From NCBI GenBank assembly GCA_017935565.1, contig JAGBHK010000008.1, positions 62,001-126,000 of the forward strand: a DNA stretch of 64,000 nt, given 5' to 3'. Position numbers and translations under genes: made by a program. Within the stretch, counting starts at the first letter, position 1. Every line of letters begins with the position of its first letter. Below, piece by piece: positions 1-64,000 of this stretch. This stretch comes from Lachnospiraceae bacterium (lineage in GTDB: Bacteria; Bacillota; Clostridia; Lachnospirales; Lachnospiraceae). Under the pieces are notes generated by a model. The model was not told the DNA's origin, did not search any database, and saw nothing but the letters and a program-made list of their open reading frames with translations.

Positions 1-245
1 ACATTTCTATTTTCAAGAAACAACTCTTTTTCATATGAAGTGAGAATGCATTCACCTTCCTCCATACCAAGAACCTTTCTTGGCGCAGTCTTAAATGTAA
101 AAACCACTGATGAAAGACCTTTTTCTTTCAATGAATTCAATCTGTCTATTAACATTTGATGTCCCTTATGCAAGCCATCAAATTTTCCTATTGTTAAGGC
201 TGTATTATCTAACTTTTCAAATTCCTTATTTGAAATTTTCTCCAT
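1..245 (-). CDS. ribF: Bifunctional riboflavin kinase/FAD synthetase, N-terminal part (runs off the window)
   Basis: I translated the minus strand directly: about 81 residues are present, starting MEKISNKEFEKLDNTALTIG and followed by KFDGLHKGHQ. That is the nucleotide-binding motif of the FAD synthetase half of RibF, which turns riboflavin into FMN and then FAD in the cytoplasm. The C-terminal riboflavin kinase half lies beyond base 1. The ATG at 243-245 has a GGAGG-type site just upstream. It follows truB by 10 bases, the usual Firmicute order, and is probably the last gene seen here of the nusA-infB operon. Confidence 0.9.
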   Translation of the reverse strand, partial: MEKISNKEFEKLDNTALTIGKFDGLHKGHQMLIDRLNSLKEKGLSSVVFTFKTAPRKVLGMEEGECILTSYEKELFLENRN

Positions 246-255
246 AGTGCCTCCA

Positions 256-1176
256 CTAATTTAAAAACATTTTTTCAACTTTCAAAAGCCCTTCTTTTTC
301 ATTGTACGAAAATAAGCCAACAAACTTCTTATTCGTATCATATAACTTTATTTTCTCCCCTGGGGCTATATTTAATTCTTTGTAATTTTCAATAAACTTA
401 AGTCTAAGAGCATTTCCATTATATAAATTCTTTTCGAACTCACTCTTTATATAAGCGTCTTTATATTGTTCAAATGCCTTTGTAACAGGCATAATATATT
501 CATTAATCTTTTCTGGTTCACTATTTATTATCTTACTTATTTCATCTAAGGTCAATGCATTTTCAATGGTAAAATTTGAAACTTTTGTTCTCTTCAAACT
601 CTCCATTGCTGCACCAACACCTAATTTCTTTCCAATATCGTGACAAAGAGTTCTAATATATGTACCTTTAGAACAATCTACAGTCATATATACTCTTGGA
701 AAATCAATTTTAATGTCTGTTATTCCGTTAATAACAACATGTCGTGGTTCTACCTCTATTTCAATTCCTGCTCTTGCAAGTTCATACAACTTCTTGCCAT
801 TAACTTTAATTGCACTATACATAGGAGGTGTTTGCATATAGTCACCTTCAAAACTTTTGATTACATTAAGCAATTCCTCATCTGTAAAATCCTCACGATT
901 AACTACAGTTTCTGAAATTACTTTACCAGACATATCTTGTGTATCAGTAACATATCCTAAAAGCATTACTGCCTCATAGGTTTTATCCTTATCTGTAAGC
1001 ATATCGCACAGTTTTGTACCAACACCAAGACACACAGGCAACACCCCAACCGCATCCGGATCGAATGTTCCTGTGTGACCTATTTTCTTTTGTTTTAATA
1101 TACCTCTTAATTTAGCAACCACATCATGGGATGTAAAAGCTTTTTCTTTATATACATTTATAATGCCATGGTACAT
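256..1176 (-). CDS. truB: tRNA pseudouridine(55) synthase TruB
   Basis: TruB converts U55 in the T loop of tRNAs to pseudouridine. The motif GHTGTFDPDAVGVLPV near residue 40 holds the catalytic aspartate of the family, and KGTYIRTLCHDIG is a second conserved block. The reading frame opens four codons earlier, but an AGGATGG site lies at the right distance for the ATG at 1176 (MYHGIINVYK), so I use 306 residues. The C-terminal part beyond about residue 240 fits the PUA-like extension of bacterial TruB. It sits 18 bases after nrnA and 10 before ribF, in one operon. Confidence 0.95.
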   Translation of the reverse strand: MYHGIINVYKEKAFTSHDVVAKLRGILKQKKIGHTGTFDPDAVGVLPVCLGVGTKLCDMLTDKDKTYEAVMLLGYVTDTQDMSGKVISETVVNREDFTDEELLNVIKSFEGDYMQTPPMYSAIKVNGKKLYELARAGIEIEVEPRHVVINGITDIKIDFPRVYMTVDCSKGTYIRTLCHDIGKKLGVGAAMESLKRTKVSNFTIENALTLDEISKIINSEPEKINEYIMPVTKAFEQYKDAYIKSEFEKNLYNGNALRLKFIENYKELNIAPGEKIKLYDTNKKFVGLFSYNEKEGLLKVEKMFLN

Positions 1177-1194
1177 ATTTTTTACCATCCTAAA

Positions 1195-2136
1195 TTAAAT
1201 CTGCTTTTCGATTTCTCTTGTAATATTATTAATTACATCATATACACTACCGTTAAGTACACAGCCTGCCGCTCTTATGTGACCGCCACCGCCAAAATAT
1301 CCGGCAACCTCATTACAATCAACATATTTTTTAGAGCGTAAGCTCACTTTATATTCATATACATCTGTCTGATATATAAATACGGCCACTTCCACACCTA
1401 CAGTAAGTCTTAATTGTTCAACAATGCCGCCTAAATCCTTATGTGTAATTCCAAAGAATTCCATTTCTCTTTTTGAGATTTTTGCAATAATACATTTTCC
1501 ATCAAAAACCAATATGCTCTCCATCAATGCTTTTCCAAGAACCTGATTTTGAACATAACTTCTCGCATAGAAACCTTCATCGATTATGTCAGTAATTTCA
1601 ATACCTTTTTCGATTAGATTTCCTGCAATAGTCATTGTCTTTTTAGATGTACTTTGATATTTAAACACACCTGAATCATGCACCATACCTGTGTATAAAC
1701 ATTCCGCAGTGTTTTTACTAATTTTTTCATCGTCTAATAACTCATACAACACTTCACATGCAGAACTTGCAGTATGATCAACAATATTAATGTCACCATA
1801 TTTTGTATTACTAATATGATGGTCAATAACAAGTGTTTTAATGCCTTTGTTTAAAAGTCCCGCGGCTATCCCAATCCTTTCTGGGTCTGCTGTATCAATA
1901 ACGATAAATAAATCGTAATCGTCATCCTTTACCTCGTCTAGAACTTCATCTAACCCAGCTACATACTTAAGCCTGTCACTGAAATCCTCTAAAAAGGCAT
2001 GAGCAACTATACCAGAAAAATTATCTCTGATATAGTTATACAAGCCCATCACTGAGCCAACACAGTCGCCATCAGGTCTTATGTGACCTGCAATGGCAAC
2101 CTTATTAACATTTTCTAAATAACGCTCAAGCTTCAC
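1195..2136 (-). CDS. nrnA: DHH-family phosphoesterase, NrnA-type oligoribonuclease/pAp phosphatase
   Basis: This 313-residue protein has the DHH/DHHA1 layout: HIRPDGDCVGS (about 18-28), VIDTADPERIG (about 79-89), IDHHISN with the DHH triad at 105-107, and the C-terminal GGGGHIRAAGC of the DHHA1 domain. In Firmicutes this family (NrnA) degrades very short RNAs and removes the 3' phosphate of pAp using manganese. The place between rbfA and truB is the standard one. All metal-binding histidines and aspartates of the motifs appear intact. The rbfA stop is only 3 bases upstream, so the two are likely translationally coupled. Confidence 0.92.
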   Translation of the reverse strand: MKLERYLENVNKVAIAGHIRPDGDCVGSVMGLYNYIRDNFSGIVAHAFLEDFSDRLKYVAGLDEVLDEVKDDDYDLFIVIDTADPERIGIAAGLLNKGIKTLVIDHHISNTKYGDINIVDHTASSACEVLYELLDDEKISKNTAECLYTGMVHDSGVFKYQSTSKKTMTIAGNLIEKGIEITDIIDEGFYARSYVQNQVLGKALMESILVFDGKCIIAKISKREMEFFGITHKDLGGIVEQLRLTVGVEVAVFIYQTDVYEYKVSLRSKKYVDCNEVAGYFGGGGHIRAAGCVLNGSVYDVINNITREIEKQI

Positions 2137-2139
2137 AAC

Positions 2140-2499
2140 TTATTCCTCTTCTTTTACAACGTCATCAATTAATTTTGACATGTTAACACCATACTCTATA
2201 GATTCATCTTTAATGAATGTGATAGCAGGTGTATTTCTTAAGTTAATATTTTTTGCTAATGTTCTTCTAATATAACCTTCAGCACTCTTAAGGCCTTTTA
2301 TAGTATCATTCTTTTCCTCTTCTGTGCCAAGAACACTTATATATGCTTTACAGAATTTAAGGTCAGGAGTAACATCCACCGCAACTACACTCGTCATTGG
2401 ATGAATTCTTGGGTCCTTAATTTCATTTCTGATTATATTAGAAAGTTCATGCATTACTTCAGAATTAACTCTGACATTTTTAATACTATTCTTTCTCAT
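2140..2499 (-). CDS. rbfA: 30S ribosome-binding factor RbfA
   Basis: A 119-residue single KH-like domain protein with the RbfA signatures NEIKDPRIHPMTSVVAVDVTPDLK and YIRRTLAKNINLRNTPAITF (each only partly quoted). RbfA helps the late maturation of the 16S rRNA 5' end and cold adaptation. Its start codon shares one base with the stop codon of infB (a TAATG junction), so it is probably translated by coupling to IF-2. The length is normal for the family. Confidence 0.95.
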   Translation of the reverse strand: MRKNSIKNVRVNSEVMHELSNIIRNEIKDPRIHPMTSVVAVDVTPDLKFCKAYISVLGTEEEKNDTIKGLKSAEGYIRRTLAKNINLRNTPAITFIKDESIEYGVNMSKLIDDVVKEEE

Positions 2500-4841
2500 T
2501 ATCTTGGAACCTCAACCATAATATATGCTTCTACAGTATCTAATTCAGCAAAATCATTGAAGCCTTCGAATACGAAACCACATTCATAACCTGCTCTAAC
2601 TTCTTTTACATCATCCTTAAATCTCTTAAGTGATGCCAAAGGTCCTTCAAATATCATCTTGCCTTCTCTCATAATTCTTACATTACATCCTCTCTGGAAT
2701 GTACCGTCAAGAACATAAGAACCAGCGATAGTACCAACACCTGAAGCCTTGAAAAGCTGTCTGATTTCTGCATGACCAATAACTTTTTCTTCGTATATAG
2801 GATCAAGCATACCCTTCATAGCAGCCTGAACATCTTCAATTGCCTGATAGATTACTCTGTATAATCTTACATCAACGCCTTCTCTGTCAGCTGTATCTTT
2901 TGCTGTATTATCAGGTCTAACATTGAAACCAATGATAATCGCATTTGATGCAGATGCTAAGATAACGTCTGATTCATTAATTGCACCAACACCGCCGTGG
3001 ATAACCTTAACCACAACTTCTTCATTTGAAAGCTTAACAAGACTCTGCTTAACAGCTTCAACTGAACCCTGAACGTCAGCCTTAACGATAATCTTAAGTT
3101 CTTTTACATCGCCAGACTGAATCTGTCCAAATAAGTCATCAAGTGACATTCTTGATTTAGCCTTTGAGTTTTCAATAAGTTTTTCCTTGCTATCATTGAT
3201 GAATGTTTCAGCAAAACTTCTAGCTTCCTTTTCATTCTTTGTTGAAACAATAATATCACCAGCATTTGGAACACCATTAAGACCTAAAATTTCAACTGGC
3301 ATTGATGGTCCAGCCTGATTAAGTCTTGTTCCCTTGTCATTATTCATTGCTCTAACTCTACCAAAGCAAGAACCAACAGCTACGCAATCTCCAACCTTTA
3401 ATGTACCCTTTTGTACAAGAACTGTTGCAACAGGACCACGGCCTTTATCAAGCTTAGCTTCTAAAACAAGACCTCTTGCCTTTCTATTAGGATTAGCCTT
3501 AAGTTCTCTCATTTCAGCTGTTAAAAGAACCATTTCAAGGAGTTGATCAATACCTTCTTTAGTATGTGCTGAAACAGGTACAAATATTGTACTTCCTCCC
3601 CAATCTTCTGCAATAAGTTCATACTCAGAAAGTTCCTGCTTAACTCTATCAATATTTGCTGCAGGCTTATCAATCTTATTAACAGCAACGATAATATCGA
3701 TTTCTGCTGCCTTTGCGTGGTTAATAGCTTCTACTGTCTGTGGCATAACACCGTCATCAGCAGCAACAACTAAGATTGCGATATCTGTAGACTGTGCACC
3801 ACGCATTCTCATTGCAGTAAATGCTTCATGTCCTGGTGTATCAAGGAATGTAATAGGTTCGCCATTACACTCTACCATGTACGCACCAATATGCTGTGTA
3901 ATACCACCAGCTTCTCCTGTTGTAACACTTGTCTGTCTAATTGCATCAAGTAATGAAGTTTTACCATGGTCAACGTGACCCATAACACATACTACAGGTG
4001 CTCTCTTAACCATATCTGCTTCATTTTCTTCCTCCTCACGAAGAAGTTCTTCAATAGCATCAATTTTCTCTTCTTCTTCGACAATAATATCATATTCAAG
4101 TGCAATGCTTTCAGCTGTTTCATAATCGATTTCATCGTTTAATGTAAACATCTGACCCTGCATAAATAACTTCTTAATAAGAGCAGACGACTGAATCTTC
4201 ATCTTATCAGCAAGTTCTTTGATAGTAATGTAATCACCAACTTTAATAACCTTAATCTCTTCTTCCTCTACCTTTGGAGCTGGAGCTGGCTGTTGTGGTT
4301 TATTACCATTCTTTCCGTTATTCTTGTTTTTCTTATTAAAGTTATTATTCTGGTTATTATTATTGTTCTGGTTATTGTTTTTATTACCCTTCCACTGCTG
4401 GCTATTCTGTGGATTGAAAACCTGTGTAATATTCTTCTTGTGGTTATCATCCTTTTTCTGATTATTATTCTGATTATTATTCTGGTTATTATTCTTATTC
4501 TTGTTCTTATTATTTTTATTATCAGAATTTTTGAAATTATCCTTTTTAGGCTCTTCCTTCTTAGGTTCTTCCTTTTTAGGTTCTTCCTTTTTAGGTTCTT
4601 CCTTCTTAGGTTCTACCTTTTTAGGTTCTTCTTTTTTTACTTCTTGTTTTTTAGGAGTTTCTTTCTTTGGTTCTTCTTTCTTCTTAGGCGCAAAAAAGTC
4701 TCTTACTTTATTTGCATCCTCTTCCTCGATACCACTTGCAGGTTTTTTACCTGTTATACCAATTTCTTCTAAAACTGCTAATATATCTGAACTTTCTTTT
4801 TCCAACTGTTTTGCTAATTCATATACTCTAATTTTCGACAT
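2499..4841 (-). CDS. infB: Translation initiation factor IF-2
   Basis: IF-2 is the GTPase that brings initiator tRNA to the 30S subunit. The G domain starts near residue 280, with GHVDHGKT (288-295), the DTPGHEAF switch II motif and NKID. A first IF2_N-like domain covers about 1-52 and a second about 195-260. Between them lies a low-complexity linker: about residues 54-100 are KKEEP repeats and 101-185 are Asn/Lys-rich. The linker is unusually asparagine-rich; such linkers vary widely in IF-2. Domains after the GTPase look complete to the C-terminus. A good GGAGG site precedes the ATG. Confidence 0.97.
4541..4640 (-). repeat. 15-bp tandem repeat coding for KKEEP units in IF-2
   Basis: About six copies of a 15-base unit (plus-strand core ttaggttcttccttt) lie in the linker of infB. 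Each encodes Lys-Lys-Glu-Glu-Pro. One copy carries a changed base giving VEPKK. The units are nearly identical at DNA level, so copy number may vary between strains by slippage without breaking the frame. Confidence 0.85.
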
Positions 4842-4859
4842 CTAATTACCTCCATAGAT

Positions 4860-5186
4860 TTATTTAACCTGTGTAACTGTATCTGGTAAATTCTTAACAA
4901 TGGAATTCGCAAATCCTTCATCAGTCACTGCAACTGAAGCTCGGGCTTCTCTACCAATATTATGGCCCAAACTATCTTTTGTACCATATATATACATTGG
5001 AACCTTATAAAAGAAGCACATATTGCTAAATTTTTTAACCGTATTTGCTGAGGCTTCCTCTGATACGATTACCAAATATACCTTGCCTTCTTTTACAGTT
5101 TTTTCAACCATAAATTCTCCACTTACAATTTTTCCAGCCTTTGCAGCCATCGACATCATCGACATTGCTCTATCATTTGATTTCAC
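4860..5186 (-). CDS. L7Ae/YlxQ-family putative RNA-binding protein
   Basis: A 108-residue protein of the L7Ae/L30e/S12e/Gadd45 fold, seen from AAKAGKIVSGEFMVEKTVKEGK followed by LVIVSEEASANTVKKF (quoted in parts). Members between rnpM and infB in Firmicutes are called YlxQ and are thought to bind kink-turn RNA. The start overlaps the stop of the upstream rnpM gene by one base. The exact RNA partner cannot be read from the sequence. Confidence 0.88.
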   Translation of the reverse strand: MKSNDRAMSMMSMAAKAGKIVSGEFMVEKTVKEGKVYLVIVSEEASANTVKKFSNMCFFYKVPMYIYGTKDSLGHNIGREARASVAVTDEGFANSIVKNLPDTVTQVK

Positions 5187-5449
5187 TATAAAATCTCCTC
5201 TTTCAAACGCTCATATACATCTTCATCAATTTTACATGACAATGATCTTTCGATTGCCTTTGTCTTAATTGCTTTTAAAAGACATTCCTGCGAATGACAT
5301 ATATATGCGCCTCTTCCATTTTTCTTACCAGTTAAATCAATTAATATTTCATCTTCCGGAGTTTTTATTACTCTGACCAAATCTTTTTTTGGTTTCATTT
5401 CATTGCATCCGGTACATTTTCTTAAAGGAATCTTCTTTGTTGTAGCCAT
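5186..5449 (-). CDS. rnpM: RNase P modulator RnpM (YlxR family)
   Basis: An 87-residue protein with the YlxR hallmarks: LRKCTGC near the N-terminus and GRGAYICHSQECL in the middle. YlxR was renamed RnpM after it was shown in Bacillus to bind the RNA of RNase P and modulate its activity; that is family knowledge, not something seen here. It lies 3 bases after nusA and overlaps the L7Ae-like gene by one base, the usual arrangement. Confidence 0.92.
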   Translation of the reverse strand: MATTKKIPLRKCTGCNEMKPKKDLVRVIKTPEDEILIDLTGKKNGRGAYICHSQECLLKAIKTKAIERSLSCKIDEDVYERLKEEIL

Positions 5450-5452
5450 GGA

Positions 5453-6526
5453 TTATTCTTCCTCTTCCTCAGCTACGCCAAATTCTCCTGCTTCTCTAGC
5501 CTGTGTTTCACTCTTGATATCAATCTTGTATCCTGTAAGTCTTGCTGCAAGTCTTGCATTCTGACCTTCTTTACCGATTGCAAGTGAAAGCTGATAATCT
5601 GGAACAACGACTTTCGCTGTCTTTTCTTCATCATTTGCAACTACAGAAATAACTTTTGATGGACTCAAAGCATTCTCGATAAATACTGCTGAGTTATCAC
5701 TCCAATTAATAATATCTATCTTCTCGCCTCTAAGTTCCTTAACAACCGCTCCTACTCTTGTACCGTTAACACCTACACATGAACCAACTGGGTCAACCTT
5801 CTTGTGGTTTGAACGAACAGAAATCTTACTTCTAGAGCCTGCTTCTCTCGCAACACCAACAATTTCAACAACACCATCCTGAATTTCAGCAACTTCCATC
5901 TCAAATAATCTCTTAACGAGTTCTGGATGTGTTCTAGAAACAACAATCTGTGGTCCCTTTGGTCTGTTTCTAACTTCTACAACATACACCTTAATTCTAT
6001 CATTAGGTTTTAATCTTTCAGATTTAACCTGCTCTGTTTCGTTTAATATACCTTCTGCTTTACCTAAATCAATACTGATTGATCTGCTGTTAATACGCTG
6101 AACAATACCTGTTACCACGTCTTTTTCCTTTGACATATACTTGTCAAATAATACATTTCTTTCTTCTTCTCTAATCTTCTGAGTAATGATGTTCTTTGCA
6201 TTTGTTGTTGCAATTCTACCAAACTCTTTTGACTTAACTTCGATATTTACAACATCACCTAATTTGTACTTCTTACTTAATTCATGAGCCGCATCAAGGC
6301 TAATCTCCATAACAGGATCTTCTACTGTTTCAACAACTGTCTTTTCAGCAAAAATCTTGAAATCACCTGTTTCTCTGTCAATAGTTACCTTTACATTATC
6401 AGCTTTACCAAAATGATTCTTGTATGCCTGAATCAATGAATTTTCAATTGCTTCTAACAATACTTCTTTGCTGATGTCTTTCTCCTTTTCTAAAATATTC
6501 AACGCTTCAATTAATTCTCTGTTCAT
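5453..6526 (-). CDS. nusA: Transcription termination/antitermination protein NusA
   Basis: NusA binds RNA polymerase and nascent RNA and tunes pausing, termination and antitermination. The 357 residues show an N-terminal polymerase-binding domain (about 1-125), an S1 domain (about 133-200, around VTGIVQRINSRSISIDLGKA) and two KH domains (GSRSKISVRSNHKKVDPVGS, then AIGKEGQNARLAARLTGYKI). It ends with a short acidic tail (GVAEEEEE), as in other Firmicutes that lack the extra C-terminal repeats of E. coli NusA. It is 26 bases downstream of rimP. Confidence 0.97.
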   Translation of the reverse strand: MNRELIEALNILEKEKDISKEVLLEAIENSLIQAYKNHFGKADNVKVTIDRETGDFKIFAEKTVVETVEDPVMEISLDAAHELSKKYKLGDVVNIEVKSKEFGRIATTNAKNIITQKIREEERNVLFDKYMSKEKDVVTGIVQRINSRSISIDLGKAEGILNETEQVKSERLKPNDRIKVYVVEVRNRPKGPQIVVSRTHPELVKRLFEMEVAEIQDGVVEIVGVAREAGSRSKISVRSNHKKVDPVGSCVGVNGTRVGAVVKELRGEKIDIINWSDNSAVFIENALSPSKVISVVANDEEKTAKVVVPDYQLSLAIGKEGQNARLAARLTGYKIDIKSETQAREAGEFGVAEEEEE

Positions 6527-6552
6527 TTTTCTTTTTTCCTCCTAATATTATA

Positions 6553-7020
6553 TTAAAAATCAAATGCTAATCTTATGATTGCTATATCTGCTCTATCAAA
6601 TGATAATTCCTTACCATCATCTATCTCAATACTTATTGTATCTTTATCATATGCCTTAAGTATTCCCGAAAAGTCCTTTTGCTTATCAATTGCTCTATAC
6701 AATTTAAGTTCAACTTCTTTTCCCATACTTCTGTCAAAGTCTTTATCCTTCTTTAAAGGTCTTCCAAGTCCTGGTGAACTTACTTCAAGAATATATGCTT
6801 CATCAATAAAATCTTTCTCATCAAGTTTATCACTCAATGCACGGCTTACTACTTCACAATCATCAACTGTGATTCCGCCTTCCTTATCCACATAAACTCT
6901 TAAGTACCAGTTTCCTGCTTCCTTTACATACTCAACATCCACTAATTCATAATTATTAGCTTCAATTATCGGTGTTACAAGTGCCTCTGTCTTTGATTCG
7001 TATTCTTCTCTCTTTGACAT
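6553..7020 (-). CDS. rimP: Ribosome maturation factor RimP
   Basis: A 155-residue RimP: the N-terminal part has NNYELVDVEYVKEAGNWYLR and VDKEGGITVDDC, then SRALSDKLDE and LEVSSPGLGRPLKKDKDF (quoted in parts), all family signatures. RimP acts in 30S subunit assembly. It is the first gene of the operon that runs leftward to ribF. AGGAGG lies a few bases before the ATG, and a TATAAT-like -10 (7038-7043, minus strand) lies just upstream, overlapping the trailing bases of the tRNA-Glu terminator. Confidence 0.95.
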   Translation of the reverse strand: MSKREEYESKTEALVTPIIEANNYELVDVEYVKEAGNWYLRVYVDKEGGITVDDCEVVSRALSDKLDEKDFIDEAYILEVSSPGLGRPLKKDKDFDRSMGKEVELKLYRAIDKQKDFSGILKAYDKDTISIEIDDGKELSFDRADIAIIRLAFDF

Positions 7021-7045
7021 ATTTCCTCCTTGCTCTCATTATACA

Positions 7046-7077
7046 AAATCGAGTGGACTGTAAAGTCCACTCGATTT
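7046..7077 (-). terminator. Perfect 14-bp terminator hairpin after tRNA-Glu
   Basis: The arms 7046-7059 and 7064-7077 are perfect complements with a 4-base loop. On the minus strand the hairpin is followed by TTTTGTAT. It lies 29 bases beyond the 3' end of tRNA-Glu and just before rimP. The U-tract bases overlap the candidate -10 of rimP, so partial read-through of the tRNA transcript into rimP is possible. Confidence 0.85.
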
Positions 7078-7105
7078 CTAGTACATAATTCAACTTGTAC
7101 TTTAG

Positions 7106-7177
7106 CAGCTCGTACGGGACTCGAACCCGTGTTTTCGCCGTGAGAGGGCGACGTCTTAACCGCTTGACCAACGAGCC
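7106..7177 (-). tRNA. tRNA-Glu (anticodon CTC)
   Basis: The minus strand folds into a full cloverleaf. The acceptor stem GGCTCGT pairs with ACGAGCT, the anticodon stem TCGCC/GGCGA closes a 7-base loop CTCTCAC with anticodon CTC, and the T loop is GGTTCGAGTCC. The discriminator base is G and no CCA is encoded, so CCA must be added later. It decodes GAG. It has its own promoter and terminator. Confidence 0.95.
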
Positions 7178-7196
7178 ATATTAAAAGCACTTGCAT

Positions 7197-7225
7197 AGTA
7201 TACAACATAAAAAAGAAAAATGCAA
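7197..7225 (-). promoter_or_regulatory. Promoter of tRNA-Glu
   Basis: On the minus strand TTGCAT (7220-7225) and TATACT (7197-7202) are separated by exactly 17 bases, close to a sigma-A consensus promoter. The -10 ends 20 bases before the mature tRNA 5' end. Confidence 0.7.
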
Positions 7226-7233
7226 GCAGTTTT

Positions 7234-7493
7234 TTGCGCGAACTTTTGAGCCATGCTGTCCAAGAGGGTAAAAAACTCGTCGGAAGTTTACTTACGTAAG
7301 AGTTTTTTAGACACTTGGACAATACGGCGAATGCCGCGACAGTGAGTAAAACGTTAGTTTTACGAACCTGTCGGCATGGCGTAGACTTTGCTAGGAGCTT
7401 GCTCATAAACGGACATTTTCTGACATATTTATATACGGCGAATGCCGCGACAGTGAGTAAGCGTTAGCTTACGAACCTGTCGGCATGGCGTAG
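7234..7493. repeat. Modular hairpin repeat cluster, copies 1 and 2
   Basis: A 23-base conserved arm (7234-7256, core gagccatgc) is followed by a variable hairpin (7257-7321, arms tgtccaag/cttggaca) and then by a 62-base conserved module (7323-7384). That module begins tacggcgaatgccgcgacag, ends ctgtcggcatggcgtag, and forms a long imperfect hairpin with an inner gtaaaac/gttttac stem. A second copy of the module is at 7434-7493, where the inner stem has changed to gtaagc/gcttac, which keeps pairing. The 49 bases between them match the right half of the variable hairpin in copy 3 near 8070-8110. No open frame fits; it resembles a non-autonomous structured repeat. The 109 bases after it (7494-7602) show nothing I can name. 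Confidence 0.8.
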
Positions 7494-7602
7494 CCTTTGA
7501 GGCTCTGTTTTTTGACAGTTGTATAAATTTAACGACTGCACTTCATAACACATTTAGCTTCAGACCTTATTATCAAATAGTGAAAATAAATGTGAAATTT
7601 TT

Positions 7603-7644
7603 TCAAAAAAACAAAAGACCCATAGCCATACGACTATGAGTCTT
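7603..7644 (-). terminator. Terminator of the small membrane protein gene
   Basis: The arms 7615-7625 and 7634-7644 pair over 11 bases with one mismatch. On the minus strand the hairpin is followed by CTTTTGTTTTTTT. A further inverted repeat, arms 7670-7680 and 7697-7707 (ctaacaccatt), lies between this and the stop codon. Confidence 0.75.
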
Positions 7645-7716
7645 AAATGATGCCAAAACAAATCTTTACCTAACACCATTCTACGGCTACTGATAAAATG
7701 GTGTTAGACAAGCTTT

Positions 7717-7929
7717 TTATTTTAACATTCGTATTAATTCACTAATTAAGGAAAAAATTATCATTACCAACGAAACAGCTAAGAATATCATTGGTATATA
7801 TATAAATTTTGCCAAACTTATAGCATCAAAGATAAAATCCATTGCAATTATAATTACATTTATAACTAACAAAACAAACGATATGCGTAACATATTTTTA
7901 TTAATCAATTTAAAATCAGAAAATCTCAT
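7717..7929 (-). CDS. Small two-helix membrane protein, unknown
   Basis: The frame opens at 7959, but GGGAGG lies four bases before the ATG at 7929 (MRFSDFKLINK), giving 70 residues. There are two hydrophobic stretches: one around ISFVLLVINVIIIAMDFIF and one around FIYIPMIFLAVSLVMIIFSL. The N-terminus is basic. I do not recognise the family. It stands alone between two groups of structured repeats and has its own terminator, so it is probably a real single-gene unit. Confidence 0.6.
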   Translation of the reverse strand: MRFSDFKLINKNMLRISFVLLVINVIIIAMDFIFDAISLAKFIYIPMIFLAVSLVMIIFSLISELIRMLK

Positions 7930-8022
7930 TATACCTCCCATATTATAACTTAGTACCATATGTACGTATCACTACCATTATATTATATATGTCAAGTGTC
8001 GTTTTTTGACAATTGTACAGAT

Positions 8023-8145
8023 TTGCGCGAAATTTTGAGCCATGCATAAATATGATTGAAAAGTCTGCGGGGAGCTTGCTCACCAGAAGACTTTTTCAGT
8101 CATATTTATATACGGCGAATGCCGCGACAGTGAGTAAAACGTTAG
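8023..8145. repeat. Modular hairpin repeat, copy 3, truncated at the ABC gene
   Basis: The same order as copy 1: conserved 23-base arm (8023-8045, one mismatch to 7234-7256), a different variable hairpin (arms 8046-8066 and 8088-8109, about 21 pairs), then the conserved module from 8111. The module stops after 35 bases at 8145, inside the last codons of the ABC exporter gene, whose TAA stop (8142-8144) lies within the repeat. Only the left arm of the module remains. Confidence 0.8.
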
Positions 8146-10079
8146 TCTAACTCTACCGCCCCTGTATAAAGCTGATAATATCTGCCCTTCTTTAAAAGAA
8201 GTTCATCATGTGTTCCACGCTCTATTATCTCGCCCTGCTCAAGAACCATAATACAATCAACATTTCTTACAGTAGAAAGTCTATGAGCAATAACAAAAGT
8301 TGTTCTATCATTCATAAGTCTATTCATACCATGCTGAATATGTTTTTCAGTTCTTGTATCAACGGAACTTGTTGCTTCATCTAATATAAGCATTGGCGCT
8401 TTTGATATAGCCGCTCTTGCAATGTTAAGGAGCTGACGCTGTCCCTGACTTAAATTAGCACCATCACCTTCTATAATAGTGTCATAGCCATTTGCAAGTC
8501 TTTTAATAAATGAATGTGCACTGGCAGTCTTAGCTGCTGCCTCAACTTCTTCATCAGTTGCGTCTAAACGACCATATCTGATATTCTCGCGTACTGTTCC
8601 AGTAAACAAATGTGTATCCTGAAGAACCATTGCGATATGTCCTCTTAAACTATCCTTATCAATATCCTTAACATCAATTCCATCAATAGTTATTTGTCCC
8701 TCGTCTATATCATAAAAACGATTAATAAGATTAGTAATTGTAGTTTTACCCGCACCAGTCGAACCAACAAACGCCACCTGCTGCCCTGGTCTTGCAAACA
8801 CATCGATATTCTTTAATACCTTCTTATCAGGCACATAACCAAATGTTACATTTTTAAGTTCAACATCGCCATGGATTAGCACATTATTCTCGTCTGCCTT
8901 TTCATTTTCAGATAATTTATCATATTCTTCCTTAGTATAAAGTTTCTTTAACTGCTTATGCTTATCTTCCATTGGCTCATCCATAACTGCAAAAACTCTT
9001 TCAGCACCTGCAAGAGCTGAGAAAATCGTATTTACCTGCATTGAAATTTCATTAACCGGTCTTGCAAACTGCTTCGAATACTGTGTAAATACGGTCAATC
9101 CTCCAATGTCAAATCCTCTTGTAAGACATAATATACCACCTACAACGCCTGTTATAGTGTAACTTATCTGGCTTAAACCATTCATAACAGGTCCCATAAT
9201 ACCACCGAAGAACTGGGCATTAACCTGATTTGCCCTAAGTTCATCACTTAATATTTCAAAATCTCTTACCGCTTCATCCTCGTGACAGAATACCTTTACA
9301 ACTTTCTGTCCTGTAACCATTTCTTCAATATAGCCATTTACTGCTCCAAGGGCTCTTTGCTGTCCACCGTAGTATTTTCTACTCTTTGAACCAACTGCGC
9401 CGCCAGCCAATGTCATAAATGGAATTGTGATTATTACAACTATTGCAAGAATCCAGTTAGTTGTAAACATAAGTATAAGTGTTCCTATTATAGTGATAAC
9501 ACCTGTAAATAAGTGTACTAATGTATTATTGAGCATTTCACCAACAGAATCCAAGTCGTTAGTAAAACGGCTCATAAGCTCACCATGAGTGTGAGTGTCA
9601 TGATATTTCACAGGAAGTCTCTGCAATTTATCGAATAAGTCATTTCTAATTCTCTGAATTGCATTTTGCGAAATCTTTATCATCACCTTCTGTTGAATAT
9701 AACTTGTCACAACGCCTGCCATATATATTGCACCCATTACAATAAGCCCTAATATAAGCATTTCAACCTTTTCGCTCTTTGTAGTATTTTTATCTACAAG
9801 ATTATTAATAACAGGTCTTAAAACATAACTTCCACCAAGAGAAGATACCGTTGAAATAATTGCACACAACAATACAAAAAGTAGTTTCATTTTATCTTGC
9901 GAAATATAACTAAAAACCCTTTTTATTGACTGCGAAGTGTTTTTTCCTTTTTCAAGTTTCATAGGACCACGATTCTTACCGCCACGACCACCTGGTCCAG
10001 GTCCCATCATTCCACCTGGCATTTTAGTATTACCATTTTCAGAATATTTCTTTAACAACAATTCTTTTCTTGATTCCAT
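8142..10079 (-). CDS. ABC exporter half-transporter, catalytically complete partner
   Basis: A 645-residue half-transporter: a Gly/Pro/Met-rich N-terminus (about 19-45), six membrane helices (about 65-365) and an ATPase domain (about 405-640). The ATPase has Walker A GSTGAGKTT, signature LSQGQ and Walker B LILDEATSSVD with the catalytic glutamate present. This pattern fits a heterodimeric type IV exporter of the BmrCD/TM287-288 group with the adjacent gene. The start ATG shares a base with the stop of that gene (TAATG), so synthesis is probably coupled. Substrate is unknown; multidrug or peptide export is typical. The last codons are formed by the truncated hairpin repeat. Confidence 0.92.
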   Translation of the reverse strand: MESRKELLLKKYSENGNTKMPGGMMGPGPGGRGGKNRGPMKLEKGKNTSQSIKRVFSYISQDKMKLLFVLLCAIISTVSSLGGSYVLRPVINNLVDKNTTKSEKVEMLILGLIVMGAIYMAGVVTSYIQQKVMIKISQNAIQRIRNDLFDKLQRLPVKYHDTHTHGELMSRFTNDLDSVGEMLNNTLVHLFTGVITIIGTLILMFTTNWILAIVVIITIPFMTLAGGAVGSKSRKYYGGQQRALGAVNGYIEEMVTGQKVVKVFCHEDEAVRDFEILSDELRANQVNAQFFGGIMGPVMNGLSQISYTITGVVGGILCLTRGFDIGGLTVFTQYSKQFARPVNEISMQVNTIFSALAGAERVFAVMDEPMEDKHKQLKKLYTKEEYDKLSENEKADENNVLIHGDVELKNVTFGYVPDKKVLKNIDVFARPGQQVAFVGSTGAGKTTITNLINRFYDIDEGQITIDGIDVKDIDKDSLRGHIAMVLQDTHLFTGTVRENIRYGRLDATDEEVEAAAKTASAHSFIKRLANGYDTIIEGDGANLSQGQRQLLNIARAAISKAPMLILDEATSSVDTRTEKHIQHGMNRLMNDRTTFVIAHRLSTVRNVDCIMVLEQGEIIERGTHDELLLKKGRYYQLYTGAVELD

Positions 10080-11821
10080 TATGCAGTCACCTCCTCTTTA
10101 TCCATCTGAGAATAATAGATTTCCTGGTATTCCTCACATGACTTCATAAGTTCATCATGATTGCCAATGCTTGCAATCTTACCATCATCAATTACAATAA
10201 TCTTGTCTGCATCAATAACAGAAGAAATTCTCTGAGCAATAATAAGCTTTGTTGTATTCTTCAAATCCGTTCTAAAACTATCTCTTATTTTCTTTTCTGT
10301 TGCAGTGTCAACAGCACTTGTACTATCATCAAGAATTAATATCTTAGGCTGTTTCAATAAGGCTCTTGCAATACAAAGTCTTTGCTTTTGTCCACCAGAA
10401 ACATTTGTACCACCCTGACCTAAAAATGTGTCATAACCTTCTGTAAAACTTGTTACAAAGCCATGTGCCTGTGAGGCTTCTGCAAATTTGAAAACTTCTT
10501 CATCCTCTGCATTTTCATTTCCCCATTTAATATTTTCCATAATTGAACCCGAGAAAAGAACATTGTTCTGCAATACCATACCAACGCCTTCTCGCAAATT
10601 CTCTATAGAATAATCTTTTACATTGATACCATCAATTAAAACTTCGCCTTCGTCAGCATCGTAAAGTCTTGGAATAAGTGAAACCATACTTGTTTTACCA
10701 CAACCTGTCGAACCAATAATACCAACAGTTTCACCTGGGTTAATAATACAATCAATATTTTCCAAAACCCACTCTTCATTTTCCTTATAGTATTTGAAAT
10801 TTACATTTTTAAATTCAATTTTACCATCTGTAACAATAGCATCTTTTCTAGCTGCATTATTATCATTCAAATCCACTTCTGTTTCTAAAACTTCTTTAAT
10901 TCTCTTTGAAGAAGCCATCGCTCTTGAACTATTAAGAAGTATCATACTAATCATCATAAGGGATGAAAGAATCATAACTACATATGTTGTAAACTGGTTA
11001 AGTTCACCAACATCCATACCACCTGCAATAACCTGATTACCGCCAAAGTACACAACTGCAAGTGTTGTAATATTCATTGCGAGAGTCATTATAGGCATCA
11101 TAAATATAACAACATCCATAGCATGTAATGTATGGTCTTTAAGGTCAGCATTTGCAGTTTTAAACTTATTTTCTTCAAAATCTTCTCTTACAAAGGACTT
11201 AACTACTCTTATATTGGTAAGATTTTCCTGTGTAGTTGTATTAAGTGCATCGAGCTTCTTCTGCATTATTCCAAATCTTGGGAAACCAATCTTTATAACA
11301 ATAGCAAGTGTCAATGCAAGAATTGGTATAACAACAAGTATTACTGTTGCAAGTTTAGGATTTGTTGTAAGTGTCATAACAATAGCCGCAATAAACATAC
11401 CCGGAGCACGAAGCGCCATTCTAAGCATCATTGTCACCATATTTTGTAATACAGTTACGTCATTTGTAAGTCTTGTAACCAATGAACCAGTGCTAAAATC
11501 ATCAATGTTTTTAAAAGAAAATTCTTGAATTTTTCTAAACATATTCTTTCTTAAATCATTGGCAAAACCGCTTGATGCCTTTATAGCAAAATACGCACCG
11601 CCTATACCGCCAATAAGCATAAGCAGAGCAGTTAACACCATTAATCCACCTACACCTATTATGTACGAAACACTTGCATCTGTGCTTTCACAGGCATTTA
11701 TAATTCTTTTTAAAAGTTCAGGCATAAATACTTCGCCTATAACCTCTATAATCATAAGTATAGGCCCAAGAATAAATGCACTTAAGTATGGTTTTATATA
11801 CTTTGAATATTTAACCTTCAT
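10079..11821 (-). CDS. ABC exporter half-transporter, partner with degenerate ATP site
   Basis: A 580-residue half-transporter with six membrane helices (about 13-310) and an ATPase domain (about 335-575). Walker A is GSTGCGKTS, the signature VSGGQ is standard, but Walker B reads LILDDSTSAVD with aspartate where the catalytic glutamate belongs. That is the mark of the non-hydrolytic site in heterodimeric exporters such as TM287 or BmrC. Its 5' end overlaps the MarR gene by 11 bases and its 3' end overlaps the partner by one, giving a tight marR-ABC-ABC operon. Confidence 0.92.
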   Translation of the reverse strand: MKVKYSKYIKPYLSAFILGPILMIIEVIGEVFMPELLKRIINACESTDASVSYIIGVGGLMVLTALLMLIGGIGGAYFAIKASSGFANDLRKNMFRKIQEFSFKNIDDFSTGSLVTRLTNDVTVLQNMVTMMLRMALRAPGMFIAAIVMTLTTNPKLATVILVVIPILALTLAIVIKIGFPRFGIMQKKLDALNTTTQENLTNIRVVKSFVREDFEENKFKTANADLKDHTLHAMDVVIFMMPIMTLAMNITTLAVVYFGGNQVIAGGMDVGELNQFTTYVVMILSSLMMISMILLNSSRAMASSKRIKEVLETEVDLNDNNAARKDAIVTDGKIEFKNVNFKYYKENEEWVLENIDCIINPGETVGIIGSTGCGKTSMVSLIPRLYDADEGEVLIDGINVKDYSIENLREGVGMVLQNNVLFSGSIMENIKWGNENAEDEEVFKFAEASQAHGFVTSFTEGYDTFLGQGGTNVSGGQKQRLCIARALLKQPKILILDDSTSAVDTATEKKIRDSFRTDLKNTTKLIIAQRISSVIDADKIIVIDDGKIASIGNHDELMKSCEEYQEIYYSQMDKEEVTA

Positions 11822-12245
11822 TTTTCAAATTCCCTTCTATTCTTTCTAGATATTCTTTAAACTGCTGCTTCTCTTCATTAGAAAAGTTTTTAAACATAGT
11901 ATCTTCAACTGTATCAAACATTCTTTTACTGTCATTTACAATAGCCTTTGCCTTATCAGTCAATACTATTTTATTCAACCTATTATCATTTTCATCAACT
12001 ATTTTTTCAATATATCCACCTTTTTCCAGTTTTTTCAATGAAACTGCAACTGTCGCTGTCGATATTTTCATATGTGCAGCAATCTCTTTTTGAGACACAA
12101 ATTCATTATCACTAATGCACATTAGCATCCTATGTTGCCCCTGAAAAACACCTGTAGAATCAAACATTTTTTCCATAACATGCCTATGTTTATGTGAAAT
12201 ATGGATAATCTTCCATGATAAATGTTCATTTCCTCTTTTGTCCAA
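11811..12245 (-). CDS. MarR-family transcriptional regulator of the ABC exporter
   Basis: A winged-helix MarR protein, with FVSQKEIAAHMKISTATVAVSLKKLEKGGYIEKIVDENDNRLNKI as the helix-turn-helix and wing (motif spans about residues 52-97). The frame opens with GTG at 12254, but the AAGGAAG ribosome site touches that codon. A TTG at 12245 is 8 bases downstream of the site, so I prefer TTG (MDKRGNEHLSW, 144 residues). It is the first gene of the operon and probably represses it, as MarR proteins next to exporters usually do. A palindrome at 12328-12367 is a possible operator. The start choice is moderately sure. Confidence 0.85.
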   Translation of the reverse strand: MDKRGNEHLSWKIIHISHKHRHVMEKMFDSTGVFQGQHRMLMCISDNEFVSQKEIAAHMKISTATVAVSLKKLEKGGYIEKIVDENDNRLNKIVLTDKAKAIVNDSKRMFDTVEDTMFKNFSNEEKQQFKEYLERIEGNLKNEG

Positions 12246-12327
12246 GGATTCCACTTCCTTTCTACTTTTATTATTAAGACAAGTTTTAAAATGCTTAGCA
12301 TTTCTGCTGTCCTAAATTAAATAAATA

Positions 12328-12367
12328 TAGCGAGCAAACGGTTAGCCACTTAATCGTTTGCTTGCTA
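12328..12367. promoter_or_regulatory. 13-bp inverted repeat upstream of the MarR gene
   Basis: The arms 12328-12340 and 12355-12367 (tagcgagcaaacg / cgtttgcttgcta) pair with one G-T exception around a 14-base centre. It lies about 85 bases upstream of the MarR start and about 55 bases after the stop of the gene upstream. It could be an operator for the MarR protein or a weak terminator of the tyrS unit. There is no strong U tract on the minus strand, which slightly favours an operator. Confidence 0.4.
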
Positions 12368-12422
12368 ATGATTTTACTATGTCATATATATTTTTTCAAG
12401 AAAAAATAGTTTACACCAAAAA

Positions 12423-13043
12423 CTATTTCTGCAACATACTTGAAATACTCTTCAAAATGTTATCATTAATCTTTATAAGTACCTTAAGGAAAGTTACTAC
12501 CTGTGCCATAATAACTGCATTTCCATTGCATTTTTGAACAATTGAAATACCAAAGTAAATGAAATTATCCTCAAGCGCCATAAATATGTCCGAATTATCC
12601 TTCTTTGTTTCCATAATTCTGATAACATTTAACTGATTAGAGATACTAAATATTCTTTGGATATCTGCAAAAAGTGTATCCAAATCAATATTTTGACATC
12701 TAGCATCAACATCTGTAAACACTTCATTTACATACTCTTTTATAGTATCTGCCCAAATTTCATTTTCTTCATTCTCAATTATTGAATAAGCAAACTTCAT
12801 AAGGCACAAATTATAGTTTTCACTTAAGTTTTCCAATGGCTTACCTGATTTCTTAACATAATCAAGATTTCTTATTTCATCAAGTTCCATAGTTGTAGCC
12901 ATCATATTTCTCTTAAGTTCAGAAACCTCGATAGGCTTATTCTTATCCACACCGAAAGCCTCACAAATATCAGACCAAGATTTCTGTATTTCATCAAGGG
13001 TCTCTTTAAATTCATTTACATCTTCTGTGAATTTGTTTTCCAT
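12423..13043 (-). CDS. Unknown helical cytoplasmic protein co-transcribed with tyrS
   Basis: This 206-residue protein is acidic and almost wholly alpha-helical by composition. It has no signal peptide or clear membrane segment and no motif I recognise. It starts 13 bases after the tyrS stop, so it is very likely on the same mRNA and under the same Tyr T-box. The spacing, a clear GGAG-like site and normal codon use suggest a real gene. A function in translation would be a guess from position only. Confidence 0.65.
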   Translation of the reverse strand: MENKFTEDVNEFKETLDEIQKSWSDICEAFGVDKNKPIEVSELKRNMMATTMELDEIRNLDYVKKSGKPLENLSENYNLCLMKFAYSIIENEENEIWADTIKEYVNEVFTDVDARCQNIDLDTLFADIQRIFSISNQLNVIRIMETKKDNSDIFMALEDNFIYFGISIVQKCNGNAVIMAQVVTFLKVLIKINDNILKSISSMLQK

Positions 13044-13056
13044 AATTTAAGCACTC

Positions 13057-14274
13057 CTATAATGTTACTTTCTTGAACATTTTCTTACCCTTCTTGATAA
13101 CAACGCCTGCTTCTAACTGTTCTTTTGTAATTGTAGCCTTAATATCTGCAACCTTTTCGCCATCAAGTGTAACACCACCCTGCTCTACAGCACGTCTAGC
13201 TTCATTTCTTGATGTAACGATTTCTGCTGCAACCATAGCTGTTAAGATATCAACAACACCATCTACAAGTTTGTCTTCGCCAATATTTGCTGTTGGCATA
13301 TTTTCAGCATTACCAGCTGAGAATAAAGCTCTTGAGCTTTCCTGTGCTGCTTTTGCATCTTCTTCGCCATGAACAAGTTTTGTAAGCTCGTATGCAAGAA
13401 TTTCCTTAGCCTTATTAAGCTCGCTTCCTTCCCACTTATCCATAGCATCAATCTCTTCAAGTGGTAAAAATGTAAGCATTCTAATACACTTAAGAACGTC
13501 AGCATCTGCAACATTTCTCCAGTACTGGTAGAACTCGTATGGAGTTGTCTTATTTCTATCAAGCCATACAGCACCTGACTGTGTCTTACCCATCTTCTTA
13601 CCTTCTGAATTAAGAAGAAGTGTAATTGTCATAGCGTGTGCGTCCTTGCCAAGTTTTCTTCTGATAAGTTCTGTACCACCAAGCATATTACTCCACTGGT
13701 CATCACCACCAAACTGCATATTACATCCGTAATCCTGGAATAACTTGTAGAAGTCAAAACTCTGCATAATCATATAGTTAAATTCAAGGAAGCTTAATCC
13801 CTTTTCCATTCTCTGCTTGTAGCACTCTGCTGTAAGCATACGGTTAACTGAGAAATGTGGTCCAACATCTCTTAACATTTCAACATAGTTAAGTCCCAAT
13901 AACCAATCTGCATTGTTAACAAGCATTGCTTTTCCATCTGAGAAATCAATAAATCTGCTCATCTGTTCTTTAAAACAAGCAACATTGTGAGCGATTGTTT
14001 CTTCTGTCATCATCTGACGCATATCAGTTCTTCCTGATGGGTCACCAATCATAGCTGTACCACCACCGATAAGTGCGATAGGCTTGTTACCAGCCATCTG
14101 AAGTCTCTTCATAAGACATAATGCCATAAAGTGACCTACATGTAAACTGTCTGCCGTAGGGTCAAAACCAATGTAGAAAGTAGCCTTTCCATTGTTAACC
14201 ATCTCTCTAATCTCTTCTTCATTTGTTACCTGTGCAATAAGTCCTCTTGCAACTAATTCTTCGTAAATCTGCAT
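13057..14274 (-). CDS. tyrS: Tyrosyl-tRNA synthetase
   Basis: A class I synthetase that charges tRNA-Tyr, 405 residues, the usual TyrS length. The HIGH-type motif HVGH is at 45-48, the KMSKS-like motif is KMGKT near 226-230, and a C-terminal S4 RNA-binding domain includes [22 protein letters not shown] (quoted in part). Tyrosine-binding segments such as MQSFDFYKL and FGGDDQWSN are present. Expression is controlled by an upstream T-box with a UAC specifier and a strong promoter. The following gene is 13 bases downstream. Confidence 0.97.
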
Positions 14275-14594
14275 TTTTTATAATTTCCTTTCTTTTATTT
14301 TCAGGTTTTTATACAACGAAGGCACCTGCCGCCTTTAATAAAAAGGACGACAAGTGCCGTGATACCACCTTTTTTCGTCACAGCCTCACGACTGCAACCT
14401 CAACGAGTACTTTATTATACTCTGACATTGTAACGGTTGTCTGCCGCCGTAGTCTACAAAGTTAAAACTCTTCGGTACGGAGCTCCCAGATGTATTCGTT
14501 AGTCACTTCCCTTGCGCCTCTCATCAGCCGGCAACTTTCTGTAAGTTTCATAATTAACTACTTGTTCTGTTCATAGCCTTTAATTATTAAGTTG
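14275..14594 (-). promoter_or_regulatory. Tyrosine T-box riboswitch
   Basis: The minus-strand leader has the T-box antiterminator motif GGTGGTATCACGG (14357-14369). In the 3' side of Stem I the string GAATACATCTGGGAGC matches the usual specifier-loop layout, with codon TAC (Tyr) at 14492-14494. The terminator helix pairs GGCACTTGTCGTCCTTT with AAAGGCGGCAGGTGCC around TTATT. The bases after it (TTCGTTGT) are only a weak U tract. Uncharged tRNA-Tyr should stabilise the antiterminator and switch tyrS on. This leader accounts for the whole gap between tyrS and the next gene. Confidence 0.93.
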
Positions 14595-14600
14595 TAGATA

Positions 14601-14629
14601 ATTTTAAAAGGGAAATGTAAATATGTCAA
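14601..14629 (-). promoter_or_regulatory. Promoter of the T-box/tyrS unit
   Basis: TTGACA (14624-14629) and TAAAAT (14601-14606) on the minus strand are 17 bases apart. This predicts a start near 14594, which gives a T-box leader of normal length. Confidence 0.8.
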
Positions 14630-14702
14630 GAGGGATTTTACATAAATTTACTAACTTCGTTTTCTTAACTTATAATGCTATCCTATATTATTATGCATAA
14701 TA

Positions 14703-15605
14703 TTATATTATTGTCAGGTTCGCATTATCAATATCTTTAAATATTTCAGAAAAAATCTTTATCAAAATGTTCTTCGCTTTGTCTGTGTGTTTACCTGCAT
14801 CATCAAAAAAAAGACGTTCTTTATGATATTTTAATCTAAAACCACGTTCAATGATCAATTTAGTAATATTAATAAACCACTTTTTCTGTTCTTCAGCATC
14901 TTTAGGAAACATGTAATTCTTTTTTCCATTTCTAGATAAAATGATTTCTTTAGATTCATATCTATTATTAACTAAGCAAACCAAATCTTGTAAGCAATTA
15001 TCCTCTATAAAGTTTTCCCATGATTTATTGCTTCCTTTCCATTCTTTTTGAATCCAATATGAAAATATTTTTTTATACCCCTTTCTTCCTAATGTTTTAC
15101 CTTCACCAATCATCTTATCAATTTCATCATATAAACTCTCATTAATTTCTTCAGATAAAAATATATCTTTAATAACATCTAATTTATATGTAAAATTATC
15201 TATTGGACACCTTCCAAACCCCGGATTTCCACCTTCAGCAACTGGCAGCATATTTCCTATAGTATAATACACTTTTACATATGCTAAAACATACTTTTCT
15301 AATTCTTCATTATCTTTAACAATAGATAATGGAACATTTTTAGATGTTAAAATATCTGCCGCCACATCAATATACGTATTCGGACAATTGTCATCATTTT
15401 TAGAAAGATAACATCCCTTCGTACTCATTTGACACCTTCTTGTATTCTCATTGCCACAAACTTTCCATTTGTCATTCTCATAAACTGGATATTGATTTTT
15501 ATACTTCCCCACAGCATACTCTGTCACTTCAATCTCAGCTTTCGAATCGTTTGAAGAAATATCATATAAAAATTCATTTTCTTCAAAGTATTTTTTAAAT
15601 TCCAT
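14703..15605 (-). CDS. Unknown 300-residue protein with cysteine-rich N-terminal part
   Basis: There is no signal peptide or membrane helix. The N-terminal third has five cysteines in a CGNENTRRCQMSTKGCYLS-like arrangement, and the centre has YVKVYYTIGNMLPVAEGGN followed by GFGRCPIDNF. I have seen this kind of layout in hypothetical proteins of gut Firmicutes but cannot name a family. It is lysine- and asparagine-rich with AT-rich codons. It ends about 75 bases upstream of the tyrS promoter. It may be an accessory gene, since a probable mobile element sits directly upstream of it. Confidence 0.55.
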   Translation of the reverse strand: MEFKKYFEENEFLYDISSNDSKAEIEVTEYAVGKYKNQYPVYENDKWKVCGNENTRRCQMSTKGCYLSKNDDNCPNTYIDVAADILTSKNVPLSIVKDNEELEKYVLAYVKVYYTIGNMLPVAEGGNPGFGRCPIDNFTYKLDVIKDIFLSEEINESLYDEIDKMIGEGKTLGRKGYKKIFSYWIQKEWKGSNKSWENFIEDNCLQDLVCLVNNRYESKEIILSRNGKKNYMFPKDAEEQKKWFINITKLIIERGFRLKYHKERLFFDDAGKHTDKAKNILIKIFSEIFKDIDNANLTII

Positions 15606-15684
15606 ATAATCACCATCCTAAAAAAAAATCAATTATTATTATATTTTATCATATTTACCACATTTTCACATTATCATTTATAAC

Positions 15685-15978
15685 AATTTCGCCCATAACA
15701 CAGCCATGAGGTTTCCCTACGGTTATTTAGGCGCTACCAAACCTTCTTCATGGATTTCAGCATTTATTAATGCCTACCTGAAATTACCAATTTAAATTTC
15801 AATAGTCAAGTATTCACTATTCACCATTCATGGTTTAAAGTTAAAAGTTAAAATATCTCGTTCAGTTTTGGAATAATTTTCTCCAATATAAACTTTATTA
15901 GTATTTTATACTTTAATTGTGGCGTTACCCCCGCCACGAGGGGCCTAACTTTAAGGTTTTCGTGTTATGGGCGAAATT
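15685..15978. mobile_element. MITE-like element with 17-bp terminal inverted repeats
   Basis: The ends 15685-15701 and 15962-15978 are perfect 17-base inverted repeats (aatttcgcccataacac). The 294 bases between the outer ends have no credible gene. Inside are further foldback segments: ccatgaggttt pairs with aaaccttcttcatgg with a small bulge, and gtggcg pairs with cgccac near 15920. Just outside, ataacaattt (15680-15689) and aaattgttat (15982-15991) are also inverted. I could not see a clean target-site duplication. It fills most of the gap 15606-15979. The size and structure fit a non-autonomous transposon, but a regulatory foldback is possible. Confidence 0.6.
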
Positions 15979-15979
15979 A

Positions 15980-16639
15980 TTAAATTGTTATGAATGTTGT
16001 TGCATTGGATACCTTTATCTGCGTTTCGAGTTCAGATAAAAGCTTGTCCTTCTTCTCTTGAAGCGAAGCCATTTTGACTACTATGTCAAGAGGGTCTGCA
16101 AGTTCCATTGTATTTTCCTTGATGTAGGTCTCTACAACCTCTAAAGGCTTGTCGTCCTTTACTTTTACATCACGACCGAGAATGCTAAGTCGCATATCTT
16201 CGGCAGTTTGAGCCAATGCCTGATTTTTTCGCTCAATAGCATTGATACAAGCGTCGTAATTTGACTTCATGCGATAGAAAAGGTTTGTTTCAAAATCGGC
16301 TTTTCCGTCAAACTTTGCGTCACCTCTCATTCGATTTCGAAGAGAAATCGCACCAGCCACAGAAAATTTTCCATAGCTTGTCTCTATGAATGTTGTGGCA
16401 TTTGATTGAACAATTGCCACTTCAAGCATATTGTATCTTGTAATTAAGTCACATATCTGCTGATATGCACTCTCTACTTCCTTTTTATATTCTTCTCTAG
16501 TAAGTCTGCGCTCGTATACAGTATCTTCGTTATGTTTAACGATATCTGTAAATGTTGCAGCATTTATTTTGTCATTGATTTTTTTCACCAACAAGTCACG
16601 TTCATCAAGCGCCTGTGTTACTAACATTTTTGTTTCCAT
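15980..16639 (-). CDS. Coiled-coil protein resembling the DIP1984/septicolysin-like group
   Basis: This 219-residue protein has N-terminal helices (ALDERDLLVKKINDKINA), a long central coiled-coil-like region, and the phrase SNATTFI twice: near residue 79 with ETSYGKFSVAGAISLRNR after it, and at the extreme C-terminus. The order ALxER...NATT...GKxS...A.S.R resembles small proteins annotated DIP1984 family, but this one is longer and I hold the match loosely. No signal peptide. The stop codon lies one base pair step inside the neighbouring inverted-repeat element, so the element may have inserted at or reshaped the 3' end. Confidence 0.55.
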   Translation of the reverse strand: METKMLVTQALDERDLLVKKINDKINAATFTDIVKHNEDTVYERRLTREEYKKEVESAYQQICDLITRYNMLEVAIVQSNATTFIETSYGKFSVAGAISLRNRMRGDAKFDGKADFETNLFYRMKSNYDACINAIERKNQALAQTAEDMRLSILGRDVKVKDDKPLEVVETYIKENTMELADPLDIVVKMASLQEKKDKLLSELETQIKVSNATTFITI

Positions 16640-16712
16640 ATTCGTCCTCCATCAATTTTTCTCTCGTTCATCCCTGCTACATTTGGTATTATAACGAATA
16701 TGCAAGACCTTG

Positions 16713-16997
16713 TCATTGAACTAGTAGTTTAAAATATCTCCATAAACAACAAGAAGAAGCTTTCGCTTCTTCTTGTTCACACAATATTTGTTCCATCGGT
16801 GTGTCGAACAATCTGCTCAATGCATACAGATTATCAACTGTCGGAAGTGATTCTCCACGCTGCCATTTGTACACGGCCTGTGGGTTTTCAAATCCCATAT
16901 ACTCACATATTTCACTAACTGAAATATGCTTTTTCACACGAATCTCTTTTATTCTGTTACCTGTTGCTTTAATGTCTAATACAGGAAATGTTACCAT
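16713..16997 (-). CDS. XRE-family helix-turn-helix regulator
   Basis: A 94-residue protein whose residues 10-66 form an HTH_3/Cro-type domain: IKEIRVKKHISVSEICEYMG then AVYKWQRGESLPTVDNLYALSRLF. The ATG follows a GGAGG site with good spacing. The tail (EEAKASSCCLWRYF) is encoded by a perfect 13-bp palindrome. The target is unknown; it stands between the unknown coiled-coil protein and the signalling cassette, and could act on its own promoter. Confidence 0.85.
   Translation of the reverse strand: MVTFPVLDIKATGNRIKEIRVKKHISVSEICEYMGFENPQAVYKWQRGESLPTVDNLYALSRLFDTPMEQILCEQEEAKASSCCLWRYFKLLVQ
16748..16777. repeat. Perfect 13-bp hairpin inside the 3' end of the XRE gene
   Basis: The arms 16748-16760 (aacaagaagaagc) and 16765-16777 are perfect complements around tttc. 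It lies 35 bases before the stop codon of the XRE gene, so it is transcribed as part of the coding RNA. It may act as an intrinsic pause or weak terminator within the gene or as an mRNA 3' stabiliser. There is no U tract on the minus strand. Confidence 0.6.
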
Positions 16998-17125
16998 AGG
17001 AATACCTCCGTTTATACAAGTGCAAGTTTACAGTGAAGTTTTTTTATTATAAGCAAATGTTCCTTCTTTGTCAACACTATTTCTTCTTTTCTTAACTGTA
17101 ATTTTTTATATAGATCCAATAAGTT

Positions 17126-19162
17126 TTAGATTCCAATTCTTTCAGTCATACTATGCACAAGTTCCTTTATAAGCAAAGGTAGAAATGGTTTGGTTATAAA
17201 GTCATCACAACCAAGCTCAGCAAACTGGGATGAGGTGCTTAGTTTTTTATCAACTGTCATCAGAACAACAGGAATATCATACCTTTCTTTTATGTGTTGT
17301 AATGTTTCTAAACCACTCATTCCTGGCATATTTACATCAAGCATAATAAGGTCAAACTTTTCATTTTTTAGAAGTTCAAGTGCTTCCTCACCACTAACTG
17401 CTGATTTCATTTCATACATAGGCTCGTCTTTCATAATATGAGAAAGTATCATATTATTCATAGGCTCATCATCTACAGTTAATATTTTTCTTGTTATTTC
17501 CTCTTCTTGACGCATAATATAATTTTTATCCTCATCAATCATCTGAAGCATAATTTCTGTAATATTTGGATCAAACTGAGTTCCTTTTCCATTTTCTATT
17601 TCAGACCTTACAACATCTTGAGGCAGCGCATTACGATAGCTTCGATTACTTGTCATAGCATCATATGTATCTGCAACCGCAAGAATTCTTGCTGCCAAAG
17701 GTATCAAATCGCCTGAAATTCCATTAGGATATCCTGTTCCATCATATCTTTCGTGGTGATACTTTGCTGCCAGTGCAATAAGATTATTTCTTGCTATTCC
17801 ACGAAGAATGTTATAACTTGTTACAGGATGTACTTTAATTATATTGTATTCTTCGTCGGTAAGCTTGCCAGCCTTATTAATTATCTCAACAGGTATACGT
17901 ATTTTTCCTATATCATGAAGTAGACCCGCACGATATATTTCTTCCTGTTCCTCTTGTGACATACCCATGCGCTTTGATATCATTTGCGCATATTCAGCAA
18001 CTCGTTTTGAGTGACCGCTTGTATAACGATCCTTTGCATCTACAGCTTCACTAAGCGCGGTTACAGTCTGCACAAACATTTCTTCTAACGCTTCCTGTTT
18101 TTTTATTAATTCTACATTCTGTTCTTTTACTGTCTGTTCAAGTTCTGTGTTGTTATTGGCTAAATAGTTTATACGCTGCCACTTGTTAGTATCCTCGATA
18201 AGTTCTAAAATATAGCCGTATACCTTGTTATTATATGTTCTTCTGCTAAATCGACACTCAAAATGACGTTCTCCGGTAGTAAAAGTAGTAATATATTCCT
18301 TTTCATCTTTTGGAAAACTTTTAATTGCCTCTTCGAGTTGAGGTATTGCTTTAATAGGATAATCGATATAACATTTTTCAAGTTGAGGAAATACACTCTC
18401 CGCCATTTTATTGCAGCCTAAATAGTTTAGATTACCATCAACCATTATATATCCGTTCGTATAAGTTTTTTGTAATGCCTCTGCTACGCTCTCCTCAATG
18501 CTATAAAGTCTTATTCTATGGTGGATTACAAGGAAGAACCAACCATTGAATACATATAATGCAGGCATCACTTCAAAATCCACATTGATAAATCTACCAA
18601 TAAAAAACAAACTGACATTCATAACCTCTAGTCCAAATAGCAAATAAAGATTTTTTCGTGATACAGAGCGTTTTTTTACTATAGAATGTATAAGCATAGC
18701 CACCTGAATGATTATTGCTCCATAGAGAATAATATAGAACATAGAATGTCCTATTCCGTATTCATTTACAAGTATAGTCGAATCCCAGAGTTTCTCTATA
18801 TGATATTCTGTATAGTAAAGGTCGTTGTAACCTATTGTAAGTATCATTGCATAAACAATCAAACAGTACAAATAAACGCCCATTCTAAATGTTCTTCCGA
18901 AATTATATTTACATATAGAACATATCAAAAATATCATAATCGGTGAAGTAAAACACCCTCCGATGTATGCAATTTTATTTGCAAGCACAGCCTCCTGTAC
19001 ATTTTGAGACAGACCTAGCGCAAGATAGCCTCCGTTCGATATCGCCATAATAAGCATAAGCAGTATAAAATAATAATTTATCTTTTTGTTATCAACAACG
19101 AAAATAAGTGCAAACAAATTAACTATAGCAAGCACTGCTGTTATAATATAATACATTATCAT
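17126..19162 (-). CDS. 7TM-sensor HD-GYP phosphodiesterase with C-terminal receiver
   Basis: A 678-residue membrane protein. Residues 1-225 form seven helices like the HisKA_7TM sensor, about 230-330 a PAS-like segment, about 340-365 a coiled coil, and about 366-545 an HD-GYP domain with HD at 416-417 and [12 protein letters not shown] at 468-479. Residues 558-675 are a receiver domain with the phospho-acceptor D609 in [13 protein letters not shown] and K658. HD-GYP enzymes hydrolyse c-di-GMP; a receiver at the C-terminus with a 7TM front is an uncommon order. Its start overlaps the hybrid kinase stop (ATGA), so the two are coupled. All key residues look intact. Confidence 0.92.
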
Positions 19163-21702
19163 AAGCCATTCACTTCCTCTAATATTATTTTACCAAAAAT
19201 ATCACATATCCTATCATATTGTTCAAAAAGTGTTTCCTGTGCCGAAAGCAACTCTTCGGCGAGGCGATTATCGCTTAAATCCTGCATTTTGGCGGAAAGA
19301 TCACCAAGCAAGGTTGCGCCTATATTATATGCGTTGTTCTTGAAACCATGAATACGGATACGGTAGTTTTCATAGTCTTCAGCGGCAAGAAAGTTGCTAA
19401 GTTCCTCTTTTATAGATAGTTTTACAAAATAGGTAAATATTTGTATATAAAACGCCTTATCACCCACACTTACCGTCAAGCCCTTATTAATATCTATCTC
19501 TGGAAGTTCTACTTTTATCTTATTTATAATTCTGTCGATATTATCGGCAGACAACATATCAGTATTTATCATTTCATATCCTCTGTCTTTATCTTTATTA
19601 TCAGATTTCACGGTTTCATTATCCATTACCTTTTCTTTTGGCAAGTATCTAATTAGCATTTTTTCAAACTTTTTGCCATCAATAGGCTTACTCAAGTAAT
19701 CATCAAACCCCTCTGCGAGGTACATATCCCTCACACCTGAAACGGCATTGGCTGTAAGCACTATCACAGCAGCATTCTTACTCATATTTATAGGCATTTG
19801 CTTAATACGCTTCAATGTTTCAAGACCATCCATTTGTGGCATCATATGATCTAGCAGTACAATATCGTATTTATTTGTACTCATAAGTTCAAGTGCCTCT
19901 TTACCACTCATACATACAGTCACTTTTATCTTTGTGCATTTAAGCATATTTTCAACTACAAGCAAATTTATTTGATTATCATCAACCACAAGTATGCTCG
20001 CCTCTGGTGCTGTAAATGAAGGCGCATATATCTCAACATCCAAGTGTTCGTCATTATATTCATTCAAATTATGCGCGATTACTTCTTTTCCCATTATCTT
20101 CTGCGTAAGAGTGAGTTTGAAGCAAGTCCCCTTACCATATTCACTTTCAACATTTATGCTTCCATTCATAAGAGAAATAAGCCTATGGCTGATTGCTAGC
20201 CCCAATCCCGTACCTTCAATATTGCGATTAGTCGCCAAGTCAAAACGACTAAAATTTTGAAATATATTTGAAAGGTCTTCTTTATGAATACCAATACCTG
20301 TATCGGAAACAGAAATAATAAGCTGGACACAGTCTCCTGTATCATTAACAACTCCATCTGCCTTAAGTCTAACTGATCCTTCATGAGTATATTTTACGGC
20401 ATTGCTCAACAAATTTAATATTACCTGCTTAAGTTTAACGTCATCACCGTAAAGACAATCAGGAAGTTCTTCGTTTATTTCGTCATAAAAAGCAAGTTTT
20501 TTTTCTGCGGCTTTCATTCGAACCATATTCATAACATATTGTAAAACATCGCTAAGCTTATATTCTCGTTCACATATTTCCATCTTACCCGACTCAATTT
20601 TAGTAAAGTCAAGTATATCATTAACTATCGAAAGCAAATTGTGACTGGCATTATTTACGATTCTTGCATATCCTCTTATATCATCCTCAGAGCTTTCACG
20701 CAATATCATCTCATTCATGCCAATTACTGCGTTTATAGGAGTTCTTATTTCATGCGACATATTCGCAAGAAAATCACTTTTAGCACGGTTTGCTTCCTCC
20801 GCCATAATTTTTGCCTGACGCATTTCTTCACTCTGCTGTGCCTTACGTTCCGCACCCATAAGATAAATCATAATTATAACTATCAATACCCATAAAAGAG
20901 CAAAAGTCCAGAGCACAAGCGGTGCTATAATAGATATTTCACCTGCAGGAGCATTTGACGGTACAAAACCCATTATGTATAGACCAGAATAACTTGTTTC
21001 TGCTGCAAAAATTACATTTTTTTCATCACCATCGTATGACGCGGCTGAAACATTTGTATTCATACTTTTTTTAATAGATTCAATTGCATCTACATTTTTT
21101 TTGGTATTTATCTGTCCAATATTCGCTGTTGAGTTTTCCGAACGAAGAATTACATTTCCGTCAGCGTCTATCAGTAAACATTCGCCTAATCCACTATAAC
21201 ATATTAGATTTATTTTTTTTTCAAGAACAGAACTTGAATATAACTTATACAGTACATACTTAACATTTGAGCCACTGTACACAGGTACAGTAAAAAGAAC
21301 TGTATCGTTATGCACACTCACTGCAGGCGTTCCACGTACCGTTTGAAAAAAGCAGTCATAATCAGAAAATTTTGGTTCCTTGCCATAAGCTGATGTTCCA
21401 TCAATGCGCATAACACCATATGTCACACCTTCCTGATTCTCAAACGCATCATTTAATTTTCCACTATCCAAATCAACCGACGCGGCAATGTCGCCTAGCA
21501 CTGCCAATTCATTATCAAAACTACCATCAATCACTTGTGCTGCCATACGGCTATAGCCTGCAACATGACTTTCAACCTGTGTATGTGTGATATCCATAAG
21601 CTTAAACCACATAAGTACACAAACAATGCCAATAATCACAAATCCGCACACTACAAGCAATATGCCATATAAAATCCGCTTGCTATTCACTTTTTTATTC
21701 AT
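19159..21702 (-). CDS. Hybrid sensor histidine kinase with receiver and Hpt domains
   Basis: An 847-residue membrane kinase: helix at about 10-35, extracytoplasmic Cache-like domain (about 40-250), second helix (about 257-283), HisKA with the phospho-accepting H317 in [15 protein letters not shown], and a HATPase with SDTGIGI and GTGLGLAIS. Then comes a receiver (D618 in [13 protein letters not shown]) and an Hpt domain (H785 in [12 protein letters not shown]). No HAMP is obvious. It can relay phosphate His-Asp-His to another receiver, and the coupled HD-GYP protein provides one. The start overlaps the upstream BMP gene by 8 bases and has a good GGAG site. The outer domain is a candidate docking surface for the tethered BMP proteins. 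Confidence 0.93.
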
Positions 21703-22792
21703 ATATCACCACTCCCTCAACAAACCAATCCATATCTGTTAGCAATGCGTCATCACTGAGGGATTCACCTTCGCCACACCTCAATGTACCGCAATTATCG
21801 TAAATAATTCCTGAAAATACATCATTTGAATTATTTAATCTTGTTTTAGCAGTCTCAAGTACTTGTCTTGTTTCATCGCTTACCTGTGGCGATAACTCAG
21901 CAAGTCCTACTACACCGCTTCCTATCTCAAACCATCTACGTTCTACCGCATTTGGTTGTCCTTGCACATATTCCCTAATTATCTGATAATAAAGCAAATC
22001 CCAATCCCATACCGCCGATGTAAGATATTTGTCAGAAAGCCCTTTGGCAACCTCATTATAACCTATTGAATACACTCCTGCCGCATCAGCAGTTTGTGCT
22101 GTATAATGCTGATTTTGATGGTAGGTTATAACATCAACACACTTTTCATTAATCAGCTTTTCGGCTGAGGCTACCTCTTTTTCTTTGTTATCCCATGAAT
22201 TTGTCCAACTCACATATACCTTCGCTTCGGGATTTACACTCTTTACGCCAAGGGTAAATGCATTTATTCCTCGATTAACCTCATTATTAGACATAGCCGC
22301 AACATATCCAATGGAATTGTTCTCGGTCTGCATTCCTGCAACAATCCCTGCAAGATATCTCGCTTGATACATTCTGCCAAAATATGATGTAAGATTATCA
22401 GCTACATATTCAGATGAAATCGCATAAAAAGCAATATCTGGATAACTGGCAATTATATCCCTTACTTCCATAGGGTAAGAATAACTCGACAAAATTATCA
22501 TCCCAACACCTTCATTTACAAGTTGGTGAATAGCTTCAGCACAACTACCATCACCTTCAGCTACATCTTCCTTGACAATAAGCTTTGTCCCAAGTTTCTC
22601 ACACGCAGATACTACACCATCATAATGTACACTATTCCATCCGCTATCTGTTGTTTTACCCGTTATAATAAGACCTATCTTATGTTCAGGATTTCGTTGC
22701 ATGCTTGGCAAAATTAAAATAACCAATACTACAAGCAATGTTACTCCTGCAACAGCAAGTAGTATGCGTTGTTTCAGTTTATGTTTATTCAT
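21695..22792 (-). CDS. Membrane-tethered BMP/PnrA-family ligand-binding protein
   Basis: This 365-residue protein has one N-terminal hydrophobic helix (about 9-29) with no lipobox cysteine, so it is probably anchored rather than a lipoprotein. The BMP family fold follows: [21 protein letters not shown] and [20 protein letters not shown], both marks of PnrA/Med-like receptors that usually bind nucleosides for ABC import. No ABC permease or ATPase is nearby; instead it is fused in operon to a hybrid kinase. The frame opens with TTG at 22795, but the ATG at 22792 follows GAGGGGG better. I infer a sensor co-receptor, not a transporter part. Confidence 0.85.
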
Positions 22793-23876
22793 CAATTACT
22801 ACCCCCTCTACATACCAGTCAAATTCGTTTAACATAGCATTATCTGTCATACTTTCTCCCTCGCCTATCCTAAGCTTACCATTGTTATCATAAATAGGTC
22901 CATAAAAGACATCAAAAGTTCCATCATTAAGCCTTTTTCGTTCATCGCTAATAGCCTTTATAATTTCGCTATTCGCATTATTTGATAATGGAGATATATC
23001 CATTATGCCCGAATCGGAACTTTCCCAAAAATTTTCACCTTCAAATTTACCTTGTAAGCATTTTAATATGTGGGGAGTATAAAATTTTTCCCAGTCCCAT
23101 ACAGCAGATGTCAGACAACTGTTAGGATAAAGTTCACTATTATCTATGTTATATCCAATGGACATGATGCCATGCTCGTCAGCTACTCTAAGTGGCTCAA
23201 GCGAGTCAGTGTGCATAGCAAGCACATCAATATTATATTTGGATATAAGATATTCACTGGCATCAGCTGCTGCCATATCTGAGTTCCAGGACTCTATACA
23301 TCTAACATATATTTTCGCATTTGGATTGACACTTCGTACGCCAAGCGCAAATGCATTTATACCTCTATTTACCTCTGAAATAGGGAATGCTGCCACATAA
23401 CCTATCTCATTATTTTAAGTCTGAAGCCCTGCTGCTATACCTGTGAGGTATCTCATCTGATACATACGTCCAAAATATGTAGACAGATTTTTGCGATAAC
23501 TCGTGCCTGTTGCGTGGAAAAAGAATACTTCAGGGTATTTCTCCGCAGCTACAAGCATTTGTTCACTATATATAGCGGAATTTGCAATTATTATTTCACA
23601 TTTATCTTCTATAAGTTCATCAATAACGGATAATATGTTATCTGCCGTTATAAATTCCTCATATGTTATATCCAAATTAAGCTTCTTGGCACTTTTCTCA
23701 AGCCCCTCATAATGCGACTGACTCCAGCTTTTATCGTCCTTGGAACCATTAAATATAACGCCAACCTTTGTGGCTTTTTCTGTCACCTCTGTGCCTTGCT
23801 CTTGAGTATTGATAAAAAATATTCCTGCTAATATACCTAAAATTACAATTAATACAATTAAAATTATCTTTTTCAT
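22785..23876 (-). pseudogene. BMP/PnrA-family receptor interrupted by an in-frame TAA
   Basis: The first copy of the tethered BMP protein (N-terminal helix MKKIILIVLIVILGILAG, no lipobox) reads cleanly to TGIAAGLQT, then meets TAA at 23415-23417, and continues in the same frame with NNEIGYVAAF to the end at 22785. The intact neighbour has [12 protein letters not shown] at this place, so a single GAA to TAA change explains it. No frameshift is needed. The remaining 209 residues after the stop are conserved, which points to a recent mutation, a sequencing error, or read-through. The ATG at 23876 has AGGAAGG upstream and lies one base after the SGNH stop. Confidence 0.85.
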
Positions 23877-23877
23877 T

Positions 23878-25476
23878 TTACCTTCCTGTTTGTAATTTCT
23901 TCTTTTTCTTAACAACTACGCCAGCAATAACACCAACAACCACAACTATTGCTGCCACAATACCAATTATAACATAGGCATTCAAGCCGCCTTCATCAGT
24001 ATTTTCCATAGTTGCCGTAGTTTCTTCATTGACTTTATTTTTCTTTCCACCAACTGGCTCATATAAAAGTTCCTCTGACTCTTTTGATTCACCAGCGCCA
24101 TTCACTGCCACAACCTTGAATTTGTAAGTTGCCTTCGCATCTGCCTTGCCATATACATATGAATTAGTTGTTGCAAGACCTACAAGTTCATACTCGCCAG
24201 TTTTTCCATCAACAACTTCTGCCACATAAATCTGGTAGAAATCTGCACCCTTACATTCATCCCAACCAATTTTTCTAAGTGTTCTAATCTTGCTCAATGC
24301 TTGAAGATTTGAAGGTGTACTAGGCTTATCACCTGATACCGCAGATGCAACATAAGCATCCTTTAACACATCAATGTCAAGTTCACACAAACCTTCTGCA
24401 ACAAATCCACCGACAAGTTTAGCTCCATATTTTTGAAGATGTGTATTGTCAGCAACACCATCCGCATACGCTCCATCATATTCGCCTGCATCGGCGTGAT
24501 TGAAAATGATTTCTTCTGTTATGCCAATTCCATATTTATTGTTAAGTTCAGTAAATTCCTTAACAGTTCTCGCATTTAAATCCACGAGAAGTGTACCCGT
24601 TTCTTCTGCAACCTCACGCATTGCCACAACATATCTTTCAAAACTCACATTGAACTGTCCTGTTGACTGGTTGTAGTCATTTCTATTGCATAATGTTACA
24701 AGTACAGGTATACCGCCTCTTTGTTCAATTGGAATTATGTACTGCTCTTTTAAATATAACTTGTAATCTTCAACCGATGTATATCTGTCAACTTTATCTT
24801 TTGAAGCGTCATTGTGTCCAAATTCAACAAGTACAAAATCTCCTGGCTTAACATTTATTAGTACCTGATTAAGACGTCCTTCTCTCATAAAACTTCCAGA
24901 ACTTCTACCGCCTAGAGCGTGATTTGCCACAACTACCTTGTTTACATCAAAATAATCCTGCAAAGTCTGTCCCCAACCTGTCTGTGGTGCATAATAGTCT
25001 GTATATGTTTGTACCAATGAATCTCCAATAGTAAAAATCACTGTTTTGTCTTCTTTTTTTATTTCAAGTGGCTTTACTGTAATTTTTGTAATTTTACCAC
25101 TACCATTAGCCTTAATAGTAAGTGTGTCGCTTGTAGCTGCAACACTAAATGTTCTGCTTTCCACAGTTCCAACTACAACTGTCTCATCAATCAGTCCGCT
25201 TCTGTCATTACTTCCGTCTACATTCGGAACCATTTGATCATTAATAACCATATCATATCCTAAATTAATTTTAGAAGCAGCATCTGTAACTCCAGTAAAC
25301 TCAACTGTTACCGAATAATCTTTGCCAGCTGTTACTGGCACAGACAATTCTACGCTTTCATTTACAATTCCTTCATCACCATATTCGTATACCATTTCGC
25401 CCTCCGTTGCATATGTTGACATTGCCCACATCATAGACACACATAATACCAACATAATCTTTATTATTTTTTTCAT
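23878..25476 (-). CDS. Secreted, membrane-anchored SGNH esterase (rhamnogalacturonan acetylesterase-like)
   Basis: A 532-residue extracellular protein: signal peptide (to about residue 24), a beta-rich domain (about 25-140), an SGNH/GDSL hydrolase (about 145-375), a fibronectin type III-like domain (about 390-475), and a C-terminal membrane helix with a Lys-rich tail. The hydrolase shows FTIGDSLVQTY (catalytic Ser), NHALGGRSSGSF, VEFGHNDASKDK and a late DNTHLQKYGA (Asp and His). Family members release acetyl groups from rhamnogalacturonan. The frame opens at 25488, but GGAGG lies 5 bases before the ATG at 25476. It heads the BMP-kinase-HD-GYP operon. Confidence 0.88.
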   Translation of the reverse strand: MKKIIKIMLVLCVSMMWAMSTYATEGEMVYEYGDEGIVNESVELSVPVTAGKDYSVTVEFTGVTDAASKINLGYDMVINDQMVPNVDGSNDRSGLIDETVVVGTVESRTFSVAATSDTLTIKANGSGKITKITVKPLEIKKEDKTVIFTIGDSLVQTYTDYYAPQTGWGQTLQDYFDVNKVVVANHALGGRSSGSFMREGRLNQVLINVKPGDFVLVEFGHNDASKDKVDRYTSVEDYKLYLKEQYIIPIEQRGGIPVLVTLCNRNDYNQSTGQFNVSFERYVVAMREVAEETGTLLVDLNARTVKEFTELNNKYGIGITEEIIFNHADAGEYDGAYADGVADNTHLQKYGAKLVGGFVAEGLCELDIDVLKDAYVASAVSGDKPSTPSNLQALSKIRTLRKIGWDECKGADFYQIYVAEVVDGKTGEYELVGLATTNSYVYGKADAKATYKFKVVAVNGAGESKESEELLYEPVGGKKNKVNEETTATMENTDEGGLNAYVIIGIVAAIVVVVGVIAGVVVKKKKKLQTGR

Positions 25477-25546
25477 AAACACCTCCAACCACCTAAATAA
25501 AACTAACTAATATTTTACCATAAATAATTGCAAATATAAAGCAATT

Positions 25547-26251
25547 TTAAAGCATTTCTTCGGTTCTATAGTCAACTAATTTCTCTCTAAATTGGGCAAG
25601 TTCTTTATGAGTAATTATCTCACCAAATCTATCCCATTTATCCCACATATGCATTGCATATACTTCTTTTACATCAATCTTCTCTAAAAAATATTTTAGC
25701 CCCATATGAGCGTCCTCCATAAGTTTTGGGTCCGCTGGAACAAAAGCAACATCAAAATATTTATCCCCCATTCCATCGATTATTTCTTTATACATTCTTT
25801 CCATTTTAAGTTTAATAGTTTCTTCTGCCTCTGGCCACAGCCACATTCCATTATCGCCAGCATGATAAATATCCTTGCCTTCCACATTTACCATGTATGC
25901 GACGCCCGTATCTGTGGAAGCAGTTGTTTCTATAAATAAATCACCAATATTAAAGTTTTCGTTCTTTCTCACATATGTTATTCTATCATTCAAATCAATT
26001 GGCAATCCTAATCTATCCAAATATTTTTCATTCATTTTGCAACCCTTAGACAAAATATAATGCACCTTGCAATCATCAAATAAATTAAATATTGCTTTAT
26101 TGAAATGGTCGTAATGCTTGTGACTTACAAACACATATACATTCTTTGTTTTATCAAATGCAGGAAGCGCCCCTGTGTAATAATCAAACACTAATACATT
26201 GTTTTCTAATTCAACCATAAATCCACTGTGACTAATATAATAAACATTCAT
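25547..26251 (-). CDS. Metallo-beta-lactamase-fold hydrolase (UlaG-like)
   Basis: A 234-residue cytoplasmic MBL-fold protein with the metal motif VSHKHYDHF (about 42-50) and a later [14 protein letters not shown] (about 128-141). The layout resembles UlaG-type lactonases and related unknowns. The aspartate and histidines of the HxHxDH signature are present, but the first position reads HKHYDH. Substrate cannot be read from sequence. It is divergent from argH, and the two share the 70-base gap, where the argH promoter overlaps the start of this gene. Confidence 0.82.
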
Positions 26252-26253
26252 AC

Positions 26254-26282
26254 TTGTACCTCGTCAATTTTTTTGATATACT
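26254..26282 (+). promoter_or_regulatory. Candidate promoter of argH
   Basis: TTGTAC (26254-26259) and TATACT (26277-26282) are 17 bases apart. A start near 26290 would leave about 30 bases before the argH ATG. The AAAGAAAGGA site lies between. Confidence 0.55.
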
Positions 26283-26320
26283 ACTACAAGTATACACCAA
26301 AAAGAAAGGAAAATAAACAT

Positions 26321-27694
26321 ATGAAACTTTGGGGCGGACGTTTCACTAAAGAAACAAACCAGTTAGTACATAATTTTAATGAATCATTATCATTTGATCA
26401 GAAATTCTATAAAGAAGATATCGAAGGCAGTATTGCCCATGTTACAATGCTTGCTGCACAAGGTATTATTTCAAATGAAGATAAATTCGCCATCATTGGT
26501 GGCTTAAATTCGATTAAAGACGATATCGAGAATGGTACTCTTGAAATCGGGCCAGGACATGAAGATATTCACTCTTTTGTTGAAGCTAATCTTATCGAAA
26601 GAATCGGTGATGCTGGCAAGAGACTTCATACAGGTCGTAGCCGCAATGACCAGGTTGCTCTTGATATGAAGCTTTACACTAGAAATCAGGTTGCAGAAAT
26701 GGATGAATTACTTAAAGATTTACTTAAAGTTATTCATAGAATTATGGCTGAAAACCTTGATACATATATGCCGGGCTTCACACATTTACAAAAGGCTCAG
26801 CCTATTACATTAGCTCATCATTTCGGAGCATATTTCGAAATGTTTAAGCGTGACAGAAGCCGTTTATCAGACATCTACGATAGAATGAACTACTCACCTA
26901 TCGGTTCAGGTGCTTTAGCTGGTACTACATATCCACTTGATAGAGAACTTACAGCTTCTTTACTTGGATTTACTGGAGCTACACTTAACTCAATGGATTC
27001 GGTTTCAGACAGAGATTACCTCATTGAATTTTTAAGTGCAATGGCAACTATTATGATGCATTTAAGCAGATTCTCAGAAGAAATTATTATTTGGAATACT
27101 AATGAATATAGATTTGTAAATATTGATGATTCTTACAGCACAGGTAGTTCAATTATGCCACAGAAAAAAAATCCTGATATTGCAGAGCTCGTTCGTGGTA
27201 AGACAGGTCGTGTGTACGGTGCATTAATCTCTCTTCTTACAACTATGAAGGGACTTCCACTTGCATACAACAAAGATATGCAAGATGATAAAGAATTTAC
27301 ATTTGATGCCATCGACACAACAAAAGGTTGTATCAAACTTTTCACTGGTATGATTGAAACTATGACTTTCAATAAAGATAATATGGAAGCTAGTGCAAAG
27401 AACGGATTTACTAATGCTACTGACGCTGCTGACTACCTTGTTAAAAAGAATGTACCTTTTAGAGATGCTCACGGTATCGTAGGACAGTTAGTTCTTTTCT
27501 GTGAAAGCAAAGGAATCGCTCTTGATGATATGACTTTAGAAGAGTACAAAGCTATTAGCCCTGTATTTGAAGAAGACATCTACGAAGCAATCAGTCTTAA
27601 AACTTGCGTTGAAAAGAGACTTACAATCGGCGCTCCTGGTAAAACTGCTATGGAACAGGTTGTAAAGATAAACGAAGAATATTTGAATAAATAG
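26321..27694 (+). CDS. argH: Argininosuccinate lyase
   Basis: ArgH splits argininosuccinate into arginine and fumarate. The open frame begins upstream, but the protein starts at MKLWGGRF (ATG at 26321, AAAGGA site before it), giving 457 residues, the family length. The fumarase-superfamily signature [12 protein letters not shown] sits near residue 278, and [13 protein letters not shown] and [13 protein letters not shown] match other ArgH blocks. There is no argG next to it, so this is a stand-alone arginine gene. Confidence 0.97.
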
Positions 27695-27773
27695 TTTTCA
27701 ATTCCATTGATATATGATATAATACTCCTATCAAATTTGTGGTTAAAATTTAATATTAGGAGGATTGTAATTT

Positions 27774-28169
27774 ATGGCAATGACAAACGGAACACAGACA
27801 ATCGAGGTTATACCTGGAAGAAAGGTTATTTTATCTTCATGTAATGGCAGAACTAATGTCGACGAACTTAAGTGGCTTTGCGAAACTATTTTAAAAGAAG
27901 CTTCTGCTTGGAAGGATGGTTGGGCTTATGTGGCTGACTGCTCTGGTATGAAACCAGTTACTCCAGCAGAAAGTAAAGAATTAGTTGTAATGACTAAAGC
28001 TTTTGTTGACGCAGGATGTAAAGCATTTGGTTTTGCTGAAGGTTTTTCTACAATGCTTAAAATTCAGACAAAAAAGAACACTGAAATGTCTGAAACAGGC
28101 GTTATGGAAGGCCACTTTGCAACTAGAGAAGAAGCCCTTGATTGGCTAAAAAATGATTTAGGTTTATAA
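27774..28169 (+). CDS. Small conserved protein, STAS-like in layout, unknown
   Basis: A 131-residue soluble protein with an alternating beta-alpha pattern: a strand (VILSSCNG), a helix, a strand (WAYVADCSGM), a helix (ESKELVVMTKAFVDAGC), then another strand. This looks like a SpoIIAA/STAS-type or similar fold, but no signature serine context is sure. TATAAT at 27717-27722 may be its -10, and GGAGG is 9 bases before the ATG. A strong terminator follows. Genes of this size and shape are common as unannotated orphans in Lachnospiraceae. Confidence 0.7.
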   Translation: MAMTNGTQTIEVIPGRKVILSSCNGRTNVDELKWLCETILKEASAWKDGWAYVADCSGMKPVTPAESKELVVMTKAFVDAGCKAFGFAEGFSTMLKIQTKKNTEMSETGVMEGHFATREEALDWLKNDLGL

Positions 28170-28175
28170 AATTCA

Positions 28176-28203
28176 AAAGGATGCAGTTTTCGCTGCATCC
28201 TTT
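28176..28203. terminator. Terminator of the plus-strand orphan gene, possibly bidirectional
   Basis: The arms 28176-28186 and 28193-28203 are perfect complements over 11 bases around ttttcg, followed on the plus strand by tttatcttttt. It stops the plus-strand gene and lies 14 bases from the end of the converging minus-strand gene. Confidence 0.85.
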
Positions 28204-28216
28204 ATCTTTTTAATCA

Positions 28217-29140
28217 TTATTGGTTATCTAACTCTTTCAGTATTTTTTCAACATTGCAACCAACCGCATCTTTCATTGCTATGTCATATATCTTTTTAAT
28301 ATAATCAAAATCCTCTTCCAACTCTTCTGCAATTATATCAACTGTTTTTTGTTTTTGTATCTTTCTAACAATCTGTGATACTAGGAGTTCTATTCTTCCT
28401 TCTATTCTTCCTTCTATTCTTCCTTTTTCTCTACCAATTTCTTCACCCTCAAGCCTTACATCCATATCATGAAGCAATGTTTTCATATATTCCAACCTCC
28501 ATTCCTTGTTTTGTCTTGCTTTCCTTACAGCTATATCCACCTTATCTGTAAAAGCGTTTACTGACTTTTTTGTTTCAATATAATCTAAAAACTCTTTTAC
28601 TTCTGTTGATACATTTACCCTTTTTCCTTTAGTGTTAAAAAATAGAATTTTACGTCCATCTTCTAATGAAAAATTTTCATCCTTAACACTATAGTTTTCA
28701 AACTCATAATAGCATAATGCTTTTCCAAACGGATCAAATGTGCATATAAACATTATATAACAGTTCTTTAACTCCTTATACACGCCTCCGCTTTCAAGTA
28801 AATTCAAATCAACCATCCCCGAATAATATCTGGCTCTTTTTGGTAAATCTTCATTTTTATTTTGCATTTCTGCATCATATACTACATTATTACCATCTTC
28901 TACATATACATCATATCTAATCCCTTTACTATCATTAGTAACTTTAACCGACTTTTGAGCATTGATAGTTATATCTTCACCAATCTCTTTTCCTGTCAAT
29001 AATTCAATTAGTTCCGTACATAGGCTCTTATCCTGCATAACTTTACCAAATATAAAATCATTCTTTATGGTTTGATTTTCATACACCATATCCTCTGGTA
29101 TGTTTGTCAACAGTTCCATTTCATCATATTCTTTTACCAT
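28217..29140 (-). CDS. Rpn-family / PD-(D/E)XK transposase-like nuclease
   Basis: A 307-residue protein of the Rpn family, whose members promote RecA-independent recombination. The nuclease core has IRYDVYVED followed by VVYDAEMQN (the D and E-x-Q of the catalytic motif) and later RARYYSGMVDLNLL. The C-terminal part contains three GRIE repeats encoded by near-identical 12-base units (28390-28430). The ATG at 29140 has AAGGAGG well placed; the frame opens 12 codons earlier. A hairpin (arms 29167-29173 and 29190-29196, gcaggag/ctcctgc) lies in the leader. Confidence 0.88.
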   Translation of the reverse strand: MVKEYDEMELLTNIPEDMVYENQTIKNDFIFGKVMQDKSLCTELIELLTGKEIGEDITINAQKSVKVTNDSKGIRYDVYVEDGNNVVYDAEMQNKNEDLPKRARYYSGMVDLNLLESGGVYKELKNCYIMFICTFDPFGKALCYYEFENYSVKDENFSLEDGRKILFFNTKGKRVNVSTEVKEFLDYIETKKSVNAFTDKVDIAVRKARQNKEWRLEYMKTLLHDMDVRLEGEEIGREKGRIEGRIEGRIELLVSQIVRKIQKQKTVDIIAEELEEDFDYIKKIYDIAMKDAVGCNVEKILKELDNQ

Positions 29141-29294
29141 ATAAATCCTCCTTAATGCAATTATTTGCAGGAGCATTTATACTCGAAATCTCCTGCTGTT
29201 GTAATATTGATTATTTCAGCATAGATTTCCTTAAAAAAATAAATAAATAGACTTTGAAAAATAAATAATATATACAATGATAATTAGAAATTTT

Positions 29295-29322
29295 ATGCTT
29301 GTGTTAAGCATAACACAAGCAT
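29295..29322. repeat. 12-bp perfect inverted repeat after the HAD gene
   Basis: The arms 29295-29306 (atgcttgtgtta) and 29311-29322 are perfect complements around agca. It lies 31 bases beyond the HAD stop codon on the minus strand and is followed by AAAATTTC rather than a U tract. It may still serve as a weak terminator or 3' mRNA barrier. Confidence 0.5.
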
Positions 29323-29353
29323 ATGACCAACGCAACTCATTTTTCTTTAAAAA

Positions 29354-30172
29354 TCACCTAAAATTTTTACTCAACCACCTTGCAACACCATCCTCATCAT
29401 TCCCCTGAATAATGCCTGTTGCTACTTCCTTCAATTCGTCAACTGCATTTTCAACAGCATAGGCTTCGTCTGCCAATTCAAACATATCGATATCATTTTT
29501 CCCGTCGCCAAATACAACCAGTCTTTCACATCCAAGTTTTTTCGTAAGTTGCTTTATTGCATTTGCCTTAGAAGCATTCTTTGGCATTATTTCTAACCAC
29601 TGTGTCTGCGTGTATATGTCCACTTGGAATACAAGATGATATTTTTCCATATACTTTTTAAAAAAAGGCTCCAACTTTTCTCTATCATCAATGCATGTAA
29701 TATAAAAAATCTCTCCGTTTAATAATTCATTCTCATTATATACAATATTTGTTCTTTTGTCATTTTTCCTAGTATCGAGAAACTTCTGCATTCCCATAGT
29801 ACACTTATCATGTACATACGAGAATTTCTCAACACCATCTATAAATGAGTAGACAATAGGATATACCTTGTTTTCAAATAAATCATTAAGCAAATCTGCT
29901 ATGTCATTGCCAAAAAAGTTTTTTATCAAAAACGAACCGTCTATGTTATCAACAACCATCGCTCCATTGTATATAATCAATGGAATCCTTGCATTCAATC
30001 CCCTAGTCACTTTATGAGAAGTTTGAAACGACCTTGCTGTTGCATACGAAAATAGCATTCCTTCATCTACTAAATCGTTTATAATTTTATTGGTAAATTC
30101 AGATGTCTTTTCATCACTTCCAAGCAATGTTCCATCTAAATCTGATACATATAGAGTTTTGTAATCAGCCAT
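29354..30172 (-). CDS. Cof-type HAD-IIB sugar phosphatase
   Basis: A 272-residue HAD phosphatase: motif I YVSDLDGTLLGSD (about 8-20), motif III with lysine in NASKANAIKQLTKKL, and motif IV VVFGDGKNDIDMFELAD near the C-terminus. A Cof-type cap lies between. Such enzymes dephosphorylate sugar phosphates or cofactors, often with broad specificity. The frame begins with an earlier ATG at 30190 that lacks a ribosome site, while GGAAGG is placed correctly for the ATG at 30172. Confidence 0.9.
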   Translation of the reverse strand: MADYKTLYVSDLDGTLLGSDEKTSEFTNKIINDLVDEGMLFSYATARSFQTSHKVTRGLNARIPLIIYNGAMVVDNIDGSFLIKNFFGNDIADLLNDLFENKVYPIVYSFIDGVEKFSYVHDKCTMGMQKFLDTRKNDKRTNIVYNENELLNGEIFYITCIDDREKLEPFFKKYMEKYHLVFQVDIYTQTQWLEIMPKNASKANAIKQLTKKLGCERLVVFGDGKNDIDMFELADEAYAVENAVDELKEVATGIIQGNDEDGVARWLSKNFR

Positions 30173-30262
30173 TATCTTTTTCCTTCCCATTCATTCATAA
30201 ATTCTTCAATATATTCTTTCATGAATTTTCCATAAATCACCTAAAATACATTTTTTTGCATC

Positions 30263-30754
30263 TTATAAAAGACTGATTTTCGAAAAATCAATGTCTCCTT
30301 TTTCATTTACATATTCAGCATTAGCGTGAACACATTCAACTTTACCAATAAACATTTCATGAGAACCTGTAACAATTGAATCCACAATTGTACACTCTAT
30401 ATTAACAGGGCAATCTGTCAATATCGGAGCATTAACTACACTTCCATCAGCTCTTTTGATGTTCATTTTCTCAAGTTTATTTTCATTAGCCCTGCTTACA
30501 GAACCGAGGTAATTAAACTCTTTTTCGTAATCTTTTTCAACTAAATTCACAACAAAACATCCTGATTCCTTAATCATTTTATAGGAATATCTGCTTGGAA
30601 CAATTCCTACCATTACCATAGGAGGGTCATAGCTACAATTGCCACAATATGCAACTGCTAATGCATTTTCCTCTCCATCAAGACTTCTACATGATACTAA
30701 AACCTTTGGCATTGGTTGCAATGAACCTCCAATATTTGCATTTTTCTTTTCCAT
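30263..30754 (-). CDS. Flavin reductase-like FMN-binding protein
   Basis: A 163-residue protein of the flavin reductase / flavoredoxin type. It shows PMPKVLVSCRSLDGEENALAVAYCG followed by DPPMVMVGIVPSRYSYKMI (quoted in parts) and VVNLVEKDY, then GSHEMFIGKVECVH. It should bind FMN and pass electrons from NAD(P)H or ferredoxin to a partner. The ATG at 30754 has GGAGG upstream. No partner oxidoreductase is adjacent. Confidence 0.87.
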   Translation of the reverse strand: MEKKNANIGGSLQPMPKVLVSCRSLDGEENALAVAYCGNCSYDPPMVMVGIVPSRYSYKMIKESGCFVVNLVEKDYEKEFNYLGSVSRANENKLEKMNIKRADGSVVNAPILTDCPVNIECTIVDSIVTGSHEMFIGKVECVHANAEYVNEKGDIDFSKISLL

Positions 30755-30832
30755 AAGTACCTCCAATTATTTTTATATAATACATTTTAAATCTTAAAGT
30801 ATACTTGAAGTCAAGCATTAATTATACAAATT

Positions 30833-30857
30833 ATGGAGCGCCACAAAAGCGCTCCAT
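30833..30857 (-). terminator. Terminator of the pectate lyase gene
   Basis: The arms 30833-30841 (atggagcgc) and 30849-30857 are perfect 9-base complements around a 7-base loop. They lie 34 bases after the pectate lyase stop. The U tract on the minus strand is weak (AATTTGTATAATT). Confidence 0.55.
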
Positions 30858-30890
30858 ACAAACCAGCCACTAGCCAGTATCTTTATTTAA

Positions 30891-33401
30891 TTAGTCAATA
30901 GCATAAACTATCTTTGAACTCTGTGCACCTGCATACTTCTGTGCCCATGTCTTCGCATCAGCTGCGCTTCTTGTAGCATAACCATAGTTAGATGATGGTC
31001 TCCAACTACAAGCTGCTGTAGCAAGGCTTGAAACACTACTTGTAAGTGTAGAGCCTGAATCTGTGAACTGACCTACACCCTTGTCATCAACAACTTTTCC
31101 TGAATAACTACCCTTATCGAAGTAATTCTTTTCAGAATAAATATGACATTCTGTATAAGGTGTATATCCTAAATTGAAGCCATACACATAGTTATTATAG
31201 CAATGGAAATATCCATATCTCATAAGTCCTGGTGCTCTAGTGTATACATTGTAGAAGTAATTGTTGCAGATAGTCATATGTGGATATCCGCTATATGTGC
31301 CTGCACCATCTTCTCCTGGATAACCAAGAATTAAACCATACTTATGTCCGCCAAAATAACAACCTGTTACTGATACATAATCTGCTGTCAAACCAACATA
31401 CATATGCTTATCAACATCATCTGACTGCATTGATGAGTGCCCAGAGAATGTACAATGATCAACCCAGAAGTTATTACCATTTGAAATGTACATCTGAATA
31501 TCATCATTTTCATTAATTGAAGCATCATGCTTAAATGTAATATTCTTGAAGATTACATTTCCTGAACTGCTGATACATCTAAAATGAATGTTATTCAATG
31601 TACCCGAACCAAATTTACCTATAAATGTCTTGTTCTGTCCAACGTTAACCTTTGTAAGGCTAGACTGTGAAAGGTTTGCATTGATAACGATTGTGTATGG
31701 TGTTGAACCAGACGCATATGACTGTAACTGGCTTAATGATGTTACATATACAACATCACCTAAAACACCACCTGTAACAGAAGCTTTTTCCTGTCCGTTC
31801 ATATTCTTTGAGTAGCCTGCAAAGCCTTCTACACCGTATGAGTTAAATCTAAAGCACTGCGCAGATGAACCTGAATATGTGCTTAACTTGTAGCTACTAC
31901 CAGATAATGTCAATGCAAGATTTGTATTAGCATAGTTTACAACCTTATAGTTAAGCGCTGTACCATTGCAATCTGTCTTAACTGAAACAATCTTCCAATA
32001 CTGTGAACTACCACTTGGTGAAGATGTTGTTACAACACTTGCACCATTTGAGGCACTATTGCTAGAAGGCGCAAGCACCTGTCCATTTGATGCATTAACA
32101 ATCTTAAAGTAATCGCTTCCTGATTTTACAATCTTCCATCTATTTGCTGTTGAACTTGTTGAATTCGAAACAACTGATGAACCACTTGCTGTTACATAAG
32201 CTCCATCACTTGTACTTACAAATGTCATAAGCTGATCTGGATATCCATCCGCATCAATTGCTGAACTAACTGATCCGCTTGATGATGAACCAGATGAACT
32301 GCTTGAACCAGATGAGCTTCCTGAAGTATCTATCGCTTCGAGCCTCCACTGCTGGCCAGTGCCACCCCAGTATGACCACTGACATACATTAGCGCCATCT
32401 GCTGTTGAAATATTATAAACATCTAAGCCTTTTTCTTCGCCTGTAAGCTTTGTCAAAATAGCATATACGCCGCTTGACACTTCTTTGAACATAAACTGCT
32501 GGCAATCAAGACCATTTGCATCCCAAATACCAATGTTTGTTCCATCTGATGTACCCCAGCCGTATACATCTAAATTGTAATTTCCGAGACCACTCTTAAG
32601 TACATAGTAACCGTTTCCAACATTATCTACATACCATCTCTGGCCCTGTACACCTGTACCAGTACCCTGTTCTACATTTGCTCCAGCATAACCATTGTTA
32701 TCTGTAACCTGAAGATACTTGTTACTGTTAATATTCTTTATATAGTACCATCCTTCTGCTACATTAGCTGCTCCAGTAGATGTTGTTGATGATGAACTAC
32801 TTGAGCTTGATGAGCTTGATGAACCTGATGATGAACTTCCTGATGAAGGCCATGGTGCCTCTTCGAAATACCAAATCTGGTTTGCCGAAGATTTACTTGT
32901 GTACTGAAGTACATTTGCACCACTATTTTTGCTTGCACCAGAAACATCAAGACATTTAGAATGGCTTGTTACCTCTGTTGTAATTACGTATCCATCACCA
33001 CTTGCTGTAATACCAAAATTCTGTGGTGAAAGACTGTTGTTTTCCCAAATCTGGATATTTGCACTATTCGCTGTGCTACCATTTGAAACATCAAGAGAAA
33101 CACCACCAGACATATCTGTTGCTGGATGTATACGATATGTTCCATTTGAATTTTTCTCCAATATCCATCTTTGACCAAGTGAACCTGTTCCTGTAGCCTG
33201 AACTACATTAGCCCCATTACTAGAAGAATCTCCCTCAACAGTAAGATACATCCCACTGTTTTTGTTTTTGATGTAGTAAATGTTTCCACTTTCAGGTGTA
33301 ACTGCTGCCGCTTTTACAAAAGCTGGCGAAACACCCCATGCAACCACGCCAAGCACAGCAACCATTACTAATGCAAACATTCTACGTGTGAGTTTTTTCA
33401 T
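30891..33401 (-). CDS. Secreted pectate lyase (PL1-like) with three trefoil carbohydrate-binding domains
   Basis: An 836-residue secreted enzyme. It has a signal peptide (about 1-32), a ricin-type trefoil (about 35-178), a Ser-rich linker (about 183-210), a second trefoil (about 215-355), another Ser/Gly linker, a third trefoil-like domain (about 385-540) and a PL1 beta-helix (about 545-830). The PL1 motifs are NNFWVDHCTFSG, YTRAPGLMRYGYFHCYNNY and SVTGCYFGGHKYGLILG. It should cleave polygalacturonate by elimination, with calcium, outside the cell. Trefoil repeats probably bind pectin side chains or other plant glycans. There is no dockerin or sortase motif. AGGAG precedes the ATG. Confidence 0.95.
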   Translation of the reverse strand: MKKLTRRMFALVMVAVLGVVAWGVSPAFVKAAAVTPESGNIYYIKNKNSGMYLTVEGDSSSNGANVVQATGTGSLGQRWILEKNSNGTYRIHPATDMSGGVSLDVSNGSTANSANIQIWENNSLSPQNFGITASGDGYVITTEVTSHSKCLDVSGASKNSGANVLQYTSKSSANQIWYFEEAPWPSSGSSSSGSSSSSSSSSSSSTTSTGAANVAEGWYYIKNINSNKYLQVTDNNGYAGANVEQGTGTGVQGQRWYVDNVGNGYYVLKSGLGNYNLDVYGWGTSDGTNIGIWDANGLDCQQFMFKEVSSGVYAILTKLTGEEKGLDVYNISTADGANVCQWSYWGGTGQQWRLEAIDTSGSSSGSSSSSGSSSSGSVSSAIDADGYPDQLMTFVSTSDGAYVTASGSSVVSNSTSSTANRWKIVKSGSDYFKIVNASNGQVLAPSSNSASNGASVVTTSSPSGSSQYWKIVSVKTDCNGTALNYKVVNYANTNLALTLSGSSYKLSTYSGSSAQCFRFNSYGVEGFAGYSKNMNGQEKASVTGGVLGDVVYVTSLSQLQSYASGSTPYTIVINANLSQSSLTKVNVGQNKTFIGKFGSGTLNNIHFRCISSSGNVIFKNITFKHDASINENDDIQMYISNGNNFWVDHCTFSGHSSMQSDDVDKHMYVGLTADYVSVTGCYFGGHKYGLILGYPGEDGAGTYSGYPHMTICNNYFYNVYTRAPGLMRYGYFHCYNNYVYGFNLGYTPYTECHIYSEKNYFDKGSYSGKVVDDKGVGQFTDSGSTLTSSVSSLATAACSWRPSSNYGYATRSAADAKTWAQKYAGAQSSKIVYAID

Positions 33402-33555
33402 GTTCTTCTCCTTTACATAAAATATATTTTTTCAACAACACACCTACTATATCAAAAAGCAATTTTTTATACAATGTACAAAGAAATATAAAATTACATC
33501 TTTTTTTTATGCATTTTTCACAATAGCATTGTAAAATACAGGGATTGAGACACAA

Positions 33556-33599
33556 AAAAATCCTGCATGCAAACTTTTTAATTTGCATACAGGATTTTT
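33556..33599 (-). terminator. Strong terminator of the mscS/glgB unit
   Basis: The arms are 33556-33573 and 33582-33599 with one mismatch around an 8-base loop. On the minus strand it is followed by TTTT. It lies 12 bases after the mscS stop codon. Confidence 0.85.
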
Positions 33600-33610
33600 A
33601 ATAGTAATAA

Positions 33611-34420
33611 TTAATTATTTTTTACATGTACATCCAACTGCTTAAATGGAATTTCAATATTTTTAGAATCAAATGTCTTCTTAATTGTTTCATTAATTCT
33701 AAAATATGTTGTCCAGTAATCCTCAGTTTTTACCCACACTCTAAGTCCAACTGTAACCTGACTTTCAGCAAGAGATTCGATAAATGCAAATATTTCTTGG
33801 TCTTTAAGCACTGCTTCATCATTTCTACCAATATCCTCTAATGTAGCTTTTGCAAGATTAATATCAGCATCATATGCTATACCGATAGCAAAATCCACTC
33901 TTCTGGTTTCAAATGCAGATGCATTTGTAATCGCTGAATTTGTTAAACCACCATTTGGAATTGTAATTCTCTTATTATCAGGTGTAACAAGTACTGTGCA
34001 GAATAAATCGATTCTGTCAACAACGCCTTCCTTACCTGAACCATTATCAATAATATAATCTCCAACCTTAAACGGTCTAAGAATAAGAATCAACACACCA
34101 CCTGCAAAGTTTGATAAACTTCCCTGCATTGCAAGACCAATTGCAACACCTGCTGTACTCAAAATAGCGATAAAAGATGTAGTTGCAATTCCCACTTTAT
34201 CACAAATGATAATTACAAGTACAACATACAATACAGCTCTTATAAGAGATTCTAAAAATCTTCTAACACTAACATCTATACTTGTTTTTTCAAATGCCTT
34301 ATCAACAATCTTAAGTGCGAATTTGATAATCATTCTACCAACAAATAAAATTATAAGTGCCACTAATACATTGATACTAAAATCAATAAATTTGGTTAAA
34401 TATGTTTCAAACATATCCAT
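33611..34420 (-). CDS. MscS-family mechanosensitive channel
   Basis: A 269-residue channel with three helices: about 15-35, 58-78 and a pore-lining helix near IAILSTAGVAIGLAMQGSLSNF (about 85-105), followed by the MscS beta domain with PFKVGDYI. It releases osmolytes on sudden dilution. Length matches small-conductance MscS of Firmicutes. The start shares one base with the glgB stop (TAATG), so it is translated together with branching enzyme, which is an odd pairing. Confidence 0.93.
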   Translation of the reverse strand: MDMFETYLTKFIDFSINVLVALIILFVGRMIIKFALKIVDKAFEKTSIDVSVRRFLESLIRAVLYVVLVIIICDKVGIATTSFIAILSTAGVAIGLAMQGSLSNFAGGVLILILRPFKVGDYIIDNGSGKEGVVDRIDLFCTVLVTPDNKRITIPNGGLTNSAITNASAFETRRVDFAIGIAYDADINLAKATLEDIGRNDEAVLKDQEIFAFIESLAESQVTVGLRVWVKTEDYWTTYFRINETIKKTFDSKNIEIPFKQLDVHVKNN

Positions 34421-36792
34421 TACTTCTTACCTCTTTCTTTCGTTGTTTTTTTTGTTTCAACCACCTTTTTAATTTTTGTCATCTGCTCCTCTTCAATTTC
34501 TTTGTTCGCCTTATTTATCTTTTGTTCTAACTCATTTGCCAATTTTGAGTTACTTGTTTTCTTGGTTTCTGAAGGTCCCATATATTTGAAAACTGTAATT
34601 GATAATCCTGGCAAATTAAATGTGATTGAATTGTCTTTACCATCACACTCCTCTGCCTTCGAAGTCTTCACACGAGGATTCACAAAACCATTTCCCCCAA
34701 ATTTCTCACTATCACTGTTCAATATTTCTTTATATTTTCCAGCGTATGGTACTCCCACTTTTCTATTACTATATGCAACAGTATCAAAGTTACATACAAT
34801 AAGCAATGTGTCTTTCTTGTTTCCACTTTCTCTAATGAACGAAACAATACTCTCTTCTGCTGATAAACAATTTATCCATGTAAAGCCTTCCGGTTCATTG
34901 TCCAATGTGTACAAGGCTTTTTCAGATGTATATAATTTGTTAAGTTCCTTAACAAAATCTGAAACATTTTTATGTTTTGGGTCATCTAGGCTAGCCCAAT
35001 CGAGCTGTCTATCTTCGCTCCATTCACGATAAGATGCAAACTCTTGTCCCATAAAGAGAAGTTTCTTTCCAGGATGAGCCATCATATAACCATAGGCAAG
35101 TCTTAAATTAGAAAATCTCTGGCTTTCGTCCATACCAGGCATCTTACCAATCATAGAACCCTTGCCATGAACAACCTCATCATGTGAGAATACAAGAATA
35201 AAATTCTCACTGTATGCATAAAACATACTAAATGTAAGTTGGTTGTAATTATTCTTTCTAAAATATGGATCACACTTCATATAACTTAAGAAATCATTCA
35301 TCCAACCCATATTCCACTTAAAGTCAAAGCCCATACCATCATGTTCTACATCTCCTGTAATCATAGGCCAAGCAGTAGATTCTTCTGCAATTATAAGTGC
35401 ACCCTTACACTGTTTCTTAAACTGAGAATTCAAATGTTTCAAGAATTCTATGGCCTCAAGATTCTCCTTGCCACCATACATATTCGCAACCCATTCACCG
35501 TCATTCTTACCATAATCAAGGTATAACATAGATGCAACTGCATCCATGCGAATACCATCAGCATGATACTTTTTAACCCAAAACATCGCATTAGCAATAA
35601 GGAAGTTACTTACTTCTGGTCTACCATAATTATAAATCAATGTACCCCAATGTGGATGTGATCCCTGTCTAGGGTCAGCATGTTCATAAAGACATGTTCC
35701 GTCAAATTTTGCAAGACCAAACAAATCTCTTGGGAAATGAGCTGGCACCCAGTCAAGAATAACGCCAATGCCTTCTTTATGCATATAATCCATAAAGAAC
35801 ATAAAATCTTCTGGCGAACCATATCTCGCAGTAGGTGCATAATATCCTGTAACCTGATATCCCCATGAACCATCAAATGGATGTTCCATAACAGGCATCA
35901 ATTCAATATGAGTATATCCCATATCCTTTACATACTTTGCAAGCATTGGAGCCAATTCTCTATAATTGTAGAATAATTCTCTCTGATCTACTTCTTCACC
36001 TTCAGGAACTGGTTTCTTCCAAGAGCCCAAATGTAATTCATATATAGACATAGGTTCGTTTCCAAAAACCTTTTTCTCTCTGTCTTTTATCCACTTCTCA
36101 TCAGTCCACTTGTAATCCAAACCTTCACATAACACAGAGGCTGTATCTGGACGTTTTTGCGCCGCAAACGCATATGGGTCAGCTTTTAAAACATTGCCTC
36201 CACCATACTGCTGAATTTCATACTTATACAAGTCGCCAGCCTTAAGTTCAGGTATAAACAATGCAAATACACCTGTATCGTCCACTCTCTCCATTATATG
36301 GCGTCTACCATCCCAAAGATTAAAATCGCCGACAACGCTTATTCTGCTGGCCATAGGCGCCCATACCGCAAATGTGTATCCTTCGATACCATTTTTCACT
36401 GTCTTATGTGCACCGAGATAATCATAAATCTCATAATTAATTCCACTATTAAACTTCTTAAGTTGCTTAATTGGAATCTCATGTTCGAACTGATATGCGT
36501 CATAATATCTTGATACACCACCATTCTCATACTCTGCACTAATCTCATAAAGCTCGTATTCTTTTTTAGGGATATACGCAACAAAATAGAAATCATCTAC
36601 TTCTTCCATCTTATGCTCTTCGCCGCTTTTAAATATGACCTTTACTGAAACAGCATCTGGTACAAATGCCTGAACTAAAAGTCCTCCTTTAAGTTTCTTT
36701 GGTCCTAATACTGATCTAGGATTATCTATATCAGCATAAATAACACCCTCTATATTTCTCCAGTCTAAAATTTTATATACACTCTTTCTCAT
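34420..36792 (-). CDS. glgB: 1,4-alpha-glucan branching enzyme
   Basis: GlgB transfers glucan chains to make alpha-1,6 branches in glycogen. The 790 residues show a CBM48 domain (about 100-205), a GH13 barrel with DGIRMDAVASMLYLDYG (nucleophile Asp), IIAEESTAW (acid Glu) and FSHDEVVHG, and a C-terminal beta domain. About 50 extra residues at the end are Lys/Glu/Thr-rich (KKVVETKKTTKERGKK), and there is also an extra region of about 85 residues before CBM48. The ATG at 36792 has GGAGG upstream. No other glg genes are visible, so this is a detached glycogen gene. It overlaps mscS by one base. Confidence 0.95.
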   Translation of the reverse strand: MRKSVYKILDWRNIEGVIYADIDNPRSVLGPKKLKGGLLVQAFVPDAVSVKVIFKSGEEHKMEEVDDFYFVAYIPKKEYELYEISAEYENGGVSRYYDAYQFEHEIPIKQLKKFNSGINYEIYDYLGAHKTVKNGIEGYTFAVWAPMASRISVVGDFNLWDGRRHIMERVDDTGVFALFIPELKAGDLYKYEIQQYGGGNVLKADPYAFAAQKRPDTASVLCEGLDYKWTDEKWIKDREKKVFGNEPMSIYELHLGSWKKPVPEGEEVDQRELFYNYRELAPMLAKYVKDMGYTHIELMPVMEHPFDGSWGYQVTGYYAPTARYGSPEDFMFFMDYMHKEGIGVILDWVPAHFPRDLFGLAKFDGTCLYEHADPRQGSHPHWGTLIYNYGRPEVSNFLIANAMFWVKKYHADGIRMDAVASMLYLDYGKNDGEWVANMYGGKENLEAIEFLKHLNSQFKKQCKGALIIAEESTAWPMITGDVEHDGMGFDFKWNMGWMNDFLSYMKCDPYFRKNNYNQLTFSMFYAYSENFILVFSHDEVVHGKGSMIGKMPGMDESQRFSNLRLAYGYMMAHPGKKLLFMGQEFASYREWSEDRQLDWASLDDPKHKNVSDFVKELNKLYTSEKALYTLDNEPEGFTWINCLSAEESIVSFIRESGNKKDTLLIVCNFDTVAYSNRKVGVPYAGKYKEILNSDSEKFGGNGFVNPRVKTSKAEECDGKDNSITFNLPGLSITVFKYMGPSETKKTSNSKLANELEQKINKANKEIEEEQMTKIKKVVETKKTTKERGKK

Positions 36793-36850
36793 TAACACGC
36801 CTCCTCGCCACGTACAATCATTTGAAATATTATACCACATAATTCACAAA

Positions 36851-36874
36851 AAAGGAACGATAAATCGTTCCTTT
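36851..36874 (-). terminator. Terminator of the znu operon
   Basis: Perfect 10-base arms 36851-36860 and 36865-36874 (aaaggaacga / tcgttccttt) around taaa, followed on the minus strand by TTTTTTGTG. It lies 12 bases after the znuB stop. Confidence 0.85.
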
Positions 36875-36886
36875 AATCTAAAATAT

Positions 36887-37708
36887 TTACTTTTTTATCT
36901 GTCCTACAATTGCCATCATCACAAACACAATCAAGTTCACAACAACAATACTTGCTCCCGTTGGTATACTAAAAATATATGAGCAAACCATACCAATAAA
37001 AAAGCTTACAAATGAAATAACAACAGAACCTGCCATTACATACTTAAACTTCTTAAACACCATTAAAGAAGACAATGCAGGGAAAATAATAAGGCTTGAA
37101 ATAAGTAATGTACCCATAATTCTCATACCTATTACAACAGTTAACGCTGTAAGTACTGATAAAACAGTCTTGTACAACTGCACCTTGACACCTGTTGCTG
37201 CGGCAAAATTTTCATCAAATGTTATAGCAAAAATCTGGTGATAGAACCACATAAACGAAACCGCAATTATAACACCAAGGATAATACAAATCCACATATC
37301 TTCTTTGCTAATGGCCAAAATGCTACCAAACATATAGCTATTTAAGTCAATGCTTGTACCAGTAACCAAAGAATTCACAATGATACCAATAGCCAGAAAA
37401 CTGCTTGAGCCAAGCGCAATGGCTGCATCACCATTTATGTGGCTATTATCACTTAATTTAAGCAAAATAAATGCAGCAATAATTGTCACAGGTATTGCAA
37501 CTTTTATTGGTGCAAAACCAAATGCCAAGCCGATTGCCATCGCACCAAACGATATATGTGATAAACCATCACCAATCATTGAATATCTTTTTAGCACCAA
37601 AATAACGCCCAAAAGAGACGCACATATTGCGACTATCATTCCGACAATCATTCCTCTTACAAGAAAGGAGTACGAAAACATTTGCCCTAAAGTTTCAATC
37701 AAAAACAT
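36887..37708 (-). CDS. znuB: Zinc ABC transporter permease ZnuB
   Basis: A 273-residue integral membrane protein of the ABC-3 (metal permease) family, about eight helices, with ASLLGVILVLKRYSMIGDGLSH and GMRIMGTLLISSLIIFPALSS as characteristic segments (quoted in parts). It forms the membrane channel with ZnuC and receives metal from ZnuA. It starts 1 base after znuC. The zinc assignment comes from the His-rich ZnuA and the Fur-family gene next door; manganese is a less likely alternative. Confidence 0.92.
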   Translation of the reverse strand: MFLIETLGQMFSYSFLVRGMIVGMIVAICASLLGVILVLKRYSMIGDGLSHISFGAMAIGLAFGFAPIKVAIPVTIIAAFILLKLSDNSHINGDAAIALGSSSFLAIGIIVNSLVTGTSIDLNSYMFGSILAISKEDMWICIILGVIIAVSFMWFYHQIFAITFDENFAAATGVKVQLYKTVLSVLTALTVVIGMRIMGTLLISSLIIFPALSSLMVFKKFKYVMAGSVVISFVSFFIGMVCSYIFSIPTGASIVVVNLIVFVMMAIVGQIKK

Positions 37709-37709
37709 T

Positions 37710-38465
37710 CTACACGCCCTCCTTGTTCATTTTGTGTATCTTTTCTTTTACATTATGTTCACTACCACAACTGCACAAATGATATCCCTCATGTTTCATA
37801 TAATCTTCTTTTGTTCCAAAGAAATACTTTGAACTATCCCTATATAAATGCAAAATCATATTAGAATAGTTTAGAGCGTTCTGTGTATCATGCGTAATCA
37901 TAATAATTGTTATGCCTTTTGTTTTATTAAGGTTATTAATAATCTCATAAAACTCTAATATTGCAACTGGGTCAAGTCCTGTAACAGGCTCGTCCAAAAA
38001 CAATATTTTATCGGTGGCGCATAGTGCTCTCGCAAGCATTACTCTCTGTTTCTGACCACCTGATAAATCTTTAAAATTTTTATTTGCAAACTCGTCTACG
38101 CCCAATAATTCCATATATTCTTTAGCCGTATCTTTGAGTTTTTTTGAATAAAATGGCATTATACCTTTAGATGATAAGCAACCAGACAATACCACTTCGT
38201 ATACTGACGCAGGAAAACTTTTATAGTTAGGATTTTGTTGAGATATATAGCCAATATGACTTCTTTTACAATCCTCACCAAACAATACCTTTCCTGATTT
38301 CAATGACACTAGGCCTAATATAGCTTTTACTATAGAACTCTTTCCAGAACCGTTTTCACCAACGATACTTACATAATCGCCCTGCTCTATCTCAAAACTG
38401 ACATTATCTATAACTTTTTCTTTTTCATATGCCACCGTAACATTGTTACATATTATCTGAGCCAT
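37710..38465 (-). CDS. znuC: Zinc ABC transporter ATPase ZnuC
   Basis: A 251-residue ABC ATPase with Walker A GENGSGKSSIV, signature LSGGQKQRVML and Walker B KILFLDEPVTGLD. The C-terminus has HLCSCGSEHNVKEKIH, a possible Cys/His metal-sensing tail seen in some metal importers. It energises ZnuB. It is 1 base from both neighbours, so the three genes are tightly coupled. Confidence 0.93.
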   Translation of the reverse strand: MAQIICNNVTVAYEKEKVIDNVSFEIEQGDYVSIVGENGSGKSSIVKAILGLVSLKSGKVLFGEDCKRSHIGYISQQNPNYKSFPASVYEVVLSGCLSSKGIMPFYSKKLKDTAKEYMELLGVDEFANKNFKDLSGGQKQRVMLARALCATDKILFLDEPVTGLDPVAILEFYEIINNLNKTKGITIIMITHDTQNALNYSNMILHLYRDSSKYFFGTKEDYMKHEGYHLCSCGSEHNVKEKIHKMNKEGV

Positions 38466-38466
38466 T

Positions 38467-39483
38467 TTACTTTAATCCTTTCTCTAAATTGTCTGCATTT
38501 TGATTCATTAAATCAACATATGTCACACCCTTTTCCAAATCATCCTTTGAAACATTGTGACAGGAATGTAACAAATATGTTTCTCCATCAACCTCTTCTG
38601 CAATAATTTTTGCAACTTTTGGGTCTGCTAACTCTTCATAAAAGACTGCCTTTGCATCGTGTTCATTCATACATTCAATTATATCCACTATACTTCTAGG
38701 GTCCGCCTCTGACTCATGCGCACAAGAGGCAAATGGCGACACATAACTTAAATGATAATCATTCACAAAGTAAAGCATAGCAAACTTACCACCAAAATAA
38801 AGTGTTTTATTTTCAGCACTTTCACAGATTTCGTGTAATCTTTCATCCACGGCTTCTAATTCTTTTAAATATGTCTCATAATTTTTCACATAATAATCTT
38901 CATTATCGCCATCTAATTCCACAACTTCTTTCAAAATTGTATTCATCATAATCATAGCATTATGTGGACTACAAAAAAAATGAGGGTCAATATCGTGAGA
39001 ATGTGAATGTCCAAAGCCTTCTTCACTTTCCTCATGCTCATGAGAATGCTCATGTTCATCCTCTTCAAATTCTTCATTATGGTTATGCTCGTGAAGAACT
39101 TCCCCTGTTTCTATAAGTTCAATCCCTTTTGAAACATCAACGACTTTTAAATCCTCATTATCCACAGCATCTAAAATCGTCTTCGCCCACGCTTCCATCT
39201 CATCTCCAGTATAGATAAACATATCAGCTTCGCTTATATTAATAATATCCCTAGGTGTTGGCTCATAACTATGCGAATCGGTTCCTGGCGGTAACAATAA
39301 TATAACCTCACATTTATCCCCTACAATCTGCTTTGCAAAATCATATTGAGGAAAAAGAGTTGTAACAATAGTTATTTTATCATCATCAACCTTTTGGTTA
39401 CTACATGAAGCGCTCACGACCATAATAACCATAATAACCATAATAAGGCTCATTAACAATATTTTTTTATATTTGTAATTCAT
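38467..39483 (-). CDS. znuA: Zinc-binding protein ZnuA
   Basis: A 338-residue solute-binding protein of cluster A-I. The N-terminal helix ends in VVSASC, close to a lipobox, so it is probably a lipoprotein. A His/Asp/Glu loop of about 40 residues (HEHNHNEEFEEDEHEHSHEH and on) is typical of zinc rather than manganese receptors. Metal ligands include H in SHSYEPTPRD, H in HSHDIDPHFF and HESEADPRS. It delivers zinc to ZnuBC. The upstream gap has a Fur-like palindrome (39505-39521). Confidence 0.93.
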   Translation of the reverse strand: MNYKYKKILLMSLIMVIMVIMVVSASCSNQKVDDDKITIVTTLFPQYDFAKQIVGDKCEVILLLPPGTDSHSYEPTPRDIINISEADMFIYTGDEMEAWAKTILDAVDNEDLKVVDVSKGIELIETGEVLHEHNHNEEFEEDEHEHSHEHEESEEGFGHSHSHDIDPHFFCSPHNAMIMMNTILKEVVELDGDNEDYYVKNYETYLKELEAVDERLHEICESAENKTLYFGGKFAMLYFVNDYHLSYVSPFASCAHESEADPRSIVDIIECMNEHDAKAVFYEELADPKVAKIIAEEVDGETYLLHSCHNVSKDDLEKGVTYVDLMNQNADNLEKGLK

Positions 39484-39504
39484 TCATCATACTCCATTCT
39501 GAAT

Positions 39505-39521
39505 TTGAAACTCATTCTCAA
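39505..39521 (-). promoter_or_regulatory. Candidate Zur operator upstream of znuA
   Basis: The minus strand reads TTGAGAATGAGTTTCAA, an inverted repeat of 7-3-7 form with five of seven half-site bases matched, similar in size and AT/GA content to Fur-family boxes. It lies about 22 bases upstream of the znuA start codon, overlapping the likely start of transcription. I cannot check it against a regulon. Confidence 0.45.
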
Positions 39522-39570
39522 TTTCCTCAAAATAATATCACAAATTCACAATACAATCAAGCATATTTAT

Positions 39571-39616
39571 AAAAAAATAGAGTACCATATATTTTTTTAC
39601 TTTATATGATACTCTA
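39571..39616 (-). terminator. Terminator of the zur unit
   Basis: Arms 39578-39591 and 39603-39616 pair over 14 bases with one mismatch. On the minus strand they are followed by TTTTTTTAT. It lies just after the zur stop and separates it from znuA. Confidence 0.8.
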
Positions 39617-39622
39617 TCCATT

Positions 39623-40039
39623 TTAATTTCTACATTTTCCACATATTCCGTAAAAAACAGTTTTACTGCTATCAATCATAAAATCATGTTCTTCCAGAAC
39701 ATGCTCTTTTATTCCATTCATTAACTGACATCCAACATGAAACAATTCACCGCATTTTTCACATTTAAAATGATAATGTTCATGACAACTATCACCATCC
39801 TTACCATACTGATAGCAGGCACTACTACTTCCATCTATGGTAAATCTTCTGATTATATTTTCTTTGCATAACTTATCCAAATATCTGTAAACTGTAGACT
39901 TTCCTATAGGATTATCTTGCTTAGAAAATCGAGTGATAATTTCATCAGCCGTAATATGCTTTTCCTTATTTTCTACAATGTATTCAAGAATTGCTTCTCT
40001 TTGTTTAGTTTTATACTCATTAGATTTTTGTTCCATCAC
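39623..40039 (-). CDS. zur: Fur-family zinc regulator (Zur-like)
   Basis: A 138-residue Fur-family protein. The winged helix runs from about 10 to 80 (HITADEIITRFSKQDNPIGKSTVYRYLDKLC), and the dimer/metal part has FKCEKCGELFHVGC and CGKC (structural zinc Cys pairs). The tail ends in YGICGKC. Location beside znuABC and the metal-rich ZnuA favours a zinc-responsive Zur, but Fur or PerR types cannot be excluded from sequence alone. It starts 15 bases after the DUF1015 stop, so it may be co-transcribed with it. Confidence 0.82.
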   Translation of the reverse strand: MMEQKSNEYKTKQREAILEYIVENKEKHITADEIITRFSKQDNPIGKSTVYRYLDKLCKENIIRRFTIDGSSSACYQYGKDGDSCHEHYHFKCEKCGELFHVGCQLMNGIKEHVLEEHDFMIDSSKTVFYGICGKCRN

Positions 40040-40054
40040 TTGCTCCCATGTACA

Positions 40055-41293
40055 TTATGATAACTTATGAATAAACAAGCCACTTCTAAGTTTCGGCTCA
40101 AACCATGTTGACTTTGGTGGCATTAATTTATTAGCATCTGCTACTGCAAACAATTCCGCAATTGATGTTGGGTACATTGAAAATGCAATTTCCATATCAA
40201 AATCACATCTTCTTTCAAGTTCTGACAAACCTCTGATACCACCGATAAAATCGATTCTTTTATCAGTTTTAGGATCACCAATACCAAGAATTGGAGCAAG
40301 TACATTATCCTGTAACAAAGAAACATCAAGACCTGTAACAGGGTCATCACTTAAAATATGTTCCTTTGCAGTAAGCTTGTACCACTCTTTATCAAGATAC
40401 ATACCTACTTCGCCCTTATTTTCAGGTTGATATGCATCCCCACCTAATTTCTCAACAACAAAATCTTTTGAAATCTTATCAATAAATTCTTCTTTTGAAT
40501 TACCATTTAAATCCTTAACAACTCTGTTATAAGGCATAATCATAAGTTCTTCATCTGGGAATAAAACTGATAAAAAGAAGTTAAATTCTTCATCACCTGT
40601 GTATCCCGGATTAGCCTCTCTTCTTCTAAGACCAACCTTAACTGCAGAAGCCGCTCTGTGGTGACCATCAGCAATATAAATTTCATTTATGCCTCTAAAT
40701 GCTCCTTCTATAGCATTTATATCAGAAGCATCACTGATTTTCCATACAACATGCTTAATTCCATCATCTGATGTAAAATCATTGATTGGAGCATTTTTCT
40801 TTGTTTTTTCCACAACCTGGTTAATTATCATATTTGCTCTATACGCAAGGAAAATAGGGCCTGTCTGAGCATCACAAGTATCAACATGAGTTATTCTGTC
40901 AATTTCTTTATCCGCTCTTGTATTCTCGTGCTTCATAATTACATTGTTCTGATAATCATCGATTGACGCACATGCCACAAGACCAGTCTGTGTTCTTCCA
41001 TCCATAGTAAGTTCATAAATATAATAACACTTATCTGTATCTGTTATAAATGTACCATTATTAATCATTCCATCAAGAAGTTCTTTTGCCTTTGCATACA
41101 CCTTTGGGTCGTATGTATCAACACTATCATCAAACTGTGTTTCAGCTCTATCTATCTTTAAAAATGATAATTCTTCTTTTGAAACTACTTCACATGCCTC
41201 TTTTCTGTTATAAACATCATATGGCAATGCTGCTACTCTTCCTGCCAAATCTTCCTTTGGTCTAACACAACTAAATGGTTTTATTATAGCCAT
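40055..41293 (-). CDS. DUF1015-family protein
   Basis: A 412-residue protein with the DUF1015 N-terminus FSCVRPKEDLAGRVAALPYDV and the internal IADGHHRAASAVKVG that marks this family. Family members often sit with serA and serC; here those genes lie 3 kb and 19 kb away. It may bind a nucleotide or amino-acid-related ligand; the biochemical role is not established. No signal peptide. It lies 15 bases upstream of zur. Confidence 0.9.
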   Translation of the reverse strand: MAIIKPFSCVRPKEDLAGRVAALPYDVYNRKEACEVVSKEELSFLKIDRAETQFDDSVDTYDPKVYAKAKELLDGMINNGTFITDTDKCYYIYELTMDGRTQTGLVACASIDDYQNNVIMKHENTRADKEIDRITHVDTCDAQTGPIFLAYRANMIINQVVEKTKKNAPINDFTSDDGIKHVVWKISDASDINAIEGAFRGINEIYIADGHHRAASAVKVGLRRREANPGYTGDEEFNFFLSVLFPDEELMIMPYNRVVKDLNGNSKEEFIDKISKDFVVEKLGGDAYQPENKGEVGMYLDKEWYKLTAKEHILSDDPVTGLDVSLLQDNVLAPILGIGDPKTDKRIDFIGGIRGLSELERRCDFDMEIAFSMYPTSIAELFAVADANKLMPPKSTWFEPKLRSGLFIHKLS

Positions 41294-41336
41294 TTTTGCA
41301 CCTCATTCTTTCTTAATTAATATTTTTTCCCTTACA

Positions 41337-42623
41337 TTATCCAATAAAATATGAACCTACCAAGTCATTAAGCGCTTGTTGGTCTTTAACTCCCATTAGT
41401 TCCCTTGCAGAATGCATTGCCAAAATTGGAATTCCTACATCTACCAGGTGCATCGGCAAATATTTATTTGCAATCGCTCCAAGTGTGCTACCTGTTGTTC
41501 CATCTGAACGGCAACTATATTTTTGATACTTAATGTCCGAACTTTTACAAATCTGTTCAATAACACCAATTGCAACACTATCTGTGCCATAGGACTGATT
41601 AGCTGCTCTCTTTATAACAATGCCTTCATTTAGCATATTCACATTTGTTGGATCTGTTTTTTCCGGATGATTTGGATGATGACCATGCGCTACATCCAAT
41701 GATAAATAAAATCCATTCATTATCGCATTAATATATTCTTCTCTTGCATATCCTAACGCGATGTACAATTTTTCAAGAACCATAGACACGTATGTCGAAT
41801 CTGCTCCTTGTTTTGTTCTGCTGCCAATCTCTTCATTGTCATAGAAAATACTTACATTTACATTCACATCACTATAAACATTGATAATACCATTTAAACA
41901 CGCCATAACTGATGAAGTATTATCAATTCTTGGTGCAGATAAATATTCCTTATCAAGTCCTACATATTCTGGTTTATCATTGTTATATACATAAAACTCA
42001 TAATCCAAAATATCTTCAACAGGTATTCCTGTCTTCTCTTCAATGTATTTCATAAAGAAATTTTCTTTTGACAATTCATCTTCTAAATATGCACACAATG
42101 GCGCCATATCTGTCTGCCTGTTAAGTTCAAATCCCTTATTCACATCACGATTAATATGAATAGCCATATTAGGAATTGTACAAATACTGTCTTTAAAATC
42201 TACAATCTTTATATTAGGCTTAAATATATCTTCACTCTTGTATGTGATTCTTCCACTTACAGACAAAGGTCTATCAAGCCATGTATTAAGTATTGGTCCA
42301 CCATAAACATCAACATTTAATTTACCATACTTTGATGTAGCCATTTCCGGATTAGGCTTGATATAAAGAGCAGGGCTATCAGTGTGGCATGCTGCGATTC
42401 TTATACCTTTACTTTTGTCCAAACTATTTCCAACAGTAAACGCCATCAAAGTAGAATCATAAATCTTAACATAATATTTTCCTGACTCAATCTTTTTCCA
42501 GTCATCTTGCATATTCAATTGTTTGAATCCTTTATCTTGCAATGTTTTTTCCACAGCCAAAACTGTAGTAAACGAGCAAGTTGCGTCAGTTATAAATTCT
42601 ATCAAATTATTAGTCGCTTGCAT
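41337..42623 (-). CDS. M18-family aminopeptidase
   Basis: A 428-residue zinc aminopeptidase of the M18 (aspartyl aminopeptidase-like) family. Metal and catalytic motifs: AACHTDSPALYIKPNP, DNEEIGSRTKQGADS and SLDVAHGHHPNHPEKTD. It removes acidic or other N-terminal residues from peptides in the cytoplasm. The length fits ApeA/ApeB-type enzymes. It is 24 bases after the DUF2752 gene and 43 bases before DUF1015. Confidence 0.93.
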   Translation of the reverse strand: MQATNNLIEFITDATCSFTTVLAVEKTLQDKGFKQLNMQDDWKKIESGKYYVKIYDSTLMAFTVGNSLDKSKGIRIAACHTDSPALYIKPNPEMATSKYGKLNVDVYGGPILNTWLDRPLSVSGRITYKSEDIFKPNIKIVDFKDSICTIPNMAIHINRDVNKGFELNRQTDMAPLCAYLEDELSKENFFMKYIEEKTGIPVEDILDYEFYVYNNDKPEYVGLDKEYLSAPRIDNTSSVMACLNGIINVYSDVNVNVSIFYDNEEIGSRTKQGADSTYVSMVLEKLYIALGYAREEYINAIMNGFYLSLDVAHGHHPNHPEKTDPTNVNMLNEGIVIKRAANQSYGTDSVAIGVIEQICKSSDIKYQKYSCRSDGTTGSTLGAIANKYLPMHLVDVGIPILAMHSARELMGVKDQQALNDLVGSYFIG

Positions 42624-42647
42624 CTTTTAACCTCCACTTAATATATA

Positions 42648-43067
42648 TCAATGCGGCGCCAATACCGCAAACTGTTCCATATTTCGCATAATCCAAAACG
42701 CCATAACGATAAAAAACACAATAAACACGCCGATTTTATCTAACAAAGAATCAAACCATTTTCCGTTTTTCACATAATATATCGCTCCGGCAACTCCATA
42801 AATTAAAATTATAGGCAATAAGAAAATTAGTAAGCAATTGCTATTAAATGCCGCCTCAAAATCTAAATGTATTAATGCCACACACATTCTTGTAATTCCA
42901 CAGCCTGGGCAGTATTTATGTGTAATACTATAAATCGGGCAAGGAATGTATACATCGAAAATAGATGTAATCACATAATAAATCACACCGATAAGTATGA
43001 CTTGAAATACATTTTTATATATAAACTTTGCGCGTTTTTTTCTTTCTTCAACGATTTTTTCATTCAT
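42648..43067 (-). CDS. DUF2752 membrane protein
   Basis: A 139-residue protein with three hydrophobic segments and the DUF2752 signature CPIYSITHKYCPGCGITRM. The Cys-rich CPGCGITR motif faces the membrane edge and may bind metal or a cofactor; the function is not known. Short distances to the neighbours suggest shared transcription. Confidence 0.85.
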   Translation of the reverse strand: MNEKIVEERKKRAKFIYKNVFQVILIGVIYYVITSIFDVYIPCPIYSITHKYCPGCGITRMCVALIHLDFEAAFNSNCLLIFLLPIILIYGVAGAIYYVKNGKWFDSLLDKIGVFIVFFIVMAFWIMRNMEQFAVLAPH

Positions 43068-43087
43068 TTTTTATTTCCTTAAGTAAA

Positions 43088-43117
43088 TGCGGCATAGGGA
43101 CTTCTCCCTACACCGCA
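43088..43117 (-). terminator. Terminator of the DUF898-like gene
   Basis: Arms 43088-43100 and 43105-43117 (tgcggcataggga with G-T pairs) around cttc. On the minus strand the following bases are CATTTACTT, a weak U tract. It lies 24 bases after the stop. Confidence 0.6.
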
Positions 43118-43141
43118 ATATTATGAGAGTTTGAATTACAT

Positions 43142-43564
43142 TTAATTATTAAAATGTGTATGTTTAGCTATCCAATTGTATACTTTTGGAATTACCCAGA
43201 AGCTATAAATACCACATGTAATTACAATAAGGACAAACCATTTAATCCAGTTTCCAAATAACTGTGCACCTGTACCATCAAATGTAAGTCTTCTTCCATC
43301 GATAGTAACATGTGAAATAATGAAACCAATCATATAGCAGATAGCCCATGGTGTAGCAATACCACATGTAAATGTCACAATCAATGATGAAACTATCATT
43401 GCTACTAATGTTTCTAATACACCACCATCCCAACTAGATGTGCTATTTGCAATTGAAGGGTCATTTAACTGTGTAAAGTTATTAAATCCCTGCTGAAAAT
43501 TCTGCTGAAAATTCTGACCGTTATTAAAATTGTTCTGGCCATTATTAAAATTATTGTTATCCAT
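43142..43564 (-). CDS. DUF898-like membrane protein with Asn/Gln-rich N-terminus
   Basis: A 140-residue protein. Residues 1-35 are low-complexity (NNFNNGQN and QNFQQGF repeats), then about three helices and a DUF898-like tail: IDGRRLTFDGTGAQLFGNWI and ITCGIYSFWVIPKVYNWIAKH. The family is membrane-bound and often appears in one to two copies per genome, without a known function. The N-terminal repeats are also repeated at DNA level. Confidence 0.82.
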   Translation of the reverse strand: MDNNNFNNGQNNFNNGQNFQQNFQQGFNNFTQLNDPSIANSTSSWDGGVLETLVAMIVSSLIVTFTCGIATPWAICYMIGFIISHVTIDGRRLTFDGTGAQLFGNWIKWFVLIVITCGIYSFWVIPKVYNWIAKHTHFNN

Positions 43565-43603
43565 TACTTTTACTCCTTAACGTATATCATAACTCTCATA
43601 TTT

Positions 43604-43743
43604 TTATTATCTCGTGCAGTACTGCTCATGTCGCGAACTCTTCGAGCTCGCGACACACGGATATTCATCCTATACGAGATAATAAGAACCTCACATAGAA
43701 TGCAAGCATTCTATGTCTCCTTCTTATTATCTCGTGCAGTACT
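43604..43743. repeat. Structured repeat with direct and inverted copies of a 20-bp word
   Basis: The 20-base word ttattatctcgtgcagtact occurs at 43604-43623 and again at 43724-43743, while its first 12 bases appear inverted at 43674-43685. Between them are two strong hairpins: 43629-43655 (tgtcgcga arms) and 43693-43716 (acatagaatgc arms, perfect 11 pairs). No open frame is credible. It occupies most of the gap between the serA stop and the DUF898-like gene and looks like a compact foldback element. Confidence 0.75.
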
Positions 43744-43750
43744 AAAAAAT

Positions 43751-44914
43751 CTACTTGATTATTCTTACTTTAATTACACCATCAATAGCCATAAGTTTAT
43801 CTGCTACTGCCTGTGTTGAAGGTGAATCAATGTCAAACATTGAGTATGAGAAATCGCCACGGCTCTTGTTTAACATATCAGAAATGTTAATATTTTCTGA
43901 TGCGAACGCACCTGTAAGCTGACTAATCATATTTGGAACATTCTTATGGTTAACTGCGATACGACCAGGCTTATTGCATACGCCCATATCACATGCTGGG
44001 TAGTTTACAGAGTTAATAATATTACCATTTTCAATGTAATCAACAAGCTGCTTAGCTGCCATAATTGCACAGTTATCTTCTGATTCTTCTGTTGAAGCAC
44101 CAAGATGTGGAAATGCAATAACGCCATCCATGTTAGCTGTCTTAGCATTAGGGAAATCTGTAACATATTTTTTAACTTTACCTGACTCTAAAGCTTCCTG
44201 CATATCATCATCATTTACAAGAAGATCTCTTGCAAAGTTAAGGATTACAACGCCATCTTTCATCATAGAAAGTGAAGCTCTGTTAATCATACCCTTTGTG
44301 TCCTCAAGAAGTGGCACGTGAACTGTGATGTAATCACACTGTGCAAATACTTCTGCATTTGACTTTACAAGTTCAACCTTTGTTGAAAGATGAAGAGCAT
44401 TTGTAACTGAAAGGTAAGGGTCGCAACCGATAACTTCCATACCAAGTCCTACAGCTGCATTAGCAACTAATACACCAATAGCACCAAGTCCAATGATACC
44501 AAGTTTTTTACCTTTAATTTCTGTACCAGCAAAAGCATTTTTTGCCTTTTCCATTGTCTTACCAATGTTTGCGTCTTCTTTATTGTCAGCTACCCACTTC
44601 ATACCGCCACGAATATCACGAGCAGCAAGAAGCATACCGGCTATAACTAATTCCTTAACACCATTAGCATTTGCACCAGGAGTGTTGAATACTACGATAC
44701 CTTTCTCTGCACACTTATCAAGTGGAATATTATTTACACCTGCACCTGCTCTTGCTACAGCAAGTAAAGATTCAGGTAAATCAAGTTCATGCATAGAAGC
44801 ACTTCTAACAAGTACTGCCTGAGCTTCTGCAAAATTGTCAGTTGTTCCGAATGTTGCAGGTAATGCATTCATACCTACCTTTGCTATTGGGTTTAAGCAA
44901 TTAATTTTAACCAT
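43751..44914 (-). CDS. serA: D-3-phosphoglycerate dehydrogenase
   Basis: SerA makes 3-phosphohydroxypyruvate, the first step of serine synthesis. 387 residues: a catalytic domain, a Rossmann domain with KLGIIGLGAIGVLVANAAVG (about 135-155) and VFNTPGANANGVKELV, and a C-terminal ACT domain (about 315-387) for serine feedback. The frame opens ten codons earlier with TTG, but MVKINCLN at 44914 (ATG) is the better start, though its ribosome site is modest. No serC adjoins it here; serC lies 15 kb away. Confidence 0.93.
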   Translation of the reverse strand: MVKINCLNPIAKVGMNALPATFGTTDNFAEAQAVLVRSASMHELDLPESLLAVARAGAGVNNIPLDKCAEKGIVVFNTPGANANGVKELVIAGMLLAARDIRGGMKWVADNKEDANIGKTMEKAKNAFAGTEIKGKKLGIIGLGAIGVLVANAAVGLGMEVIGCDPYLSVTNALHLSTKVELVKSNAEVFAQCDYITVHVPLLEDTKGMINRASLSMMKDGVVILNFARDLLVNDDDMQEALESGKVKKYVTDFPNAKTANMDGVIAFPHLGASTEESEDNCAIMAAKQLVDYIENGNIINSVNYPACDMGVCNKPGRIAVNHKNVPNMISQLTGAFASENINISDMLNKSRGDFSYSMFDIDSPSTQAVADKLMAIDGVIKVRIIK

Positions 44915-45064
44915 GTTTTCACCATTCAATGCCCCATTATTCAAAAAAGAGTATATCGGGAATAAAGGACATTTCCTTTCTTTTTTTATTTTTATTATGT
45001 ATTATCGTGGCTTTTGCCACCGTGATATATTATATACCCGTATTTCAAGAAATGCAACACATTA

Positions 45065-46816
45065 TTAACCCCAACCTTTATTTTCTCTACCACTTCTCAT
45101 TGCTTTATCATAATTAATTTGTGCTTGAGATTCAAATTCCATATCACCTTTCTTTTCAGGTGGAATATAAGCTTTTCCAGGTTCTCTTTTTCTAAGATTG
45201 AATTTGCCCATTGCTTCCTTTAATTCATCCGCATTTTCATTCAACATATCACATGAAGCTGCTGTTTCTTCACTAATAGCAGCACTTGTACTAACCAAAT
45301 CAGATATAGATACAATGTCTCGTTCAATAACTTTCAACTGCTCATTTTGATTTTGACCTGCCTCTATCATTACCTCATTAAACTTATATATCTCTTCTGC
45401 AGTTTTGGCAATTTTATCAAATGTTTCCGAGGTTTCACTTGCTATATTATTCCCAACATTTGCCTTGGCAATTGTATCTTCAATCAGTTCTCTACTTTCA
45501 ACCACTGCCTCAGCACTTTGTTCTGCAAGATGTCTAACCTGCTCTGCAACTACTGCAAATCCTCTACCAGAATCCCCTGCTCTTGCAGCTTCAATAGCCG
45601 CATTTAAAGCAAGAAGATTGGTTTGACTCGCAATATCCTCAATGGTTGTGATTACTGCTGAAATCTTATCTGAAGACTCAGAAATATCCTCCATCGCTTT
45701 CAAAAGATTATTCATTTTTTCATTATTTAGAATAATTTCTTTCTTAATATCATCTGACAACTCTTTTGATTTACCTATAGTTTCAACATTGTCACTTAAC
45801 AATCTAGAGGTTTCACTAACCGCTTCTTTAAAATCTGTAATACTATGTACCTGTTTTGTACAACTATCTGCCAATGAATTGCTAGCATTAGCAATATCAT
45901 CTGCACCAGAAGATACTCTATCTGCTATATTTGCAATTTCATTAAACATAATATCATTGTTTTGAACCATCTTATACAAATTCTTGGCCAAACTATCCTT
46001 TGACGAACGAATATTAACAAACGCCGTCATATCACCCTCTGCAACTCTTTGTACAACCTTTACATTTTCTTGAATACTTGTTGCCATTTCTTTAAATGCT
46101 TCTATCATTTGATTAGCTTCATCAAGATTACTTTCTTTACCTGAAAAATCAATGTCATCTGCCCCCATAGCCAATTCTTTGGCCCACTCCGCTACATTAT
46201 TTACTGGTTCAGCTATAGTCTTTGATAATATTTTTGATGATTTCCTAATATATTTTGGAGTTAATATAGCAAATACAACACTAATTATCATTGCAATATC
46301 AAGCACAACTACTAATCTCAGGTATCTGCCATCTTTCACCTTAGAAAAATAATCTGAAACAACTGTCATTTTTTCGTTGATTTGTTCATACTTTTCTGTT
46401 ATTTCTTCAACATTTGAACCAGATTGAACTAATTTATGAATCTCCTCGTGTAATACTAAAGCTTCATCTAATGCAGCCTGAACCTCATCTTTCTTTATTC
46501 TTCCTTTATCAAGATTTGCGTACCATTTTGCATAATCACATTTTTCAGCATCCATCTCAACTTCTGGAGTTTTTCCTTCTGCAAGATGATTTGTTACTTC
46601 CAATGTCCATTTATTTTGAGCCGCTATTGCCTGTTCCACATCAATAGCAAAATCTGCATAATTTTTAACACCAAGTCCCGAGCCCCCAAGCAACAACAAA
46701 CAAATCAACGTTACAACAACCAAAAAAGTCATAATTTTAGTCATTAATTTTGTGTTTTTTTGTATGCTACCCTCTATACTAGTAGCACTTACATTATTTT
46801 TTTCATTCTTCTTCAT
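45065..46816 (-). CDS. Methyl-accepting chemotaxis protein
   Basis: A 583-residue MCP: a first helix (about 25-47), a small extracytoplasmic helical domain (about 48-165), a second helix (about 168-190), HAMP (about 195-260) and a signalling domain with the hairpin tip [35 protein letters not shown] (hallmark, only partly needed to recognise). It relays an unknown signal to CheA. The ATG at 46816 is preceded by GGAG and overlaps the end of the GGDEF gene by 14 bases, so the two are coupled. Confidence 0.93.
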
Positions 46817-47930
46817 ATGCTTTTTTCTCCTTATATTTTCGCTTGTTCTCATACATCATTTTATCTGCATCAGCAATTAACTTAACGATATCTTTTTTTG
46901 TCCCACACGAATATCCATATGATACAGAAATATTAATATCTGTATTTTTGTTTGCATCATGTAAAAGATTCTTCCATAACTCTAATTTTTCATCTAACTC
47001 TTTTTTCCCACTTCCATTCATTATAAGCACAAACTCGTCACCACCGATTCTAAAAGCCGAATCACTTACCGTAACCATTTTTGAAATAATTTTTCCAACG
47101 CTTATAATTAACTCGTCACCCTTTTCATGTCCCTCTGTGTCATTTATCTTTTTCAAATCATTTACATCCCAAAATATAACTGCAACATTTTCATTTGAAT
47201 CGTTTGCATTCGAAATAATCTCAATATATTTACTCTTATTATATACCCCTGTCATTCCATCATATTCAGCTAATTTCTTCATTTCTTTTGCATAATTCAT
47301 ATTTTCAGTAATAATTTTAGAAACCGAATTAGCTATAGCTGAAACTATAAAACATATCATCGCTCTTGGAACAACATAAAACAATGTCAATGTATACACT
47401 ACATTATCATTGACCGATGTAAGTGTAAATTCACCATCTTTTACATATGAAGATAGGTTTTCAGTTGTAAGCAATACCATATTAGCATCACAAATTCCGT
47501 AATAATATCCTCCAAACACTGACACAAAAATACTCAAAACAACCAAAAAATATGTATATGCAGACATACGTTTATTACAGTACATACCAGCGTAAATCAT
47601 AGGTATCAATGCCCCGATTACAGTGTGATATGTTAAGAACATAACCATTATCGTACCAATACCAACCGCCCATAACATCAAAACATATTTAACCCATGCT
47701 TTTTTAATTCCTATTTTGTAAAAGAATAATCTACCAGCAAAATAAACTACCAATGCACTTATCAAGGCTTTAGTTACTATGCCTTGATTGACGACAAAAA
47801 TATTTAGCGTATTTAAAATCCACACTATAACAATGCTAGTTGTCATAATTCCCGTACATCTCAACACATATTTATTAGCGGTATATTCTGCCTCATTATA
47901 ATTTATATTTTCATTTGCACAATTATCCAT
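46803..47930 (-). CDS. Membrane diguanylate cyclase (GGDEF)
   Basis: A 375-residue protein with about seven membrane helices (about 25-205) and a GGDEF domain (about 215-370) carrying [13 protein letters not shown]. The active-site GGDEF is intact, so it should make c-di-GMP. I see no RxxD inhibitory site at the expected place five residues before GGDEF. It is co-transcribed with the chemotaxis receptor, and complements the HD-GYP enzyme elsewhere in the window. The plus-strand surface protein diverges from its start. Confidence 0.93.
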
Positions 47931-48031
47931 ATAGCCACTTCCTATCTATTAAATTTTATCCGAACTAAAACTGTATTTAATTATATCACAAACTATAGTT
48001 ATAATAAATACTCAAATTAATTTTTCTTTAC

Positions 48032-48060
48032 TTAACAATTACTAAAAAAAGTGATATAAT
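48032..48060 (+). promoter_or_regulatory. Promoter of the transglutaminase-like surface protein
   Basis: TTAACA (48032-48037) and TATAAT (48055-48060) with 17 bases between. The start codon is about 40 bases after the expected transcription start, with AGGAGG before it. Confidence 0.75.
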
Positions 48061-48107
48061 ATGAATATTAAATACGTGAACAATTTATTATTCAGGAGGA
48101 AAATGTT

Positions 48108-50936
48108 ATGAAAAAGAAATTTTCGTTTTTTTTGTGTACTCTGATTATTTCTATTGCCTTATTAGCGCCATCTATTATGGCAAGTATAATGAATAATCAA
48201 CATATAACTACAAGTAAAGCTATATCCTATACAAATATTTCTTCTATAACAGATTTTGCCAAGTATAGTACAAGATATGGCTATGACTCACTGGCGGACA
48301 AAACATATGGAACCGAAAAACAGGCATTGTATAATGAGTTCTATAATACTTCTATAGAGTTATGGAATAATACAAACGATGTAGCATTTGAAACCACAGA
48401 CCTCTCCATTGATCTTACACCATATGATGAGCTTTCTCATCAAGATTATATGGAAGTGTATGTAACTTTTAAGAATGACAATCCATTATTCTATTTTGCA
48501 TCTAACACATTAACAATTGCTAGCGGACGTTTGTATTTTGTTTCATATGACGATTACGGAAGTGGTTCTGTTAGAAGCAATTGTCAAACAGCCATCATAA
48601 ATGGCATAAATGAATTTGGTCAACTGATAAATGGTAAATCATCTGCATTTGATATTATGATTACTTTGCACGATAAGATTACAAATAAAATCTCATATGC
48701 ATATGAAAGCGATGGAAAAACACCAGAAGACGCCGCTTGGGCACATAATATAATGGGTTACTTTGATTCTTCTATAAAGAAAGGCGTATGTGAGTGTTAT
48801 GCCAGAACATTGCAACTAGCTATGATGGTTGGTGGCATCGACAATTTAATTGTTACAGGTAACATTATAGACCCATACGAACCACATGCATGGAATATTG
48901 CGAAATTAGATGATGGTAAGTATTATTATATCGATGCAACCCTTAATGATTCATACTCTACATATGATTATTTGGCAAAAGGAAGCGTATTTTACAATAC
49001 ACATGCTATTAACCATTCAAATTACACAGGTGAACAGTACTTGTACGATTTACCAACTGTAGATGGTAATTATGTTCCAAAATCAAGTGGCACTATAACC
49101 ATATCCAGTGTTGCTGATTTTAAATATTTAAATTTATACACTGCTGGCAATTTTGTACTTGGAGGAAATCTAGATTTATCAAATACACTTAGTAGTGAAA
49201 CTGGTAATTCATACTTAAATATCAAATTCACAGGTACCTTTGATGGCAAAGGTTATACCATCAAAGGTATGAAAACATCATTGTTTGAAACAAATGCGGG
49301 TACTATAAGCAATTTAAAAACCAATGCTGACTTTAATGGCGGTGTTTGGAATAATGTAAAAGGTATATGCCCTCAATACAAATCAACAATTGCACATACA
49401 AATGATGGTACTATTAAAAATTGTGATGTAACATATAATATTACTAATGGTAAAGGACGCGAATTACAAACAATATTTTGCACTGGCGTTTCCATTACAA
49501 ACAATGGCACAATAAGTAATTGCACTGCAACTATTAATAGTGTTTCCTTTAGTGGCGCTCCAACAGAATTTCTTTTCTTATCAGGTATTGCTTTTGAAAA
49601 TTATGGAACCATAAGCAAATGTACTGGTAATTTTAATGTTAAAAATACTAGCTCCGATATGAGAATTGACGCCTCAGGTATTGTTAGCGTAAATATGGCA
49701 AAGGCAACTATCGACAACTGTACTTCTAAAGGTTCAGTAACAGGTGTTGCAGCTGCCCATACATCTATAAATGGTATTTGTAGTGAAAATAATGGAACTT
49801 TAAAGAACTGTACTAATACTGCGACCGCTTCACTTACAACAGGTGAAATGCTTTATACTGGTGGTATTTGTGGTATTAATAATAACTTAGTCCAAAACTG
49901 TACTAATAATGGTTCAATAACCAATAATTATGGTGACACAATTATCGGTATGGCATCTGGTTTAGGAGGAATTGCTGGATTAAATGCTCAAAATGCTACC
50001 ATTAAAGATTGCACAAACACCGCCGCCCTTTCAATACACACAGGTGAAGCAGGTGGAATAGTAGGTTCCGCATTGGCAAACTCTACTATTGATAATTGCA
50101 TAAATAAAGGAAATATTTCAGGAATCGATGATGACGATGATACCCCGCGAAGAGGTTTCCACGTAGGTGGTATTCTTGGATATGCTAGTTTAGAGGTTTT
50201 CACGATAAATCCTGACGGTTCTAGAAACTATCATGAAGGAACAGTCACTGTTAAGAATTGTACTAACGAAGCAAAAATCTATGCGCCATTTGGCGGTGGA
50301 CATGGAGGCTGCATAGTTTGTTCCATCTACATTGCAAGCAATAAGAGTTCTGTTGAAATCACCAATTGCACAAGCACTGGTATCGCTTATTATAACGAGA
50401 GATGGCAGAATAATGTTTTTGGATACTATTACCATGAACCATCAGGTTCTTCTAACCAGAATGAATACCTGGTAACTAAAGGATGTGACACATCAAAAAC
50501 TACATTTACAGACCTTATAGATAACTCATCAGGTAATGGTGGAAATTCAAACAGTGGTACCTCTAAACCTGGCAATTCAGGCAATGGTGGCAGTTCTGAA
50601 AACAGTGGTAATTCCACAAATAATACCACAGGAAATACCAACGAAGAAACTGAGGAAACTACAGTTAATGATTCAGAAACATCTTCTGAAACTATAGCTG
50701 AATCCGAAGAAACTTCTAAAGAAGAAACAACTTCTACAACTAAAAAAGAGGATGCAACAAAAGATTCTAACGATAACAAAGATGATGCAGCAGTTAGCGG
50801 TACTGATGATTCAAAAGATTCTAGTAATGCAGGACTTATCATATTAATTATTGTAATTGCGTTAGCATTTATTGGTTGTGGTGGAGCTGTTATTTATATA
50901 TTTGTCATTAAAAGAAAATTACAATCAGAAGAATAA
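48108..50936 (+). CDS. Large surface protein with transglutaminase-like domain and GLUG-like repeats
   Basis: A 942-residue secreted protein. Signal peptide (about 1-25), a transglutaminase-like domain (about 160-290) with the triad C228 in KKGVCECYAR, H260 in EPHAWN and D276 in YYYIDATLND, then roughly ten repeats of the GLUG / right-handed beta-solenoid kind (N.GTI.NC, NCTNNGSI and similar, about 340-790). A long Ser/Thr/Glu/Asn linker and a C-terminal membrane helix (LIILIIVIALAFIGCGGAVIYIF) with Lys tail follow. It may cross-link or cleave peptides at the surface. Terminator follows directly. Confidence 0.88.
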   Translation: MKKKFSFFLCTLIISIALLAPSIMASIMNNQHITTSKAISYTNISSITDFAKYSTRYGYDSLADKTYGTEKQALYNEFYNTSIELWNNTNDVAFETTDLSIDLTPYDELSHQDYMEVYVTFKNDNPLFYFASNTLTIASGRLYFVSYDDYGSGSVRSNCQTAIINGINEFGQLINGKSSAFDIMITLHDKITNKISYAYESDGKTPEDAAWAHNIMGYFDSSIKKGVCECYARTLQLAMMVGGIDNLIVTGNIIDPYEPHAWNIAKLDDGKYYYIDATLNDSYSTYDYLAKGSVFYNTHAINHSNYTGEQYLYDLPTVDGNYVPKSSGTITISSVADFKYLNLYTAGNFVLGGNLDLSNTLSSETGNSYLNIKFTGTFDGKGYTIKGMKTSLFETNAGTISNLKTNADFNGGVWNNVKGICPQYKSTIAHTNDGTIKNCDVTYNITNGKGRELQTIFCTGVSITNNGTISNCTATINSVSFSGAPTEFLFLSGIAFENYGTISKCTGNFNVKNTSSDMRIDASGIVSVNMAKATIDNCTSKGSVTGVAAAHTSINGICSENNGTLKNCTNTATASLTTGEMLYTGGICGINNNLVQNCTNNGSITNNYGDTIIGMASGLGGIAGLNAQNATIKDCTNTAALSIHTGEAGGIVGSALANSTIDNCINKGNISGIDDDDDTPRRGFHVGGILGYASLEVFTINPDGSRNYHEGTVTVKNCTNEAKIYAPFGGGHGGCIVCSIYIASNKSSVEITNCTSTGIAYYNERWQNNVFGYYYHEPSGSSNQNEYLVTKGCDTSKTTFTDLIDNSSGNGGNSNSGTSKPGNSGNGGSSENSGNSTNNTTGNTNEETEETTVNDSETSSETIAESEETSKEETTSTTKKEDATKDSNDNKDDAAVSGTDDSKDSSNAGLIILIIVIALAFIGCGGAVIYIFVIKRKLQSEE

Positions 50937-50941
50937 ACTAT

Positions 50942-50970
50942 AAAAGTGCCCGCAATCGCGGGCACTTTTT
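50942..50970. terminator. Bidirectional terminator between two converging genes
   Basis: Perfect 12-base arms 50942-50953 and 50958-50969 (aaaagtgcccgc) around aatc, followed by T's on the plus strand and preceded by A's. It serves the plus-strand surface protein and the minus-strand cohesin-like protein, whose stop is at 50980. Confidence 0.88.
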
Positions 50971-50979
50971 ATTGCATAT

Positions 50980-52263
50980 TTACTTGAATATCTTTGTTTT
51001 AAATAATACAAAACATATTCCAAATCCAACTAGTAATGCAATAACTCCAACTACTATTATCACCACACTAGAACCTGAATTATCTGTATTATTTTGACTA
51101 TTAGTTGTACCCTCATCAGTTTGTGTTTCTTTATCTATTGTTGTTTCAGTTGGTTTGGGTTCAGTTGAGATTTCTTCCTGACTTTCAGATTCCATTTCAT
51201 CGTCAGAATTACTTCCCTCTATTGAAGGAACATTTCCCATATACATCGGCATAACCACAACTGTGATTTTATAGTCTTTAGTCGTACCATCTTCTGCTTT
51301 TCCAGTTACAATAACAGTATTTTCACCTTCATTTAAAACTACATTACCAGCTATGGCACCTTGCGCCTTCAAGTCAGCCATAGTTCCATTTGCAGTAAAT
51401 GTCGTTCCAGCTGCCTCATATGGTAAATAAACTATGTAATCTGTCACCTTCTTTGAAAATACTGGCGACAAACTTCCAGCACTAACAGATAAGTTCCCCA
51501 ATGTTGCATCATTACTAGCCACATAATTAGGATCCTGCTTTCTTACCACAGTTATTTTATATGTTTTAGTAGTACCATTTTCCGCTTTAACGGTTACGCT
51601 TACAGTGTTTTTTCCAACACTCAAACTATTTCCAGAAACTGTAACCTTAGCTTTTGAATCTTCAGTTTTATATGTAATATCCAGTTTTGATGTTGAAAAT
51701 TCCACCTCTCCAATATCATATGATGTAGTTCCACTCGAAAATGCAGGACTCAATGTAGCTCCACTTACTGAAAGAGAAGAAAGATTTGCATTGGTTGACA
51801 ATGGCGCCGCAACCTTCACACTATATTTAGCAGAACCAATGTTGCTTTCACTACTACCATCAGTTGCGATTATGTTGTTTATTCCAATATCAATCTTTGT
51901 CCCTGTTGCAACTGCATTGTTAACCTTAAACTTAAATGTAATAACAGTTTTATTTCCGCTAATTGGGTTCGACATTGCATCATCATACAATATAAAACTA
52001 TTTCCATTGGATTCCAATTTCCAACCATTAATGTTTGCTGTAGACGACGACAAGGTAACAACACTGGAATCATATGCTATCGTGCCTTCCACTCCATATT
52101 TCCCGCTATCGCTTACGTTAAACTTAAGCGTTATTGTATCTCCTGCTCTAACCGTATCTGGTCCTGTTAGTGATGCTGACGCTGCCAATGTCCACATCGT
52201 GTCGTTAAGCAAGCAAATAACACATATCATTATAGTTATAAAATATTTAAGTAATTTTTTCAT
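50980..52263 (-). CDS. Surface protein with cohesin-like domain and two cadherin-like repeats
   Basis: A 427-residue secreted protein: signal peptide (about 1-28), a cohesin-like beta-sandwich (about 32-155, VRAGDTITLKFNVSDSGKYG and VEGTIAYDSSVVTL), two cadherin-like beta-sandwich repeats (about 160-245 and 255-335; each begins LSSLSVSGATLSP-like and ends TTKTYKITVV), an acidic Thr/Glu linker and a C-terminal membrane helix with Lys tail. Cohesins bind dockerins, but I found no dockerin here. The cohesin assignment rests on fold-like pattern only. It is 9 bases after the Nudix-HD gene. Confidence 0.8.
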   Translation of the reverse strand: MKKLLKYFITIMICVICLLNDTMWTLAASASLTGPDTVRAGDTITLKFNVSDSGKYGVEGTIAYDSSVVTLSSSTANINGWKLESNGNSFILYDDAMSNPISGNKTVITFKFKVNNAVATGTKIDIGINNIIATDGSSESNIGSAKYSVKVAAPLSTNANLSSLSVSGATLSPAFSSGTTSYDIGEVEFSTSKLDITYKTEDSKAKVTVSGNSLSVGKNTVSVTVKAENGTTKTYKITVVRKQDPNYVASNDATLGNLSVSAGSLSPVFSKKVTDYIVYLPYEAAGTTFTANGTMADLKAQGAIAGNVVLNEGENTVIVTGKAEDGTTKDYKITVVVMPMYMGNVPSIEGSNSDDEMESESQEEISTEPKPTETTIDKETQTDEGTTNSQNNTDNSGSSVVIIVVGVIALLVGFGICFVLFKTKIFK

Positions 52264-52272
52264 TTTTATCTC

Positions 52273-53409
52273 CTACGTATTCAAATCACCTCTATATGCA
52301 TCTACAAATTCCTCTACGAGTTTCTTTTTCTGATTCCAGATTTCCTTCGCTTTAGCCGTTCTCATAGGATTATTTTGAACATCCTTTAATGTATACTTTT
52401 CCATATGTTTAAGCATTGATTCAAATGTAGCATCTTCCACATTAATAACTTCCATCCATACATCCATTACTATACTTTGAGCCCCTGTATCATCTAATAA
52501 ATCCGCTTCCATTAGCAATACTAATTCCATAGGAATCTCATCATTCATAGATTTCTTCTGCGAATGTCTGGCGATAATATCGCATATAAAATCAACTTTT
52601 TCAGATTTATAGCCTCTATCTTCTAAATATTTTCTACAATATTTTGCACTTATTTCACCATGTGGAATTTCACTTTTCCCTTCGCAATAACCAATGTCAT
52701 GGAATATAGTTGCTATAGTTAAAGCTTCAAAATCAATATCTTCTTTATTATCATATGCTTCATACAATATATTCATCCACTTGTATACACGCATTGTATG
52801 ATCAAATCTATCATATTTTATTTTTACTTTTCTTGCGCACGGGCATTCATATCGCTCTTTCAAAGTTGTCTTAACATACTCTATCATTTCTTGCTTGCGT
52901 TTCTCAAACAAAAGCATCTCTAACAACATTGATTCCCTCTTAACCCAAACACCGCCATTAATTTCACCATGGTTACGATTAAGATTTGACTCTAAAGCAT
53001 CCTCTATGGAAATAAACTCCAACGAAAGTTGCTCCTCCTCCTCATAATCTTCTAACTGTGTTTCACCTATTTCATCATACACTTCGCAATAATAGTAAAA
53101 GTTTTCCTGTTCAAAAACTGTATTTTCAAATACTCTACTTTTACTCAAACGAAGCGCAGAACCAAATTCTCTGATACTTTCAGGAATAACTTTAAGCCCT
53201 GTCTCTTCCTTCACTTCACGGATAAGGCCTTGTTCAAAGCTTTCACCTTCTTCAATTCCACCACCTGGAAACTCATAATAATCATATTTCATATTATGTA
53301 TCAGTCCCAGTTTATCACCTTTCACAATGATGCCTCTCGCTGAAGGTCGTTTTGAATGTGGCCATTTCTCATCATAATCTTTTAAATCAATTGTAAATAA
53401 ACGCTTCAT
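52273..53409 (-). CDS. Nudix hydrolase fused to an HD phosphohydrolase
   Basis: A 378-residue two-domain protein. Residues 20-170 form a Nudix fold with box GGIEEGESFEQGLIREVKEE followed by TGL (G-x5-E-x7-REVKEETGL fits exactly). Residues about 190-365 are an HD domain: DHTMRVYKWMN, TIFHDIGYCEG (HD pair), HGEISAKYC and a later EADLLDD. Nudix enzymes cut nucleoside diphosphate-linked compounds, HD domains remove phosphate; together they might process one substrate in two steps. The ATG at 53409 is preceded by AGGAG. It lies between the LURP-one and cohesin-like genes. Confidence 0.88.
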   Translation of the reverse strand: MKRLFTIDLKDYDEKWPHSKRPSARGIIVKGDKLGLIHNMKYDYYEFPGGGIEEGESFEQGLIREVKEETGLKVIPESIREFGSALRLSKSRVFENTVFEQENFYYYCEVYDEIGETQLEDYEEEEQLSLEFISIEDALESNLNRNHGEINGGVWVKRESMLLEMLLFEKRKQEMIEYVKTTLKERYECPCARKVKIKYDRFDHTMRVYKWMNILYEAYDNKEDIDFEALTIATIFHDIGYCEGKSEIPHGEISAKYCRKYLEDRGYKSEKVDFICDIIARHSQKKSMNDEIPMELVLLMEADLLDDTGAQSIVMDVWMEVINVEDATFESMLKHMEKYTLKDVQNNPMRTAKAKEIWNQKKKLVEEFVDAYRGDLNT

Positions 53410-53420
53410 TTTTTCTCCTA

Positions 53421-53891
53421 TCAATCTCTCGAGCATTTCTCCGCATCAATCGCTAGCACAACCATCAACGCACACAATGCATCACTTGAATTTCTAACAT
53501 CAATCGTATATGTATCTGTCCAATTAAATATTTCTTTCGAAACATCCGCAATTCTACCGCCATTTGAATCCATTATCTGATAATCCCATTCGAAGAAATT
53601 ACCATCCACATGCCATCCATTGTAATCTATATTAAAAGCAGGCTTAAAAAAAGTAAATTCCTTGCTGATGCATCCAATATATTCATTTTTTAGGTACATT
53701 TCAAACTTTGGAAGGAGTGTCAATATTTTCTCTTGAATACAGCCAAGTTCACGCCCTGCTGAATCATAAATTTTTAGGCAATGGCCCCATGATAACTCAC
53801 CTTTCACGACATACACTACATTTCCGTATTCATCATATACATCATAACTATCAAACCATGTAAACATTCTTTCTTTAAATAATAATTTCAT
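53421..53891 (-). CDS. LURP-one-related/YxjI-type protein
   Basis: A 156-residue protein of the LURP-one-related (YxjI, tubby-like) barrel family: FTWFDSYDVYDEYGNVVYVVKG, SWGHCLKIYD, LPKFEMYLKNEYIG and a late helix. The family resembles phospholipid scramblases and is uncharacterised in most bacteria. The frame starts with GTG at 53897, but the ATG two codons later is better. It lies 11 bases before the Nudix-HD gene and 27 bases after the macro-domain gene. Confidence 0.82.
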   Translation of the reverse strand: MKLLFKERMFTWFDSYDVYDEYGNVVYVVKGELSWGHCLKIYDSAGRELGCIQEKILTLLPKFEMYLKNEYIGCISKEFTFFKPAFNIDYNGWHVDGNFFEWDYQIMDSNGGRIADVSKEIFNWTDTYTIDVRNSSDALCALMVVLAIDAEKCSRD

Positions 53892-53918
53892 ATCCACCTC
53901 AATTTTTTTATATCAAAA

Positions 53919-54422
53919 CTACTTGCTTAATTCTGTGTCAAATGCTTTTTTGCCTTCATCTTTATAAAATACCCAATAAATTTTGTCAATTACACCTGGG
54001 TTATTTTCCAAAAAATTCTTCACAACAGGAACACCAACTTCAGCCGCTTTTTCGTATGTAAATCCCATTGTTGTAGCCCCCATTGCAGGAAATGCAATCG
54101 TTCTAAATCCACTTTCAACGGCTGCCTTAAGCGTATTTTCATAACACATTGCTAATTTTTTCTCACATTCATCAGTACCATTAAAATAAGGAATAGCTAC
54201 ATGAATAATATGTTTACATGGCAAATCATACCCTTCTGTAAGCAATACGTGTCCTGGATCCACCATACCACATTTATGGCACTCCATAAAAAGTGACATA
54301 CCTCCTGCTTGCATAATCGCTGTTGTTGCTGTACTACCACCCATAAAAACTCCATTATGACCACTTACAACAACATCCGCTTCTTTAAATTTTGCTAAAT
54401 CGCCTCTTAATGTTTCTATCAT
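53919..54422 (-). CDS. Macro-domain protein with atypical ADP-ribose site
   Basis: A 167-residue macro fold: DVVVSGHNGVFMGGSTATTAIMQ for the first loop, GHVLLTEGYDLPCKHIIHV for the core strand and FPAMGATTMGFTYEKAA for the phosphate-binding loop. These match ADP-ribose-binding macro domains, but the usual VNAAN at the start is replaced by VSGHNG, so the catalytic asparagine is missing or moved. The ATG at 54422 has GGAG before it. It heads a run of four minus-strand genes (macro, LURP-one, Nudix-HD, cohesin-like). Confidence 0.87.
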   Translation of the reverse strand: MIETLRGDLAKFKEADVVVSGHNGVFMGGSTATTAIMQAGGMSLFMECHKCGMVDPGHVLLTEGYDLPCKHIIHVAIPYFNGTDECEKKLAMCYENTLKAAVESGFRTIAFPAMGATTMGFTYEKAAEVGVPVVKNFLENNPGVIDKIYWVFYKDEGKKAFDTELSK

Positions 54423-54493
54423 ATTTTTTCTCCTGTTCGTTATTGATATCAATTATTTTATCATAAAATATAGGGCATAACAATTATTAAAAC

Positions 54494-54522
54494 TTGATTT
54501 TTCTTACACCTTATTATATTAT
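54494..54522 (+). promoter_or_regulatory. Candidate promoter of the 64-residue membrane protein
   Basis: TTGATT (54494-54499) and TATTAT (54517-54522) are 17 bases apart. The transcript would start near 54529, about 45 bases before the ATG. Confidence 0.5.
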
Positions 54523-54573
54523 TAGATTTAGGAAATAACTTGATTATAGTAGTTGAAATAACGGAGGTAATTT

Positions 54574-54768
54574 ATGAAAAAAATCAAGAAATTTATTTTA
54601 GAGGTTGTAATTGATTTTATTTTAGTATTAATAATGAGTATCGTATTTAAACTAATCGGTTGGTTAGATATTTCACCACTCATAAATGCAGTAGCTTGTA
54701 CTTGCGGATTTATTGTTGGTAAGATAATTGTAGCATTTATTAATAACAGAAAGAAAAAAGAAGATTAA
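54574..54768 (+). CDS. Small two-helix membrane protein, unknown
   Basis: A 64-residue protein: basic N-terminus (MKKIKKF), a helix about 8-28, a turn with GWLDISP, a second helix about 37-57 and a Lys-rich tail (NNRKKKED). ACGGAGG lies 7 bases before the ATG. A terminator follows the stop. I do not recognise it. Its place alone on the plus strand between macro-domain and CBM genes suggests a self-contained unit. Confidence 0.6.
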   Translation: MKKIKKFILEVVIDFILVLIMSIVFKLIGWLDISPLINAVACTCGFIVGKIIVAFINNRKKKED

Positions 54769-54772
54769 CATT

Positions 54773-54832
54773 AAAAGAGTCAATATCTAAGCGTAACAAA
54801 TCACTTAAATACTGACTCTTTTTTCGTAATAT
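54773..54832. terminator. Bidirectional terminator, copy A of a shared hairpin type
   Basis: Arms 54773-54782 (aaaagagtca) and 54823-54832 are perfect 10-base complements, extended inward by weaker pairing. T's follow on both strands. The inside has aagcgtaac and aatcact, also found in copy B at 58931-58994. Confidence 0.8.
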
Positions 54833-54833
54833 T

Positions 54834-56006
54834 CTACTTTTCAATAACCTCAATATAATCAATATTAGGCGCGTACGCACTATCATTTAATAAACTAATA
54901 GTATTTGTGCCCGCATTCAATGTAATATCTAAAGATATCGTTCCCATGTCAGAATTCCAACTTCCATTTGATATACAATCTAATGTTACAGCTTCAGCAT
55001 CATTTACTTTCACACAAATTTGTCTGTCCTCTTGCGTATAATACATTATTTTCAATGTGTAGTTTCCGCCATTTTCTGAAATCACTTTATCAAAATGTAT
55101 CTCTCCACCGTTACCAACATATCCCACATAATGTCCTGATGTTCTAGCATCTCCTACAATTGTTGCCGCCTCAGCCTCATAAACTGCTGACATTTTTCCA
55201 TTTTCATCAAAAGTTTCTTTGCCAGTATACAAGATACCTGATTTATCCTGTGAATAAACCAATGCAATGATATCTCCTTCTTGTACCTCAAACTCAATTT
55301 TAGACTCATATGCTACTATGTCTAATTCTTTTAATCCATCATTTCTGTATGCGTATACTGTTATGTGTTTATAAATTTCACTAGTATATACAGGCTCAAA
55401 GAACGCTAGCTTACCGCTAAATCTTTTTATCTCATAAATTGACGATATCGTGTCTAATGCATCAAACTTGTCCGTATCAACTACTTCTGTGTCAAATGCT
55501 CTATGTTCAGGCTTGCTTAAATAGAACCATAATCCACTCATTTCGTCTTCCACATATCCCTCAGTAAAGTTAGCGCTATCTTGTAATATCCAATCCAAAT
55601 CGCTTACCTCATCATCTCTAGAGGAAAACTTAAGTGGGTCTGTGTTGTATACTTTTAATTCCATGTAGTCATTTAATCCGTCTTCATCAGTATCTGGATT
55701 ATACATATCAGTTCCAGCATTGTGCTCATCAATATTTTTGATACCGTCACCATCCAAATCTGAGTGTTGAGTACCATAATCTGCATTAACTATATCTATA
55801 GTTTCATCCTCAACCTCATATCTACCTATATTTTCATCCTTAACAATGGTGTCATCATCCAATGATACTACAATCTCTTCTTCGGCTTCATCCGACGAAT
55901 CATTATCACCAGATTTAATCATGACAAGTGCTATAATAACCGCAATCACAACTATCGCCAGCACAATTCCTAAGATCATAAACAATTTTTTCTTATTTGT
56001 TTTCAT
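54834..56006 (-). CDS. Membrane-anchored protein with TSP3 calcium repeats and a C-terminal CBM-like domain
   Basis: A 390-residue protein: an N-terminal helix (about 8-31) with the rest outside, an acidic stretch, calcium-binding thrombospondin type 3 repeats (DLDGDGIKNIDEHNAGTDMY, NPDTDEDGLNDYMEL, about 83-120), a central domain I cannot name (about 135-260) and a C-terminal CBM6/35-like beta-sandwich (about 275-388, EAEAATIVGDARTSGHYVGY and NTISLLNDSAYAPNIDYIEV). It probably binds a polysaccharide. It starts 9 bases after the papain-like gene and so is in the same operon. Confidence 0.85.
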   Translation of the reverse strand: MKTNKKKLFMILGIVLAIVVIAVIIALVMIKSGDNDSSDEAEEEIVVSLDDDTIVKDENIGRYEVEDETIDIVNADYGTQHSDLDGDGIKNIDEHNAGTDMYNPDTDEDGLNDYMELKVYNTDPLKFSSRDDEVSDLDWILQDSANFTEGYVEDEMSGLWFYLSKPEHRAFDTEVVDTDKFDALDTISSIYEIKRFSGKLAFFEPVYTSEIYKHITVYAYRNDGLKELDIVAYESKIEFEVQEGDIIALVYSQDKSGILYTGKETFDENGKMSAVYEAEAATIVGDARTSGHYVGYVGNGGEIHFDKVISENGGNYTLKIMYYTQEDRQICVKVNDAEAVTLDCISNGSWNSDMGTISLDITLNAGTNTISLLNDSAYAPNIDYIEVIEK

Positions 56007-56015
56007 ATATCTTCC

Positions 56016-57863
56016 CTACTTACTTTCTACGTAAAGTCTACATCTTGTTTCTCCACGTCTAGATTCTTTTGTTGAATGTACCACTGTAAATTCTATATAC
56101 TCTCCAGTATTTTCATTAGTAAATTGCTTGTTTTCATCAAGTAATATAATTTTATTATCCTTGATTTTATACTGTCCTATATAAGAATAATCCATTTCCA
56201 AATGAGTATCTTTTTCATTAGTAATATCAAAAATCTCACCTGAATTGTATGTTCCAAACAATCTAACTGTCGCAGTATTACCTTCCATTGTGTACTTAGC
56301 ATTGCATGAAATTATATTTTTCATTCTGCTTTCACTACTATCCATATACTGCATTTTTCCATTATCATTAACAAACACAAACTTTAGAGTTCCACCATCT
56401 TCTGTTGATGTTTGAAAACTGGTCTGATTCGAGTCAAAATTGTATTTATAACTTTCACCAAACTTATAATTGCCTATATATTCTTCTACCTCTACTTTCG
56501 TAAAATCAATATAGTTAAATTTACTTGCATCTTCCTCAGAATATACCCAAGCAGTATCTTCGATACTTTCTCCCTTACTATTCTTCAAATATCTGTAAAT
56601 AAAATCATCAGGCCTGTTACAATCATAGACATAAACTCGTACAGTATCGTCATCAATCATTTCTGATTTATATGCTACAAGCGCATGTCCACCACCATTT
56701 ACATGAGGAGATACAATAACAGGGATTCCTTCAGATAACTTACCACACATCAATTCAACATAACTCCAATGGTTATCCTTTACAGCTGGTCCTAACAATT
56801 TATTCGCAGCATTACATCTATAGAAACTATCCTCTAGCAAACTAAAAAATGCTGTATCTGAATCAGATAAATCATAGTCATCTGAATCATCAGTTATAGG
56901 AGACCAATACGAATTCTTTTTGTCTGCTACAGTATATCCATCTCTAGACAAAGAATCATTAATATTCAAGGACGGTGTGGCATGTTTCACGCTTTCTATA
57001 TCTAAATCATCCATAGGTGAATCACCATAAATCACATCAGCCCAATCATGCTCTAATACTACCTCATCCTCAATTGGTGGTCTTAATCCTAAAAACTTCA
57101 TTATAGCTAAATACGCGTATCCTGCACATTTACCTCCACCACCAACTACATCAACATTTTCAAAAGGAAAACCGTCAGTTTCAGGTCTAAATCCAGTGTC
57201 AGTGTTGAACCATTCTTGCTGCAATTTAATATTATTTTCCTGAATATACTCTTCAAGTTCGTCCTCAGACATTGTCTGAGTGTCATATGCAAATCTTAAC
57301 TTATCCGGTATAGCGTCTTCACTGTAAAATTCAACTTCCCAATATCCGCCATCCATCAATGAAGATATAATATCTTTCATATGAGATTTAATACCAATAG
57401 TAGCTTTGTATTCTGTAGTACTACTGTCAATTACAGTTAATAAAAGTGTTCCATTTGCTAATTTATTGTCATACCACTTTTCTGGGTCTGTCCATTTCGT
57501 AGCATCAAACAATCCATCACCCTTATGTAACCAAATTAAAACTGGCTTACACTTATTGTACTCATCATTTCTAGCTGCATCGATTTCAATATCAACCACT
57601 GTATTGCCTGATTCCGCACGCTTTTTAATGAGTATACCAGTATTTTTAATATCCTCCTCGCTGGTGCAATACATCGTATTTTCAATCTCTTTACCATTCT
57701 CATCTAAGTAGTGATAACGGTGAAATGATAATCCAAACAACTGCTCTGTCAATGACAGATTAGGATTGTCAACATCTGCTAATGTTATCTTAGCACTTCC
57801 AACTGTTATTATCACACATAATAACAATGCAAATAATCTTTTTGATACATTAAGTATTTTCAT
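56016..57863 (-). CDS. Secreted papain-like cysteine peptidase candidate
   Basis: A 615-residue protein with a signal peptide (about 1-29). The middle has GGGGKCAGYAYLAIMKF (candidate C246), GGGHALVAYKS (candidate H393) and VYVYDCNRPDD (candidate D414/N416), in the order of papain-like peptidases. The N-terminal 200 and the C-terminal 180 residues are extracellular-style domains I cannot name. The protein ends without a membrane helix. It could process neighbours or host peptides; this is inference. It is followed 9 bases later by the TSP3-CBM gene. Confidence 0.65.
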   Translation of the reverse strand: MKILNVSKRLFALLLCVIITVGSAKITLADVDNPNLSLTEQLFGLSFHRYHYLDENGKEIENTMYCTSEEDIKNTGILIKKRAESGNTVVDIEIDAARNDEYNKCKPVLIWLHKGDGLFDATKWTDPEKWYDNKLANGTLLLTVIDSSTTEYKATIGIKSHMKDIISSLMDGGYWEVEFYSEDAIPDKLRFAYDTQTMSEDELEEYIQENNIKLQQEWFNTDTGFRPETDGFPFENVDVVGGGGKCAGYAYLAIMKFLGLRPPIEDEVVLEHDWADVIYGDSPMDDLDIESVKHATPSLNINDSLSRDGYTVADKKNSYWSPITDDSDDYDLSDSDTAFFSLLEDSFYRCNAANKLLGPAVKDNHWSYVELMCGKLSEGIPVIVSPHVNGGGHALVAYKSEMIDDDTVRVYVYDCNRPDDFIYRYLKNSKGESIEDTAWVYSEEDASKFNYIDFTKVEVEEYIGNYKFGESYKYNFDSNQTSFQTSTEDGGTLKFVFVNDNGKMQYMDSSESRMKNIISCNAKYTMEGNTATVRLFGTYNSGEIFDITNEKDTHLEMDYSYIGQYKIKDNKIILLDENKQFTNENTGEYIEFTVVHSTKESRRGETRCRLYVESK

Positions 57864-57904
57864 TTATTGTTTTCTCCTCTTTATGTGTAAATAAAATGTC
57901 AATA

Positions 57905-58744
57905 TTAATAATCTTTTTCAACCACTTCGCCTATTTCAATAATTTCAAACTCATTACTTGGATTGCCGAATACTCTGATAACACTAACATCACACTTTGC
58001 TTTACATTTAATATAATCAATTCTTTTTTCAGAATATCCAACTAACTGATTAAATAATTCTTCATTGTCCTTTTTATAGATAGTTACCGTCGAGACAACT
58101 CTCTTATTTTCTGATAACGAATCCATATCAACAGAATCATTATCTTCGTACCAGTAACATGTATACATAATGTATGCATTCTCACTATCTAAATTTTCAT
58201 ACATTTCATTATATATACTCATTATAAAATTGCCTTCGCCAACCTCAAACAAATCGCACTCATTAATAAAATACTTCTTTGCTTCGTCAACATCGCCATT
58301 TACAGATACAGTCTCATTATTATTTACGATTTTATAATCAGTTACTGTGCCTTTTTCAGTTGTATCAGCATCCTTAGCTGCATCGTATGCTATGTATAAA
58401 TGGAAATCATTGTCCGAATCGGTTGTCAATCCATAACAATAATACCAAAGTGTTTCATACTGTTCTTCCGACAAAAGGAACATTTCTTTTACGCCATCAA
58501 ACTGAGCATATAATTCATATATAACTTTTTCTTCGCCATCTACTGTTCCTTTTTCAGTATATAAGTCTTTGAATTCTACTTCAATCCATTCAATGTCTTC
58601 CTCTGACTTTTCGTTACTTGTTTTTCCTCCATCACTTTCTTTTTTGCTTTCCTTGCTGTCACTTGCCTCATCCTTAGAGCACGCAAACAAACTAGTAATC
58701 GCTAATGCTACAATAAGCATCATTGTAAATAATTTTTTCATCAT
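57905..58744 (-). CDS. Lipoprotein, unknown
   Basis: A 279-residue protein with a signal peptide ending in a lipobox-like SLFAC (Cys about residue 22), followed by an acidic Lys/Glu/Ser linker and a mainly beta C-terminal domain. I know of no motif. A GGTG site lies before two tandem ATG codons. It is 41 bases upstream of the papain-like gene and may be the first gene of that operon. Confidence 0.65.
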   Translation of the reverse strand: MMKKLFTMMLIVALAITSLFACSKDEASDSKESKKESDGGKTSNEKSEEDIEWIEVEFKDLYTEKGTVDGEEKVIYELYAQFDGVKEMFLLSEEQYETLWYYCYGLTTDSDNDFHLYIAYDAAKDADTTEKGTVTDYKIVNNNETVSVNGDVDEAKKYFINECDLFEVGEGNFIMSIYNEMYENLDSENAYIMYTCYWYEDNDSVDMDSLSENKRVVSTVTIYKKDNEELFNQLVGYSEKRIDYIKCKAKCDVSVIRVFGNPSNEFEIIEIGEVVEKDY

Positions 58745-58930
58745 CTTTTTTCACCTCTTATTCTTATTTAAACCTGCACCATTTTGCAAGTTCGATATGA
58801 ATTATATAACACACGAACTCATTATACAATCATCATATTAACGAAATAAAGGTGGTTAATTCTCTTTTTTTGCGTAAATATGATGATTTTTGTCCTTTTT
58901 ACATCGTTTTTTCTCCTGCATCAATCTAAA

Positions 58931-58994
58931 AAAAGAGTCAGCATTCAAGCGTAACCGGTTTTCCAGACCGAATCACTCGAATACTAACTCTTTT
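58931..58994 (-). terminator. Terminator, copy B of a shared hairpin type
   Basis: Arms aaaagagtcagcattc and gaatactaactcttttt pair with several G-T pairs and are followed on the minus strand by TTTTTTT. Inside lie aagcgtaac and aatcact, as in copy A at 54773-54832, plus a ccggt/accg stem. It follows the 59016 gene by 21 bases. Confidence 0.8.
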
Positions 58995-59015
58995 ACACTA
59001 AATGTAGCAAATTTT

Positions 59016-59609
59016 CTAATATATTACGTTATCACATTTAGAAAACTTAACACTTTTTCTCACTTCACCACCTACAACAACATCTATAACCACACCATCA
59101 ATTAATTTTTCAATATCTTCTTCCGTCATATCACCAACATACACATACAAACCTACAGGTAAGGTTATAGAATCACCACTATTTATAAAATGATTCATGT
59201 CTAATGTATGTTCATATGAATACAATATATTCTCTTCAAAATATTTAATTTCAGACAATACAGCATCTACTCTCACCTGATCCTGTATACAAAAACTTTT
59301 AACCCTCACATCGAAACTTATATACCTATAATCTTCAGGATTATCACTCTTTGTTCCCTCATATGAATAAATAGTAATCCCATTATGTTCCTCTTTATCT
59401 AGATAATCTACGTCAACCTCCTCCCCAATATCACACTCTACACTCTCCGCATTAGACATTATTCCAAAATTATATGTAAACGAAATAACACATAGCGTTA
59501 GAATACATAATGTAACAAACACAATAATTGATATTACTATAAAATTAATGATTCTTATAGTTATTGACCTCTTTTTCTTTTTACTAACAATGTTTATATT
59601 ATCCATCAA
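59016..59609 (-). CDS. Membrane-anchored protein, unknown
   Basis: A 197-residue protein with a Lys/Arg-rich start (KKKKRS), one hydrophobic helix (about 18-47) and an extracellular beta-rich domain with several acidic stretches. Two conserved-looking cysteines lie in the outer domain (CDIG and FCIQ). I do not recognise it. GGAGGG lies before the ATG and a foldback RNA lies right upstream. Confidence 0.6.
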   Translation of the reverse strand: MMDNINIVSKKKKRSITIRIINFIVISIIVFVTLCILTLCVISFTYNFGIMSNAESVECDIGEEVDVDYLDKEEHNGITIYSYEGTKSDNPEDYRYISFDVRVKSFCIQDQVRVDAVLSEIKYFEENILYSYEHTLDMNHFINSGDSITLPVGLYVYVGDMTEEDIEKLIDGVVIDVVVGGEVRKSVKFSKCDNVIY

Positions 59610-59628
59610 CTATTCCCTCCACAATAAA

Positions 59629-59690
59629 AGCCATAGGTCACTGATACGAGGGATTCTTATAATAAGAGCGCCTACGTATCTACTATGGCT
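59629..59690 (-). repeat. Long foldback just upstream of the ribosome site of the 59016 gene
   Basis: Outer arms 59629-59636 and 59683-59690 (agccatag/ctatggct), then gatacg (59643-59648) with cgtatc (59675-59680), then ctta/taag stems inside: a 62-base imperfect hairpin. It ends 10 bases before the GGAGGG site of the downstream gene on the minus strand. It may be a leader RNA or a mobile foldback repeat. Confidence 0.6.
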
Positions 59691-59753
59691 ACACTTTAAA
59701 TATATCATTCTACACATCTTATGTCAATAAATGAAAGAGCCATAAATATACAA

Positions 59754-59785
59754 AAGCCGGTCATGCACATATGCACAACCGGCTT
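59754..59785 (-). terminator. Terminator of the ilvD-ilvB-serC run
   Basis: Arms 59754-59761 (aagccggt) and 59778-59785, with an inner tgca/tgca stem, followed on the minus strand by TTTTGTATATTT. It lies 45 bases after the serC stop. Confidence 0.78.
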
Positions 59786-59829
59786 ATCTTTTTCACATTA
59801 CTATAATTATTCAGAGCTCGCTCGAAAAA

Positions 59830-60912
59830 TTACATATTTTCTTCTTCAAACTTCTTCATAAATGCAACTAAAGCTTCAACACCTTCGATTGGCATAGCAT
59901 TGTAGATACTTGCTCTCATACCACCAACTGTTCTGTGTCCCTTAAGGTTTTCGAAACCAGCTTCCTTAGCTTCCTTTACAAATTTAGCATCAAGTTCTTC
60001 ATTACCTGTTACGAATGGAACATTCATAAGTGAACGATCCTTAGGTTCAACTGTACCCTTGAATAACTTGCTCTGATCTAAGAAATCATAGAGAATCTTA
60101 GCTTTCTTTTCGTTGTGTTCTTTCATTGCTGAAAGACCACCCATCTTCTTAATCCACTTAAATACCTTACCGCAGATGTAGATGTTGTAGCAAGGAGGTG
60201 TGTTGTACATAGAACCATTATCTGCATGAATCTTATACTTCATCATTGTTGGAGTTCCTGGAAGTGTATCTTCTGTAATAAGGTCCTCTCTAATGATTAC
60301 GATAACTGTACCAGCTGGTCCAATATTCTTCTGAACACCACCGTAAATTACGCCGTACTTTGTTACATCAACTGGCTCTGATAAGAAGCATGATGAAACG
60401 TCAGATACGAGTATTTTGCCCTTTGTATTTGGAAGTTCTTTGAACTTTGTTCCGTAAATTGTGTTGTTTTCACAGATGTATACATAGTCAGCATCTTCTG
60501 GAATATCAAGGTCTGAACAATCTGGGATGTATGAGAATGTCTTATCTGCTGAAGAAGCAACTTCTACTGCTTCACCATAAATCTTAGCTTCCTGGTATGC
60601 CTTCTTTGCCCACTGACCTGTTACGATATGAGCTGCCTTCTTATTCTTCATAAGGTTCATTGGAATCATTGCGAACTGTAATGAAGCACCACCCTGTAAG
60701 AATAATACTTTATAATTATCTGGAATGTTCATTAAATCTCTTAAATCAGCTTCTGCTTCATCAATGATTGCCTGGTAAGCCTTTGAACGATGGCTCATTT
60801 CCATAACTGACATACCAGTTCCTTTGTAATCAAACATTTCCTCTGCTGCTTCTTTTAATACTTCTTCAGGTAACACTGCTGGACCTGCTGAAAAGTTATA
60901 TACTCTTGACAT
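59830..60912 (-). CDS. serC: Phosphoserine aminotransferase
   Basis: SerC transfers the amino group from glutamate to 3-phosphohydroxypyruvate with PLP. 360 residues: FSAGPAVLPEEVLKEA at the start, the phosphate/PLP block LFLQGGASLQFAMIPMN, and the PLP lysine in YGGVQKNIGPAG near 195. The last part has GHRTVGGMRASIYNAM. It is 15 bases after ilvB in the same run of genes, an arrangement that links serine and branched-chain synthesis. Confidence 0.97.
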   Translation of the reverse strand: MSRVYNFSAGPAVLPEEVLKEAAEEMFDYKGTGMSVMEMSHRSKAYQAIIDEAEADLRDLMNIPDNYKVLFLQGGASLQFAMIPMNLMKNKKAAHIVTGQWAKKAYQEAKIYGEAVEVASSADKTFSYIPDCSDLDIPEDADYVYICENNTIYGTKFKELPNTKGKILVSDVSSCFLSEPVDVTKYGVIYGGVQKNIGPAGTVIVIIREDLITEDTLPGTPTMMKYKIHADNGSMYNTPPCYNIYICGKVFKWIKKMGGLSAMKEHNEKKAKILYDFLDQSKLFKGTVEPKDRSLMNVPFVTGNEELDAKFVKEAKEAGFENLKGHRTVGGMRASIYNAMPIEGVEALVAFMKKFEEENM

Positions 60913-60927
60913 AATAATATCTCCTTC

Positions 60928-62607
60928 TTATTTGTTTTCTAAATCTTTAGCATCAAATGCTTCTGCAATTGCTCCGCCCGGTGCAACCATTGGGAACACC
61001 TTGTCATCTTCTGCAATCTGGCATTCGATAACAACTGGAACATCCTGGTTAAGTGCTTCTGCAAGTACTGAATCAACTTCATCCTTAGATGTGATTCTAT
61101 ATGCCTTAGCACCCATAGCTTCTGCAAGTTTAACAAAGTCAACTGCATCATTTAATATTGTATTAGAATATCTCTGGCCATAGAACAATGTCTGCCACTG
61201 TCTAACCATACCAAGTACGTGATTGTTAATAACAACCTGTACGATTGGAACATTATATCTAACTGCTGTAGCGATTTCGTTCATATTCATTCTGAAACAA
61301 CCATCACCTGCAATATTGATAACCTTCTTGTCAGGTCTTGCAATTTTAGCACCAATAGAAGCGCCAAGACCGTAACCCATTGTACCAAGACCACCTGAAG
61401 AAATAAGCGTTCTTGGTTCTTTGTATTTATAGAACTGAGCAGCCCACATCTGATGCTGACCAACCTCTGTTGTGATAACAGCTTCACCCTTTGTAGCCTC
61501 GTAAATCTTTTCGATTACGTATGGACCTGTAAGTGCATCCTGATTGTATGAAAGTGGGAATTTTTCCTTCATTTCTTTAACTTCAGCAATCCATTCTGCA
61601 TGGTCTTGTGAATCAAGTTTAGCATTAATTCTAGCAAGAACCTCTTTAGCATCACCGATAATGCTTACATCTGTCTTAACATTCTTGTTGATTTCAGCTG
61701 CATCAACGTCAATGTGAATAATCTTTGCATTATTAGCAAACTTGCTAGCATTACCTGTTACTCTATCACTAAATCTTGCGCCGATTGCAATAAGTAAATC
61801 ACATTTAGAAACACCGAAGTTAGATGCCTTTGTACCGTGCATACCAATCATACCTGTGTAAAGTTCATCATTGTTATCAAATGCGCCCTTACCCATAAGT
61901 GAATCACAAACTGGAGCATTAACTTTCTTAACGAACTCTGCTAATTCTTCGTTAGCTGCAGCTGCGATAACACCACCACCAATGTAGATAAAAGGCTTCT
62001 TAGCTTCCTTGATAAGTTCGATAGCTGCATCTACAGAACAATCACAAATTGTTTCTGTCTTTCTTTCAATCTTCTTAGGTTCAACTGGAGTGTATTCGCA
62101 AACACCTGCTGTAGCATCCTTTGTAATATCCACAAGTACAGGACCTGGTCTGCCAGATGCTGCAATGTAGAAAGCTTCTCTAATTGTATCAGCAATATCT
62201 TCTACATTCTTAACAATGTAGTTGTGCTTTGTAATAGGCATTGTAACGCCTGCAATATCGATTTCCTGGAAAGAATCCTTACCAAGAGCTGGTTTAGCAA
62301 CGTTTGCAGTAATAGCTACAAGTGGAATAGAATCCATATAAGCTGTAGCAATACCTGTTACTAAGTTTGTTGCACCAGGACCTGAAGTAGCCATACAAAC
62401 ACCAACCTTACCTGTTGCTCTTGCATAACCATCAGCTGCATGTGATGCGCCCTGCTCGTGAGATGTAAGAACATGCTTAATCTCGCTCTGGTGCTTATAT
62501 AAAGCATCATAAACATTTAAAATTGTACCACCTGGATAACCAAAGATTGTATCAACTTTTTGTTCTTTTAAACATTCAATAATAATTTCCGAACCATTTA
62601 ACTGCAT
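60928..62607 (-). CDS. ilvB: Acetolactate synthase large subunit
   Basis: A TPP enzyme making 2-acetolactate, the first common step of valine and leucine synthesis. 559 residues, family length: GYPGGTILNVYDAL (about 20-33), TSHEQGASHAADGYARATGK with the catalytic Glu, a FAD-binding middle, and the TPP motif GDGCFRMNMNEIATAVRYN near 435. No small regulatory subunit (ilvN) is next to it, so it either works alone or ilvN lies elsewhere. It is 18 bases after the ilvD stop. Confidence 0.95.
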   Translation of the reverse strand: MQLNGSEIIIECLKEQKVDTIFGYPGGTILNVYDALYKHQSEIKHVLTSHEQGASHAADGYARATGKVGVCMATSGPGATNLVTGIATAYMDSIPLVAITANVAKPALGKDSFQEIDIAGVTMPITKHNYIVKNVEDIADTIREAFYIAASGRPGPVLVDITKDATAGVCEYTPVEPKKIERKTETICDCSVDAAIELIKEAKKPFIYIGGGVIAAAANEELAEFVKKVNAPVCDSLMGKGAFDNNDELYTGMIGMHGTKASNFGVSKCDLLIAIGARFSDRVTGNASKFANNAKIIHIDVDAAEINKNVKTDVSIIGDAKEVLARINAKLDSQDHAEWIAEVKEMKEKFPLSYNQDALTGPYVIEKIYEATKGEAVITTEVGQHQMWAAQFYKYKEPRTLISSGGLGTMGYGLGASIGAKIARPDKKVINIAGDGCFRMNMNEIATAVRYNVPIVQVVINNHVLGMVRQWQTLFYGQRYSNTILNDAVDFVKLAEAMGAKAYRITSKDEVDSVLAEALNQDVPVVIECQIAEDDKVFPMVAPGGAIAEAFDAKDLENK

Positions 62608-62625
62608 ATTTTCTCAACCTTTCTC

Positions 62626-64000
62626 TTATATATTACTCTTAAGTACTGCACCCTTGCTTGCACTTGTAACAAGGGAAGCATATCTTCCAAGGTAACCATC
62701 CTTAACTTTTGGTTCTCTTGGCTGCCATTTAGCTTTTCTAGCTGCAAATTCTTCTTCTGAAATTGCAAGTTCAAGTAAGTGATTGTCAATATCAATATTG
62801 ATGATATCGCCTTCTTCAACTAATGCGATAGGACCACCTACTGCCGCTTCCGGACAAACATGACCAATTGAAGCACCTCTTGAAGCACCTGAGAAACGAC
62901 CATCTGTAATAAGAGCTACTGATGAGCCAAGTCCCATACCTGCGATTGCAGATGTAGGATTAAGCATTTCTCTCATACCAGGACCACCCTTAGGGCCTTC
63001 ATATCTGATAACTACTACGTCGCCAGCAACGATTTTGCCTGACTTAATAGCGTCAATTGCATCTTCTTCACAATCAAATACTCTTGCAGGACCTGAATGC
63101 TTAAGCATTTCAGGAACAACTGCTGAACGCTTAACAACACAAGTATCTGGAGCTAAGTTACCACGTAATACTGCAATACCACCAACTTCACTGTATGGAT
63201 TTTCGATTGGACGGATAACTTCTGGATCCCTATTTACACAGCCTTCGATATTTTCTCCAACTGTCTTACCTGTAGCTGTAATCAAATCTGTATGTAATAA
63301 GTTCTTTTTATTTAATTCATTCATTACTGCGTATACACCGCCAGCTTCATTTAAGTCTTCAATGTATGTATGACCAGCTGGTGCAAGGTGGCAAAGGTTA
63401 GGAGTTCTAGCACTGATTTCATTTGCAATATCAAGGTTGATATCTACGCCAGCTTCATTTGCGATAGCTGGTAAATGAAGCATACTGTTTGTACTACATC
63501 CAAGTGCCATATCTACTGTTAAAGCATTTTCGAACGCTTCTTTTGTCATAATATCTCTTGGCTTAATTCCTTTTTCAAGGAGTTCCATAATCTTCATACC
63601 TGCATGCTTTGCAAGTTTGATTCTTTCTGAATAAACAGCTGGGATTGTACCATTTCCTGGAAGACCCATACCAAGAGCCTCTGTTAAACAGTTCATACTG
63701 TTTGCTGTGTACATACCTGAGCATGAACCACATGTTGGACAAGCCTTTGCTTCGAACTCTTCAACATCTTCGAGAGTCATTGTTCCAGCTGCATATGAAC
63801 CAACTGCTTCAAACATACTTGATAAAGATGTCTTACAACCCTTTACTCTACCTGCAAGCATTGGACCACCACTTACAAAGATTGTAGGTACATTAAGTCT
63901 TGCTGCTGCCATAAGAAGACCTGGTACATTCTTATCACAGTTTGGAATCATAACCAATGCGTCAAATTTATGAGCCATTGCCATACACTCTGTTGAGTCA
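62626..64000 (-). CDS. ilvD: Dihydroxy-acid dehydratase, 5' end beyond the window
   Basis: The frame runs off the right edge, with [20 protein letters not shown] visible before the first internal ATG. IlvD dehydrates dihydroxy acids in valine and isoleucine synthesis using an Fe-S cluster. The cluster cysteines are in [11 protein letters not shown] and [20 protein letters not shown]. The C-terminal part with [19 protein letters not shown] is complete. About 457 of the usual 555 residues are present. Confidence 0.97.

Follow-up and report, generated by a model that had tools for sequence, protein, structure and literature searches.

The window, by which we mean the whole 64,000-nucleotide stretch of Lachnospiraceae DNA that was analysed, carries on its minus strand a four-gene cassette that is probably a sensor of purine bases, with BMP receptors docking on a dCache kinase whose phosphorelay controls c-di-GMP. 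In the proposed mechanism, two paralogous helix-anchored BMP proteins (BMP-A and BMP-B) would take up extracellular ligands, which the pocket suggests to be purine bases or near relatives of them. The BMPs would engage the kinase through its dCache-type domain and set its autophosphorylation, the docking being suggested by covariation and fixed gene order. The phosphate would travel from H317 to D618 and H785 and then to the receiver of the neighbouring c-di-GMP enzyme, here D609, and phosphorylation of this receiver would alter the concentration of c-di-GMP. Other species have this sensor next to a diguanylate cyclase, and there are versions with a single BMP. The initial annotation had proposed anchored co-receptors that switch a phosphorelay; gene order, the conserved residues and covariation are in favour of it, and the ligand, the contacts, the membrane anchoring and the phosphate flow are predicted.

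Organization of the locus

Between 25488 and 17126 the minus strand holds a head-to-tail run of five genes with every junction overlapping or 1 base apart, as the initial annotation had described. It had also named two BMP-fold proteins, a hybrid kinase and a 7TM HD-GYP protein with a receiver, and the Pfam matches agreed: BMP-B and each of the two pieces of BMP-A matched Bmp (PF02608); the 847-aa kinase matched HisKA, HATPase_c and Response_reg, with Hpt weak (E 0.11, below the cut-off); and the 678-aa HD-GYP protein matched HisKA_7TM, HD_5 and Response_reg. The phosphorelay residues assigned earlier to the kinase (H317, D618 and H785) and to the HD-GYP receiver (D609) were all found to be right, and the nonsense codon noticed in one of the BMP genes is the in-frame TAA of BMP-A (Table 1). 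The 7TM-HD-GYP protein carries both the HD and the GYP catalytic motifs (HDIGK at 416, HHE at 469 and GYP at 477, with HHE...GYP spanning 469-479), and c-di-GMP hydrolysis is predicted for it. An Rfam scan of the window returned a T-box and tRNA and nothing else.

Table 1. Features of the cassette and of the adjoining esterase gene in the window.
Feature	Position	Strand	Support or remark
BMP-A, PF02608 receptor with N-terminal hydrophobic helix, without lipobox, interrupted by TAA	22785..23876	-	Pfam
In-frame TAA inside BMP-A	23417..23415	-	Uninterrupted copies present in relatives
BMP-B, BMP receptor of AtzT-like fold with N-terminal hydrophobic helix; pocket of purine type (W53/S104/E172/W201/H226/N228)	21695..22795	-	
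Hybrid histidine kinase: TM, extracytoplasmic dCache-type domain, TM, HisKA (H317), HATPase, receiver (D618), weak Hpt (H785)	19159..21702	-	
7TM - HD-GYP - receiver (D609), c-di-GMP phosphodiesterase type	17126..19162	-	Same gene adjoins kinase in L067
SGNH/GDSL esterase, weak FN3; neighbour, outside the module	23878..25488	-	Pfam

The first gene had been read as a pectin esterase heading the cassette and perhaps tying it to plant cell wall use. Pfam places it among GDSL/SGNH hydrolases with FN3 just under the cut-off, and the solved relatives found were YxiM and rhamnogalacturonan acetylesterase. The pectin label is weak, the PaeY model giving 59.5 bits against a cut-off of 1000. When positions 12001-30000 of the window were compared with L067 (Lachnospiraceae MAG SIG330), the nearest relative found, the common DNA formed one block at 17125-23895 with 84% identity over 6.8 kb, and the two further matches were cross matches from BMP to BMP. 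This block begins 19 bases upstream of the BMP-A start, closes where the HD-GYP gene ends and contains BMP-A with its leader, BMP-B, the kinase and HD-GYP, leaving the esterase outside. The esterase stop lies 1 base before the BMP-A start and the shared leader thus reaches into the last codons of the esterase. With the block boundary at the BMP-A leader and no SGNH match found in 80 related loci, the esterase was rejected as a member of the module, and the link to plant cell walls, for which it had been the sole ground, was dropped with it.

Occurrence and gene order in relatives

The contigs of GTDB genomes were scanned with a BMP-B alignment, which gave 399 confirmed relatives, and the best 80 loci (47-88% identity, 11 of them shorter than 8 kb) were kept. 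Genes in these relatives were called as longest ORFs and their domains by BLAST from the domains of the window or of relatives, with Pfam spot checks. Considering ORFs of at least 100 aa, BMP-A was directly upstream of BMP-B in 76/80 loci, a count that includes two incomplete copies, the remnant of L107 and the one cut by a contig end in L139. Of the four loci left over, L142 has no BMP-A and three begin at the edge of a contig. The kinase came next after BMP-B in 77/80 loci, the contigs of the remaining three ending there, and L142 is the sole miss of BMP-A or kinase away from a contig end among the best 80 of the 399. The order A-B-kinase was complete in 70/80 loci. The exact four-gene order with 7TM-HD-GYP was seen only in L067. 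The initial annotation had held that absence of the order outside this strain would speak against its reading, and the order was present in relatives, widely as A-B-kinase and at full length in L067. The same genes recur in many relatives, the gene set occurs in many gut bacteria, and the idea of a one-strain oddity was rejected. Within the genus of the window, a BMP pair was present in 3/8 genomes; as judged by shared proteins, the loci of congeners G001 and G004 are those already counted as L095 and L091. No relative of BMP-B was found in the viral contigs scanned, and a plasmid search gave BMPs of up to 35.1% identity among the best 20 of 488 records.

The relatives were also approached from the kinase, with a profile of its sensor domain built from 52 of the 80 loci and the window. 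Among 397 genomes of the window's family, this profile found 21 strong places (at least 179 bits) in 20 genomes, the next score being 81 bits. A BMP was directly upstream in 21/21, as a pair in 15 and singly in 6; 7 of these places, all among the 18 strong family loci newly fetched, are loci of the first set, 3 (G000, G011 and G024) had been found earlier through BMP, and 11 are new. A search of 398 genomes from the phylum at E up to 1e-25 added 11 places, which are spread over five genomes belonging to another family, with as many as four in one genome, and which all have BMP upstream (4 pairs, 7 single). Together, 32/32 strong places found through the kinase have a BMP directly upstream, and the new ones hold BMP and kinase in 22/22 cases, with a BMP pair in 9/22 and a single BMP in 13/22. 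At weaker family loci the sensor was fused to GGDEF in 10 of the 18 fetched, by BLAST, and the one scanned was dCache_1-GGDEF-EAL.

The BMP pocket and its candidate ligand

The closest solved BMP relatives by both sequence and fold were found to be AtzT, with guanine bound, and 3S99, with adenine modelled (TM-scores by query length of 0.80 and 0.78, respectively). The PF02608 fold and most of the base-contacting residues are common to these proteins and to the module BMPs at 27-29% identity; the module BMPs differ from them in being coupled to a kinase with no transporter beside, and in the replacement of Tyr45 and Asn218 of AtzT. The portions of the AtzT report used here give Ser97, Glu165, Asn218 and Asn220 as contacts and a sandwich by Tyr45 and Trp194 (PMC6834077). 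In BMP-B these correspond to S104, E172, H226, N228, W53 and W201, respectively, where AtzT numbering is the chain number plus 5, hand-counted from the alignment. E172, W201 and H226 were identical in 74/74 BMP-A and 80/80 BMP-B, and W53 and S104 were kept in 71/74 BMP-A and 80/80 BMP-B. Tyr45, Asn218 and Asn169 of AtzT are replaced by Trp, His and Gly, of which the Trp (for Tyr45) and the His (for Asn218) are by alignment also present in 3S99. Importer BMPs retain the same residues of the pocket, and therefore the pocket predicts the class of the ligand and not a sensor function. Our best guess from these alignments is that the ligand is a purine base or a close analogue; the initial annotation had suggested testing nucleosides or sugars, and the closest solved BMPs bind purine bases and not nucleosides.

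Position 228 was Asn in 78/80 BMP-B, and Asp in 67/74 BMP-A and in 27/28 other BMPs, a split which suggests that A and B may take different bases. A more speculative reading, to which we give limited credence, is that of a two-channel comparator, in which A (Asp228, as in the adenine-modelled 3S99) and B (Asn228, as in the guanine-binding AtzT) would sense different purines and jointly set one dCache kinase, with a c-di-GMP readout of exchangeable sign (cyclase or phosphodiesterase), all in a self-contained four-gene cassette moving between gut bacteria.

One alternative keeps the same receptors and phosphorelay and assigns them a ligand other than a purine base, such as a nucleoside, a base carrying a modification, a heterocycle of the vitamin type or some other aromatic. 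The ligands of BMP relatives include nucleosides, riboflavin and hydroxyatrazine, the best NCBIfam match is a B6-type BMP (61.7 bits, below the cut-off of 400), two of the AtzT contacts have changed and B and A do not agree at position 228; but AtzT and 3S99 remain the closest by sequence and fold and the other contacts are invariant or nearly so, and we consider a non-purine ligand a serious though minority possibility.

The interrupted BMP-A and the history of the cassette

The stop in BMP-A could be a fixed change, one that varies between strains or an error of the assembly, and the copy in this genome may be impaired by the broken gene. BMP-A of L067 is uninterrupted at 363 aa, and L107 keeps only the last 104 residues. 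Omega was 0.11 before the stop and 0.09 after it, within the range of 0.09-0.11 found in all four genes, and therefore BMP-A appears to have been constrained until recently. A decaying cassette, in which the stop has put the receptor pair out of action and left the other genes as relics, would account for the in-frame TAA at 23415-23417 and has a counterpart in the bare remnant of L107; it is at odds with the low omega on both sides of the stop and in all four genes, by which any loss would be recent, with the open frames of BMP-B, kinase and HD-GYP, and with the single-BMP versions that exist elsewhere. We hold such decay to be rather unlikely. In the preferred purine-sensor mechanism, sensing in this genome would depend on BMP-B, except if the stop is a variant confined to the strain or to the assembly.

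The cassette proteins of the window and of L067 were 84-89% identical with dS of 0.5-0.8, whereas the argininosuccinate lyases of the window and the L067 genome were 74.5% identical with silent sites saturated, and two other window genes gave 68% and 70%. Other window DNA matched elsewhere at 68-76%, except for short and tRNA matches at 79-89%. This contrast in identity, together with the sharp boundaries of the block and its different genomic place, suggests that the cassette was horizontally transferred; MAG chimerism is a less likely explanation.

c-di-GMP enzymes beside the kinase

Genes for c-di-GMP enzymes were concentrated around the module, making up 55/249 of the genes within two places of it against 4/386 of the genes at least four away in the same loci. 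A receiver-bearing c-di-GMP enzyme lay within two genes in 48/70 complete loci and directly downstream in 35/65. The architectures of these neighbours include REC-GGDEF, REC-HD-GYP, HD-GYP-REC, 7TM-HD-GYP-REC and kinase-Hpt-REC-HD-GYP. As regards their motifs, HD[IVLM]GK was present in 36/36, the longer GYP pattern in 30/36 and a complete GG[DE]EF in 18/23 cyclases. Among the 80 loci, the enzymes within two genes were HD-GYP only in 29, GGDEF only in 16, both in 7 and neither in 28, and congeners G001 and G004 have a receiver-GGDEF in place of the HD-GYP of the window. Thus, the earlier claim of a phosphorelay ending in c-di-GMP breakdown stood as regards c-di-GMP enzymes beside the kinase, and breakdown was found not to be universal. 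On the BMP-B tree with 45 labelled rows, output type required 4 changes, 3 of them forced by well-supported branches, against a mean of 13 when shuffled. The host genome has 19 GGDEF and 6 PilZ matches.

In 20/70 complete loci there was no c-di-GMP enzyme within three genes or in the kinase, some of the contigs ending there, and therefore another output must exist for such loci; in some loci a lone receiver protein adjoins the kinase. These two observations would also fit a kinase that signals to another partner, for example a transcription regulator, with the c-di-GMP genes as chance neighbours, which we judge improbable given the enrichment near the kinase over distant genes, the frequency of receiver-bearing enzymes within two genes and the several architectures in which they occur there.

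Covariation of the BMPs with the outer domain of the kinase

The phosphorelay residues of the kinase were conserved in its relatives (H317 in 74/74, D618 in 73/74 and H785 in 71/74 with 3 gaps), and its outer domain is predicted from a structural model to have a double-Cache fold. Sensor structures of LuxQ and TorS were absent among the 50 matches listed for the sensor model, which is no evidence against kinship.

The initial annotation had proposed to look for covariation between the BMPs and the sensor domain, and it was found in a set of 69 loci with A, B and kinase. Distance correlations were 0.78 for B and the outer domain, 0.76 for A and the outer domain and 0.82 for A and B, compared with 0.53 for the outer domain and the kinase core of the same polypeptide; the raw values were 0.65 for B and core, 0.62 for A and core and 0.43 for B and receiver. 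Given the core, the partial correlations were 0.68 (B-outer), 0.66 (A-outer) and 0.70 (A-B), with 0/2000 permutations as high, and that of B with the receiver was -0.14; thinning to 55 loci altered these results little. Thus, given the core, the BMPs covary with the outer domain of the kinase and not with its receiver. In the distant half of the set the signal was weak (B-sensor 0.24, A-sensor 0.38, A-B 0.40, B-core 0.27 and sensor-core 0.12), B-sensor being no higher than B-core. The covariation fits a contact between BMP and sensor, as far as sequence distances can indicate one, and could also arise if A, B and sensor have been exchanged together as one block.

Putative membrane anchoring of the receptors and the importer question

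An N-terminal hydrophobic stretch was found in 73/74 BMP-A and 78/79 BMP-B. A lipobox was present in 0/79 BMP-B and 5/74 BMP-A, against 24/28 other BMPs; the five BMP-A matches are to a loose pattern with the Cys inside the hydrophobic helix, and the 28 other BMPs were hand-picked and include three with HD-GYP as neighbour, three next to chemoreceptors and one adjoining a SpoIIE gene. From hydropathy and the absence of a lipobox we infer that A and B are held in the membrane by the N-terminal helix, which may possibly be cleaved.

The initial annotation had noted that an intact ABC permease and ATPase always accompanying these BMPs would speak against a receptor role. As far as the contigs reach, no importer-type permease homologue was found in the 80 loci or in 29 module loci found through the kinase, whereas permease and ATPase were present at 20/25 other BMP loci (the permease seeds being confirmed by Pfam). 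An ABC ATPase homologue lay within three genes in 4/70 complete loci, and a PF00528-type permease or transporter lies downstream in L067. The host genome, which is 81% complete, gave no other BMP and no PF02653 match, and service to a nearby importer was rejected on these grounds and for the missing lipobox. That the BMPs are ordinary receptors for a transporter encoded elsewhere and stand near the kinase through a shared regulon only, as the naming of PF02608 for ABC importers and the further BMPs with ABC neighbours elsewhere in module genomes G011 and G024 (L059 and L060) might suggest, is very hard to reconcile with all this, with the fixed order with the kinase and with the covariation with its outer domain.

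In the five remaining loci of these 25 other BMPs, a sCache-type chemoreceptor follows in L042-L044, HAMP-SpoIIE follows in L035, and L038 is near a contig end. Overlap with a Reg_prop-Y_Y_Y-HD-GYP gene was seen for a further three BMPs. It thus appears that BMPs were co-opted as signal receptors on several occasions.

Significance and comparison with known systems

To our knowledge, the signals feeding most c-di-GMP circuits are not known. For Vibrio cholerae, information on c-di-GMP inputs is described as very scarce in the excerpts of PMC11245519 that we draw on. If the purine-sensor reading is true, the module would give gut Firmicutes an extracellular input, purine bases, to c-di-GMP; it would mean that importer-type BMPs have repeatedly been turned into signal receptors, with kinase, chemoreceptor, HD-GYP and phosphatase as partners; and it would provide a naturally occurring series of sensors that differ among relatives in the sign of their output. 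Among the matches listed in a search of open-licence PMC papers, none described a BMP/kinase/c-di-GMP system of this type, and the module is apparently an undescribed, widespread variant of the binding-protein/kinase three-component systems. Among BMPs with a regulatory label, the Med-type 2HQB, deposited as a transcriptional activator of comK, was third by sequence in the PDB, and we know of no kinase partner for it.

In the three-component systems LuxP-LuxQ, TorT-TorS, XylFII-LytS and CuaD-CuaS, a binding protein acts on the extracytoplasmic domain of a kinase, and the CuaD gene adjoins that of CuaS, according to the sections of the two sources consulted (PMC6321045, PMC10384115). Here too the gene of the binding protein stands beside that of a kinase with an extracytoplasmic domain (77/80 and 32/32). 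As these sections present them, the known systems use one binding protein, whereas the module usually has two BMP paralogues; CuaD is predicted to be acylated, whereas the module BMPs are without lipobox; and CuaDSR controls genes, whereas the neighbours of the module are c-di-GMP enzymes. The purine sensors of the dCache_1PU type, which in the excerpts of PMC11245519 include a cyclase that sets c-di-GMP, resemble the module in the logic from purine to c-di-GMP and in the dCache-type fold, but the dCache_1PU domain binds the purine itself, whereas the module is predicted to use separate BMPs for this purpose.

BMP genes beside other signalling genes

The gene that immediately follows a BMP gene in three genomes (L042:7348-10258, L043:8737-11737 and L044:194-3122) encodes a chemoreceptor of sCache_3_3 - MCPsignal architecture. 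No importer genes were found within three genes of the BMP gene at any of these loci, and the BMP protein and the chemoreceptor are likely to form a pair. At a further locus (L035:9138-11992), the BMP gene is followed by a gene for a 4HB_MCP - HAMP - SpoIIE phosphatase.

Variants of the cassette components and features near the cassette

A kinase at L030:10345-15720 has lost its Hpt histidine, and separate genes for a HisKA-receiver and a receiver-Hpt protein come next. BMP-A was found to be reduced to its last 104 residues upstream of BMP-B at L107:2267-2581, which is another locus, besides that in the window, with a damaged BMP-A. The sensor domain of the cassette's hybrid kinase also heads GGDEF-type proteins that have no BMP neighbour (L193, L195, L200 and similar loci), and the L193 protein has the architecture dCache_1-GGDEF-EAL. 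The BMP domain was observed at the C terminus of proteins of about 650 aa (L045:8228-10189 and many frames of 646-691 aa); the first 300 residues of the one such protein scanned had no Pfam family match.

Other features of the window
Feature	Position in window	Remark
T-box leader	14340-14583	Precedes a tyrosyl-tRNA synthetase-like gene (gene name judged from sequence)
PD-(D/E)XK transposase-family nuclease gene	28217-29176	Close to the cassette

BMP genes overlapping HD-GYP genes

A gene of about 1200 aa encoding Reg_prop, Y_Y_Y and HD-GYP domains is overlapped by a BMP gene at L056:8916-13797, L061:5558-10331 and L065:8464-13346. The lipobox pattern was not matched in the BMPs of L061 and L065, and the pocket residues of all three BMPs are the same as those of the BMPs that serve as ABC-importer receptors.
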